Virus record (IMG/VR): IMGVR_UViG_3300049203_000094
Location: 1 to 40,320 of that record
Reading direction: 5' to 3' (one strand)
Origin: a virus
Length of the DNA stretch: 40,320 nt
Of this stretch, positions 1-40,320 are shown one piece after another. A program made the translations under genes and the position numbers. The notes beneath the pieces were generated by a model. It was not told the origin of the DNA and did not search any database. It was given only the letters and a program-made list of their open reading frames with translations. Numbering within the stretch: position 1 is the stretch's first letter; each line of letters starts with the position of its first letter.

Positions 1-129
1 TCCGCTCTCGTGATCGCTTCGCGTGAGAGTTGGAAAACCTTGATCGCATAGGGCGCGTCTGTTTCTTGAACCGCCAGGTAGTAGCCATTCACGGGTGAGC
101 CAGTGATGGATTCGATGACCGAAATGAGC
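1..129. repeat. Left copy of the terminal overlap (circular genome)
   Basis: Positions 1-126 match 40187-40312 exactly; 127-129 match 40318-40320 after five extra bases (TAGTG on the plus strand) in the right copy. Because one gene is continuous through the join, this is best read as contig-end overlap of a circular map. It does not look like physical terminal repeats. The unique circle would be 40191 bases if the right copy is correct. Confidence 0.9.
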
Positions 130-726
130 TGCCGAAAAGTCATAGCCGAAGTTCGCGATGGTGCGAGAGAACGAGTCGGAATCCGCACCCGCGGAAGTGG
201 TCTTGTAATCGAGGATGAAACCTTCGCCCCAAACGTCGGTGCGTGCCTTCAAGTAGAGGCCCGACTCATCGCGAGTGAACCACGACTCTTCCACGCCAAC
301 ACGCTGATCCATCAGAGCGCCGAGGGTTCCGTGCGACCAAAACGCGTTGTAACGACCGACAATGTCTTCGTGTTCGTCCGGCGTGACGAGGAACTTGCCC
401 GAGGCCTCCGCATCGGCTACGAGGTTCTTCCATTCTTTCGTGTTCTTGTTGAGATCCGGGCCGACGATGAAAGTTGAGAGATCGTTTTCGAGGTTGCACG
501 AGTGCGAGATGGTTCCCATCAGCATCGAGCGGCTCGGCACGGACTCGATTTTTCGAGCAATGTGCTTTGCGTGGAAGTGAGCGGGCGACTTCATCGCCTC
601 TTTCAGTTGGCTTGCACCAAAGATGCCCTGGAGCCCGTGGTAATCACTATTGGTGATCCCAGCGAGCCTGAGGCACAGGTCTCCCTTCGAGGTGATGGCG
701 GATTTGACTTGAGTGAGCGATGACAC
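1..726 (-). CDS. RecE-type PD-(D/E)XK exonuclease, N-terminal part (continues at 40320)
   Basis: Exonuclease of the RecE/exonuclease VIII type, which resects double-stranded ends to give single strands for the neighbouring annealing protein. The start is a GTG at 726 with a strong GGAG ribosome site seven bases upstream. The translation shows SPAHFHAKHIA near the start, an ALMDQRVGVEESWF segment, a carboxylate/lysine motif GEGFILDYKTT, and then FGYDFSAAH, as in this nuclease family. Read in this copy, the frame breaks at 126/127 because five bases present in the right-end copy are missing. Joined to 40060-40320 through the right-end copy, it gives an uninterrupted 285-residue protein. The gene lies just downstream of the Cro-like gene in the leftward early operon. 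Family assignment is from motifs; the break is probably an assembly or variant artefact. Confidence 0.82.
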   Translation of the reverse strand, partial: MSSLTQVKSAITSKGDLCLRLAGITNSDYHGLQGIFGASQLKEAMKSPAHFHAKHIARKIESVPSRSMLMGTISHSCNLENDLSTFIVGPDLNKNTKEWKNLVADAEASGKFLVTPDEHEDIVGRYNAFWSHGTLGALMDQRVGVEESWFTRDESGLYLKARTDVWGEGFILDYKTTSAGADSDSFSRTIANFGYDFSAAHFGHRIHHWLTREWLLPGGSRNRRALCDQGFPTLTRSDHESG

Positions 727-767
727 TAGATATCTCCTTGTTTGTGGACGGTTTAGTTCGCTTCGGT

Positions 768-998
768 TTAGTAGGTCGGGTTACAGTCTTTCTTGATGCA
801 AAGCCCCGCAGCGCGTATTCTCGCCGCGAGGTCAAGCATCCGAGTCAGTAGTTCGTCGGAAGCTTCACGCTTTCCAGAGGTGACTTCCGAGAGCCACGAG
901 CGCGAAACTCCGAGGTGGATTGCCGCCCAAGCCTTCGAGAGGTAGGCGGCGTCCAGGGCAATGTGAAGGGCTGTGATAACTTGTGTTCCACGTTTCAT
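768..998 (-). CDS. Cro-like small helix-turn-helix regulator
   Basis: A 76-residue protein starting MKRGTQVITALHIALDAAYL. It carries one helix-turn-helix of the Cro/C1 type: AWAAIHLGVSRSWLSEVTSG, with GVSR before the recognition helix. It is the first gene of the leftward early operon and is divergent from the CI-like repressor across 82 bases that hold a palindromic operator. I chose the ATG at 998 because further upstream the same frame runs through the operator and into the repressor gene. By analogy with lambda-type switches it would repress the repressor gene and allow lytic growth. Domain and position are seen; the role is inferred. Confidence 0.78.
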   Translation of the reverse strand: MKRGTQVITALHIALDAAYLSKAWAAIHLGVSRSWLSEVTSGKREASDELLTRMLDLAARIRAAGLCIKKDCNPTY

Positions 999-1008
999 TG
1001 GAACCAGA

Positions 1009-1036
1009 GTTACAACTGATGTAACCTTGGTGACAA
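1009..1036 (-). promoter_or_regulatory. Early leftward promoter with overlapping palindromic operator
   Basis: A perfect inverted repeat GTTACA-ACTGA-TGTAAC occupies 1009-1025, and a related half-site GTGACA follows at 1030-1035. On the minus strand TTGTCA (1036-1031) and TGTAAC (1014-1009) are 16 bases apart and fit a sigma-70 -35/-10 pair. The -10 coincides with the left arm of the palindrome. Protein bound to the palindrome would block transcription of the Cro-like gene and the recombination genes. Confidence 0.6.
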
Positions 1037-1080
1037 CGAGTTTTTTGGTCCTAATTGGTGGAAAGTGTGCGGAAGTGGAC

Positions 1081-1485
1081 GTGAAATCGGTTTTTGGTAA
1101 GAATCTTAAACGGTTGCGCGAACAACGCGGCTTGACATTGACCGAGCTGGCAAAGCGGGTTGGTAAAAAACACTCACAGCAAAGCCTTGTTGAGAGCGGA
1201 AAAATCGGCTTTACGAGCGAGACGGTCACTCTGTACGCGTCAGAACTAAAGTGTCATCCGTCAGAATTGTTCCACGTGGAACATGATGAAGAGGCGGCAA
1301 AGGAACTGAAGGCGCTCAGGGAAAGAGTGGCCACGCTGGAAGATCAGGCAGCCATCGGTGGGATTCTCAAACGCAAGTTTGCAAGTGAGCCGGGAGTTCT
1401 AGGACTCCTTTGCGAACTGGATCAGACCGGCGTCAGCGTCTTGGCCAAACATATCCGTTCTCTCCACGGCCTCGCGAAGGAATGA
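1081..1485 (+). CDS. CI-like repressor with XRE helix-turn-helix
   Basis: Likely prophage repressor, 134 residues from the GTG at 1081. A GTG at 1075 is also possible, and CGGAAG lies just upstream. The N-terminal half is a Cro/C1-type helix-turn-helix (FGKNLKRLREQRGLTLTELA, then KKHSQQSLVESGK). A short coiled coil follows (EEAAKELKALRERVATLEDQ) and then a C-terminal helix region. There is no S24/LexA-type protease domain, so RecA-stimulated self-cleavage as in lambda CI is not expected. It is the only gene of the switch on the plus strand. Its last 87 bases overlap the convergent gene ending at 1399. Confidence 0.8.
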   Translation: MKSVFGKNLKRLREQRGLTLTELAKRVGKKHSQQSLVESGKIGFTSETVTLYASELKCHPSELFHVEHDEEAAKELKALRERVATLEDQAAIGGILKRKFASEPGVLGLLCELDQTGVSVLAKHIRSLHGLAKE

Positions 1486-1614
1486 CTGCTTGGCCTTTTC
1501 GAAGGCCCACTCCTCGCGGTTCAGAGCATCGCGCTTGTAGCGAATGAACTCCTCGACCTCCCTCACTCCGTGCTTCTCTATTTGCTCGCGAAATCTAGCG
1601 ATGATCTTTTCCAC
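1399..1614 (-). CDS. Small charged helical protein, convergent with the repressor
   Basis: A 71-residue protein of unknown function, rich in Glu, Arg and Lys and probably all helical (MEKIIARFREQIEKHG, then REVEEFIRYKRDAL). AGGTGG lies seven bases before the ATG. Its 3' end overlaps the 3' end of the CI-like gene on the other strand, so the two transcripts are mutually antisense at their ends. Just upstream is TGTAG-GATT-CTACA (1649-1662), which overlaps a TAGAAT -10-like element facing this gene. It could be an antirepressor or another small regulator, but nothing in the sequence proves this. Confidence 0.5.
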   Translation of the reverse strand: MEKIIARFREQIEKHGVREVEEFIRYKRDALNREEWAFEKAKQSFLREAVERTDMFGQDADAGLIQFAKES

Positions 1615-1648
1615 CTAGTTGCCCCTCGTGGTTAAAGTGCTCCGGTCT

Positions 1649-1662
1649 TGTAGGATTCTACA
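1649..1662 (-). promoter_or_regulatory. Small inverted repeat over a possible -10 element
   Basis: TGTAG-GATT-CTACA is a 5-base inverted repeat with a 4-base spacer. On the minus strand it contains TAGAAT, a possible -10 for the gene starting at 1614; no convincing -35 is present. Its half-sites begin TGTA, like those of the operator at 1009-1025. Confidence 0.3.
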
Positions 1663-1822
1663 CTTTTGTTAGCAAGCGAATAATCCGCGATGAAAGACAC
1701 GTTAAGACAGGGTGTTGAAAAAAACCCTCTCATTCCGAGCACTAAACACAATTCTGCTTGGTTTTGTTTTCTTCCGTGACTCGCTCAAACTTTGGGCATA
1801 CGACCTCGGCCTGGAGGTCAGA

Positions 1823-2122
1823 ATGAAATCGCTGTTCGTTGTCGCCCTGTTTTTGAGTGCCCCCGCCTTTGCGTCCTACCAGCTCTCAGCCGATGGCCAG
1901 ACCCTCGTGGAGACCGAATCGGGCCGCGTGTGGACGAAGCTCTGTGCGAAGCACGAGGGGGCTGTCTGTCTTTACGACGTGTTCATGCCTGTGGACGTGC
2001 TTGGAGTGACTGCCACTCTGGACGAAGTGAAACAGCGGAGCGGCTACAAGAAGAAAGAAGATAAGTTCGATCCGGCGACTTACGCGGACGAAGTCGAGGC
2101 AGAACTGGCCGCTGGCGCTTAA
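1823..2122 (+). CDS. Small exported protein carrying an ejection-protein motif
   Basis: A 99-residue protein on the opposite strand to the late genes. GGAGGT sits five bases before the ATG at 1823. The N-terminus is a Sec signal peptide (MKSLFVVALFLSAPAFA, cleavage probably after AFA). The mature part has two cysteines (LCAKHEGAVCLY), then a Lys-rich stretch and FDPATYADEVE. The same motif occurs twice at the N-terminus of the 707-residue ejection protein at 3604-5727 (FNPDTYADEEE and FNPDTYADEVE). Its stop interlocks with that of the convergent endolysin gene in TTAA. The location beside the repressor fits expression from the prophage. Function unknown; superinfection exclusion is my hypothesis. 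Confidence 0.7.
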   Translation: MKSLFVVALFLSAPAFASYQLSADGQTLVETESGRVWTKLCAKHEGAVCLYDVFMPVDVLGVTATLDEVKQRSGYKKKEDKFDPATYADEVEAELAAGA

Positions 2123-2649
2123 CGATTTGCGTCCGCGACCCACTGGCAAACGTCGACATAGCCGCGGATTCGCATGGAAGCATTGCCCGCGGTGAAGCGG
2201 TTTTTCGCCCAGAAGCCATCCCCGTCGCGACCACCGGCTGAGTCGGTGTTCCCTTCAACCGTCGCCATCACGCCAAGCCTTGCCGGTCCTGCGACTGCGA
2301 ACGCATGGCCATGGCTCGGGTCTCGGCGCTTCTGATAGATGCCGATGGCCCCGACAATCGGAGTCTTGGAGATGTACTTCGGATGGAGCTTCGAGCTTCT
2401 TTCGAAGAAGTGTTGCGTGCCCGCATCACAGCGGAAGTCAGCCGGAACTTTCCAACCGCGCTTCTTGCACGTGTCGATCAAAACGCCTGTGGCGGAAGAA
2501 CAACACCACGGAGTTCCCATCGGAACGCCCGCCATGCGGTTGAATCGGTCGATGACTGCCGAGCGGTTGTTCCCGCCCGCTTCCTTTTGGCCAACGTGTG
2601 ACTTGAACTCTTGAATGTAGGCTTGCGCCACCATTTCACGCGTCAGCAT
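2119..2649 (-). CDS. CHAP-type endolysin
   Basis: A 176-residue peptidoglycan hydrolase that would degrade the cell wall at the end of infection. The sequence shows a CHAP-like cysteine peptidase/amidase core: TPWCCSSATGVLID with candidate nucleophile Cys49 or Cys50, DPSHGHAFAVAG with His115, and TVEGNT with Glu132 and Asn134. There is no signal peptide, so release would depend on a holin. The ATG at 2649 overlaps the stop of the upstream lipoprotein gene (TGATG), which implies coupled translation. It is the last gene of the leftward late operon. The family call rests on the order of Cys, His and Glu/Asn motifs. Confidence 0.83.
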   Translation of the reverse strand: MLTREMVAQAYIQEFKSHVGQKEAGGNNRSAVIDRFNRMAGVPMGTPWCCSSATGVLIDTCKKRGWKVPADFRCDAGTQHFFERSSKLHPKYISKTPIVGAIGIYQKRRDPSHGHAFAVAGPARLGVMATVEGNTDSAGGRDGDGFWAKNRFTAGNASMRIRGYVDVCQWVADANR

Positions 2650-2984
2650 CAACGGCACTCCTGTTTGAGTTGGTCGTTTTCTTTCTTCATCTCGATCACG
2701 CGAGCTTTCCACTTCATGATGTACGCCTGCAGCGCCTCTTTCGAGGGCGCGTCCATACACCAATGCTTGTGGAGATCGGCGATCCCGTGGAGCGGGATGC
2801 GCGTGCCTGTGCTTTTCGTCTTCAGGTCTTCGTCGAAGTCGTCAAAGTCGAACTCCAGCATGTAGCCAGAGTGGGCGTTGACCGCGGCCACCGTTCCCTT
2901 CGGACGTGGAGGCATCTGCGGCGAGCCACACGACACGAGAAAATTAGCTGAAAGAATCGCGAGCAGCTTTGTCGAAGTCTTCAT
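2649..2984 (-). CDS. Small lipoprotein, candidate outer-membrane spanin
   Basis: A 111-residue lipoprotein with an n-region (MKTSTK), a hydrophobic stretch and the lipobox LVSC at residues 16-19. After the Cys comes a proline-rich GSPQMPPRPKG, then an acidic patch (EFDFDDFDEDL) and a C-terminal coiled coil (ARVIEMKKENDQLKQ). It starts 41 bases inside the 3' end of the 2944-3165 gene in another frame. That resembles overlapping Rz/Rz1 spanin pairs, in which an outer-membrane lipoprotein pairs with an inner-membrane coiled-coil protein. At 111 residues it is longer than most Rz1 proteins. Spanin is the best guess from position and topology. Confidence 0.65.
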   Translation of the reverse strand: MKTSTKLLAILSANFLVSCGSPQMPPRPKGTVAAVNAHSGYMLEFDFDDFDEDLKTKSTGTRIPLHGIADLHKHWCMDAPSKEALQAYIMKWKARVIEMKKENDQLKQECR

Positions 2985-3165
2985 CGGTTTCCGCTTTCTT
3001 CATTTCTTCGACATGAGCCTCTGCCGCTTTGTCCGCGGCTTTGTCGGCTTCCTCCACCCGCCTCTTCGCTTTCCATTTCTCCACGAGCTTCATGACGAGC
3101 TTCACAGCCCAGCCAACGAGCCACTGGAGAACGACATTGATAAGCGGGCGAAGGAACGCGAGCAT
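2944..3165 (-). CDS. Small inner-membrane coiled-coil protein, candidate i-spanin
   Basis: A 73-residue protein with an N-terminal hydrophobic helix (LINVVLQWLVGWAVKLVMKL) followed by a strongly charged helix (KWKAKRRVEEADKAADKAAE and onward). This N-in, coiled-coil-out layout fits an inner-membrane spanin, paired with the lipoprotein whose gene overlaps its 3' end. It begins immediately after the stop of the gene at 3166. A holin is the alternative, but the long charged tail argues for a spanin-like part. Confidence 0.55.
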   Translation of the reverse strand: MLAFLRPLINVVLQWLVGWAVKLVMKLVEKWKAKRRVEEADKAADKAAEAHVEEMKKAETDEDFDKAARDSFS

Positions 3166-3369
3166 TTACGCCGCCTTGATCGCGCCAGCGAGCAAGCCCA
3201 AGACCATCGTCACGACGGGATCAGCCGCGCCTGCGTCGATTTTCTTGTCGGCCACGTCGATCAGCTTCGCCACATCTGCCGATGCTTCGAGGATGATCTT
3301 GCCGCCTTCGAGCTTCGCCTTGATTTCCAGGCCGAGAGCTTCGTCTTGTTTTTCCAAAATCTTCACCAT
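3166..3369 (-). CDS. Small protein in the lysis cassette, unknown
   Basis: A 67-residue protein with a consensus GGAGGT before its ATG. The N-terminal two thirds are charged and helical (ALGLEIKAKLEGGKIILEAS); the C-terminus is hydrophobic (PVVTMVLGLLAGAIKAA), possibly a weak membrane segment. It sits between the holin candidate and the spanin candidates, so it may tune lysis (antiholin or second holin). No family is recognised. Confidence 0.5.
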   Translation of the reverse strand: MVKILEKQDEALGLEIKAKLEGGKIILEASADVAKLIDVADKKIDAGAADPVVTMVLGLLAGAIKAA

Positions 3370-3411
3370 GAGGACCTCCGTGTAAGACCCATCAAAGCCT
3401 AGGTGTGGTTA

Positions 3412-3428
3412 GTTTACCTAAAGTTTAC
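3412..3428 (-). promoter_or_regulatory. Paired GTAAAC boxes, 11-base spacing
   Basis: Two GTTTAC hexamers (GTAAAC on the minus strand) start at 3412 and 3423, exactly 11 bases apart, upstream of the gene starting at 3369. The same paired arrangement occurs at 25339-25355. Possible binding site for a phage regulator. Confidence 0.3.
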
Positions 3429-3598
3429 TTTCGAGATTCGAGCTTGGAGATGCGGTCCTCGTGCGAGTCCATGCGCGTGATGACCACCGCAATCTTCACG
3501 TTGAGCTGGTTGAGCGAGTCGTAAATCTTCCAGAGGATGCCCACTCCTCCGGCTACGATTCCAAGAAACGCCCATTCCATAAACTGTGAGAACATCAT
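3425..3598 (-). CDS. Holin-like single-span membrane protein
   Basis: A 57-residue protein with one predicted membrane helix (FMEWAFLGIVAGGVGILWKI) near the N-terminus and a short C-terminal helix with coiled-coil character (VVITRMDSHEDRISKLESRK). Small proteins of this topology directly upstream of spanin and endolysin genes are often holins, which permeabilise the inner membrane and time lysis. There are two possible starts in the ATGATG at 3598; the outer one is used here. It is the first gene of the lysis group after the ejection proteins. Confidence 0.6.
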   Translation of the reverse strand: MMFSQFMEWAFLGIVAGGVGILWKIYDSLNQLNVKIAVVITRMDSHEDRISKLESRK

Positions 3599-3603
3599 CT
3601 CGC

Positions 3604-5727
3604 TTACATCCCGCCGACGTATTCCCGCGGGAGGACGCCATGCTTATTCAAGAGGTTGAGTAGCTTGGCCTTTTCTACGTTGTCGATTTCCTGATTTTGC
3701 GCGATCAGGCCCGCGTAATAGGACCGCTGCATCGGGTCCACGCCCTGAACGTCGTTGACGCTGTAGCCTTCAACCATCGGCACGGGAGACATATTGAGTG
3801 GACGACTCGCGAGGTAGCCCACAGTGCCACCGATCTTCTTCGTGGCCGCAGCGGTGCCGTTGATCGCCTTCGGCAAGATGCCGGATTTATACACGCCGAA
3901 GTTCACCCAGTCCCGAGCCTGTTGCGCCGGAGACCAGAGTTCTTGGTAAGCCTGATTGATGGATGTGCCGGACGGGTTCGGATGCACGGGCATGGCGCGG
4001 ACAAGCGTCTTCAGGTCCGATACCTTCGCGTTGTTCTCAGCGCCCAGCAAGAGCTGGCGGATCTCGGGCCGGAGCTTGTCGAGCTGAGTGATGAACTTGT
4101 AGGGCGAGAACACACCGTCAGTGTGCGAAGCTTCGAGCATCTGCCCCATTTTGTGAGTGCGAAGAAGCTGGAACACTTCCGGGAACTCTTTGGAGAGTCG
4201 CTCGGCGAATTTGACGTTGTTCAGCGTGAAGAGTTTTTTACCGACCTCTTCCGCTCCGCCATTGTCCAAGAGATCGTCGAGGTGATCGACAAACTCTCCA
4301 ACCGTGCGGCCTTTCCCAAGGCGGCCTTTTTTCGACACTTGCCCGATCAGGTCCATCAGGTCGCCATACATCTTGTTTGCGACTTTGCGCTGGGCGAGCA
4401 GGTCTTTCCCGAGCGCCAAGCCCTCTTGCGGAGTCGCAGCGTTCTCAACTGCGGCACGAAGAACGGAGGTCTCTTTGAGGCGGTTCAGTTTGTCGAAGAG
4501 CGGGCCAAAGCCTGCGCGGAGGCGCGGGTCCATGGCGTTGATGGCGTTGCGGAGCTTCGTCTTCGCCTGATCGAGCTGTGCGACGTTGTGGGCGTTCTCG
4601 ATCTGATCGGCCATCTTCATGACAAGCGAGTGCTGCGGATCTCCTTCGAGGAAATTTTCGGCAGCATATCGGCGCATATTGCCGACGATCTGAAGGCGAG
4701 ACGCCTCTCTGACCGGGATCTTCGACGTGTGCCCGTGGAGCTTGTCGTACATTTCCTGGATCGGCTTGTATCGCTCGCGGATCTTCGCCTTGATCCCTTC
4801 GACCATCGCTTCGCCAAGTTCCAAATCTGAGTTGTCGGAGCTTTGGCCAATGATGTTCTTTGCGGCCCGCATGATACCGCCGCGAGCTTTGTTCACCACG
4901 TTGCGAACAGCGTTTCCTGCGCCCGAGGGAGCCTTCGAGAGCGAGGCTTCAAGCCCTTTGGTGATGTAGTCGTCCGAGAGCATCCCAGGCGTTGCTTCAA
5001 CGTCGAGATTCTTCGCCGCGGCCTCAACACTCGGGTTGACCGGGATCGCGGCACCGGGTTCCCCGACCTGCCCCTCCATCTCCATCAAAACTTTTTCGGG
5101 GATCGTTTCCGGGGGGTTCACGACTCCAGCGGAGCCACCCTTTAAAACGTAGTGACCCGTGGCGACCGCTGCGGGAATTGCCGCGCCGATGGCGCCGCCA
5201 ATCGCAGCATTACCGGCTCGCGCCTTCAACTGCAGAGGATCGACTTTCCCAAGCTCATCGCCAGGGTTCGAAAGGCCCGCCGTGAGAGCGCCGATCTTTG
5301 CGCCCTGTCCGACGCCACCGAGAACGGTCTTCGCTTGACCGGCTTTCCCCATGGGAACGCCGAGCATATTGACGAAGCCGAGAGCTTTCCCCAGAAAGGC
5401 AGCGTTCGGGTTTTCTTTTTCGTTCTGCGCGTAGTTTTTCAGGTTCTCGTCACGCCGTTGAACGTAGTCGCCCGAGAGTGGAATGTCCGGCTCTGCGAAC
5501 AAGTTGCCCACGTAGTTGACGAGCGGATCGACAGCCGCGCCAAGGTGCGGAGCGTAGCCGAGCAGAGCGGTGTTGCCCCACTGTTGCACCATCGTCCCGA
5601 GAGCGTTGGCAGAGTCGTCCATCTGATCGCGCTCGACTTCGTCGGCGTAGGTGTCAGGGTTGAACACCTCGTCTTTTTTCTTCGGCAACTCTTCTTCGTC
5701 CGCGTAGGTGTCGGGATTGAAGCTCAC
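3604..5727 (-). CDS. Large internal virion (DNA-ejection) protein
   Basis: A 707-residue protein, third of three consecutive ejection-type genes. It starts at GTG 5727 inside ATGTGA, overlapping the stop of the gene before. The N-terminus carries two copies of a short motif, FNPDTYADEEE and FNPDTYADEVE. Then come Gly/Ala-rich, membrane-active-looking stretches (GNAAIGGAIGAAIPAAVATG) and long helical segments. In T7-like phages such proteins are packed in the capsid and form a channel across the cell envelope for DNA entry. The role follows from position next to the nozzle gene and from composition; I see no muramidase motif. The first motif region matches the C-terminus of the exported protein at 1823-2122. 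Confidence 0.65.
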   Translation of the reverse strand: MSFNPDTYADEEELPKKKDEVFNPDTYADEVERDQMDDSANALGTMVQQWGNTALLGYAPHLGAAVDPLVNYVGNLFAEPDIPLSGDYVQRRDENLKNYAQNEKENPNAAFLGKALGFVNMLGVPMGKAGQAKTVLGGVGQGAKIGALTAGLSNPGDELGKVDPLQLKARAGNAAIGGAIGAAIPAAVATGHYVLKGGSAGVVNPPETIPEKVLMEMEGQVGEPGAAIPVNPSVEAAAKNLDVEATPGMLSDDYITKGLEASLSKAPSGAGNAVRNVVNKARGGIMRAAKNIIGQSSDNSDLELGEAMVEGIKAKIRERYKPIQEMYDKLHGHTSKIPVREASRLQIVGNMRRYAAENFLEGDPQHSLVMKMADQIENAHNVAQLDQAKTKLRNAINAMDPRLRAGFGPLFDKLNRLKETSVLRAAVENAATPQEGLALGKDLLAQRKVANKMYGDLMDLIGQVSKKGRLGKGRTVGEFVDHLDDLLDNGGAEEVGKKLFTLNNVKFAERLSKEFPEVFQLLRTHKMGQMLEASHTDGVFSPYKFITQLDKLRPEIRQLLLGAENNAKVSDLKTLVRAMPVHPNPSGTSINQAYQELWSPAQQARDWVNFGVYKSGILPKAINGTAAATKKIGGTVGYLASRPLNMSPVPMVEGYSVNDVQGVDPMQRSYYAGLIAQNQEIDNVEKAKLLNLLNKHGVLPREYVGGM

Positions 5728-7487
5728 ATGAGCCCCTTTTTCTTGAGTGCATCGACGTTGCGCTGATAGTTCTTGTGGCTCTTGTTCTTCGGGTTGTTCA
5801 CCCATTCAAGCGCCTGGAGATCCTTCGGTGAAGGCGGTGCAAACTTCGGTTTGTGTCCGCCGCCGCCAATCTGTGCCGCGCCCGGAGCGTCAGGCACCGG
5901 AATTGATCCGACATTGTAGCCAGCGCCCTTTGCCGCCTCGATCTCCGCTTGGTGCTTCTTCGCAATGGCGTTTTGAAGGTTCTGAATCTTCACTTCGATG
6001 GTGTCCGGATCGTCGTCGAGATCAGGAAGCAGTTTCAAATAGCGGTTGATGTCACCCTCTGCGAGCTTGCCGCCTTCGAGGTAGCGCCCGATCTCCTGCG
6101 CCTTTTGTCCAAGAACTGCATTGATCTGGCTCGCCTCTTTCGTTGCGTCGAAAGTATCGCCAAAGACCTTCGCACCCATGTTCCGGGCGCGGCCATAGAT
6201 CGGGCCGAACTTTTCCCCGTTCTTTTTCACGAGATCGCGGACCTCTTCGAGCTGGCTCATGGCGTAGGTCGCTGTGGCCATCTCGCGTACTGTTCCGACA
6301 GGCATCGTTTTGCCTTGCCCCTGGCCTTTGCCGCCTTTTCCTGCGGCTCCAGCTTTCTTTGCTGTAGCAGCGGCAGCGGCGTTGCCCTTTTTCGTGATCG
6401 CTCCGACCTGCGCTTCGGTGGTGGCCTTTTGAGCTTCGATTTTCGCGCCCGACATTTTGGTGAACTCGTCGAACTTGGCCTTGGCCATCTTCTCGAACTC
6501 TTCCAGGCGTTGCTGATGAAGCTGCTCATTCTGCGCGAGCTTCTGCTCAAACTGTTGCTGCGTCAGCTCGCCCTTTTTCACGGCAAGCTCAAGCTCGGCC
6601 AGCTTCTTGTCTTTTTCGACCGCAGCCAGCTCCTTCGCCGCTTCGACCTTTGCTTGGATCGCACCGACTTGAGCGTCGATGAGGCGCTCTTTGCCCTCCA
6701 TGCCGAGCATTTGCGCTGCAAACCGGGCCGATGCTTCGCTGATTTTCCCGGTGAGGCTCATCTCCGTTTGAAGCTGCTTGTAGAGGAGATCGCGGTCTCT
6801 GTAGGCCTGATCGTTGTCCTCTTTCCACGTATCCATGCGGCGCTTCGCTTCGTCCTTCGCGTTCTCGCGGCGCTGCTTGGCTTTGTCTTTCTTGCCCTGA
6901 ATGGCCATCTCGACGCCCTTCACTCCACCGGGCGCGGCACCCGCGGCACCGGCAAGACCTCCGAAGAGACCTCCGACGATTCCGGGCATCGTTCCGATGA
7001 GTGCGAGTTTCAACAAATCCCAATTGTCATAATCGTCCGAGGCGTTGAGATCGTCTTTCAGGTCCGAGAGATCCGGCTTCTCGGGAGCTTTGAACTTGCT
7101 GAAGCCCTCTTTCAGATCCGCCACTTTGTCGTTCTGGAGAATCTCTTTCGACTTCAGTTCGTTCTGGATGTTCTCGGCCTTCGTCGGCGCTGCAGGCGGC
7201 TTGCCCCAGTCGGGAGGCGGAGGAACCGGGCCGTGGTCGTCGCGCTTGATATACAGAGGCGTGTCCTGAACCAAAACCGGCGATTGGTTGAACATCGGCA
7301 CGCCAAACGCATCGTAGCCGTAGGCTTTCATCCGCTCGCCCGGAAGCCCCGACTCCTCCCTCGGAGGGGGCGGAGGAAGAGGAGGAGCCGCGAGAAGAGC
7401 GGGAGGAATTGGCTTTCCTGTAGCTGCCGCGTCCGTTTGTGCTTCGAGTGCTTTGCGTTTTGCGAGCAGCTCAAGAATGTCAGCCAT
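5724..7487 (-). CDS. Coiled-coil internal virion protein
   Basis: A 587-residue protein with GAGGTG before its ATG. The N-terminus has a polyproline run (PPLPPPPPREE) followed by a Gly/Ala stretch (MPGIVGGLFGGLAGAAGAA). A long Glu/Lys/Gln coiled coil fills the middle (QQFEQKLAQNEQLHQQRLEE), then a Gly/Lys linker and a globular C-terminus with FAPPSPKDLQALEWV. Such helical proteins between the nozzle and lysis genes are typical ejection proteins of podoviruses. It is translationally coupled to the 707-residue gene. No enzymatic motif is seen. Confidence 0.65.
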   Translation of the reverse strand: MADILELLAKRKALEAQTDAAATGKPIPPALLAAPPLPPPPPREESGLPGERMKAYGYDAFGVPMFNQSPVLVQDTPLYIKRDDHGPVPPPPDWGKPPAAPTKAENIQNELKSKEILQNDKVADLKEGFSKFKAPEKPDLSDLKDDLNASDDYDNWDLLKLALIGTMPGIVGGLFGGLAGAAGAAPGGVKGVEMAIQGKKDKAKQRRENAKDEAKRRMDTWKEDNDQAYRDRDLLYKQLQTEMSLTGKISEASARFAAQMLGMEGKERLIDAQVGAIQAKVEAAKELAAVEKDKKLAELELAVKKGELTQQQFEQKLAQNEQLHQQRLEEFEKMAKAKFDEFTKMSGAKIEAQKATTEAQVGAITKKGNAAAAATAKKAGAAGKGGKGQGQGKTMPVGTVREMATATYAMSQLEEVRDLVKKNGEKFGPIYGRARNMGAKVFGDTFDATKEASQINAVLGQKAQEIGRYLEGGKLAEGDINRYLKLLPDLDDDPDTIEVKIQNLQNAIAKKHQAEIEAAKGAGYNVGSIPVPDAPGAAQIGGGGHKPKFAPPSPKDLQALEWVNNPKNKSHKNYQRNVDALKKKGLM

Positions 7488-7495
7488 TCATCACC

Positions 7496-8341
7496 TCAAA
7501 AAAGATCGCCGAGAACTTGTCCGAGAATCCCGCGCTTCGGTTGTTGTCCTGCGGCTGCCGCCATCGACTGACCGATCAGTGCTTGCTGATAGCCCGTGCG
7601 ATCCGCGACACCAAGACCGGCTTGGCCGAGACCTTGTTGCATTTCGCCGAACTTGAGACCTTGAGCCATTTGCGCGTAGTCGTTGAGTCCTTGACGACGA
7701 ACGGCCATGTTGTCGAGCGTGTTCTTCTGCTCGGCGGCCTGACGGTCTTGCATCGCCTGACGTTGAACGCGAGCCGCTTGCGCTCCCGCCATGCCGCCAC
7801 GGATGCCCTTGTTGGCTTGTGCGCTGTAGAGCTGGCGCATGGCGCCCTGTTGTTGGGAGCCGATGTTCCGTGCGGTTTGCTCGCGCTGTGCGCGAAGCTC
7901 TTGAGCGTTCAAGCCCTGTGAGAGATCCTGTCGGCGATTGAGAATGTCTTTGATGCGCGGGTCATCGTTGACCGTCGTGCGCCAGTTCGCCTGCCCTGCG
8001 GAAATGTCCGCGTTGCGAGACGCTGCCGCCTCTGCAGGAGTTTGGATTCCGTTTGGACCAGACGCTTGGTTCGGTGCCGGTTGTCCGGGCTGCGCTTGTC
8101 CAGTTGTTCTGTCGAAGAGTCCCGACAGGGTTCCGGTGCCTTGGCCTCCGGCTGCGCCAATCATTGCGCCTGGGGCCGCCATGCCGCCGATTCCACCGAT
8201 GGCAGCGCCAGCAAGTCCGCCCTTCACCATGTTCGGGTTGTTCGCGCCGATCATTCCAAGAGCACCACCGGCTCCGAGTCGTCCGGCAGTTTGCGCGACG
8301 TTCTGAACGCCGCCTACAATGTCACTGATTCCCCATCCCAT
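7496..8341 (-). CDS. Gly/Ala-rich internal virion protein
   Basis: A 281-residue protein, first of the three ejection-type genes, with GGAG before the ATG. Residues 20-70 are Gly/Ala/Met-rich and hydrophobic (GLAGAAIGGIGGMAAPGAMI). The C-terminal half is rich in Gln and Arg and helical (AQREQTARNIGSQQQGAMRQ). Small hydrophobic-plus-helical proteins in this position match the gp14-like component of T7-type ejectosomes, which inserts in the outer membrane. The assignment is from composition and order only. Confidence 0.6.
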   Translation of the reverse strand: MGWGISDIVGGVQNVAQTAGRLGAGGALGMIGANNPNMVKGGLAGAAIGGIGGMAAPGAMIGAAGGQGTGTLSGLFDRTTGQAQPGQPAPNQASGPNGIQTPAEAAASRNADISAGQANWRTTVNDDPRIKDILNRRQDLSQGLNAQELRAQREQTARNIGSQQQGAMRQLYSAQANKGIRGGMAGAQAARVQRQAMQDRQAAEQKNTLDNMAVRRQGLNDYAQMAQGLKFGEMQQGLGQAGLGVADRTGYQQALIGQSMAAAAGQQPKRGILGQVLGDLF

Positions 8342-8380
8342 GTGAATCTCCTGCTCTTTTCAGTATCTCAAGGTTTCTGC

Positions 8381-8396
8381 GTTTACCGAGGTAAAC
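8381..8396 (-). promoter_or_regulatory. Inverted GTTTAC/GTAAAC pair upstream of the ejection genes
   Basis: GTTTAC-CGAG-GTAAAC is a perfect 6-base inverted repeat between the stop of the gene at 8396 and the start at 8341. It uses the hexamer of the paired boxes at 3412 and 25339 but in inverted arrangement. Confidence 0.3.
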
Positions 8397-8917
8397 TAGA
8401 TTTCAGCCACAACCATTTTGATCCGCGAAACCGTCGCCACGCTTCCGCCGAAACTCGACGCTACGAAAATCTGATACGTGTGATCTCCAGCCTCCGGCTC
8501 ATCCATGAACGAGATCGCCGACGGAGGCAAAGTTCCCGTGAACCGGGTCTCCGAGATCGCCACACCGTCGCGGTGAAGCCGGATGTTGATGTTCGCTCCG
8601 CCAGAGAGGACGGAGTAAACGTTATCCACCACCTCGTCATCGACCAGCTTCACGAGCACCGCCCCGCCCGTCGTTGTAATGTCGAGGCTGAAGTTCGGCA
8701 CCTGGGCGTAGGTTGTAACGCTGGTGGTGTAGATTCCGCTGGACTCGCTCTTGACCACGTTGGATGCGCTCTCGCCGGTCGCAGCCGAGGCCACTTCTCC
8801 CTCGATCTCTCGCAGGTTCTTTGCGAGGTCATGCGAGAGGTAGCGGATCACATCGGAGAGCACGTCAGGTGAAAACGCGTTCAGTTTGAAAAGACGAAGC
8901 TTCCCTCGGATGCTCAT
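8396..8917 (-). CDS. Virion-associated protein with beta-sandwich C-terminus, unknown
   Basis: A 173-residue protein starting at ATG 8917, which overlaps the stop of the nozzle gene (ATGA). An N-terminal helical part (FSPDVLSDVIRYLSHDLAKN) leads into a beta-rich region (NFSLDITTTGGAVLVKLVDD, then INIRLHRDGVAISETRFTG). Its place between the nozzle and ejection proteins suggests a small tail component or tail-fibre anchor. No family is recognised. Confidence 0.6.
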   Translation of the reverse strand: MSIRGKLRLFKLNAFSPDVLSDVIRYLSHDLAKNLREIEGEVASAATGESASNVVKSESSGIYTTSVTTYAQVPNFSLDITTTGGAVLVKLVDDEVVDNVYSVLSGGANINIRLHRDGVAISETRFTGTLPPSAISFMDEPEAGDHTYQIFVASSFGGSVATVSRIKMVVAEI

Positions 8918-11436
8918 ATCTTGAGTTCTCCGACATACGGGAGATCGACTTCCACTTCCCATCCTTCGAGTTCAACGTTCGTGTTGTGCTCGGCATTCTC
9001 GAAGAGGAAGCGTGAAGCGGTGAACTTGCCGTTTGCGAGTTTCGTCTGAGCGGTCACTCCGTGCGTTGCCGATTCCGACACCGCGAGCGACATTTGCGCC
9101 TTGGTGGTATCGCGGACGAAGTTGACCTCTTGCTTGACGGTCAGCGTGTAGTCATTCGAAGGCGTCTCTTGCGTGGAGGCCACGGCCAAGCGGAGCGGCT
9201 GCTTTTTCACCTTGCGATCACCGAACGCGAGCCAAGCCGTGCCCCAGCGGAAGCTGATCGGCTGGTTGTGGTCCTCGTAATCGGTCGCGTGGTTGTTGTT
9301 GATCCGCTTCATGAGGTTGTATTTCACCGCGGAAGAATACGTGGAGTAGCGGCGCTCCACCCACCACAGCTCATCGTTGTAGGTCGCGATCCCGCCCGCC
9401 ATGTTCAGGTCAGACCACTCGTACCAAGCCTGATGGAAGTAGTCGAAGACGAGGATGCGGGAGTTCGCGTTTGCGTAGCTCCTTGAGACCGCCACGGTGC
9501 CAGGAGACACGCCATCGCCCTGAGAAAGGAAAGCGACGTTGTAAGTGTCCGCTGCCGCGGTTGAGCCCTCGCACGGAAGCCAGAGAATGTAATACTGCTT
9601 CGGCACGAAGACATGAGCGCGAGCGCGCTTGAACTTCGGCGTTGCGTAGGTCGAAAGCCCTGCGATCTCGACAATCGGCTTCACGCGGTAGCCGACCTCC
9701 AGGGTCGGGGCTTGCGTTTCGATGATCGTTTCCACTCCGCGATTGGAGAGGAAGAACAAGCGGCCCTGGATTTCCTGGATCGTTGCGTGCGCGAGACATC
9801 CCGTCTCTTTCGAGAGCCATTCTGCTTGCATGTCGAGTTGAGTGGGATCGCCGTAAAGTCGCTTTATGGATTTGTTCTTGAAGATGACGAGCGAGTTCCC
9901 GATCTCTTTCATCCCGGTGATAATGTCGCCGAGATCCGACTCAACCGAGACGGTGAAGCTTCCGTCTGTCGGAAAGCCCTCTACGTTCTCGTAGTCGCCA
10001 AACCACACATCATTTGGACTGACCTGGTTGATGGTGTCGTACTGCCCGAGGCGGTTCGAAGTGGTGAACGGAACGCCCGACACAACGAGTCCGCCCCTGT
10101 AGGTGCAAACGTATCGGCACGCAGGAGGGCGACCGAAGTCGTAATCGGGCTCAGTCAAAGACTCGTTTGCGTTGAGAGTCGCGTCTTCCATGGAGTCGTA
10201 GTAGTAATTTCCCGATGCAACGGCGGGAACGTTCTCGACCAGGTAAAACAGCGCCCCACCGTCTTCGGTGCGCCAAACTTCGATGTACGAATAAAGCGTC
10301 AGCTCTTGGTTGTCTGTGACTGATACCGAGGCATCGAACGTGAGAGTGGTGGCCGTGGTCGCGGTAATTCTTCGCGCCTCATACGTCGAGCCGTTTTTGA
10401 GATAGCACATATCTCCGGTGACGAAGAGGTGGCCCGAGTCCACGTTTATGGTCGTCGCCGACTGTGCGCCGTTGACTGTGCCGTAGGTTCCAACACCGCC
10501 ATAAGCCTCTACCTGAATGTCACGGTTTGCGATGTTCGTGACCGACACCTCCGCAGAGAACGGCCCCCGGATGACGTTGCCCACGTTGTCCACCCGGACA
10601 GCCCGCGCCTTATAGGTCCGCGTGCCCGCGTCGAGCGTACCGGATGAGTGCTGGCTCACGGAGATCGTCGGCGCGTTCAAGCCAGCGTAAAAGCAGCGTT
10701 GCCCGTCGTACTTGATGAGCGCACCGGCTGCGATGTAGAGAACATTGTTCAGCGACGTGTAGCTGATCTCTTCGAAGTCGGTCTGATCCTGGTTTGCGAC
10801 AACGCCAGACAAATCAGAGTAAACGGTGTTCACTTCCGCGGTAACTGCTTCGCGCTCGTAAACCGTGAACGTGATCGACGTGCTCTTTGCGGAGGTCGCG
10901 GGAGTCACATCACAGAACGCAGCCGGGAGAGAGGTTGTGCCGGTGAGCGTACAGGTCCAGCCCGTGATCGCTTCGACTGCGGTCTTCATGTCGGCTAGGG
11001 TTTTCGTCGTTGCTTCTTCGTACCCTTGGCCGAGCGTGTAGGTGAGGACGATGGCACCGTCAACGGTGAGCGTGAGTGCCAGTTGCGAGCTTGCTTCTGC
11101 GTAGGCAATGGCGACCGTTGCCGTTGTTCCCGCCCCACCATAAGAGATCGCAGCCGTGGCTTTCTTGATCCGGTAGAGAGAGTCTTTCTCGATGGCGAGG
11201 AGTTCTTTTTCTTGTTCTGCAGTCGTGGGATTGAGCCTGGTGAACTCGATGAGACCGAATCCGCCGAAGTTGGTGCCTTTGACTTGCGATCCTTTGCGCT
11301 TCTCGATCCGGGGGGCCTCAATTCCGCCCTCCAGCACGCCGTTGTCGATCAAAGATGCGAAATTTTCGGGCCGCGATTGGTCCGAGGAGACGAGATCCAG
11401 CCCCTTGTGATCGAAAAACGGAATGATCTTGCTCAT
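8914..11436 (-). CDS. Tail nozzle (tail tubular protein B-like)
   Basis: An 840-residue beta-rich structural protein. It begins MSKIIPFFDHKGLDLVSSDQ and ends with a beta domain. The middle and C-terminal parts have the repeated strand pattern of podoviral nozzle proteins, with elements such as GLVVSGVPFTTSNR, NSLVIFKNKSIKRLYGDP and EIQGRLFFLSNRGVETI. Residues 90-160 (ISYGGAGTTATVAIAYAEA and after) look like an inserted small beta domain. It follows the adaptor gene with ATGA overlap and precedes the ejection proteins, the T7 gp11-gp12-gp14 order. It would form the distal tail tube. Gene order is strong support; similarity is by pattern. Confidence 0.75.
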   Translation of the reverse strand: MSKIIPFFDHKGLDLVSSDQSRPENFASLIDNGVLEGGIEAPRIEKRKGSQVKGTNFGGFGLIEFTRLNPTTAEQEKELLAIEKDSLYRIKKATAAISYGGAGTTATVAIAYAEASSQLALTLTVDGAIVLTYTLGQGYEEATTKTLADMKTAVEAITGWTCTLTGTTSLPAAFCDVTPATSAKSTSITFTVYEREAVTAEVNTVYSDLSGVVANQDQTDFEEISYTSLNNVLYIAAGALIKYDGQRCFYAGLNAPTISVSQHSSGTLDAGTRTYKARAVRVDNVGNVIRGPFSAEVSVTNIANRDIQVEAYGGVGTYGTVNGAQSATTINVDSGHLFVTGDMCYLKNGSTYEARRITATTATTLTFDASVSVTDNQELTLYSYIEVWRTEDGGALFYLVENVPAVASGNYYYDSMEDATLNANESLTEPDYDFGRPPACRYVCTYRGGLVVSGVPFTTSNRLGQYDTINQVSPNDVWFGDYENVEGFPTDGSFTVSVESDLGDIITGMKEIGNSLVIFKNKSIKRLYGDPTQLDMQAEWLSKETGCLAHATIQEIQGRLFFLSNRGVETIIETQAPTLEVGYRVKPIVEIAGLSTYATPKFKRARAHVFVPKQYYILWLPCEGSTAAADTYNVAFLSQGDGVSPGTVAVSRSYANANSRILVFDYFHQAWYEWSDLNMAGGIATYNDELWWVERRYSTYSSAVKYNLMKRINNNHATDYEDHNQPISFRWGTAWLAFGDRKVKKQPLRLAVASTQETPSNDYTLTVKQEVNFVRDTTKAQMSLAVSESATHGVTAQTKLANGKFTASRFLFENAEHNTNVELEGWEVEVDLPYVGELKI

Positions 11437-12377
11437 AGCGAGGAATCACCGAAGTCCATCAAGTCGGTTGAGAGAATCGTCACGTGCTGAGTGTCGTGGT
11501 CAATGTCGGCGAAGCCTTGAACGACTTGCGCGGCTGCGGCCTCGGCGAGCAGACGTTTTTTGTCTTCCAAGACCGATCCATCGCGCCCGAGAGCGCACGC
11601 AATCATGAAATTGACGAGATACGGCTCACACGAAGCCGGAAGCTCGGGCAGATTCGTCGAATCTTCGCCAAGGACAATGTAATTCGACGTGGTGATCGTC
11701 TCGCCAGTGTCCGCAGTGTGCGCGCCACCCGTGAGAGTCACGACTCCAGTCCCGGAGTTGATCGAATCATACTCGACACCCGCCATCACCTGCTCGCCTG
11801 AGCGGTCAACGACGGAGAGGAAGTTATAATTCGCGTACTGCGAGCCCAGATCGAGCGTTGTGAGGTTCGAAAGCGTCAGCGCGGAGAGCGTCGGAGTAGA
11901 AAACGTGCGCGATGCGATCCCGGCCCTGCGAATGTCGACGTATTTCCGGCGCCGAACGTAGGTGATGCGAAGAGTGGAGCTTGCAGACGCAGCCGCAGGC
12001 CGCAAAAGGATCTGCTCACCGCTTCTCACGTAGTAGCCGGGGTTCGATGCGGGCAAAGCACCACGCTCGGAGAGCGAAATTTGCTCAAGCTTCGCGTAGT
12101 TCTGTGCCGATCCGTCGTGCGACCACCACACCTCATGGATGTGGCCGTCGAAACAGTCGTCGGGGATGTCATAAGCTTCCTGATTCGCGACACAAGATTG
12201 GATCTCTTCGTCGAGAAAGAATCTCGGATGCGTCTGAACGATCTTTCCATGGATGAGCGTCACCGCTTCGTTGAGCCAGCGAACGAAAGTGTCTTGAGGA
12301 ATCCCCACCGTTGCGGAGTAGTCCTTGTTCAAGCTCTCGTCCCTGGCATCTGCGATGAGAAGTTCCGCTCGGCGCAT
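11433..12377 (-). CDS. Head-to-tail adaptor (tail tubular protein A-like)
   Basis: A 314-residue protein with an N-terminal helical region (FVRWLNEAVTLIHGKIVQTH), a conserved-looking EAYDIPDDCFDGHIHEVWW segment, a beta-rich centre, and a C-terminal helix (PASCEPYLVNFMIACALGRD). Tail tubular A proteins of T7-like phages form a ring under the portal and have this helix-beta-helix layout. Its stop overlaps the start of the nozzle gene. The function is inferred from length, layout and the adjacent nozzle. Confidence 0.68.
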   Translation of the reverse strand: MRRAELLIADARDESLNKDYSATVGIPQDTFVRWLNEAVTLIHGKIVQTHPRFFLDEEIQSCVANQEAYDIPDDCFDGHIHEVWWSHDGSAQNYAKLEQISLSERGALPASNPGYYVRSGEQILLRPAAASASSTLRITYVRRRKYVDIRRAGIASRTFSTPTLSALTLSNLTTLDLGSQYANYNFLSVVDRSGEQVMAGVEYDSINSGTGVVTLTGGAHTADTGETITTSNYIVLGEDSTNLPELPASCEPYLVNFMIACALGRDGSVLEDKKRLLAEAAAAQVVQGFADIDHDTQHVTILSTDLMDFGDSSL

Positions 12378-12380
12378 GGA

Positions 12381-12584
12381 TCAGCCCCCGTATTTTTTCT
12401 TCATCATGGCCACGAGAGCGTTCTTCTTGCCGTCTTCGAGGCCGCCCTCTTCCGACTCTTCGCCCTCTGCGGCTTCCATCTCGGGTGCTTCTTCTTCAGC
12501 CGGTGCGTCTTCACCGATTGCCGCTTCGATTTTCACCACGAGTGCTTTGAGTTGTCCGAGCAGATCCTTCAGTTCCATTGTCAT
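12381..12584 (-). CDS. Small acidic protein, unknown
   Basis: A 67-residue protein: a short amphipathic helix (LKDLLGQLKALVVKIEAAIG), an Ala/Glu-rich linker of about 25 residues, and a basic end (VAMMKKKYGG). Two starts are possible: ATG 12584, overlapping the preceding stop, or ATG 12578, better spaced from AGGGG. Its position before the adaptor gene suggests a virion or assembly part. Confidence 0.55.
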   Translation of the reverse strand: MTMELKDLLGQLKALVVKIEAAIGEDAPAEEEAPEMEAAEGEESEEGGLEDGKKNALVAMMKKKYGG

Positions 12585-12811
12585 CCCCTCAAGAGAGCTG
12601 CTTGCGAGCCCTGCATCAGTTGTTGGAGCATTTGCTGTTGATTCTTGCCGTAGTCGCCGACCTGGTTCATCTGCGACTGTTGCGCCTCTTGGATGCGCTT
12701 GTTGCGCTCGATCTCGGCCTGGTACATGGCTTGAAGGTATCCAGCTAGGCCTTGCGCCCCTGCCGATACTGCCGCTGCTCCCATTCCAGATCCGCTGCTT
12801 GCGTCTGCCAT
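12581..12811 (-). CDS. Small Gln/Ala-rich helical protein
   Basis: A 76-residue protein with AGGGGTG before the ATG. Its N-terminus is Ala/Gly-rich (GMGAAAVSAGAQGLAGYLQA), followed by a Gln-rich helix (KNQQQMLQQLMQGSQAALLR). The composition resembles the 281-residue ejection protein, so it may be a minor internal virion protein. Function unknown. Confidence 0.55.
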   Translation of the reverse strand: MADASSGSGMGAAAVSAGAQGLAGYLQAMYQAEIERNKRIQEAQQSQMNQVGDYGKNQQQMLQQLMQGSQAALLRG

Positions 12812-12817
12812 CTCACA

Positions 12818-13150
12818 TCACCCCTGATAATAAAGTTTGCAGGAAATCGTCGCCGTGGTCGTGCCCGCCGCGCACGTCGAAGTGGTGCGGACGTGGCCGA
12901 GGACGTTTGCCGTGATTTGGATGATTTGCTTTCCCGTTGCCGCAGCTCCGGTGAAGGCGCCGAGCGTGAACCAGTTGGTTCCGTCCGGCGAGTGCTGGAT
13001 CGTCACCGTGCAGGTGGTACCAGCGCCGAGCGCCGATACGTCGAGATAGCCCACGAAGTTCGTCATGTGGGGCTCAAGAACAACTGCGCTGCCGGTCGTT
13101 GTGCCGGAAACGGAGACGGTGCCGAGATCCACGAAAGCCGATGATGCCAT
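12818..13150 (-). CDS. Beta-rich virion surface protein candidate
   Basis: A 110-residue, Thr/Ala-rich beta protein with VTIQHSPDGTNWFTLGAF in its centre. This phrase is typical of small beta-sandwich phage proteins that measure up as decoration or tail parts. AAGGGG precedes the ATG. It has no signal peptide, unlike its upstream neighbour. A head-decoration or fibre-associated role is likely but unproven. Confidence 0.6.
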   Translation of the reverse strand: MASSAFVDLGTVSVSGTTTGSAVVLEPHMTNFVGYLDVSALGAGTTCTVTIQHSPDGTNWFTLGAFTGAAATGKQIIQITANVLGHVRTTSTCAAGTTTATISCKLYYQG

Positions 13151-13153
13151 TTC

Positions 13154-13867
13154 TTACCCCTTACAAAGCGGTGACGCTTGAACTCTCTTCTTGATCTCGG
13201 CAACACGAGAGTTTTTGCCCTCGTAAATCACCGACCAATAGGGAGAGCTAGGCACCACGACCAGATTACGCCGCTCAATTTGGCGTGCCAGAATTTTCAC
13301 TCCACAAGCCAAGTTTACTTTTGGTTGAAAGATCGTTTTCATCGGATCAGTGGGAGAAAGATGTTTGTCCTTCAGCCAGACGAATCCGCATTTGTAGTAG
13401 AGAGCGTCCTGATACGAGAGCTGGAGAAGCCCCTCGGATCGGATTTGCTTTCCCGTGACCGCATCGAGACTGAGCCCCGTTTCCACCATGGCCGCGGTCG
13501 GCTTCCATGCTGATTCATAAAACGCCATTGCCGAGATCAGCTCCGCCCACACCCAGGGCTTTTGCTTTGCCGTGAGCTTCGGATAAGTCGGGCAAAACTT
13601 CTCCATGTCGAGAGGCTTAGCCTGCATGAGACTCGACGCTTCGATGGAAGAGACGACGGATTTGGACCACTCCGCTCTTTCGGGGTGGCCCTCTTCCCAT
13701 GAGAGCTTGACGGTCAAGCTTTCGGGCGGCTTCTCGTCTGCTTTGGGCGCAGGTGTCGCTTGCGGCGCAGGTGCGGGCGGATCAACATGAACCGTCACGC
13801 AGCCGTTGAGCGCGTAAGCAAGAGCCAGCAAAGTCAGAACAAAGAAAACCGCCCGAAACATCTTCAA
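13154..13867 (-). CDS. Lipoprotein lytic transglycosylase (SLT fold)
   Basis: A 237-residue lipoprotein that would cut glycan strands of peptidoglycan from the membrane or periplasm. The N-terminus is a lipoprotein signal (FFVLTLLALAYALNGC, Cys23), then a Pro/Ala linker. The catalytic region shows FYESAWKPTAA with Glu118 as candidate acid, followed by SEGLLQLSYQDA, the GLLQ motif of soluble lytic transglycosylases. A signal-bearing wall enzyme among virion genes is odd, since virion muralytic domains are normally not exported. It may act in the lysogen or during release instead of at injection. Its start overlaps the stop of the gene before it (ATGA). Confidence 0.8.
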   Translation of the reverse strand: MKMFRAVFFVLTLLALAYALNGCVTVHVDPPAPAPQATPAPKADEKPPESLTVKLSWEEGHPERAEWSKSVVSSIEASSLMQAKPLDMEKFCPTYPKLTAKQKPWVWAELISAMAFYESAWKPTAAMVETGLSLDAVTGKQIRSEGLLQLSYQDALYYKCGFVWLKDKHLSPTDPMKTIFQPKVNLACGVKILARQIERRNLVVVPSSPYWSVIYEGKNSRVAEIKKRVQASPLCKG

Positions 13868-14304
13868 ATGCCTTGCGCCTGTGCGATGTTCGCAGCCTTG
13901 TATGCCTCGTGCTCTTCCGACTTAGCGACGAGCTGAGCTTCGAGATCCAAGACCTTCGCTTCGAGAGCCGCGACTTTCACGAGGGCCTCGTCGAGCAGCG
14001 GCTGGAGTTCTGCAGCCTTTTGGTCCTGACCGTCTTTCAGCGAGTTCGCTGCGATCTGATCGGCTTCCGCTTGGCTGTAGATTTTCGTCGGGTCTGCGGG
14101 ATCGGGCAAAACGATGGAGTCTTGGCCGCGCTTGTAACCAGCGGCGTCCGCTTCTGCCACGAGCTGCTCTACTGCCACCTCGACTTCGTCGATCATGACG
14201 ATGCCATCTTGAAGCTTCTGGAGTTCCGCCGATGCTTCGACGAGCTTCTCTTGTTTTTCGCCTTTGAGGACTTCGAGCTTTGCTTTCACTTCTTCTTTGT
14301 TCAT
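13864..14304 (-). CDS. Coiled-coil protein, unknown
   Basis: A 146-residue protein, almost all predicted coiled coil (KLEVLKGEKQEKLVEASAEL and KVAALEAKVLDLEAQLVAKS), with a short central segment, VLPDPADPTKIYSQAEADQ. There is no signal peptide. A good ribosome site (GAAGGAA) is present. It lies between two exported proteins and may be a fibre chaperone or trimerising accessory; this is speculation from position. Confidence 0.6.
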   Translation of the reverse strand: MNKEEVKAKLEVLKGEKQEKLVEASAELQKLQDGIVMIDEVEVAVEQLVAEADAAGYKRGQDSIVLPDPADPTKIYSQAEADQIAANSLKDGQDQKAAELQPLLDEALVKVAALEAKVLDLEAQLVAKSEEHEAYKAANIAQAQGI

Positions 14305-14320
14305 GTGATTTCCTTCGTTG

Positions 14321-14788
14321 TTAGAGGCCTAAGATTTTCGAAATGTCTTTGATTGCCTGCGTGAGTTCGATGGTCGTCATCGTCGGCTTTTGCGCGACCA
14401 CCTTCATGCGATCCTTCGCGGCCTGGATCGCGTCGGCCTTTGCTTTTTCCGCGGCGGCGGCAGCGTCCTTGGCTGCGAGCTTTGCAGAATCAGGCCACGG
14501 TTTTGTGACCGACATTTTCTCGTAGCCGATCACCTTCGGAAATCCGTGCTCGTCCTTTTCCGTTTCCGACAAAATCGGCTTGTTCGGGTCATCCACTTGC
14601 TTCGTTTGGATCGAGCACTCATCGAGTGGACATCCGGTGTAGTCGTCGCAGGGCGAAGCTTCTTTTTCTTCGCAGACCTGTTTTTCCCAGTATGTCGTGC
14701 TGGCCCCAGGCTTCCCGGTGGGAATCCAGTTTCCAGCAAGAACCTGGGTCGAAGCGAAAAGTGTGAGAGTAAATGCGAGTGTTTTCAT
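14321..14788 (-). CDS. Exported Cys-containing protein, unknown
   Basis: A 155-residue protein with a clear Sec signal peptide (MKTLAFTLTLFASTQVLAG). Four cysteines cluster at mature residues 20-45 (QVCEEKEASPCDDYTGCPLD and then ECSI), suggesting disulphides formed in the periplasm. The C-terminal half is an Ala/Lys-rich helix (AAAAAEKAKADAIQAAKDRM). The ATG at 14788 overlaps the stop of the 672-residue exported protein, so the two are probably made together and may associate outside the cytoplasm. Confidence 0.68.
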   Translation of the reverse strand: MKTLAFTLTLFASTQVLAGNWIPTGKPGASTTYWEKQVCEEKEASPCDDYTGCPLDECSIQTKQVDDPNKPILSETEKDEHGFPKVIGYEKMSVTKPWPDSAKLAAKDAAAAAEKAKADAIQAAKDRMKVVAQKPTMTTIELTQAIKDISKILGL

Positions 14789-16803
14789 CGCGGCCCCTGA
14801 CATTGAAGGAAAACACCGTATCCAGACGAACAGTTGGCGCTCGCGTCGTTGATACAGCGAATAATCAAAGAGGTTGCGCTGGCGGACGTGACGGACACCC
14901 AGTTCCCGGCAACGTCGGTTGATCCAGTGCAGACAGGCGCGGCGCTGAAAAGCCCTGACGGAATCGTAAGAGTGCAGGCACCCGTCGCGTAGTTCGTCAC
15001 GGCAGACAGCCAGCTTCCTGACTGACTTGAGATCGAGGAGCTTGCGGCGCAGTAGTACAGCGCCCGCTCGCTTCGCTCCAGGCCCGTCGAGTTGCTAGTC
15101 ACCGAGCCCACGAGCAGCGGCGCAGGTACTTGCTGGTTCAGCGGGTAGACTTCCCAGTGAATGTCACGGTTTCCGTTTCCGGCTGCAGCATCGCCAACGA
15201 TAATGTTCGAGGTAACCGTCCCCGAGGTCGTTTGCTCGTACATGAGGCGAAGGGTTTTCTGCCCACCCGACGAAAACGAGAATGTTCCACAAACGCGGAA
15301 CGGGACAATCGTTGCGCCGCCAGATGTTCCGTTGTTGCTCGTAACGCGACTTTTTCCCTCTTGTGAAATCGTCTGCGCGTTGTTCGGAGTCTCGACAATC
15401 TGAAATGTAGCGTTCACGTTTCCGGGCGACCCAACCGCAATCACGTGACCAGTTGAAACGCACGCCAGGACATCCTGAGCGGACGGGACGTTGAATGAAA
15501 CACCGACCGACTCGCTGCCTGCCGAGCAAGTTGTCCCGCTCGGTGAGTTTGTCGATGAGCAAGGAATCTGTGCGGTGATGACACCCGCGCCCGTGTTGTT
15601 CGTGAGAGTGAGCGAGCCGTTTTCGATGCCGATGTACGAAGACTGTGCGGCTGATCCCATGTCGGGGTTTGCGCCGCTGATGTTCGCGTCCACGCGCCAT
15701 GCGGTCGTTTCGGGGCGGAACGCTTGCTCGGATTGCCAGCCGACACACGGAACGGAAAACTTCGCGTTCAGTTTGTCGCCGTTGACCCAGGTGAAAGGCA
15801 CAGTGGTAGTAACTGCGGCTTCGTAAAGATGGTTGCCGCCCGTACCAACGTCGTCTTGCTCAGCTCGGACGTAAACGGTGGAAGTCGTCCAATAAACGAC
15901 ACGCCCGAGATGTACGCCCGAGCCAACATCATAAAGGCCCGCTTGCCCGAGGATTTGCACTCCTTGGGTCGACGACCCAAGCTTGGCGGTGTCAATCGTA
16001 CAACTGCTGGGGAGCGTGACGGTGGCAGAGCCGCCCGTGAAAACAGTCGAGAATGTTGCTTCCAGTATAACTTCAGCCGAATCACCGACCCTGCGGTAAT
16101 AGGCAGTTGTTGTTGTCGATCCACCCGTCAGCCCAATGGTTGGCGTGTAGCTCTGCCAGTCAGTGAAGTTGTTGACGCTTCCGAGCTTCCGCGCCGGTCC
16201 CATGTACGTGTCGTCAATCGCGATGAGCGGCTCATTCGACGCAACTGACGTGACTCGAAGTGCGATCGTTCCTGACGACGGGCATGGGAAATAGACCGTG
16301 TTCAGCGTCGGAGTGGTCGAACTTGTGATCGTATTCGAGTAAAGAAGCGAGCTTCCGTTGTAGACACCAAGCGTGTGAGTGGCGGTTCCGCTCGGCACTT
16401 GAATACGCGCCGCCACTTCGCAGTTTTGCGCATACAAGCCGTAAGGGACCGTGATCGCATCAGAGGTCAGCGTTTGCGAAGACGCCGACGAATCCCACGT
16501 GTACGACTTCGAACCAAAAAGGATGTTGGTCGTCGCGCCGACAGCCGAAACACCGCCCGATGCCGTCCACGAGGTCGAGTAGGTCGTGGCTTCAAAGCCG
16601 GGGTTCTTCAGCAAATTCTGATGGCCGGTGTCGATGAGGGCCGCGGTGCCGCTCGTCTTCGTGACCTGATTGAACGGCCATTGATAGTCGAACGTCGTGC
16701 TCTTGTTCGCATCCGACTGACCTTTTGAAGTCGTCGGCGGAAGGCCCGCCACGGCAAGCTGAGGAATCAAGACAGCGAGAATGAGAATTTTCAGGAAACG
16801 CAT
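14785..16803 (-). CDS. Large exported beta-rich adhesin-like protein
   Basis: A 672-residue protein with an N-terminal Sec signal peptide (MRFLKILILAVLIPQLAVAG) and AGGAG well placed before the ATG. The mature protein starts LPPTTSKGQ and then NLLKNPGFEATTYSTSW, the opening of a carbohydrate-binding-module-like jelly roll. Several further Ser/Thr/Gly-rich beta domains follow, with paired cysteines. It lies where a tail fibre or receptor-binding gene would be expected, but a cleavable signal peptide would send it out of the cytoplasm, away from virion assembly. Options are a surface protein of the host cell made by the phage, or a virion part added after lysis. Beta-rich adhesin is as far as the sequence goes. 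Confidence 0.65.
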   Translation of the reverse strand: MRFLKILILAVLIPQLAVAGLPPTTSKGQSDANKSTTFDYQWPFNQVTKTSGTAALIDTGHQNLLKNPGFEATTYSTSWTASGGVSAVGATTNILFGSKSYTWDSSASSQTLTSDAITVPYGLYAQNCEVAARIQVPSGTATHTLGVYNGSSLLYSNTITSSTTPTLNTVYFPCPSSGTIALRVTSVASNEPLIAIDDTYMGPARKLGSVNNFTDWQSYTPTIGLTGGSTTTTAYYRRVGDSAEVILEATFSTVFTGGSATVTLPSSCTIDTAKLGSSTQGVQILGQAGLYDVGSGVHLGRVVYWTTSTVYVRAEQDDVGTGGNHLYEAAVTTTVPFTWVNGDKLNAKFSVPCVGWQSEQAFRPETTAWRVDANISGANPDMGSAAQSSYIGIENGSLTLTNNTGAGVITAQIPCSSTNSPSGTTCSAGSESVGVSFNVPSAQDVLACVSTGHVIAVGSPGNVNATFQIVETPNNAQTISQEGKSRVTSNNGTSGGATIVPFRVCGTFSFSSGGQKTLRLMYEQTTSGTVTSNIIVGDAAAGNGNRDIHWEVYPLNQQVPAPLLVGSVTSNSTGLERSERALYYCAASSSISSQSGSWLSAVTNYATGACTLTIPSGLFSAAPVCTGSTDVAGNWVSVTSASATSLIIRCINDASANCSSGYGVFLQCQGPR

Positions 16804-16807
16804 CGGC

Positions 16808-18280
16808 TTACTCCTGCTCCAAGACGTGGACAGTTTGAGCTGCGGTGTCTGAGATCATGTAATACTCGCCAGCGTCGAAGGTGAAATCCGTGGATTCACC
16901 GGGATAGAGCAAGATGCCCGTGGACGTGGTGACACCCGATGCTCCGATGTAGACCGCTCCAGTGTTGGCGTCTGCGGGACGAAGCCTGAGAAGAACGCGG
17001 CCCGCGGTGACTGCCGCGCCGTCAGTGGTGCAGCGAACTGCGGAAGTTCCGACAGTGACCTGTGCGGACTTCACCGTTTTTGCGGTGGGTGTCGTGAGCT
17101 GTGAGTTATTGGTCCACGTCCCCGACTGCGTGACGGGGATCGCGGATTGATCGGATGGAAGCACAACCTTGAAGGAGGTGGCCATCGTTCCCTGGCCCAG
17201 AGCTGTGGGCAAGAGCGCGATGAGTGACGTGAGGCGCTGAGCGATGCGCTGCAGGCGTCCGTTGAGACCTGAGTTTGCGGTGTCGGAGGCTGGCGCTGTT
17301 TCGTTCACTGCGCCAACAAGGACAGCCTCGGCGTCGAGCTTCGTGTTTGTCGAAGCGATTGCCGTTTCCAGTCCGTCGAGCATGGCGGCTTGTTCGGTCG
17401 AGAGCGTAACCGCGAGAGAGTCGGCGTCCGCTTTTTGGCCGAGACTTGTGGGCAAGAGAGCAATCAAGCTCGTGATCCGCTGAGCGATGCGCTGCAGGCG
17501 TCCGTTCAGGCCGCTGGAAGCTGTGTCTGTTGCAGGGGCGGTTTCACCAACGGCACCGATGAGCACGTTTCCTGCGGTCGCTACAGTGATTTGGGTGTCT
17601 TGCTTTGCTTCTGTCGCAAAGTCGACCGTGTTCAGAGTTTGGAGTTCGGTTCGAACGTCGGCGTCATGCGTGAGCGCCTCGCCCGATCCGTTGATCGAGA
17701 GAAAGTCCGTGCCATCGCCGATCTTGATCGAGTCGTTGGCGTGGCTGAGCGAGACGTTCAGATCGTTTGCGGTGATGTTGATGTCACCCGTGATGCCTGA
17801 GAGCTTCACCGGCAGCGGGCGATTGTTCGCGGGCGTTCCGGTGTCTTCTTCGACGTAAGTGTCCACACCGTCGCGGACATATTGGAGTGTGCCGCCAGAG
17901 ACCGACAGGCCCCCGTCAGACGCCACCTTCAAATACTTGTGTCGAAGGATGTTGAACGTCACACCGTTGGCCGGAGCCGAGGCGAGAGTTTCAGCGAGTG
18001 TGATGGCGTTGGTCGAGACCGCAGAGACTTTCACCTCTTGGCCATCGAGTGTGCCGGAGGTGAAACAAATCACATCCCCGACTTTTGCAGCGTGAGCCGT
18101 GGCATTGATGACGGAAGTCGTGGAGCTTGCCTCGACTGCGTCACTGCCTACCGAATAAACGGCCATGTGTGCGACGACCGAAAGGCCGTGCTGCTTTTCG
18201 CGGATCGGCTCAACCGTTACGTGGTTGGCCGCAAGGCGATCATCTTTTTCCGAGCTGGAGTAGCCCTTGTCCGTAGCCAT
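16808..18280 (-). CDS. Virion structural protein with internal duplication
   Basis: A 490-residue protein without signal peptide. The N-terminal and C-terminal parts are beta-rich. In the middle a block of about 58 residues occurs twice, at about residues 237-294 and 315-372. Each begins GAVGETAPATDT or GAVNETAPASDT, contains SGLNGRLQRIAQR and SLIALLPT, and ends in a Val-rich strand. The DNA of the two copies shares an exact 29-base run. This fits a trimeric fibre or head-fibre protein with alternating helix and beta segments. It follows the capsid genes after a hairpin at 18322-18353. Confidence 0.65.
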   Translation of the reverse strand: MATDKGYSSSEKDDRLAANHVTVEPIREKQHGLSVVAHMAVYSVGSDAVEASSTTSVINATAHAAKVGDVICFTSGTLDGQEVKVSAVSTNAITLAETLASAPANGVTFNILRHKYLKVASDGGLSVSGGTLQYVRDGVDTYVEEDTGTPANNRPLPVKLSGITGDINITANDLNVSLSHANDSIKIGDGTDFLSINGSGEALTHDADVRTELQTLNTVDFATEAKQDTQITVATAGNVLIGAVGETAPATDTASSGLNGRLQRIAQRITSLIALLPTSLGQKADADSLAVTLSTEQAAMLDGLETAIASTNTKLDAEAVLVGAVNETAPASDTANSGLNGRLQRIAQRLTSLIALLPTALGQGTMATSFKVVLPSDQSAIPVTQSGTWTNNSQLTTPTAKTVKSAQVTVGTSAVRCTTDGAAVTAGRVLLRLRPADANTGAVYIGASGVTTSTGILLYPGESTDFTFDAGEYYMISDTAAQTVHVLEQE

Positions 18281-18321
18281 GTTTTACTTCTCCCCATCCT
18301 GATGGTGGATCTTTGTAAGTA

Positions 18322-18353
18322 GGCCCCGAGGGAAGCGAGAAACCCCCGAGGCC
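18322..18353 (-). terminator. Strong hairpin between capsid block and fibre block
   Basis: On the minus strand GGCCTCGGGGG pairs with CCCTCGGGGCC over 11 positions with two G-U pairs around a 10-base loop. On the plus strand two pairs would be lost, so it fits leftward RNA. No T-run follows, so it is more likely an attenuator or processing site than a full terminator. Confidence 0.4.
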
Positions 18354-18361
18354 CGGAGCGG

Positions 18362-18697
18362 TTAGATCAGTTCAGCGTCCGATCCGAGGATCAGCACGTT
18401 CATGACTGCATCGAGCGCCGTTTGATCGGAGACTTTGAAAGTCTTGATCGTACAAGCGGTAGTCGATTGCGCTGTCACGAGCGCGTAGCTGTTCGTGGTC
18501 GCGGTCGTAACGATGACTTCAGGTGCGCGAACGAACGCTTCACCGAACGTCAGCGTGTAATCGCCGGTTCCGTTGTCTGTGAGAGTGACGTGCGAAGAGC
18601 ACGTTCCCGAAACTGCCGCCGTGCCCGTGCCCGTGAGGACAAGCGACATGATGCGCGGAAGGCGTTGCGGACTTTTTACGACTCGTCCAAATGCCAT
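18362..18697 (-). CDS. Small beta-rich head-associated protein candidate
   Basis: A 111-residue protein with GGAG before its ATG. After a short basic start (MAFGRVVKSPQRLPR) it is a Thr/Val/Gly-rich beta domain with TDNGTGDYTLTFGEAF, a phrase common in small phage surface or fibre domains. It is the first gene after the major capsid gene, a usual place for a decoration or head-completion protein. No firm family. Confidence 0.6.
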   Translation of the reverse strand: MAFGRVVKSPQRLPRIMSLVLTGTGTAAVSGTCSSHVTLTDNGTGDYTLTFGEAFVRAPEVIVTTATTNSYALVTAQSTTACTIKTFKVSDQTALDAVMNVLILGSDAELI

Positions 18698-18776
18698 GTG
18701 ATTTCCAATCTCCGGTTAACGTGCCGGAATCGAACAAAGGCCAGCCCCATCCGTGAGGCCAGCCCTTGAAGTTTGG

Positions 18777-19988
18777 TTATGTCGAGAGACCCGTGATGAC
18801 ACCTTGGAACGACGGGATGATGACGTTCTGGTAGTAACCGCCGTAGCGAGCGCCGTAAGTGTCGGAGCTTGCCGAACGGAGGAAAACCGTACCGTCGTCA
18901 TCGAACCAGCCGAAGTCCGGGCGGTGATGAGCTTCGATGTAGTTCGAGTTCAAAGCGTAGAGGCGATCATCTTCACAGAAGCGTTCCGGGAAGATCCCGA
19001 TGGCGCCCGCTGCCGACATGAACTCCAAACCTTTGAACGAGATTTTGCCTTTGAGATCAGACGAACGCGGCTCGACCACGTACTGCTTTTGATCTTCGAG
19101 CAAGTTCATGATCTTGCGGTACTGCGTGAAGGACGTGAGGATCATGTCGGGCACTTTGCCGCTTTTGCGTTGGATCTCCAGCATGAGCTGGTTGATCTTA
19201 TCGACAGAGATACCTGCCGAAGCTGCGTCTTGCTGAGTGGCCTGCCAACGACGACCGACCGTGATGCCGTAGAGCGAACCCGACGTTGCATCGCAGACGT
19301 ACTTCAGACCGTGCGGGTCCGCGTCTTTCGAGTTCTGCATGTAGACGGTTTTTGCCGCTGCATCCATCGTCAAATCGACCGAGCCCGAGATACGAGCGAG
19401 CGTCACCGTGCGAGTTGCCGGAGCAACTGCCGTGATTTCCCACACGTTCGACGTGCTGTAGGCGTTGTTCGACGAACCGATGTTGACGTAGTCGTTCTCT
19501 TCGAAGTTCGACTCTTTCCAGGTCGTCGTGCTGATGACGATGGTCGGAGCCGCTGCCGTGCCGCCTGCGTTTGCTGCAGTCGAAACGCCGAGGACGCCGT
19601 CTGCGTTGCCGAAGAGGATTCGGCTTGCGTTGCGAGTCCACGTCTCGACCGTGCGCTGAACGACGTGCTTCGTACCTTGAACGAATGCACCTTCGTCCGA
19701 CATCGACGCCTTGATCGTCTCGCGGTCGATTTCACAAACCGCGTAGACTTTCTTCGACGTGATCGTCATGTCGCCGTAGTCAGCCGGGTTTGCAGTCGGG
19801 AGGCTGCCCGAACCAACACCGCCCGCGAAGGTCGTGGGAACCGGTTCTTTGATTTCTTTGCCGGTGAACTTGTAGTTCTTCTTCATCTTGCCGAGAAGAA
19901 CGTTCGCCGAGTTATAGACGTTGTCCGAGAGCTTGCCGTACTTGCTCTTAAACAGCGCGCTTGCATCTGTCAGGTTGAAATTTGCCAT
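18777..19988 (-). CDS. Major capsid protein
   Basis: A 403-residue protein in the canonical place after portal and scaffold genes, with GGAG before the ATG. The N-terminus is helical (ASALFKSKYGKLSDNVYNSA), followed by a segment with VYAVCEIDRETIKAS, as in the E-loop and spine-helix region of HK97-fold capsids. The C-terminal part has the typical DMILTSFTQYRKIMNLL, then LKGKISFKGLEFM and a final beta strand with FLRSASSDTYGARYGGYYQ. There is an inserted beta-rich stretch around residues 140-225. I infer a shell-forming HK97-fold protein that assembles around the acidic scaffold encoded just upstream. No protease gene is seen, and cleavage of the N-terminus is not indicated. Confidence 0.85.
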   Translation of the reverse strand: MANFNLTDASALFKSKYGKLSDNVYNSANVLLGKMKKNYKFTGKEIKEPVPTTFAGGVGSGSLPTANPADYGDMTITSKKVYAVCEIDRETIKASMSDEGAFVQGTKHVVQRTVETWTRNASRILFGNADGVLGVSTAANAGGTAAAPTIVISTTTWKESNFEENDYVNIGSSNNAYSTSNVWEITAVAPATRTVTLARISGSVDLTMDAAAKTVYMQNSKDADPHGLKYVCDATSGSLYGITVGRRWQATQQDAASAGISVDKINQLMLEIQRKSGKVPDMILTSFTQYRKIMNLLEDQKQYVVEPRSSDLKGKISFKGLEFMSAAGAIGIFPERFCEDDRLYALNSNYIEAHHRPDFGWFDDDGTVFLRSASSDTYGARYGGYYQNVIIPSFQGVITGLST

Positions 19989-20036
19989 GTGATCTCCGGC
20001 CTCTTGTTATGAGGCAATGGAAATGGGTTTATGTTT

Positions 20037-21236
20037 TTACAGATCGTCGAAGGACCACGGCTCCTGGGCTGGGTTGATCGGGTCTTTTTTCTTTCCCGCG
20101 ATCTTCTCGGCTTGGCCGTTTGTTTGGAGTTTCCGAGAGATGTTCTGTGACTTCTTCTTGCCCCATGCTTCCGTCGCGATTTCTTTCACGTCGGCCACGG
20201 ACAAGTTGTTGTCGAACGCCAGCTTGGTCATGTCCCGATAGATTGGGATCTTTTCAGCATCGGTGAAGGACAGTTTAAGTTCCGCGAAAGTGGAATCGAG
20301 CTGATTCCAAATGCGCTCGGTCTTGACCACTTCCACGATTTTCTCGGGTGTGATCTCGCCTTTGAACTCTCCGCTTCTCTGAAGCTGGGCCAGTTCTGCG
20401 AACGTTTTTTCGAACTCTGTCTCTGAAACTTGGTGAGTTTGCTGGAGGCCCCGCACTTTGGTTTCGAAGGCTTTGAAAGCTTCTTCGTCCGCCGTGCGTT
20501 TGCTCTGGCTCTCGGCTTGCTGCTTGAAGTGGTCACGTTCCCATGCCAATTCCGCGGCTGTGCGTTCATCTTCACTCATGTTCTGGTAGCTTTCAAGTTG
20601 CGGCATCAACTTCTCGAAGAAGTCTTTGCGCCACTGAACGGGATCGAGGCCCGAGAACTCCGCCATCTTCATGAGTGCCTGCATCCCGTCGACCTTCGAT
20701 GCTTCGAAGATTTGCGTGAGTTGCTGGTTCACAGTGTCGCGTTCTTGCTTGAATTTTTGTTTTTCGGTTCCGAGCTTGGAGAACTCTTCCGACCACGCTT
20801 TTTTTCCAGCGTAGTTGTTGCGGAGTTCGTCGAGTGTGACCTCTTCGTCCTTGCCGTTTACTTTCAGTGGAACTTTTGTTTCCAAGTCGAGATCGAGTTC
20901 CGCATCTCCGAGCTTCGCTTTGACGAGCTTCTTCTGAGCTGCCGATTCTTCTTTGGCCTTCAGCTCTTTCGTCTTATCGTCATCTTGAGCGGCTCCGCTC
21001 TTCTCACTCGCCTCACCTTTGCCCTGACCGTCTTCATCACTCGAAGCCTTCTTCGGGAGGGGCTCCTTCTTGGCCGGAGGAGTTTTCGTCTTCGACTCTT
21101 TGTGATGTTGCTGGATCTGCTCCAGGTCATCGAACGTGACGATCTCGCCAGAGGCCACGCTGAGCGTGTCGCTGGCAGGGGTGTCCGACGTGTTCTCGTT
21201 GACGTTTACGCTGCTCTCAGAAATCTCGCTCGACAT
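20037..21236 (-). CDS. Capsid scaffolding protein
   Basis: A 399-residue, Glu/Lys/Gln-rich, largely helical protein between portal and capsid genes, the standard scaffold location. ATG 21236 is preferred because GGCGGAAG precedes it. Low-complexity charged linkers fill the first 130 residues; long coiled coils follow (FSKLGTEKQKFKQERDTVNQ). The extreme C-terminus is EPWSFDDL. A similar FDDL occurs near its own N-terminus (IVTFDDLEQI) and at the start of the portal (ADSFDDLSTD). Scaffold C-termini often contact the capsid or portal, so the repeated motif may be a docking signal. Confidence 0.78.
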   Translation of the reverse strand: MSSEISESSVNVNENTSDTPASDTLSVASGEIVTFDDLEQIQQHHKESKTKTPPAKKEPLPKKASSDEDGQGKGEASEKSGAAQDDDKTKELKAKEESAAQKKLVKAKLGDAELDLDLETKVPLKVNGKDEEVTLDELRNNYAGKKAWSEEFSKLGTEKQKFKQERDTVNQQLTQIFEASKVDGMQALMKMAEFSGLDPVQWRKDFFEKLMPQLESYQNMSEDERTAAELAWERDHFKQQAESQSKRTADEEAFKAFETKVRGLQQTHQVSETEFEKTFAELAQLQRSGEFKGEITPEKIVEVVKTERIWNQLDSTFAELKLSFTDAEKIPIYRDMTKLAFDNNLSVADVKEIATEAWGKKKSQNISRKLQTNGQAEKIAGKKKDPINPAQEPWSFDDL

Positions 21237-21460
21237 ACTTCCGCCTTTTCTCTGATCCACTTCCGCAAGACTTGGTGCCATGCGGGTTTGTAGGTAATGA
21301 GTCGGCGGGTTTTCTCATCAACGTAGGCCACGACGCGCTGGCCTTTGTCCGTCTCGATCCAGTCGCCAGCCTTGATGGGGCCAACGACTTCGAGTTTTGG
21401 AACTGTCTTCCAGATCGCACGGGCCGTGGCCCTGCGAAGTCTGCGCGAAAGTCTGCTCAT
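21206..21460 (-). CDS. Small basic protein between portal and scaffold
   Basis: An 84-residue, Arg/Lys-rich protein (MSRLSRRLRRATARAIWKTV). Its centre looks like a small SH3-like beta barrel: VVGPIKAGDWIETDKGQRVV, then AYVDEKTRRLITYKPAW. The ATG overlaps the portal stop (ATGA), and its end overlaps the scaffold start by 31 bases. It may bind nucleic acid or the portal. Function unknown. Confidence 0.6.
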   Translation of the reverse strand: MSRLSRRLRRATARAIWKTVPKLEVVGPIKAGDWIETDKGQRVVAYVDEKTRRLITYKPAWHQVLRKWIREKAEVCRARFLRAA

Positions 21461-23637
21461 CCCAAGAGCCCCGGCATCGGTTCACCTGTAGGGACGGGCG
21501 TTTCGGGCATCATGTCTTGCGGCACTTGCTCGGGCGGCTGCATGTCGGAGGGAATCATCCCCTCTCCAGGCATCATCGGTGCTTCATCCATCGGTGGTGG
21601 TTGTGCGGGGTCCATCGGTGCATTGGGATCGCCCTGCGGAGGCGGGGGCGGAGGCGGTGCCATCGTGAAGAACATCGGGAAGTTCGGCATCGTCTGAAGG
21701 ACTTGCTGCAATCCCATGTTGGTCTCGGCGGCTTGGACGATCAGCATTTCGGTGGCCATGACGTGATCTTTCATCGTCTGGCGGACGCTGTCGGGAGTCT
21801 TCTTGGATTTGAAGGACGGGTCTTGCATCGCCTTCACGTGGATCTTCCAGTGAACGATGCAGTCTTCCCAAATCTCGGGCGCTTCCACTTGCTCGTTGTT
21901 GAGGATCTTCTCGTTCTCGTATTCCGCAGCACGAGCAGCCGAGGCCGCTTCGTCCATGAACTTCTCCGATTGCCCCATGTCGAGCATCTCGACGACCTGT
22001 TCCTGCGGGAACATGTTGGGGAATCGTTCGGCCATGTCGAGGATGTACTGAGTGCGGGCGGCCTTCGAGTCCGGCAAGGCCGACGAGTTCTGAATGCGAA
22101 TGTCAAACGAGCGCGAGAGATGCTCGGGCGAGAAGTTCGTGGCGATCCATGACTTGTTCTGTCCGAGGACGAGCATCGTCCGCTTGTCTGACTTGTCGTA
22201 GAACTGGCCTGCGACTTTGAGCTTCTTCTCTGCGCTTCTGCGCTGGAACTCGTTGTAGTTCGCAATGCGGGCGTTCGCGATCTGTGCTTCCTGCTCGGCC
22301 AAGAACTGTAGCGCCACGCCTGCTTTGATGCCCGGAGGAGGTTCGCCGGAAGTCACGTCACCCAAGCCTGAGAGCTGGCGGATCTCGTTCTTCAGGTTCT
22401 CACGGAACTCGAAGACCTCCCGAGGAGTCGGGTTCTGTTGCGCGAGCACGGGCGGCTGTGAGCCCTGGTACTGTGCAATCGTAATGTCGTTGCCGAGTGA
22501 TTCGAGCTTCACCGAGCCCTTCGGCACGAACCACTTGGGGTGCGCGACGAGTGCCTGGTTCCGAATAATCATATTGGTGAGGTTCGAATACTGAGCCGAG
22601 AGCCCCTTGATGTCCTGATAGAAAGACACCGCGTGCATCTCGCCAGGGATCTCTTTGCAGGGCAGGCGTTCGAACGAGAAGTCGCCGTGGTCGTACTTGA
22701 AGTCTTGGTTCTCCAAGATCGCGTCTTTGGTGAACGTGATCCATCGGCCTTTCGGCATGTACTTGCAGGGCTTGAACTGAAACGTCCACTTGACGGTTTC
22801 GTGCTGGAGCTTTTCGTCTTCGAGTTTTGCGATGTTGTAGAACGAGGCGTCCGAGTCGGCCTTGATCTTCGATGCAAGCTTCGGGTTCTCGCGCTTCAGC
22901 TCCTCCGTCTCCACGCGCTCGCGAATGAACGCATAGCCAGACTCGTCGTAGGAGTCTTTCTTCTGAAGGAACACGTTGACCGGAAGGAGCACCTTCACGT
23001 CCACGTCACCGATCTTCACGGCGCCCGCCACCTTGATGACCTCGCCCTTTTCGTCTTTCTGTTCGTTCCCCTCTTCGTCTAGAAGCGGGATCTCTTCGTC
23101 ATCGTCAGGAGAGTCCGGGTGGTTACCACCCAGGTCTTCGTTCCACGGATAATCGAGGTAGCCTTCGCCCGTGATCTCCGAGATGCGAACGCACATCTGA
23201 TTCTTCGCCTCATAGCGGCGGGTGTAGTCGATGTGATCGAGGCACTGCTTGGCGATCTTGGAGGAAACCTTGTCCTGATATTCGTCGTTGGTCGGAAGGA
23301 CCTGAACGCCAGGGCGGAACTTCATGAGCTGAGAGACGCGCTGTTCGGTCGCTTGCGAGAGAAGATTCACCACGAGCTTCGGCGAGAACTTCGCTCGCTC
23401 TTGTTCGCGGTCGCGGTTCCCTGAGCGGGTGTCTTGCGTCTGGTATTGGATACCTTTGTATCGGGCCAGGTTGTGCTTAATGTCGCGGAGTCGGTCTTCG
23501 TTTTCTTTTTCGAGATGCTCGATCTCAGCGTTGAGCCACTGGAGAACGGCCTTCTCATCCTTCAGGTCGATGGCCCAGAAAGGCTTGTCGTTCTTCTTCT
23601 TACCATCGGTGGACAGATCGTCGAACGAGTCGGCCAT
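21457..23637 (-). CDS. Portal protein
   Basis: A 726-residue protein which would form the dodecameric ring for DNA packaging and the head-tail joint. The N-terminus is MADSFDDLSTDGKKK. The body shows the long portal pattern of mixed helices, including FSPKLVVNLLSQATEQRVSQ, FRPGVQVLPTNDEYQDKVSS and IVGEG-like SEITGEGYLDYPW. A long helix region is followed by a C-terminal tail rich in Pro and Met (MAPPPPPPPQGDP and after). The size fits podoviral portals of the long type with a barrel. It is followed by the scaffold and capsid genes. The call rests on size, gene order and general pattern. Confidence 0.78.
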   Translation of the reverse strand: MADSFDDLSTDGKKKNDKPFWAIDLKDEKAVLQWLNAEIEHLEKENEDRLRDIKHNLARYKGIQYQTQDTRSGNRDREQERAKFSPKLVVNLLSQATEQRVSQLMKFRPGVQVLPTNDEYQDKVSSKIAKQCLDHIDYTRRYEAKNQMCVRISEITGEGYLDYPWNEDLGGNHPDSPDDDEEIPLLDEEGNEQKDEKGEVIKVAGAVKIGDVDVKVLLPVNVFLQKKDSYDESGYAFIRERVETEELKRENPKLASKIKADSDASFYNIAKLEDEKLQHETVKWTFQFKPCKYMPKGRWITFTKDAILENQDFKYDHGDFSFERLPCKEIPGEMHAVSFYQDIKGLSAQYSNLTNMIIRNQALVAHPKWFVPKGSVKLESLGNDITIAQYQGSQPPVLAQQNPTPREVFEFRENLKNEIRQLSGLGDVTSGEPPPGIKAGVALQFLAEQEAQIANARIANYNEFQRRSAEKKLKVAGQFYDKSDKRTMLVLGQNKSWIATNFSPEHLSRSFDIRIQNSSALPDSKAARTQYILDMAERFPNMFPQEQVVEMLDMGQSEKFMDEAASAARAAEYENEKILNNEQVEAPEIWEDCIVHWKIHVKAMQDPSFKSKKTPDSVRQTMKDHVMATEMLIVQAAETNMGLQQVLQTMPNFPMFFTMAPPPPPPPQGDPNAPMDPAQPPPMDEAPMMPGEGMIPSDMQPPEQVPQDMMPETPVPTGEPMPGLLG

Positions 23638-23640
23638 GGA

Positions 23641-23901
23641 TTACAGCTCCCCGAAAGGGTCTTGATTGATTGCTTTGATTTGCTCGGGCGTGAGAGGCGG
23701 GATCGCTTCATCGTCGAACTTGAAGTCTTGCAGCTCCGAGGTCGGCCCGAGCGGCATGAACTGAATTTTGTGCGTGGACTTCTTCTGCGCTTCGAGTTCG
23801 ATCTTCGTGGTCACAGCAAGAAAAAGAGCGCCGAGGGCTAAACCCAAGGCGCTCACACTGACTGCAACACCACCAACAAGGAGCAACGTCATGAGACTCA
23901 T
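23641..23901 (-). CDS. Small membrane protein upstream of portal
   Basis: An 86-residue protein with one N-terminal membrane helix (LLLVGGVAVSVSALGLALGA) and a short soluble tail ending PLTPEQIKAINQDPFGEL. It is spaced three bases from the portal start, so the two are co-transcribed. Unknown function. Confidence 0.55.
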   Translation of the reverse strand: MSLMTLLLVGGVAVSVSALGLALGALFLAVTTKIELEAQKKSTHKIQFMPLGPTSELQDFKFDDEAIPPLTPEQIKAINQDPFGEL

Positions 23902-23919
23902 CCCATAACGACATTCAAA

Positions 23920-23930
23920 GTTTACGTAAG
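23920..23930 (-). promoter_or_regulatory. GTAAAC box upstream of the portal operon
   Basis: A GTTTAC hexamer (GTAAAC on the minus strand) at 23920-23925 lies within the near-palindrome GTTTACGTAAG, just upstream of the leftward gene starting at 23901. The hexamer also occurs, paired, at 3412, 8381 and 25339. Confidence 0.25.
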
Positions 23931-24000
23931 TATATCTTCGGGAAACTTCATTTTCTTTTTTTTCTTGTCAAAGGCGATGAACTTGTCAGGCAATTGACCT

Positions 24001-24072
24001 ATGAGTGAACACAGCATCGAGATGATCTGTATTTCCATCATCGTCATCAGCATGATTTGGAGCGCCAAATGA
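24001..24072 (+). CDS. 23-residue membrane-like leader peptide
   Basis: A short frame whose product is MSEHSIEMICISIIVISMIW plus three residues: one hydrophobic segment and little else. Its TGA overlaps the ATG of the next plus-strand gene (ATGA), and both products begin MSEH. It could be a coupled leader or a tiny membrane peptide. The upstream ribosome site is weak. Confidence 0.35.
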   Translation: MSEHSIEMICISIIVISMIWSAK

Positions 24073-24275
24073 GTGAACACAAGCCGATGAAAGATAAGTT
24101 TGAAAATGTCCTCGGAGAGCGACACACCATTGTCATCACCCGAGAACTCAAAGCCAAGATCATGCGTCTCTCGCGCATCCACAAAAAGGACGTGAACGAG
24201 CGCATCCGTGAGCGCATCGAGGAAGAAGTGAACGCTGAGCTTCAGCTCTTGGAGCCCGAATCAGCCGCAAGCTGA
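24069..24275 (+). CDS. Ribbon-helix-helix-like small DNA-binding protein
   Basis: A 68-residue protein on the plus strand within the leftward late region; GGAG sits seven bases before the ATG. After a short leader, RHTIVITRELKAKIMRLSRI and HKKDVNERIRERIEEEVN give the strand-helix-helix pattern of Arc/MetJ-type repressors. It converges on the metallopeptidase gene with a 34-base overlap. A regulator transcribed against the late operon could act on the nearby divergent region at 23902-24000. The family assignment is by pattern only. Confidence 0.6.
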   Translation: MSEHKPMKDKFENVLGERHTIVITRELKAKIMRLSRIHKKDVNERIRERIEEEVNAELQLLEPESAAS

Positions 24276-24598
24276 TTCAGAATGGCGATCATTTGAAACA
24301 CGAAGCTGACAGTGGTTTGGCAGTCCATCTCACGCGCCTGCTCGTCGAGGATTTCAAAGAGTCCTGTGCGAGATTGGTGGCCATGTCTCGCCTCATGAAT
24401 CAACGTTTCGTAGAGATTGAAGCCTTCAAGGTCATCGTCCACAATGATGAGTCGCTTACCGTAGTAACACCGGCCATCACAGCCCGTCTCCTCGGCGTAG
24501 CCGACCCTGAACTTCACCCGAAACTCAATGTCCCCTAGCGTGAACTTGATCGGAGGCTTCGGCTTGCGCTTCGTTGACGGTCGTCCGCGCTTGCTCAT
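24242..24598 (-). CDS. Small HExxH zinc metallopeptidase-like protein
   Basis: A 118-residue protein with the zinc-binding motif His68-Glu-Ala-Arg-His72 in YETLIHEARHGHQ, and an acidic helix after it (LDEQAREMDCQ) that could supply the third ligand. The N-terminus is basic (MSKRGRPSTKRKPKPP). The layout resembles small phage and plasmid metallopeptidases of the minimal-gluzincin kind. The ATG overlaps the stop of the phosphoesterase gene (ATGA). Being co-transcribed with head genes it might process a virion or host protein; no substrate can be named. Confidence 0.65.
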   Translation of the reverse strand: MSKRGRPSTKRKPKPPIKFTLGDIEFRVKFRVGYAEETGCDGRCYYGKRLIIVDDDLEGFNLYETLIHEARHGHQSRTGLFEILDEQAREMDCQTTVSFVFQMIAILNQLAADSGSKS

Positions 24599-25302
24599 GG
24601 CATCTCTCCATTCCATCTGCCTTGTTTATTGAGCGGCATCGGAATCAGCCGCGGGAATGAGTCGATGATCATGAGCACGCCGACGATTCCCTTTTCCAGC
24701 GTGTTGCGACCGTAGGCCATCGCCAGAGACTTGTGATCCACGAGGCAGCCCGCGTGCGCGTCGAAGTAGAGGCCGGTGGGATTCGCCCAATAGGTCACGT
24801 GAAAGCGAGAATGAAAGTGTCCTTGGATCGCCGACATGGATTGACGCTGAGAGAGTTTGCCCTGCCCGGAGGATTTGCCGTGGTGGAAATAGACTTGGCT
24901 GCCATTCGGAAGACGAAGCGTAAAATCAAAATGCCAGTTCCACCCTTTCGGGGCGTTGATCTGTTGGCGATATGGAACGATGAGGTGACGAGGGATGCCC
25001 GCGGTCTTCGCCTTGCGATAGACAAGACTGCCATGATTCGATTCCAGCACATCGACCTTGGGGAAGAGCTTGAACACCTCGCGGAGGAAGCGGATCGCGC
25101 AGGAAAGCTCATCCGAGGCGCTCGGAAGATCCGGGTCACTCTCATGGTAGGAAAGCGCGTGATGATCGACTTCGTCTCCGAGACAGACGACTGCATCGGG
25201 CCGGTACTGTAGCTTCACGCACTTCAGAAACCGGAGCGCGTCCGGGTGCTGGTAGGGAGCGTGCATGTCAGGAATCACGAGGACTCGTTGATTCTTCGCC
25301 AC
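24595..25302 (-). CDS. Calcineurin-like metallophosphoesterase
   Basis: A 235-residue enzyme of the metallophosphoesterase superfamily, with all main metal-binding blocks visible. These are IPDMHAP (D-x-H), CLGDEVDHH (GDxxDH), ESNHGS (N-H), FHHGK (His) and QGHFHSRF (G-H-x-H). Members include nucleases and phosphodiesterases; phage versions often sit near replication or packaging genes. The GTG start at 25302 lacks a clear ribosome site, so the start is uncertain. Upstream are paired GTAAAC boxes and the RNA-like region. Substrate unknown. Confidence 0.8.
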   Translation of the reverse strand: MAKNQRVLVIPDMHAPYQHPDALRFLKCVKLQYRPDAVVCLGDEVDHHALSYHESDPDLPSASDELSCAIRFLREVFKLFPKVDVLESNHGSLVYRKAKTAGIPRHLIVPYRQQINAPKGWNWHFDFTLRLPNGSQVYFHHGKSSGQGKLSQRQSMSAIQGHFHSRFHVTYWANPTGLYFDAHAGCLVDHKSLAMAYGRNTLEKGIVGVLMIIDSFPRLIPMPLNKQGRWNGEMP

Positions 25303-25338
25303 ACAGAAAGCGTGTGCGACTTTCTGAAGCGCCGCTAC

Positions 25339-25355
25339 GTTTACTTAATGTTTAC
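25339..25355 (-). promoter_or_regulatory. Paired GTAAAC boxes, 11-base spacing
   Basis: Two GTTTAC hexamers start at 25339 and 25350, exactly 11 bases (one helical turn) apart, as at 3412-3428. They lie 37 bases upstream of the phosphoesterase start and next to the structured region. Confidence 0.3.
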
Positions 25356-25360
25356 TTAGG

Positions 25361-25631
25361 AGAGGCGGGCCAGTCGCTACTCTGGCATCAGGCCTCGCAG
25401 CCTGAACCCGGGCGGCTTTCCTTTCATATGACCGCCGAACCCTGCTTAATGAGGTTGTCCCTTGTCGGTGCGTGTCTCCAGTGGCAGCGGCTGACCTAGT
25501 TTCTACTAGCTCCCGTTCACACCACAGCTTCCCACGCCGCCGCCTCAAGGAATCGCTCTCTACACCAAAGGCACAGGGCCTCCGGTTTCTCTTACCCGAG
25601 GACAGAGGTAAGTCCGTCCCGAGAGCGATTC
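25361..25631 (-). ncRNA. Candidate structured RNA, no recognised family
   Basis: There is no credible reading frame in 25303-25629. Instead there are many perfect stems. GAATCGCTCTC at 25550-25560 pairs with GAGAGCGATTC at 25621-25631 over 11 bases. Inside that stem are CTTACC/GGTAAG (25591-25596 with 25607-25612) and a two-part hairpin ACC-GGC/GCC-GGT (25564-25586), making a three-way junction. Further hairpins lie to the left: GCCAG/CTGGC (25369-25386), CAGGC/GCCTG (25389-25404), GGCGG/CCGCC (25411-25436), and CTAGT/ACTAG with a 4-base loop (25496-25509). The strand is uncertain; minus is given because neighbours are read that way. It is not a tRNA, tmRNA or riboswitch class that I recognise. 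Confidence 0.5.
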
Positions 25632-25848
25632 ATTCAAACGACGAACCAGGGCACGGCTCGTCCACGTACTTTCGAAACCAAAACTCCGTTCTCTCTTGCT
25701 CGTATTCGCACGAGCATGGGGGCTGTGGCTGCTCCAGCGGGCCGCCGCACGACACGAGCGCCCCGAGGAAGAACGAGCCAAAGACCACGCCAATGAAGAA
25801 CGGTGCGGCCTCGCTCAACCCCAGCCCCACAACATCACGCGGGCGCAC
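25630..25848 (-). CDS. Small lipoprotein, unknown
   Basis: A 72-residue lipoprotein: a hydrophobic segment (APFFIGVVFGSFFLGA) ending in the lipobox LVSC (Cys34), then GGPLEQPQPPCSCEYEQ, rich in Pro and Cys. The leader is longer than usual, so a later start may be used. Its start lies 34 bases inside the gene for a short membrane peptide in another frame. Its stop lies in the first stem of the structured region. The overlap with a membrane peptide resembles a spanin pair, separate from the one at 2649-3165. Confidence 0.5.
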   Translation of the reverse strand: MRPRDVVGLGLSEAAPFFIGVVFGSFFLGALVSCGGPLEQPQPPCSCEYEQERTEFWFRKYVDEPCPGSSFE

Positions 25849-25928
25849 AGCGCGACGAAGAGAAGAGGAATGATGTGCCAGTGAGTCATAACCACGTGAT
25901 GCCCGAACACCGTAAACTCTACGATCAT
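25815..25928 (-). CDS. 37-residue membrane peptide
   Basis: A short frame beginning MIVEFTVFGHHVVMTHWHII, with one likely membrane helix (WHIIPLLFVALCARVMLWGW). It starts one base after the stop of the 84-residue membrane protein and overlaps the lipoprotein gene. Its Trp/His-rich composition is unusual. Function unknown; reality is supported only by spacing. Confidence 0.4.
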   Translation of the reverse strand: MIVEFTVFGHHVVMTHWHIIPLLFVALCARVMLWGWG

Positions 25929-25929
25929 A

Positions 25930-26184
25930 TTACCCCCAAGCAACCATTGCGAACGTGACAGCCGATCCGAACATGATGCCGCCGACTGCCGCGAGGAAAA
26001 CAAGATTCATGTAGTAGTCCGCGTCCGCTTTGCGCTGAGCCTCTTGCTGATAGAGCTTTCCCCGCTCCTCGGCCACTGCGATCACAGAAAGTCGATCTCG
26101 CTCAGCCTCTTTCCGACATACACTCCCACCGCGAACACGAGCACGAGATACACGCCTTGCATTCTTCTTGGCCTTTCGTTTCAT
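25930..26184 (-). CDS. Small C-terminally anchored membrane protein
   Basis: An 84-residue protein: a very basic N-terminus (MKRKAKKNARRVSRARVRGG), a short helix, and a C-terminal membrane segment (LVFLAAVGGIMFGSAVTFAM). The ATG overlaps the upstream stop (ATGA). The basic cytoplasmic part could bind DNA or RNA at the membrane. No family recognised. Confidence 0.5.
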   Translation of the reverse strand: MKRKAKKNARRVSRARVRGGSVCRKEAERDRLSVIAVAEERGKLYQQEAQRKADADYYMNLVFLAAVGGIMFGSAVTFAMVAWG

Positions 26185-26420
26185 GTGATGGTCGCTTTCT
26201 GGTCTTCACCCATGTAGAGGTCACCGTCCGCTTCGAGAACGTACTGAGGTGCGCCGCCTTCGCGGATCAATGTCTTGGATGGAACCTGAATGAACACTTC
26301 GCTGCAGAAGATGTGCGCCCCATCGACTTCGAGTCTCCAGGGCAGCTCAGGGTTTTCTTTCGAGTGAGACAGGATGATCGTCATGAATTGATCGCATGAC
26401 GAGATCCTTGAGTCCGTCAA
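26181..26420 (-). CDS. Small acidic protein, unknown; start uncertain
   Basis: A protein of 67 or 79 residues. A TTG at 26420 overlaps the upstream stop (TTGA) and gives 79 residues; the first ATG, at 26384, gives 67. The sequence (MTIILSHSKENPELPWRLEV, then SKTLIREGGAPQYVLEADGD) suggests a small alpha/beta fold. It is tightly packed with its neighbours. Confidence 0.5.
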   Translation of the reverse strand: MTDSRISSCDQFMTIILSHSKENPELPWRLEVDGAHIFCSEVFIQVPSKTLIREGGAPQYVLEADGDLYMGEDQKATIT

Positions 26421-26860
26421 CGCTTTTGCGGGAGCGGCATCGCGGGCGCTTCTTCGCGCTCCATAATCTCTTGGATCATCTTCCGCTTCATGGCTTCGAT
26501 CTGATCAAGGTTCCTCTGTTGAGCGTTGATCTTCTCAAGAAGAAGCTCTCTCTCTTGTTCTGGCGAGATGCTTTGTATTTCGTGCGGCTTGCCTCGCTGG
26601 TCCGGGATCGTGACCGATGGCGCGATGGCGCGACCGTCCACATCGATGATGACCCTCGGCTTAACCGCTTGCGGGTTGTTCATCATCATCTTGCGCTTCG
26701 CCGCCATGATCTCGGCCATCTCTTTCGGATTAGGCGTGGGAGCGGGCGTAGGAGACGGAGCTTCGGGACGCGCTTCGAACTTCACCTTCTTTTTGCCAGA
26801 GCTTTTCATCCACGCTTTGTATTCTGCGCTGTTGGGATCGAATCCGTCCGCCTTGCTCAT
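26417..26860 (-). CDS. Charged helical protein, unknown
   Basis: A 147-residue protein beginning MSKADGFDPNSAEYKAWMKS, then a Pro-rich linker (PEAPSPTPAPTPNPKE), a short beta element (KPRVIIDVDGRAIAPSVTI) and a Gln/Glu/Lys coiled coil at the C-terminus. ATGA overlap with the gene before. Being next to the large terminase gene, it may be an accessory virion or packaging protein. No family recognised. Confidence 0.55.
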   Translation of the reverse strand: MSKADGFDPNSAEYKAWMKSSGKKKVKFEARPEAPSPTPAPTPNPKEMAEIMAAKRKMMMNNPQAVKPRVIIDVDGRAIAPSVTIPDQRGKPHEIQSISPEQERELLLEKINAQQRNLDQIEAMKRKMIQEIMEREEAPAMPLPQKR

Positions 26861-27069
26861 GTCATCTCCTCTTCAAACGCTGCCGGAACACGCTGCTCAA
26901 ACTCCACGAACACGCGCTTCACCTTCATGATCCCACCATCGGGATGCTTCACATATAGCACATGCTCTGGAAGCTCGCGGGCCTTCATGCGCTGTGCGGG
27001 TGTCGGCGACACCGCGAAGAGTGCGCCGATCTGTTCGGTGGGGATTGCGAATAGCTCTAGCTCGTCCAT
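26857..27069 (-). CDS. Small protein after large terminase
   Basis: A 70-residue protein starting MDELELFAIPTEQIGALFAV one base after the terminase stop. The C-terminal half (EHVLYVKHPDGGIMKVKRVF) looks like a small beta fold. Function unknown. Confidence 0.5.
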   Translation of the reverse strand: MDELELFAIPTEQIGALFAVSPTPAQRMKARELPEHVLYVKHPDGGIMKVKRVFVEFEQRVPAAFEEEMT

Positions 27070-27070
27070 G

Positions 27071-28480
27071 TCATCCAGCTCCGAGGAACTCGTCTGATGT
27101 GATGCCTTCGAGTTCGGGGAAGTCATCTTCGGGCCTCGCTCCGCGGAAGTTTTCAAGCAAGTGCTCAGGCACGGGCTCTGATTCATTCTCCAACACGTAG
27201 TGGGCTGCCGCAAATAGATACCGGGTGTCATCAATCAGGTGATCGTTTCCTTTTGGTATCTTTCCGCTGTCATCTTTTATGTAATTCGACATTTCCCAAA
27301 GCCATTTTTGGCAGCGATCCGATGCGATGATCTTCCCGCGCAGGAGTGCGTCCTTGATGAGGGAAATGCCGGTCTCTTTCTTGTTCGCGTTCTTCTCTGT
27401 CGCTCGGTACGCGTAAGCATCGCCGAAGCGGTCATACATTTCCGTGATGAACCACTGTGCAGCTTCGTCCGCTACGAGATCCCACTCAGCCCGGCCTTGG
27501 CCAAGCTCTGCCAGCTTCTCTTGGATCACGCTTCCGATCAGACGCGTGGAGGTTTCCGATTGTCTAGTCTCGTAAATCTCATCGAGCAAGTACCAGACTT
27601 TCGTGTACGGATTGAGAGCCGCGAAGAGTGTGGCGTGGCAGGTGGTCGTGCCGGGATCGGTGATCGCATACCACTGGAGTTTCTTGAGATCCTTCCGCAT
27701 GGAAGCCATGACTTCCGCGTGAGGTGTGAGCTTGAACGAGTGGATCATCGGGAAGATCGAGTTCTTTCCTCCGCGGACCCGTCTCGCCATGTATTCCCGT
27801 TCCCACACGTCGCCATCACCGCGGGCGTAGAGTTCGGCTTTCTTCTTCGCAAGCCATGCGGGGCTGTTGTGCGGAGCCGAGCTGCTCGGGAAATTGAAGT
27901 AGCGTTTGTCTGGATCGCGCTGGAACTCGTCTTCCACTTGCGTGAAGTGGTTGTCCACCTCGGGCGGTGTTCCGAAGATCAAGAGATGCGCGTGCTGCAA
28001 GTTCGGGTTCATTGCATCGTAGAACTCAGGGCGGAAGTCTTTGAACTCATCGTAAATGAACAGCGACTTCGGCGGAGGTTTGACACCGCGGTACTGGTTC
28101 ACGTTGTCCGATCCGTCGCACTTAACAAAGCTTCCATTGTCGTAGGTGATCCGCATCTCGGTGTCGTTCGTGGACGACTGAAAGCCCGGTGCGAAGTCCT
28201 GCAATCGACGTGAGGCCCAGAGGATCTCCTTCGCTTGCTTCTGCTCGGGCGCGAAGTAATACGAGTGCGTGCCTGGGTAGAGAAGTGCCGAACGTGTCAG
28301 CGCGTAGATGATGAACTCAGTCTTGCCCCAATTTCGGCCACAGACCGCCATGATCTCCTTCGCTCTGTCGTCGAAGAGAGTGCGGCCTAGCTCGGCCTGC
28401 CCTGGGTGTGGCGTCCAGTCTTGGTGCAAAGCTTCGATGACCTCGGCGTAGCGAATGTCATCAGGCGTAGGCTCAGTCAT
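27071..28480 (-). CDS. terL: Terminase large subunit
   Basis: A 469-residue packaging motor. The ATPase domain shows Walker A at residues 48-54 (GRNWGKT), Walker B with Asp144-Glu145 (SLFIYDEFKDF) and the coupling motif FGTPPE around 169-174. The C-terminal RNase H-like nuclease domain shows AITDPGTTTCHATLF, LVADEAAQW and NDHLIDDTRY, whose aspartates can bind metal. It pumps genomic DNA into the prohead through the portal and cuts it. The gene starts 8 bases before the end of the preceding gene. All main motifs are present and the length is normal. Confidence 0.92.
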   Translation of the reverse strand: MTEPTPDDIRYAEVIEALHQDWTPHPGQAELGRTLFDDRAKEIMAVCGRNWGKTEFIIYALTRSALLYPGTHSYYFAPEQKQAKEILWASRRLQDFAPGFQSSTNDTEMRITYDNGSFVKCDGSDNVNQYRGVKPPPKSLFIYDEFKDFRPEFYDAMNPNLQHAHLLIFGTPPEVDNHFTQVEDEFQRDPDKRYFNFPSSSAPHNSPAWLAKKKAELYARGDGDVWEREYMARRVRGGKNSIFPMIHSFKLTPHAEVMASMRKDLKKLQWYAITDPGTTTCHATLFAALNPYTKVWYLLDEIYETRQSETSTRLIGSVIQEKLAELGQGRAEWDLVADEAAQWFITEMYDRFGDAYAYRATEKNANKKETGISLIKDALLRGKIIASDRCQKWLWEMSNYIKDDSGKIPKGNDHLIDDTRYLFAAAHYVLENESEPVPEHLLENFRGARPEDDFPELEGITSDEFLGAG

Positions 28481-29627
28481 CCCCGTCTTTCTTTGGCGGG
28501 TACTTGATTACATCGGCGGGCTTGTCGTTTCTTCCGGGGATCTTCGCGTTCTTGAAATACTGGTCCGCCGTTTGACCCGACTTGAGTTCGAAGAGGTCCA
28601 GGATCTCCGTCTTGGTGAGCGAGTCGGCATTGTCCACACCGCCGAAGTATTTGAGATAGCTCTTGAGTGATTGGTTCTGTTCGTCCGTGAACGCGTTGGC
28701 GCGGGCTTCTTGCTTCGCGAGGTGGGCGGTCTGCGCTTGCCCCCACTGTGACTGCCGCTGATGGCCGTAGTGGATCTCTGGCAGGTCGCTCTTCCCGTCT
28801 CCCACGATCTCGGCCACGCGCGACTGCGAGGGCTTGGTGTTCTCGGGGATCGGAAGCACGTCGGCTTTGGGTGGTGCTGGGGTGGGGTCAGCCATGCGTT
28901 TGTGGCGAATCAGAAACTTCTCCATCCCGCCACCATAGCTATTCATGTGCGCGACAATTTCCCCGGCGTGCATTGTGCGGTACTTGTCGAGGCCAGAGGC
29001 GTCGAGCATCCACTGACGGGCGTACTCAATGTCTTTCGGATCATGCGTCTTCGAAAGAATCTCCCAGAGTTCTTGCTGAGTCTGCCTCCAGAGCTGTTCG
29101 TCTCGCGCAGCTTTCGCTATTGGGAGCTTGTCTTCTGCCATGCCGATGATCTTGCCCAAGCGCCCTTGCGCCTGTGCGATCTTGTCCACGGGCTTCGGTC
29201 CTCCGCGGTCAGCGATCTCTTTGGCTAGGTTGATGATCTCGGCTTTGGGCTTTGGGCCTTTGACCGTGGCACCGATTCCACCGATGGCAGGGAATGGCTC
29301 AGCGAGGCTTCCGACTGTCGAGAGGATGGCTCCGAGGTAGGGGTTCTCCACTCCTGCTTTGCTGAACACATCGACCCAATCCGGTGCTGTACCCGGATCG
29401 ACAACGGCCCCTCCAAGGCTTCCTGGAGGTTTGCTACTAGGTCCGTCGTGGAGAATGGTTCGGAGAGGTGCGCCCGAAACGGAGTCAATCAGGCTGCTCC
29501 ATGTCTTCTTCGTCCCGCTCGGAAACGTCTGTGTCTCCGTCTTGATCGGCCACTGGCTCCCCGCGCTCTCCACTATCCGCTTCAGTCGCTCCGCTCGCGT
29601 CTCCGGGTCTACCATTGGCTTCTGCAT
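28473..29627 (-). CDS. Unidentified protein between the terminase genes
   Basis: A 384-residue protein, no family recognised. It begins MQKPMVDPETRAERLKRIVE at ATG 29627, which lies 143 bases inside the small terminase gene in another frame; ATG 29615 is an alternative. After a linker comes a hydrophobic Gly-rich stretch (PYLGAILSTVGSLAEPFPAI), then helical regions with paired Trp residues and a final EILDLFELKSGQTADQYFKN. Its last 8 bases overlap the large terminase start. It could be a virion-internal or packaging accessory protein. The long double-coding overlap is unusual. Confidence 0.6.
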   Translation of the reverse strand: MQKPMVDPETRAERLKRIVESAGSQWPIKTETQTFPSGTKKTWSSLIDSVSGAPLRTILHDGPSSKPPGSLGGAVVDPGTAPDWVDVFSKAGVENPYLGAILSTVGSLAEPFPAIGGIGATVKGPKPKAEIINLAKEIADRGGPKPVDKIAQAQGRLGKIIGMAEDKLPIAKAARDEQLWRQTQQELWEILSKTHDPKDIEYARQWMLDASGLDKYRTMHAGEIVAHMNSYGGGMEKFLIRHKRMADPTPAPPKADVLPIPENTKPSQSRVAEIVGDGKSDLPEIHYGHQRQSQWGQAQTAHLAKQEARANAFTDEQNQSLKSYLKYFGGVDNADSLTKTEILDLFELKSGQTADQYFKNAKIPGRNDKPADVIKYPPKKDGDD

Positions 29628-29955
29628 CGTCTTGCTGTCTCCGCATGGGGTCCATCTTTGCGATCTGGCGTATGCGATCCATGTCCACGCCCTTCGCGTC
29701 CGTGATCTCTGAGTCAATGTTGCCAGAGTGCTCGACCGCTTTCAGCTTTGGTGCCGCGTACTGGAGCAATTCTTTTGCGGCCATGAAGCGGGCCATGTTC
29801 GCCTCTTCTTGTCCGGTGGCGACTCGTGCCAGATAGCGGATCGGGTCGCAATTCTCCTCTTCGAGGACTGCGAGCACTTCGAGGGTGCGCTTGTTGGGCG
29901 TCCCTTTCTTGCGACCAGCTCCTGGCGGTCTCTTCATGCCTTTGACAAAAGTCAT
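29485..29955 (-). CDS. terS: Terminase small subunit-like protein
   Basis: A 156-residue protein with AGGA before the ATG. The N-terminus is a basic DNA-recognition-like segment (KRPPGAGRKKGTPNKRTLEV), typical of small phage proteins placed before the large terminase. A helical middle (ARFMAAKELLQYAAPKLKAV) fits an oligomerising core. The last 50 residues are acidic and low in complexity and overlap the next gene in another frame. It would recognise the packaging site. Assignment is from the GRKKGTPNK segment and gene order. Confidence 0.7.
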   Translation of the reverse strand: MTFVKGMKRPPGAGRKKGTPNKRTLEVLAVLEEENCDPIRYLARVATGQEEANMARFMAAKELLQYAAPKLKAVEHSGNIDSEITDAKGVDMDRIRQIAKMDPMRRQQDDAEANGRPGDASGATEADSGERGEPVADQDGDTDVSERDEEDMEQPD

Positions 29956-29979
29956 TTACGCTTTCCTGTCATTCCGCTT

Positions 29980-30384
29980 TTACTTTAACGGCTCTTCTGC
30001 GGCCTTGCGCCGTTTACTTTTCTTTCCACTCGTCTTGGCTTGTTCTGCGCTGTCATGCTCATCAAGCACCTCTCTGAGCCCTTGCATGAGGCTCGACGCT
30101 TCGGCTTGCATGGCGAGGCACTCTGCCGACTTCGTCGAGTCAGGCCACACCATCGCCGCCTGCATCTGCTCATCGAGCATGGCGGCCATCTCGATCAAGT
30201 TCTTCGGGTTCATGTCTCCGAAGGTGGAGTCGATCAGCTCGCGGAGTTTCTTCTCGGCCATTTCCATGATCCAGCCGCGGATGGTTTCCGTGTGAGGCTC
30301 AAGGCCGAACTGGTCTTTGGCGTTCTTGCGGAAGCTTTCGAGGATGGGGGCCAGCTCTTCACGCGGCTTCGGTTCGTAGAACAT
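29980..30384 (-). CDS. Helical protein upstream of small terminase
   Basis: A 134-residue, mostly helical protein (RGWIMEMAEKKLRELIDSTF, DMNPKNLIEMAAMLDEQMQA), ending in a basic tail (TSGKKSKRRKAAEEPLK). It overlaps the end of the resolvase gene by 26 bases. It may be a regulator or packaging accessory; nothing diagnostic is seen. Confidence 0.55.
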   Translation of the reverse strand: MFYEPKPREELAPILESFRKNAKDQFGLEPHTETIRGWIMEMAEKKLRELIDSTFGDMNPKNLIEMAAMLDEQMQAAMVWPDSTKSAECLAMQAEASSLMQGLREVLDEHDSAEQAKTSGKKSKRRKAAEEPLK

Positions 30385-30787
30385 TGGGCGTCTCCTTTGG
30401 TTCGATCTTGTAAATGCGAATGATGGTCTTGGGTTCGAGTCCGAAGAGTTTTTCGGCTACGACCTTTTGGATCTGCTTGTCGTTCATGATGACGTGCGCG
30501 GCCTGGAGGCAGTCTTGCGGGCCTTCGATGCAGTTGGATGTGTCGGGTTCGTGTTGGTGGTTTGCGAAATGGAATTCGAAGTGGACTTCCACTGGCATTT
30601 CAATTGGCTTGCGTGGGTGCCAGGCTTTTTTGAGTGCCCAGATCGCTTTGTTTTCCCAGGCGCAGTATTGCTCGGAGGATTTGACGACCATCCGTCCACC
30701 TCCCCACCGCTTCGATGAGAAGATGCGTTTGCCGTTCTTCTTGATTCGGACCCGCTCCGGTATTTCGAACTCAGCTAGAAGAGTCAT
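30359..30787 (-). CDS. rusA: RusA-type Holliday junction resolvase
   Basis: A 142-residue endonuclease that would resolve branched DNA before packaging. The first ATG with a fair ribosome site is 30787. The conserved region is visible: EPDTSNCIEGPQDCLQAA followed by VIMNDKQIQKVVAEKLFG, the pattern of acidic residues and NDKQI used by RusA to bind metal at the junction. Basic residues occur upstream (RIKKNGKRIFSSKRWGGGR). It is next to packaging genes, a common place. Identification is firm by motif order. Confidence 0.82.
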   Translation of the reverse strand: MTLLAEFEIPERVRIKKNGKRIFSSKRWGGGRMVVKSSEQYCAWENKAIWALKKAWHPRKPIEMPVEVHFEFHFANHQHEPDTSNCIEGPQDCLQAAHVIMNDKQIQKVVAEKLFGLEPKTIIRIYKIEPKETPNVLRTEAA

Positions 30788-30844
30788 CGTTGCCCTTGCA
30801 AAGGTGAAGAAGTTGGTATGACCTACTTCCAGCGATGACATTCG

Positions 30845-30892
30845 GGGCTCAGGGGTTTCCTTGGCGGGTTTCCCTTGAGCCCTTTTTATTTT
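30845..30892 (+). terminator. Rho-independent terminator facing rightward
   Basis: On the plus strand GGGCTCAGGGG (30845-30855) pairs with CCCTTGAGCCC (30872-30882), 11 pairs with one G-U, and TTTTTATTTT follows directly. On the minus strand one pair is lost and no T-run follows. It would stop rightward, antisense transcription within the leftward operon. Confidence 0.65.
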
Positions 30893-30907
30893 GTCTGCCG
30901 AGTTCTT

Positions 30908-31135
30908 CTACTTCGTCAAGGCTCGGCTCTTCCAATACTCCAAGCCCTTGAGCACGTTCTCATATTTGCCTTTGTGAATGTCTCGCTCCCTTTCCACCAT
31001 CTGGATCGTCACGATGGGGGCCGGGTCATCTGGGTCGTTGATGAGGTAGTATGATGTTGGCGGCGCATAGATCGAAACGACCTGCTCCACCGGGATCTCT
31101 GGGCGCGATGGTGCGCGTATCAGCGTGAGCTTCAC
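30908..31135 (-). CDS. Small protein, unknown
   Basis: A 75-residue protein from GTG 31135, which overlaps the upstream stop (GTGA). It begins VKLTLIRAPSRPEIPVEQVV and has a beta-rich N-terminal half and a helical C-terminus (YENVLKGLEYWKSRALTK). No family is recognised. Confidence 0.5.
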   Translation of the reverse strand: MKLTLIRAPSRPEIPVEQVVSIYAPPTSYYLINDPDDPAPIVTIQMVERERDIHKGKYENVLKGLEYWKSRALTK

Positions 31136-31302
31136 TTCTCCCCCAACAGCTCTTTGGCGGCAGCTTCCAAGAACTCCCACCGGAATGTTTTGCGCTTCTT
31201 CAGTTCCTTCGTCAGTCGCTTGTAGAGGCCAGCGTCCATGCGTGCCTGGAAGAGTGCGTCCTTCGAGCGCGTCTTGTCGATGAGTCGTCCCTTGATTCCC
31301 AT
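31132..31302 (-). CDS. 56-residue ribbon-helix-helix-like protein
   Basis: Starts MGIKGRLIDKTRSKDALFQA. The part RMDAGLYKRLTKELKKRK followed by FRWEFLEAAAKELLGEK resembles the strand, helix, turn and helix of small ribbon-helix-helix proteins. ATG 31302 follows the upstream stop directly, and its stop overlaps the next GTG. Probably a small DNA-binding protein. Confidence 0.5.
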   Translation of the reverse strand: MGIKGRLIDKTRSKDALFQARMDAGLYKRLTKELKKRKTFRWEFLEAAAKELLGEK

Positions 31303-31491
31303 TCAATCCCACCCGTAGCAGCCGCAGTAGTATTCGTCCGTCTCTTCGTCAGGCTTCTCTTTGAAGAACGCGAGCTTGTACTCCCGGTCTTTCTCCACCT
31401 CCACCTCGGACTTGCACCCGCGGTAGTAAGCGCAGCGGGCTTTGCGCGGCTCTGTCGTTTCGGTCTTCTCGGTTTCGGTGTTCACAACCAC
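31303..31491 (-). CDS. Small Cys-containing acidic protein
   Basis: A 62-residue protein, Glu/Lys-rich, with four cysteines (RCAYYRGCKS and YYCGCYGWD) which could bind a metal. The start is GTG 31491 or GTG 31485; the latter overlaps the stop of the duplicated gene (GTGA). Unknown function. Confidence 0.5.
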   Translation of the reverse strand: MVVNTETEKTETTEPRKARCAYYRGCKSEVEVEKDREYKLAFFKEKPDEETDEYYCGCYGWD

Positions 31492-31628
31492 ACCCCCAGG
31501 CCGACGTTTCGTCCGAAGAGCCGAACCCAGGCCACGTAATAACCTCGCCCGTTTGTTGCGAAGTGCGCCCGTTGCGGCACGCGGTAGTTTTCTGCGAATA
31601 GCTCCAGTCTTCGGAATCGCTTGCTCAT
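31482..31628 (-). CDS. Duplicated 48-residue protein, copy 2
   Basis: Begins MSKRFRRLELFAENYRVPQR and ends in a Gly/Val/Leu stretch. It differs from copy 1 (31813-31959) at only a few residues, all near the N-terminus. GGGGGAAG precedes the ATG. The basic and aromatic composition (RGYYVAWVRLFGRNVGLGVW) suggests a tight small fold. Unknown function. The two copies with the gene between them form a duplicated unit. Confidence 0.6.
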   Translation of the reverse strand: MSKRFRRLELFAENYRVPQRAHFATNGRGYYVAWVRLFGRNVGLGVWL

Positions 31629-31822
31629 GCTTCCCCCTTGTCTCGTTCTTCCAATTCGTCCTCGTACGCCGTTGTCCGGTAGCCGGTCTCCACCACTTCG
31701 ATCAGAAGGAGCTGTCCGTGCTTCGGGTGCGGCTTCAGTGTCTCGCCCGTGGCGAGCTTCGCGGGCTCGATCACGCGGACCTCCTCGCCTGTCCATTTGA
31801 TGACTAGCTTCTTCACAACCAC
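31625..31822 (-). CDS. Small protein between the duplicated genes
   Basis: A 65-residue protein from GTG 31822 (or GTG 31816). It has a beta-rich centre (KLVIKWTGEEVRVIEPAKLA, HGQLLLIEVVETGYRTTA) and an acidic end. Its start overlaps the end of copy 1 and its stop overlaps the start of copy 2. The downstream gene after copy 2 also starts in GTGGTTGTG, inherited from the duplicated border. Unknown function. Confidence 0.55.
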   Translation of the reverse strand: MVVKKLVIKWTGEEVRVIEPAKLATGETLKPHPKHGQLLLIEVVETGYRTTAYEDELEERDKGEA

Positions 31823-31959
31823 ACCCCCAGGCCGACGTTTCGACCGAAGAGACGGACCCAGGCCACGTAGTAGCCGCGCCCGTTTGTTGCAAAGTGCGCC
31901 CGTTGCGGCACGCGGTAGTTTTCAGCGAACAGCTCCAGCTTCTTGAATCGGATGCTCAT
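31813..31959 (-). CDS. Duplicated 48-residue protein, copy 1
   Basis: Begins MSIRFKKLELFAENYRVPQR; otherwise the same as copy 2. It is the first gene after the promoter at 32055-32081, behind a leader of about 85 bases. The DNA of the two copies is nearly the same, including the bases around the stop, and differs mostly at third positions and at the N-terminus. This shows a fairly recent tandem duplication. Confidence 0.6.
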   Translation of the reverse strand: MSIRFKKLELFAENYRVPQRAHFATNGRGYYVAWVRLFGRNVGLGVWL

Positions 31960-32054
31960 TGGCGGGTTTCCTTTCGTAGTTGCGTGGGCCGCTGGCGCTT
32001 TCAGACCTCAATCCAGCGAATCGTTTAGTGAGAGGTCGAACCCACGAACAAGGG

Positions 32055-32081
32055 ATTATAGGCGCCGCGCCCGCCCGTCAA
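32055..32081 (-). promoter_or_regulatory. Leftward sigma-70-like promoter
   Basis: On the minus strand TTGACG (32081-32076) and a perfect TATAAT (32060-32055) are separated by a GC-rich 15-base spacer, shorter than the usual 16-18. It is the best promoter-like sequence in the window by eye and faces the operon from 31959 leftward into resolvase and terminase genes. Confidence 0.6.
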
Positions 32082-32087
32082 GCACTG

Positions 32088-32107
32088 ATAATACTTTTTT
32101 GTATTAT
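32088..32107. repeat. AT-rich inverted repeat upstream of the promoter
   Basis: ATAATAC (32088-32094) and GTATTAT (32101-32107) are perfect inverted copies around TTTTTT. The repeat lies six bases upstream of the -35 and overlaps the stop codon of the gene at 32104. It could be an operator, an UP-like element, or a terminator hairpin, though no T-run follows on the minus strand. Confidence 0.5.
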
Positions 32108-32382
32108 TTCTTCTCTTCCGGGATTTCCGCAGTCTTTTCAGGAGGTCGCCAACCTGAGTTTATATCCGCCACCACCGCTTCATTCTCTTCCATCTGAAAG
32201 AGGTAGAGGTCCAGGGCTTCGTCCTCGTGCCATGGAATCCCGGCTTCTTCGAGTCCGGCCTTGAGCTGCATCAGCCCGCCCTCGACTTGGGCACAGGTCG
32301 CAACGAACCGATTGAGGTTCTGCGCTTGCGGCACGCGCTTATTAACCCACTCAGCAATCTTCTGTCTGTTCTCGTTCTTCAT
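32104..32382 (-). CDS. Small protein, end of early operon
   Basis: A 92-residue protein (MKNENRQKIAEWVNKRVPQA), helical in the first half and acidic at the end (EKTAEIPEEKK). ATGA overlap with the upstream gene. Contains WVNKRVPQAQNLNRFVATCA. Unknown function. Confidence 0.55.
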   Translation of the reverse strand: MKNENRQKIAEWVNKRVPQAQNLNRFVATCAQVEGGLMQLKAGLEEAGIPWHEDEALDLYLFQMEENEAVVADINSGWRPPEKTAEIPEEKK

Positions 32383-32816
32383 TTGTTCCCCCTCAATGCC
32401 TCTCGTGCGATCTCTCGCGGTTGGTTTTCCTTTCGGACCTCAAGGCCAGAGAGGTTCGCAATCTTCTCCAGCGCCGCCTTCATCCGGTCTCTCTCGGCTC
32501 GTAGCAACTCAAAATCCTCGATCTGTTTTTTAAGCGCCTCGTTCTCTTCTCTCAAAAGGTCGTAGTATCTCGCGTCCACCACCTCGAAGTCTGAGACGAT
32601 GTTGGCGTAGGCTTGTGGGCCTTCACCAAGCGCGTAGAGAGTGCCGACCGTAAGATTGCGATAGTCTCCAAAGAACGCTCGCCATCGAGTTGGCCTCATC
32701 TCCCTCTCGCGGCCATCGTCGGCTGGGGTGGAGTGAGCTGGGCAAGCTGTGTTGAGTCCGATGCGCGGACAGGTGCATCTTGAAAGAGCCTTGTCTTGTG
32801 TCGGTCTCTCACTCAC
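32379..32816 (-). CDS. Cys-rich plus coiled-coil early protein
   Basis: A 145-residue protein from GTG 32816. The N-terminus has a possible metal-binding cluster (RCTCPRIGLNTACPAHS). The C-terminal half is a coiled coil (YDLLREENEALKKQIEDFEL) ending in RDRMKAALEKIANLSG and EIAREAL. The latter resembles the C-terminal module of the genes at 33281 and 33646. Unknown function. Confidence 0.55.
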   Translation of the reverse strand: MSERPTQDKALSRCTCPRIGLNTACPAHSTPADDGREREMRPTRWRAFFGDYRNLTVGTLYALGEGPQAYANIVSDFEVVDARYYDLLREENEALKKQIEDFELLRAERDRMKAALEKIANLSGLEVRKENQPREIAREALRGNK

Positions 32817-33084
32817 CGGAACCTCCAGAGAGGATTTCGAGGGCTTCCCTGATCGCAAGGTTCAGGTCAAACCTTGAAAGCACAGTGATCGAATCACCCT
32901 GGTCGTCGTAAGCGCGTGAAGAGGCCTTCTCAACAACGTCTAGAATCACCTTCTCCACTTGCTCTTTACTGAGCACCACGTCGCCGGGGAGGAGTTCTAA
33001 AGCTTCGATAGTGGTTCGGTGTGGAGGCAGTGGGTCCATCCATGCGCACATATTTTTCAGCTCGATCCAAAACTTCCTTCTCAT
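32809..33084 (-). CDS. Small early protein, unknown
   Basis: A 91-residue protein (MRRKFWIELKNMCAWMDPLP), with a helical C-terminus (RFDLNLAIREALEILSG). Its ATG overlaps the upstream stop. No motif is recognised. Confidence 0.5.
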   Translation of the reverse strand: MRRKFWIELKNMCAWMDPLPPHRTTIEALELLPGDVVLSKEQVEKVILDVVEKASSRAYDDQGDSITVLSRFDLNLAIREALEILSGGSGE

Positions 33085-33284
33085 TTCGCCCCCAGGATGG
33101 CCGTGAGTTCGTGATCAAGGTGCGGGATCAGTGAAGGCAAGTTTCGAGAGACAGCCTCATCCCTCTGCTCGATGGCCTTCATGAGAGCGTCGAGGAGGCG
33201 GTCGAAGTCTCGCGACCGAACAAAGAAAGTACCGGAGCCGTAGTATTCAGGCTTCAACGCTTCGAGGATTTCTTCTCTCGTCAC
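33081..33284 (-). CDS. Small early protein, unknown
   Basis: A 67-residue protein from a GTG that overlaps the upstream stop (GTGA). It is helical (TREEILEALKPEYYGSGTFF, then DRLLDALMKAIEQRDEAVS). No family recognised. Confidence 0.5.
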   Translation of the reverse strand: MTREEILEALKPEYYGSGTFFVRSRDFDRLLDALMKAIEQRDEAVSRNLPSLIPHLDHELTAILGAK

Positions 33285-33649
33285 TTCTCCCCCAATTCCG
33301 CGAGCAGGTCGCGGGCGATCTTAAGAACCATGCGATAGGATCGACCTAAAGCTGTGTCTGAGTGAAGGTCTACCTGGCCTGCGATCTCTTGAAGCCCCTC
33401 GCGAAGTCTTGCGATGGTGGCTTTGTCTTTCTCGATCTCATCTTGAACGACCCAATCACACCAAATGTTTCGATGCGCCCCAGTTTTCTTGCACGTCGGA
33501 TTTCGACAAAGGCTTTCTTCCTTCAGCCGCTCGATCTCTTTCCTCGCCTCCAAAAGGAGTTTGAGCGCGTTTTGGTAGCTGTCCCAAATCTCGCTGGCTT
33601 TTTGTTTAAGGTCTGCGATCTCGTCTTGCATCTTCTGTTCGTCCATCAT
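33281..33649 (-). CDS. Coiled-coil early protein with Cys pair
   Basis: A 122-residue protein from ATG 33649, overlapping the stop of the HNH gene. It is a coiled coil (ALKLLLEARKEIERLKEESL), then a small Cys/His segment (CRNPTCKKTGAHRNIWCDW). It ends in a module, TIARLREGLQEIAGQ and ARDLLAELGEK, shared with the end of the neighbouring HNH protein. This suggests a small interaction module reused among early proteins. Confidence 0.55.
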   Translation of the reverse strand: MMDEQKMQDEIADLKQKASEIWDSYQNALKLLLEARKEIERLKEESLCRNPTCKKTGAHRNIWCDWVVQDEIEKDKATIARLREGLQEIAGQVDLHSDTALGRSYRMVLKIARDLLAELGEK

Positions 33650-34338
33650 TTCGTCTCCTGGTTTGCGAGCAGGTCGCGGGCGGTCTTGCCTTGATCGGCG
33701 GCTATTGGGCACTCAGTAAGGTCGTAAGGAAAAAAGCCACCCTCGCGAATCAGCTCATCGCACTCTTTATTTCGCCAGGTGTTCTCGTTCGCATAGAACT
33801 GGAGCCCCTCGCGCAGTTTGGCGATGGTGGAAGATGCCTGAAGATATTTGTCGCTCATCTTCGACCACTCTTTCGACCATCTCTCGATCTCTTTCTCTTG
33901 CGCGTCGAGCTTCTGTCTTAGCTCGAAGTTCTCTTTCAAGAAGTTTTCGTTCGCTCGCAAAAGACCGTGATAGACCGGATCTGGAGGGGTGGCGTTTCGG
34001 CTTCGAAGACCCGTTGCGTATGCGTGAGCCAGGTTGTGCGAGTGATCCGACTTCTCAAGGTTGTCGAGTGCGGGATTCATTTTGTTCCCGTCGATGTGAT
34101 TCACCATCTCGCCTACCTCGCAGATTCCGAACGCTCTAGCCACCAAACGATGGATGGGTGCGGCTCGGTTCTTTCCATTTGCCGACAGCTTCACCGTTGC
34201 ATATCCAGTCGGCCCAACGTGCGGCGTGAGCTTTTTCATAAAGTGCCGATGCTTTCTTAGCGAACGAACTGATCCAAGGTTCGAAACCTCATAAGGCCCG
34301 TACTCTTCCGGCACTGGTTTCCAGATTTCATCCGTCAC
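33646..34338 (-). CDS. HNH endonuclease (NUMOD4-like) with coiled-coil C-terminus
   Basis: A 230-residue protein. Residues 1-35 match the NUMOD4 pattern (IWKPVPEEYGPYEVSNLGSV). Next is an HNH_3-type nuclease core: APIHRLVARAFGICEVGEM, VNHIDGNKMNPALDNLE, then HSHNLAHAYATG. Free-standing homing endonucleases usually end about here. This one adds a coiled coil (ELRQKLDAQEKEIERWSKEW) and a tail with TIAKLREGLQFYANE and ARDLLANQETK, similar to the next gene's C-terminus. It may have captured a phage C-terminal module. Confidence 0.8.
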   Translation of the reverse strand: MTDEIWKPVPEEYGPYEVSNLGSVRSLRKHRHFMKKLTPHVGPTGYATVKLSANGKNRAAPIHRLVARAFGICEVGEMVNHIDGNKMNPALDNLEKSDHSHNLAHAYATGLRSRNATPPDPVYHGLLRANENFLKENFELRQKLDAQEKEIERWSKEWSKMSDKYLQASSTIAKLREGLQFYANENTWRNKECDELIREGGFFPYDLTECPIAADQGKTARDLLANQETK

Positions 34339-34658
34339 TTCTTCACCTCTCGATAGGTGGCGAGCAAATTCTGAATGTCGCTCAAGTCTTCATCCTCCCA
34401 ATCGCCGCCGAGAGTGATGATTGCGTCGAGATGAGGGATTGCTCTCTCAAGCAATTCGACCAGCACTCGTGAGCGCTCTCTTTCGTGGGCGATACCTTGC
34501 TCTCTTCCGATCTCATACGCCTTCAACAACTTCTCGTAGCTATAGAAGCAATCGCCTTGGTAGGTGTGATCGAACTTTACTTGGCGCGCATACTCATCGG
34601 CCTTCGCGGGGTCAGTCGTAGGCCCAACCATAATGATGTCGTCGTGATCGTCACTCAT
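34335..34658 (-). CDS. Small early protein, unknown
   Basis: A 107-residue acidic protein (MSDDHDDIIMVGPTTDPAKA) with a helical centre (YEKLLKAYEIGREQGIAHER) and an acidic end. ATGA overlaps on both sides. No family recognised. Confidence 0.55.
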   Translation of the reverse strand: MSDDHDDIIMVGPTTDPAKADEYARQVKFDHTYQGDCFYSYEKLLKAYEIGREQGIAHERERSRVLVELLERAIPHLDAIITLGGDWEDEDLSDIQNLLATYREVKK

Positions 34659-34717
34659 TCGCTCGCCTTTCCGGGGTTCTCATAGGGATTAGGAAGTTCG
34701 CTCGGAAGGTCGGTCAT
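34655..34717 (-). CDS. 20-residue microprotein bridging two genes
   Basis: A short frame whose product is MTDLPSELPNPYENPGKASE. Its ATG overlaps the stop of the upstream gene and its stop overlaps the ATG of the downstream gene, exactly as for the larger genes around it. This spacing argues for real, coupled translation. Proline-rich; function unknown. Confidence 0.45.
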   Translation of the reverse strand: MTDLPSELPNPYENPGKASE

Positions 34718-35232
34718 TCCGCTTTCTCCCCGGTCACATCACTGGCCGTAAGTGTGACGGGCTCTGCGGCATCCGAAGCGAGAACCTTCGCCCTGTAATC
34801 GTCGATCACTTTCGCGTAGGCTTCTCCGCCCTCGATGTAACTGCACGTCCGACCATAGACCCTCATGCAAGCCTCGATGGCTTCGTCCTGAACTTTGATC
34901 GGGATTGGGATATGAAGTTTTCTTTCCTCCAAAATCACTTTCGGCGTCGGAGTGTGGGGGGCTTTCTCGATTAGCGAATCGTAACGCCGAAACAACTCGT
35001 TCGTGAGCCACTGGTGCTCGTCGTGGTCGAGACCGTTTGAGCCGCGAGTTTCCCCGAACCAGAGTTTGCGGAGTCGTGGGTATTTATTTTCTTCGTTCGA
35101 AGCCACTGGGGGAGCGCCTCTCAAGAGCGCCATGATCTCGTCGGCAATCTCTTGAAGCGTGGACGGACTGAGTGTCTGGTAGCCACCAGCTCGCTTCAAA
35201 AGAACTTTCATCACGTCTCTGCGGTCGCTCAT
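34714..35232 (-). CDS. Early protein, unknown
   Basis: A 172-residue protein starting MSDRRDVMKVLLKRAGGYQT. It has a helical first half with DEHQWLTNELFRRYDSLIEK and a second part with IKVQDEAIEACMRVYGRTCS. No motif is recognised. The ATG overlaps the upstream stop. Confidence 0.55.
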   Translation of the reverse strand: MSDRRDVMKVLLKRAGGYQTLSPSTLQEIADEIMALLRGAPPVASNEENKYPRLRKLWFGETRGSNGLDHDEHQWLTNELFRRYDSLIEKAPHTPTPKVILEERKLHIPIPIKVQDEAIEACMRVYGRTCSYIEGGEAYAKVIDDYRAKVLASDAAEPVTLTASDVTGEKAE

Positions 35233-35429
35233 GCTGCCCCCTTTTCCGGCATCGCCAAAATCGTAAGCTGCTCCGGGTTGACCGCGGACTTGGTTCCGTC
35301 AGTCCAAACAATCGTCACTCGTTGGGCGATCTTCACCACCACGCCGAACCGATGCACGCGGTTCGCGCAATACCAGCCGCCCGGACCCGCCTTCGTGTGC
35401 TTCACCTTTACGCCGATTTCCAATCTCAT
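35229..35429 (-). CDS. Small SH3-like protein, unknown
   Basis: A 66-residue protein from ATG 35429 (GGAG six bases before it). It is all beta, with the look of a small SH3/KOW-type barrel: MRLEIGVKVKHTKAGPGGWY, HRFGVVVKIAQRVTIVWTDG, LTILAMPEK. Such barrels bind nucleic acids or proteins. Its start overlaps the stop of the zinc-knuckle gene. Confidence 0.55.
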   Translation of the reverse strand: MRLEIGVKVKHTKAGPGGWYCANRVHRFGVVVKIAQRVTIVWTDGTKSAVNPEQLTILAMPEKGAA

Positions 35430-35548
35430 TTCCCACTCCAAACCAAGCGACGACCGATTCCATGGATCTTCCGGCACTTCTGGCAAACTTGGCTTGCCGC
35501 TCCGGTTGGCTCCTTACACTTCAAACATGGCCCCTTGTCGTAGTTCAT
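35426..35548 (-). CDS. 40-residue zinc-knuckle microprotein
   Basis: MNYDKGPCLKCKEPTGAASQ is followed by VCQKCRKIHG, giving a CxxC...CxxC arrangement with 12 residues between pairs, and a basic end (GIGRRLVWSGK). ATGA overlaps with the replication gene before it and the SH3-like gene after it make translation likely. It may bind DNA or assist the replication protein; unproven. Confidence 0.6.
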   Translation of the reverse strand: MNYDKGPCLKCKEPTGAASQVCQKCRKIHGIGRRLVWSGK

Positions 35549-36384
35549 GCGGACTTCACCCCTTTCATGAGTTCTCGGACTCTCGCTGCTCTTGCTGCTC
35601 GTTCTTCGTCAGTCAGGTTGATCTCCTCGCGCTCCACAGAGCCCCCAGACGCCGCGTCGATGTGGAGGGGGCCATTGGTGGGCGGGGGGGCGACCGTTGA
35701 GCGCCCGGTCGGGCCATTACGACGATTGTCGTACTTCCCTTCGCGGACCTTGGCTCGGGTTGTGTCTTGGATCAGGAAGTCGAAGTCCGCTCTCCAGCCG
35801 CGGTCATTCTTTCCGTTGCAGAAGTCGCTGGCCGCGATTCGCTGGACGATCTCCGTCCACTCGCTCACGCCCGTCTCCCGATACCTTTGGTTAGCGAGTC
35901 GGAGGCGCTTGGCGTTCATCACCTGAACCTTCGGGAGCTTCCCGCAGTTGTTGTTCCAGATGATCGCCAGCATGGGGAGGGCATCGCCAGATGCCTCTCT
36001 CTTAGGATTTATAGAACTAGAGGAAGAGTAAGAGGGAGAGGTTCCGGCTTGCGTTGGTTTGCTATCGTTTGCAATCGGTTGCTTGGTTTTGCGTTTGGTT
36101 TTCTTCCCGTTTTCGACGCGGGTTTTCAGCCAATCAAAGAACTTCTCGCTGCCCCGCGCCCGGATTCCCTCGGGCAGTCTTTCAGCAAAGACCGGGATGA
36201 GCGCCTCCGAGAAGCCGAGAGCTTCGAACTCCATCTCTGAAATCAGCTCCCCATATTTGTGCTTTTCCTGTGCGTGTCGGAAGAACAAGACCGCGTTCCC
36301 CACCGCCTCGCACTGGTTCGCGAATTTTCCCGCGATCATCAAAACGTCTAAGAAAAATTTGTCCTCAAGATTCAGTCTCGCCAT
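35545..36384 (-). CDS. Phage replication initiation (replisome organiser-like) protein
   Basis: A 279-residue protein from ATG 36384. The N-terminal part (MARLNLEDKFFLDVLMIAGK, then GELISEMEFEALGFSEALIP) resembles the winged-helix start of phage replisome organisers. A low-complexity linker with a Ser run follows. The C-terminus carries the pattern of primosome-type replication proteins: LRLANQRYRETGVSEWTEIV, then GWRADFDFLIQDTTRAKVRE and GKYDNRR. The phage origin is often inside such genes. No helicase loader or polymerase gene is seen, so the host replisome is presumably used. Confidence 0.7.
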   Translation of the reverse strand: MARLNLEDKFFLDVLMIAGKFANQCEAVGNAVLFFRHAQEKHKYGELISEMEFEALGFSEALIPVFAERLPEGIRARGSEKFFDWLKTRVENGKKTKRKTKQPIANDSKPTQAGTSPSYSSSSSINPKREASGDALPMLAIIWNNNCGKLPKVQVMNAKRLRLANQRYRETGVSEWTEIVQRIAASDFCNGKNDRGWRADFDFLIQDTTRAKVREGKYDNRRNGPTGRSTVAPPPTNGPLHIDAASGGSVEREEINLTDEERAARAARVRELMKGVKSA

Positions 36385-36674
36385 CACGCCACCGTCCGAT
36401 TGATGGTGTCGATATGCTGGAGGAGTTCCGCAGTCGGTTCGAACCACTCCCCGAAGATTCGATCTTGTTGAAAGCGCCGATGAAGCTCGCGCTCCCGGCT
36501 AGTCGCTTCGGTTTGGAGCGAGAAGTTTTCAATGGCGGCGACAATGACCGGGACGCCGATCACACACTCGATAGCCCGAGCACGTGACTTCGGCGAATTG
36601 CTATAGCCGATCTTGATGGCTGGCCGGGATTTGATGCGGCTTACGAAGAAGTAGACGTTCGCTATTGGATTCAT
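36384..36674 (-). CDS. GIY-YIG-like (T5orf172/MUG113-type) protein
   Basis: A 96-residue protein from ATG 36674, preceded by GAGGGG. It begins MNPIANVYFFVSRIKSRPAI, then KIGYSNSPKSRARAIE, and ends with SRERELHRRFQQDRIFGEWF. This is the VYF, KIGYS, Arg, Glu and GEWF pattern of the T5orf172/MUG113 branch of GIY-YIG nucleases. Its stop overlaps the start of the replication gene (TGATG). It may nick DNA or only bind it. An upstream ATG at 36698 lies inside the integrase-arm repeats and is less likely. Confidence 0.7.
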   Translation of the reverse strand: MNPIANVYFFVSRIKSRPAIKIGYSNSPKSRARAIECVIGVPVIVAAIENFSLQTEATSRERELHRRFQQDRIFGEWFEPTAELLQHIDTINRTVA

Positions 36675-36690
36675 TTTCCCCTCGCTCGTT

Positions 36691-36716
36691 GGTGTCATAG
36701 TGGTGTCACTTTTGTT
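36691..36716. repeat. Left arm-type repeats of attP
   Basis: Two GGTGTC units at 36691 and 36702, 11 bases apart, followed by ACTTTTG. The block matches 36987-37012 closely. These lie on one side of the attP core; the matching block lies on the other side, inside the integrase gene. They fit arm-binding sites for the integrase N-terminus. Confidence 0.6.
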
Positions 36717-36865
36717 GGAACTAGCTCTATTTGCGGTCGGAAGACTCTAAATTCCGGCGATCATCAAAAGCTGAAAAGCCACCGGGTCTCCGGTGATGAC
36801 CAAACGCAGATGCGCCGCAAATTGCGGTTTGCGTGACGTTTTTTGATGTTTGGGGATTGTGGGGG

Positions 36866-36925
36866 TGGTGCCTCGGGCCGGACTTGAACCGGCACGTTTC
36901 GTGTGGAAACTCAGGATTTTAAGTC
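36866..36925 (-). other. attP: attP core: 3' part of a tRNA-Leu(UAA) gene
   Basis: On the minus strand this reads as the 3' part of a leucine tRNA: anticodon loop CTTAAAA (anticodon UAA), long variable arm with GTTTC/GAAAC stem, T-arm GCCGG-TTCAAGT-CCGGC, then CCGAGGCACCA. The 5' half of a tRNA is absent and the upstream bases do not pair with CCGAGGC. It is therefore the segment that rebuilds the host tRNA after integration. It sits 26 bases downstream of the integrase stop. Confidence 0.85.
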
Positions 36926-36951
36926 CAGGGATCGCTGTGGTCATGCTATCG

Positions 36952-38115
36952 TTATCCTTGTTGTTTTTTCGTTGTGGTGTCGGCGTGGTGTCGTAGCGGT
37001 GTCACTTTTGATGCCGAAAGACCCATGTCTTTGGCGAATCCTTGGAGGTGGCGAGCGTTCAGTTCCGCATAGATTTGCGTTGTCTGGATGCTCGAATGTC
37101 CGAGGATCTCTTGCAGAGCTTTCAAGTTGCCGGTCTTGAGCGCGAAGTTTGCTCCGAAGGAATGGCGAAGGCCGTGGCGGTTCACTTCCACGCCCGCTTT
37201 TTTACAGATCCAGTCGTGCATCTGGCGAACGGTCTGATGGACCATGTGCGAGCCCGCGGGATTGGTCAGGACGAAGTCGCTGGCCTTGCCGTAAGGCGTT
37301 TGGCTGCGCCACCACTCCATGACCTCCGCAAGTTCTCTGGCCATCGGGATCACCCGCTCAGAGTCGTGGCCTTTCTTCGTGCGCTTCACAAGCTTCTTGC
37401 CCGCCCGGTCATAGATCCAAGCGAACGTAATCGTCTTGTTGATGAAGTCGAAGTCCTGCCAGCGAAGCCCAATGATCTCCGACACGCGAGCGCCCGTCAT
37501 GACCATGAGGCTTGCATAAGCGTAGGCGCGGCCCGGAACGCCCTTCACCTCTTGCGAGGCGCGGAGGAAGGCAATCATGTCCTCTTCCGAGAGGATCTTC
37601 TTCGGGAGCTTCGGAGCCGTGGACTCCCGCACTCCGCGGCGGTTCTTCCTGACGAGCCGGACGGGGTTGTGAGTGACCCCCGGAATCTCCTCATCGAGAG
37701 CGTATTCAAAGAGGCCCGAGATCAGAGCCTTGATCTTTTTTTTGGTCGACGGGGACGCTTTCGAGCCGTTGGCCAGAGTGACGTTCGCCAAGACCTTCTC
37801 GATCTTCTTCGGTGTCACTTTGTTGGCCGGGATCGCACCAAGCTCCGGGAGCACGTGGTGTCGAAGATGGCTCTCTTCGTTAACGTAGGTGTTCGCTCCG
37901 TGCTCGGCCATGCGCCGATTCATGAAGCCGATAGCAAGCTCTTGAACTACCGGGATTTCCGATTGCTCGATCTGGATTTCCAGATTGGCCTTCGAGTGGT
38001 TCTTCTTCGCCTTCATTTGGGCATACCAGTCATCAGCCTCTCGCTTAGACAGGTAGCGCGGTGAGTTCACCGCTTTTCCATTGATGCGAATAGTCCGCCG
38101 ATAGGTCTTAGCCAT
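36952..38115 (-). CDS. int: Tyrosine recombinase (phage integrase)
   Basis: A 387-residue site-specific recombinase that would integrate the phage into a host tRNA-Leu gene. The N-terminal arm-binding region is about residues 1-50; a SAM-like core-binding domain follows (FMNRRMAEHGANTYVNEESH). The catalytic domain has Arg210 (TGARVSEIIGLRW), Lys248, His314-x-x-Arg317 (HGLRHSFG), His340 (LGHSSIQTTQ) and Tyr349 (QIYAEL). All are present. ATG 38115 overlaps the end of the excisionase-like gene. The last codons carry three GGTGTC units that act as DNA sites. The attP core follows directly. Confidence 0.95.
   Translation of the reverse strand: MAKTYRRTIRINGKAVNSPRYLSKREADDWYAQMKAKKNHSKANLEIQIEQSEIPVVQELAIGFMNRRMAEHGANTYVNEESHLRHHVLPELGAIPANKVTPKKIEKVLANVTLANGSKASPSTKKKIKALISGLFEYALDEEIPGVTHNPVRLVRKNRRGVRESTAPKLPKKILSEEDMIAFLRASQEVKGVPGRAYAYASLMVMTGARVSEIIGLRWQDFDFINKTITFAWIYDRAGKKLVKRTKKGHDSERVIPMARELAEVMEWWRSQTPYGKASDFVLTNPAGSHMVHQTVRQMHDWICKKAGVEVNRHGLRHSFGANFALKTGNLKALQEILGHSSIQTTQIYAELNARHLQGFAKDMGLSASKVTPLRHHADTTTKKQQG
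36976..37012. repeat. Right arm-type repeats of attP, within int
   Basis: Three GGTGTC units at 36976, 36987 and 36998, each exactly 11 bases apart, within the last codons of int. The segment 36987-37012 matches 36691-36716 at most positions. Phasing at one helical turn suggests cooperative protein binding. Confidence 0.6.
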
Positions 38116-38383
38116 GTTGCTCGACGTTCCCATTCAAATATTCGGCCACGAAGCGGCGGGTGGTCTTCCAGCGTTTGCCGAGGCGGAAGCCTTTGAGCCC
38201 TCGCTCGATGTGCAGCTCGATGGATTTGTAATGACAGCCGAGGAGCTGGGCAGCTTCGGCCTTGCCGATCAAGCCCGGAATGTCCTCCGGCACCACCTCG
38301 ACAACCTGGCGGCTGTCGCGGATTTGTCTGCGAGTGGTGGCTTGATGCCAGTCCCTCGCGATTGTCGTCTTCTTCTCTCCCAT
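38108..38383 (-). CDS. xis: Excisionase-like MerR/HTH_17 protein
   Basis: A 91-residue protein with a helix-turn-helix of the excisionase kind: GLIGKAEAAQLLGCHYKSIE, then HIERGLKGFRLGKRWKTTRR. This matches the MerR-like wing used for DNA bending. It lies immediately upstream of the integrase, with an 8-base overlap. It would steer the integrase toward excision. ATG 38383 is chosen; a GTG at 38392 is also possible. Confidence 0.75.
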   Translation of the reverse strand: MGEKKTTIARDWHQATTRRQIRDSRQVVEVVPEDIPGLIGKAEAAQLLGCHYKSIELHIERGLKGFRLGKRWKTTRRFVAEYLNGNVEQHG

Positions 38384-38384
38384 G

Positions 38385-38678
38385 TCAGGCACCCTTTCTC
38401 TTCCAGACCGTTACGGGTCTCATATGTGAACCTTTGCTTTCAAAACCAATTCTTTCCCACCCCTGGCGACGGAAGACCGCCCCCAGGAATCTGCGATCCA
38501 CGGAATCCAGGGCTTCGCCGAATCCCTTGGCACGCAGCTCTTTCACCACGTCGGGGCTCGTGACCTTGCCGTGAGTCTTCGCAAGGTTGATGGCGGTGTG
38601 CTCAGCCAGATCGACAAGCTCGGCACGGCGCTCTTCGTGGAGCTGGATCACAGCTTCCAGTTTGCGCTTCTCGCTCAT
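38385..38678 (-). CDS. Small early protein, possible winged helix
   Basis: A 97-residue protein: a basic helix (KRKLEAVIQLHEERRAELVD), then HGKVTSPDVVKELRAKGFGE and LGAVFRRQGWERIGFESKGS, which resembles a small winged-helix fold. ATGA overlap with the gene before. Function unknown; a DNA-binding role is a guess. Confidence 0.55.
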   Translation of the reverse strand: MSEKRKLEAVIQLHEERRAELVDLAEHTAINLAKTHGKVTSPDVVKELRAKGFGEALDSVDRRFLGAVFRRQGWERIGFESKGSHMRPVTVWKRKGA

Positions 38679-38908
38679 GCGGCCCCCGGTCCTTCGTCGT
38701 CCTGATTGAACACCTGCTTCGCCCAGCCTTTCGAGGTCGGGCGGATTCGTCGCTGGTTGCAGCGGTCGATGTATTCGATGATCGAGTTCACTCGCGGCGT
38801 GAAGCCGTTGAACTCCTGCTCTCGGATGATCTCCATGGGATCGCGGCGTGCGCGAACCTCACCATCTGCGTCGATCATGAACACGTCTGCGAGTTTTGCT
38901 TCTGTCAT
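38675..38908 (-). CDS. Small early protein, unknown
   Basis: A 77-residue protein (MTEAKLADVFMIDADGEVRA) with a helical middle (TPRVNSIIEYIDRCNQRRIR). ATGA overlaps on both sides. No family recognised. Confidence 0.55.
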   Translation of the reverse strand: MTEAKLADVFMIDADGEVRARRDPMEIIREQEFNGFTPRVNSIIEYIDRCNQRRIRPTSKGWAKQVFNQDDEGPGAA

Positions 38909-39141
38909 GTGACGATCTCCTTGGGAATCAGTGGCGACATCGGCACAGGAGAGGGAGCTTCCGTCCAGCGGAGCGATCTGTCGGCGGGCCAGTTGTCAGC
39001 GTTGCCCTTTTGATTCCACCCCACGGCGTCTCCGGTTGGCGAAATGCCGACCACGAAGAGGTAACAAGGCGCCTCCTCGTCTCCATCCCAAACCCACATG
39101 GGTTGATTTCCGTTCTTCTTAATTAGTTCTCGAATCGTCAT
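38905..39141 (-). CDS. Small early protein, unknown
   Basis: A 78-residue protein from ATG 39141 (overlapping the upstream stop): MTIRELIKKNGNQPMWVWDG, then EAPCYLFVVGISPTGDAVGW. Beta-rich, Trp-rich. No family recognised. Confidence 0.55.
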   Translation of the reverse strand: MTIRELIKKNGNQPMWVWDGDEEAPCYLFVVGISPTGDAVGWNQKGNADNWPADRSLRWTEAPSPVPMSPLIPKEIVT

Positions 39142-39404
39142 GCTGCGGGTCCTTTCTCCCAAGGGGTTCCTTCGTTCTTGAACTCGTCATTTTCTCGCTT
39201 CAGGACTTCTTTCTTCAAAGCCTCCTCGAAGTTGTCGAGGTCGTCGAAGAGCCAAGATTTAATGTCGGTAGTTCCCAGTGTCCCGCACGAGAAGTAGGCT
39301 GGAACGACTTTGTGAATCGTCACGTCCCCAAGCATGTTCTCGTAGCAGACCGAAACATCGAGCCACCCAAAAGGTGTCTTAATTTCGAAAGTGAACCAGC
39401 TCAT
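39138..39404 (-). CDS. Small early protein next to the annealing protein
   Basis: An 88-residue protein: MSWFTFEIKTPFGWLDVSVC with a beta-rich first half, then an acidic helix (DDLDNFEEALKKEVLKREND). The ATG overlaps the stop of the ERF gene. Possible recombination accessory by position only. Confidence 0.55.
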   Translation of the reverse strand: MSWFTFEIKTPFGWLDVSVCYENMLGDVTIHKVVPAYFSCGTLGTTDIKSWLFDDLDNFEEALKKEVLKRENDEFKNEGTPWEKGPAA

Positions 39405-40060
39405 GCTCCCCTCCCTAGGTATTCTCTGCCGTACTTCACAAGATCCTGTGCGTCTTGTGAGCGCGGGTTGTTTCCATAGAACGCGAGTGTCTTCTCCAGC
39501 TCCTCTGGATGCGCGTCTTTGATCTTCTGGCCTTTGAGAAATCCGCAGCGGATCACGTACTCGCCCGCCTCGCTCGGCTTGATCTGCGAGACGTTGTCCT
39601 TGGGCGCGGGAGCCGTAGGACGAGAAACCTGGCGCGGAGCGAACTCCGGCGAAGACTGATCGGGGTCTTTCTCGTCTTCTGTCGGGATCGCGAACACCTG
39701 GAGAAAGGCGTATTTGTGAGCAATCGACTGCGCTTTGTTCGAAGCTTTGTCTCCCGTGTCCGAACCTTCGCCGATCATCACAGCCGAGACGCTTGATCCG
39801 TCTTCTGCGAAAAACGTGAATTTGATCTTCATGATGGAGTAGGTCATCACGCCGCCGCTTTTCGTCGGTCGCTCTTCGCGGATATTCTCCAACACTTCCG
39901 GGACGGTGAAGACGCCATGTTTCGCGAGCTTCGTGTGCAGCTCGTTGTAAATGTCGTCAATGCCACGGAACTTGAAGCCCTGAGAATCGTTTTTGCGATC
40001 CTTCCCGATGGCTTCAATGTCCTTCATGACCGCGGGGATCTTGGTGAAAATGACGCTCAT
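39401..40060 (-). CDS. erf: ERF-family single-strand annealing protein
   Basis: A 219-residue recombination protein that would anneal the strands made by the exonuclease encoded just upstream. The ERF core is clear: KFRGIDDIYNELHTKLAKHG, then VMIGEGSDTGDKASNKAQ and SIAHKYAFLQVFAIPTED. A Pro-rich linker precedes a C-terminal region (AHPEELEKTLAFYGNNPR). The true start is ATG 40060, one base inside the exonuclease stop (TGATG), so the two are coupled. Such pairs recombine and can circularise phage DNA. Confidence 0.9.
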   Translation of the reverse strand: MSVIFTKIPAVMKDIEAIGKDRKNDSQGFKFRGIDDIYNELHTKLAKHGVFTVPEVLENIREERPTKSGGVMTYSIMKIKFTFFAEDGSSVSAVMIGEGSDTGDKASNKAQSIAHKYAFLQVFAIPTEDEKDPDQSSPEFAPRQVSRPTAPAPKDNVSQIKPSEAGEYVIRCGFLKGQKIKDAHPEELEKTLAFYGNNPRSQDAQDLVKYGREYLGRGA

Positions 40061-40320
40061 CACACCACCTCGGACTTCGCAGCCCAGAACGGCACGTCGA
40101 TTTCCTCGATCTCTTGCGTGTAGCCGGGGAAGTCGCCCGACATGAAGCAATTGGCGAGCGTTGTGAGAATGCGGCGGCGAGTGGTTTCCGCTCTCGTGAT
40201 CGCTTCGCGTGAGAGTTGGAAAACCTTGATCGCATAGGGCGCGTCTGTTTCTTGAACCGCCAGGTAGTAGCCATTCACGGGTGAGCCAGTGATGGATTCG
40301 ATGACCGAAATGTAGTGAGC
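40060..40320 (-). CDS. RecE-type exonuclease, C-terminal part
   Basis: The remaining 86 codons plus stop of the exonuclease whose start is at 726. The frame enters at 40320 with AHYISVIESITGSPVNGYYL, which joins exactly to FGYDFSA from the left end, and ends AAKSEVV before the TGA at 40062-40060. The segment HYISVIE followed by a beta strand and PYAIKVFQLSREAITRAE is the usual end of this nuclease family. Its stop overlaps the start of the ERF gene. An internal ATG at 40278 is not the real start. Confidence 0.82.
   Translation of the reverse strand, partial: AHYISVIESITGSPVNGYYLAVQETDAPYAIKVFQLSREAITRAETTRRRILTTLANCFMSGDFPGYTQEIEEIDVPFWAAKSEVV
40187..40320. repeat. Right copy of the terminal overlap
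   Basis: Repeats positions 1-129 but keeps five additional bases (40313-40317) that hold the exonuclease gene in frame, so this copy is probably the correct one. Confidence 0.9.

Follow-up and report, generated by a model that had tools for sequence, protein, structure and literature searches.

A conserved, structured non-coding RNA, probably of a new kind, in phages

The window, by which we mean the whole 40,320-nt stretch of DNA that was analysed (positions 1 to 40,320 of the IMG/VR record IMGVR_UViG_3300049203_000094), is a 40.3-kb phage genome of the temperate type, with an integrase (36952–38133), a Cro/C1-type HTH protein (973–1485), an O-like replication initiation protein and an Erf-type annealing protein. 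Since positions 1–126 are identical to 40187–40312 at the other end, the contig probably represents a genome that is complete and was assembled as a circle. The late operon is on the minus strand and includes the genes for terminase (27071–28480), portal (21457–23637) and capsid protein (18777–19988). About 80 IMG/VR contigs (L008–L092) share the capsid protein, most of them also portal and terminase; named phages are only remote relatives. A 148-nt direct repeat, 89% identical, is found at 31481–31628 and 31812–31959. In L023 (1647–1729) and L046 (2021–2103), arrays of GTTTAC units with an 11-bp period lie inside a replication-initiator-like gene and are a possible iteron origin.

The RNA described here lies in this operon between a spanin-like ORF, for which no PHROG match was found, and a phosphoesterase gene (Table 1). 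Next to it are tandem direct repeats of the GTTTACTTA type, which occur 11 bp apart at two genome sites, the second being 3412–3431 (plus strand); a single related site is at 23920–23928. The 20-bp tandem consensus has an expectation of 0 in shuffles. In L107 (9140–9158), which is part of a 39.5-kb phage (whole record G034), such a tandem also directly precedes an RHH-like gene. The repeats are a candidate operator and are probably separate from the RNA. The minus-strand late operon also harbours, on the plus strand, a small ORF (24069–24275) that is RHH-like and has no Pfam match. This ORF, which looks like a moron, has a codon score of 0.377 and follows an AT-rich stretch containing GTTTACGTAAG.

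A reading made from the sequence alone had proposed that 25361–25631 is a candidate structured RNA in a gap without a credible gene. The absence of a gene was upheld: the sole long frame has a codon score of −0.8, as compared with 0.1 to 0.5 for real genes, and open runs of its length occur in 25% of shuffles. Readthrough of the UGA stop of the spanin-like ORF into an open run of 94 codons was considered and rejected (codon score −0.76; such a length is found in 25% of shuffles), as was any other protein reading of the gap, since codon scores, Pfam, PHROGs and tblastn were all negative. The accompanying statement that genes otherwise overlap in this genome was an overstatement; at 23902–24241, for instance, the junction is not tight and a plus-strand ORF is present. 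The proposed coordinates were right in that a structured RNA is present there, but the true RNA is longer, extending from about 25659 to 25362 on the minus strand, and most of its conserved core is found 3′ of the three-way junction by which the gap had drawn attention.

The 11-bp closing stem of this junction (25550–25560 with 25621–25631) is exactly as had been described and encloses two stems on the minus strand. When both strands were folded against shuffled controls, as had been suggested, the 92-nt element gave −41.2 kcal/mol on the minus strand (z −4.48; 0 of 200 shuffles as good) and folded more weakly on the plus strand (z −3.17); for the whole 358-nt stretch z was −2.0 (minus) and −1.2 (plus). 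Against this stands that in an approximate minus-strand scan of the genome (20 shuffles per window) the element ranks only about 10th of 1258 windows, most of those above it being coding sequence, and that of perfect 11-bp inverted repeats within 100 bp 1.2 are expected by chance in this genome and 1 was found. Fold energy alone, therefore, proves little. Positions 25580–25590 in the apical part of the element are a perfect 11-nt complement of 25226–25236 in the phosphoesterase gene, which is probably due to chance.

Table 1. Features of the RNA and of its immediate surroundings in the window
Feature	Position	Strand	Basis or remark
Upstream neighbour: short lipoprotein-like ORF, possible o-spanin	25630–25848	minus	translation; lipobox LVSC
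Whole structured non-coding RNA, about 300 nt, P0 hairpin to P1 3′ strand; ends approximate	25362–25659	minus	homology to G034/L136, L137, L138 and G008; element order kept
P0, 5′ hairpin GAGCC/GGUUC; overlaps the end of the spanin-like CDS	25643–25659	minus	equivalents in three members
Conserved UGAAUGAA before P2; in the window it includes the UGA stop codon of the ORF upstream	25629–25636	minus	UGARUGAA in 4 of 5 members
P2 5′ strand (the closing stem first noticed)	25621–25631	minus	pairs with 25550–25560
P2 apical domain, hypervariable, with the two enclosed stems of the junction and a possible pseudoknot	25561–25620	minus	MFE fold
P2 3′ strand	25550–25560	minus	fold and pair counts
Near-invariant block UUGAGGCGGCGGCGUGGGAAGCUGUGG (P1 5′, P3 5′, internal loop, P4 5′)	25522–25548	minus	alignments A5 and A7; degenerate pattern finds true members only
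P1 5′ strand GAGGCGG	25540–25546	minus	pairs with 25362–25368; compensatory UGAGCGG/CCGCUCA in G008
P3 5′ strand GCGUG	25533–25537	minus	GCGUG/CACGC vs GCGUU/AACGC
Conserved internal loop, 5′ side GGAAGCU	25526–25532	minus	same in four members, GGAAUGCU in G008
P4 hairpin GUGG/CCAC, variable loop (stem 25525–25522 with 25484–25481)	25481–25525	minus	GGAG/CUCC in L137
Conserved internal loop, 3′ side UGGAGA	25475–25480	minus	U[G/A/U]GAGA in all members
P3 3′ strand CACGC	25470–25474	minus	pair counts
Variable domain between P3 and P6	25387–25469	minus	sequence and length vary by member
P6 hairpin GCCAG-AGUAGCGA-CUGGC, conserved octaloop	25369–25386	minus	GCCGG-AGUCGCGA-CCGGC, GCCAG-CCUCGCGA-CUGGC etc.
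P1 3′ strand CCGCCUC	25362–25368	minus	pair counts, RNAalifold
Tandem GTTTACTTA repeats, 11-bp spacing, directly 3′ of the RNA	25339–25358	plus	candidate operator
Downstream neighbour: metallophosphoesterase	24595–25302	minus	phrog_221 (E 3.7e-60) and Metallophos

Homologues were not found by blastn of the gap RNA against some 80 capsid-related phages, phage records and plasmid records, and a single-element covariance model of 106 nt matched only the window among the loci searched at first. L107 was brought in by a scan for the tandem GTTTACTTA motif. The model built on the window's 106 nt alone (R1) matches G034 over its full length (E 9.5e-6; 1922–2027, minus strand), and alignment of the two revealed a near-identical block, UUGAGGCGGCGGCGU.GGAAGCUGUGG, directly after P2 and a hairpin GCC[A/G]G-AGU[A/C]GCGA-C[U/C]GGC toward the 3′ end. 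A degenerate DNA pattern derived from the block retrieved six viral records, 6 of 6 being homologues, which represent three distinct RNAs besides that of the window (G034/L136; L137 = L140; L138 = L141 = L142, the whole record of L141 being G042). A second model, built on four members (R2), finds a divergent fifth copy in G008 (E 1.9e-4), the closest relative of the window phage that was found; this copy also has P6 and the P1 3′ strand, both of which are absent from R2. A third model that includes G008 yielded no further members among 59 records. Weak R2 matches in L156–L158 (E above 0.01) were rejected, none of the family landmarks being present in the sequence inspected.

It should be noted that all members come from metagenomic contigs, that only five distinct RNAs were found, and that transcript data are lacking. 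Among the records searched of the approximately 80 contigs related to the window phage by capsid, portal or terminase, only G008 has a copy, and three of the four further members are from phages whose proteins resemble those of the window phage only in patches. Indeed, the phages of the window, G034, G042 and L137 have few proteins in common, those of the first three being mostly a tail-region protein and the small product of 3428–3643. No phage protein common to all five was found; L137 and G008 are fragments and could hide one. The sole hint as to the host is a 27.6% match of the L137 terminase to that of a Silvanigrella phage, in which no copy of the RNA was found in the 33 kb of the record searched. 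Nor was there one in 97 Campylobacterota genomes, a search made without positive control in a phylum not chosen from evidence on the host.

In the common architecture, P1 closes the P3–P4 arm, a variable domain and the P6 hairpin, and the P2 arm, preceded by P0, is on the 5′ side. P1, P2, P3, P4 and P6 are kept in five of five members, together with the internal loop (GGAAGCU / U.GAGA) and the P6 octaloop. The covariation in homologues that had been named as a check was found: of 30 pairs counted, 14 show changes on both sides, 96.7% of the cells are paired in the standard way, and the covariation score is 0.553 versus 0.241 in shuffles (0 of 500 as good); controls with slid partners gave 36–44% pairing. 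Two-sided changes occur in six of the nine pairs counted in P2 (five members) and in two pairs of P4. P0 was omitted from the count; it was recognised in every member but G008, with equivalents such as CUCGG/CCGAG and CCCGA/UCGGG and two-sided change in 5 of 5 pairs. Stems were placed by hand on the five members, one inserted U (G008 loop) and one A (L138 P6 loop) being dropped beforehand. Because hand placement leans toward structure, plain MAFFT alignments were given to RNAalifold as well, which without aid predicted P1, P3, P4 and P6 in A5 and the outer part of P2 in A6. There are irregularities: the register of P4 is shifted in L137, and L137 and L138 each have one broken P6 pair. The minus strand is the RNA strand, since it has 10 G-U cells versus one C-A cell. 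A conserved protein frame, which would have spoken against an RNA, is not there: none of the reading frames stays open across the RNA in every one of the five members, and the frame that is long in the window and G034 meets stops within a few codons after the near-invariant block in L137 and L138. The apical domain of P2 differs in length and sequence in every member, and the pseudoknot proposed earlier falls inside it and is not conserved. As a separate observation, AGGCG of the invariant block (25540–25548) has two possible partners, CGYYU upstream of P2 and the P1 3′ strand; both alternatives are kept in four members, and a switch is possible.

Comparison with known RNAs yielded no relative, in agreement with the earlier statement that the RNA matches no known class. 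Scanning the whole window against Rfam 15 with cmscan gave 0 matches at the gathering threshold, and for the gap and the four other members (E up to 5–10) only the tRNA beside the L137 copy was above it. ARAGORN found no tRNA or tmRNA in the window; the one tRNA-Asn is beside, not within, the L137 copy. The GOLLD, ROOL and OLE families gave no Rfam covariance match, so that membership in them is not met. GOLLD and ROOL, large ornate RNAs of bacteria and phages, are larger (no alignment was made), the present RNA having only about 300 nt and matching no Rfam family. They are like it in being structured, non-coding, phage-borne, without a fixed downstream gene and of unknown biochemical role (in part PMC12286853). 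With the pRNA of phi29 the present RNA shares that it is phage-encoded and structured with a multi-way junction and that the window copy is near terminase and portal, but it has no Rfam match to this type, its neighbours vary and two members adjoin an integrase, and membership is again not met. Structured RNAs in mobile elements are also known among phage-borne regulatory RNAs tied to a single gene, for instance from the AbiF system and from TnpB/IscB (omega/reRNAs); these accompany their own protein gene, whereas the present RNA has no common neighbour. No Rfam match to omega/reRNA was obtained, and among the neighbouring ORFs listed no IscB/TnpB nuclease or Abi gene was recognised (without profile search). 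A description of the RNA was not found in the literature, coverage of which was incomplete.

Sequence comparison thus leaves us highly confident that the gap encodes a member of a real, conserved RNA family, present in no fewer than five distinct phages, and as far as Rfam 15 and the literature show this is probably a new, uncatalogued kind of viral RNA; to this extent the proposal of a novel structured RNA has held. That unused sequence or a decayed gene merely folds by chance would be compatible with a fold energy that is not extreme for this genome, but conserved sequence and covarying helices in phages with few common proteins, and the lack of a conserved frame, make it scarcely conceivable, and the homologues may be said in effect to refute it. 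Inverted repeats could also merely resemble RNA stems in an element acting as DNA, such as a recombination, origin or packaging site. Two members are near an integrase and the tandem GTTTACTTA repeats are directly beside the window copy, yet the confinement of the G-U cells to one strand, the conserved loops and the compensatory changes in five separate helices, including the long-range P1, render this very improbable.

More is to be said for function at the RNA level, where the neighbours matter. Downstream of the copies in G034 and G042 are an Xis-like ORF and then an integrase, an order (G034, L143 1–2000; G042, L164 about 9900–11600) shared by phages that are otherwise rather unlike and whose integrases are 45% identical; the L137 copy is followed by tRNA-Asn and then terminase, and the G008 copy is among small ORFs several kb upstream of terminase. 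The sequence-only reading had considered a leader of the phosphoesterase, which cannot be maintained because that gene is absent beside the other members (its relatives L002–L007 were also without such an element), and a packaging-linked RNA, which loses support since there is no tie to terminase or portal, two members being just upstream of the Xis-like gene. Its third suggestion, an independent phage RNA, fits the five distinct members with their covarying helices, differing neighbours and lack of an Rfam match. An intercistronic element that acts in cis on processing, stability, termination or translation of adjacent genes, with AGGCG as a possible switch, is still rather unlikely than improbable: the RNA is within operons on the same strand, the alternative pairings persist, RNAalifold also predicts the outer P2 pairing, and the Xis-like gene and integrase follow twice. 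But the constant class of downstream gene by which a cis-regulatory leader would be recognised is missing, only those two sharing it; changes in the outer P2 pairing, which cannot be discerned in G008, are all one-sided, while P1 has compensatory ones; and a processing site of 300 nt, with conserved internal loops, would be a large one. For a catalytic or virion-structural RNA, that is, a self-processing ribozyme or an RNA that is packaged or assembles particles like phi29 pRNA, one can cite the compact, near-invariant core and the proximity to terminase in the window and L137; it is nevertheless improbable, as Rfam ribozymes and phage pRNA are unmatched and two members adjoin integrase rather than packaging genes.

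An RNA whose core is near-invariant and whose periphery is free, and which has no constant partner gene, is best read, by inference, as acting in trans with a partner supplied by the host. The host is preferred as the source because no phage protein common to all five phages was found. That it is a trans-acting phage non-coding RNA binding a host factor is inferred from context only, without transcript data, and we hold this with just even confidence. The RNA would be made within longer operon transcripts, since its neighbours are on the same strand and no promoter or terminator of its own was seen; it would then fold independently and act in trans, the P3/P4 internal loop and the P6 octaloop being the places where contact with a host protein or RNP is likely, and P2, P4 and the variable domain a periphery that may evolve freely. 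This does not mean that a cis role is excluded everywhere, the order RNA, Xis, integrase in two members leaving room for one there. More tentatively still, it is possible that this is a new phage RNA class, perhaps catalytic or imitating part of a host RNP, which spreads between temperate phages that are unrelated but share one host lineage, and which controls a host machine via the internal loop and the octaloop.

The newness refers to the RNA class (0 matches among 4227 Rfam families); the function may prove to be of a known sort. The consensus, the covariation and the five members define the RNA sufficiently for a wider search of genomes and for tests at the bench. Few phage RNAs of such size and conservation are known, and several of the earlier ones turned out to be parts of unsuspected machines.
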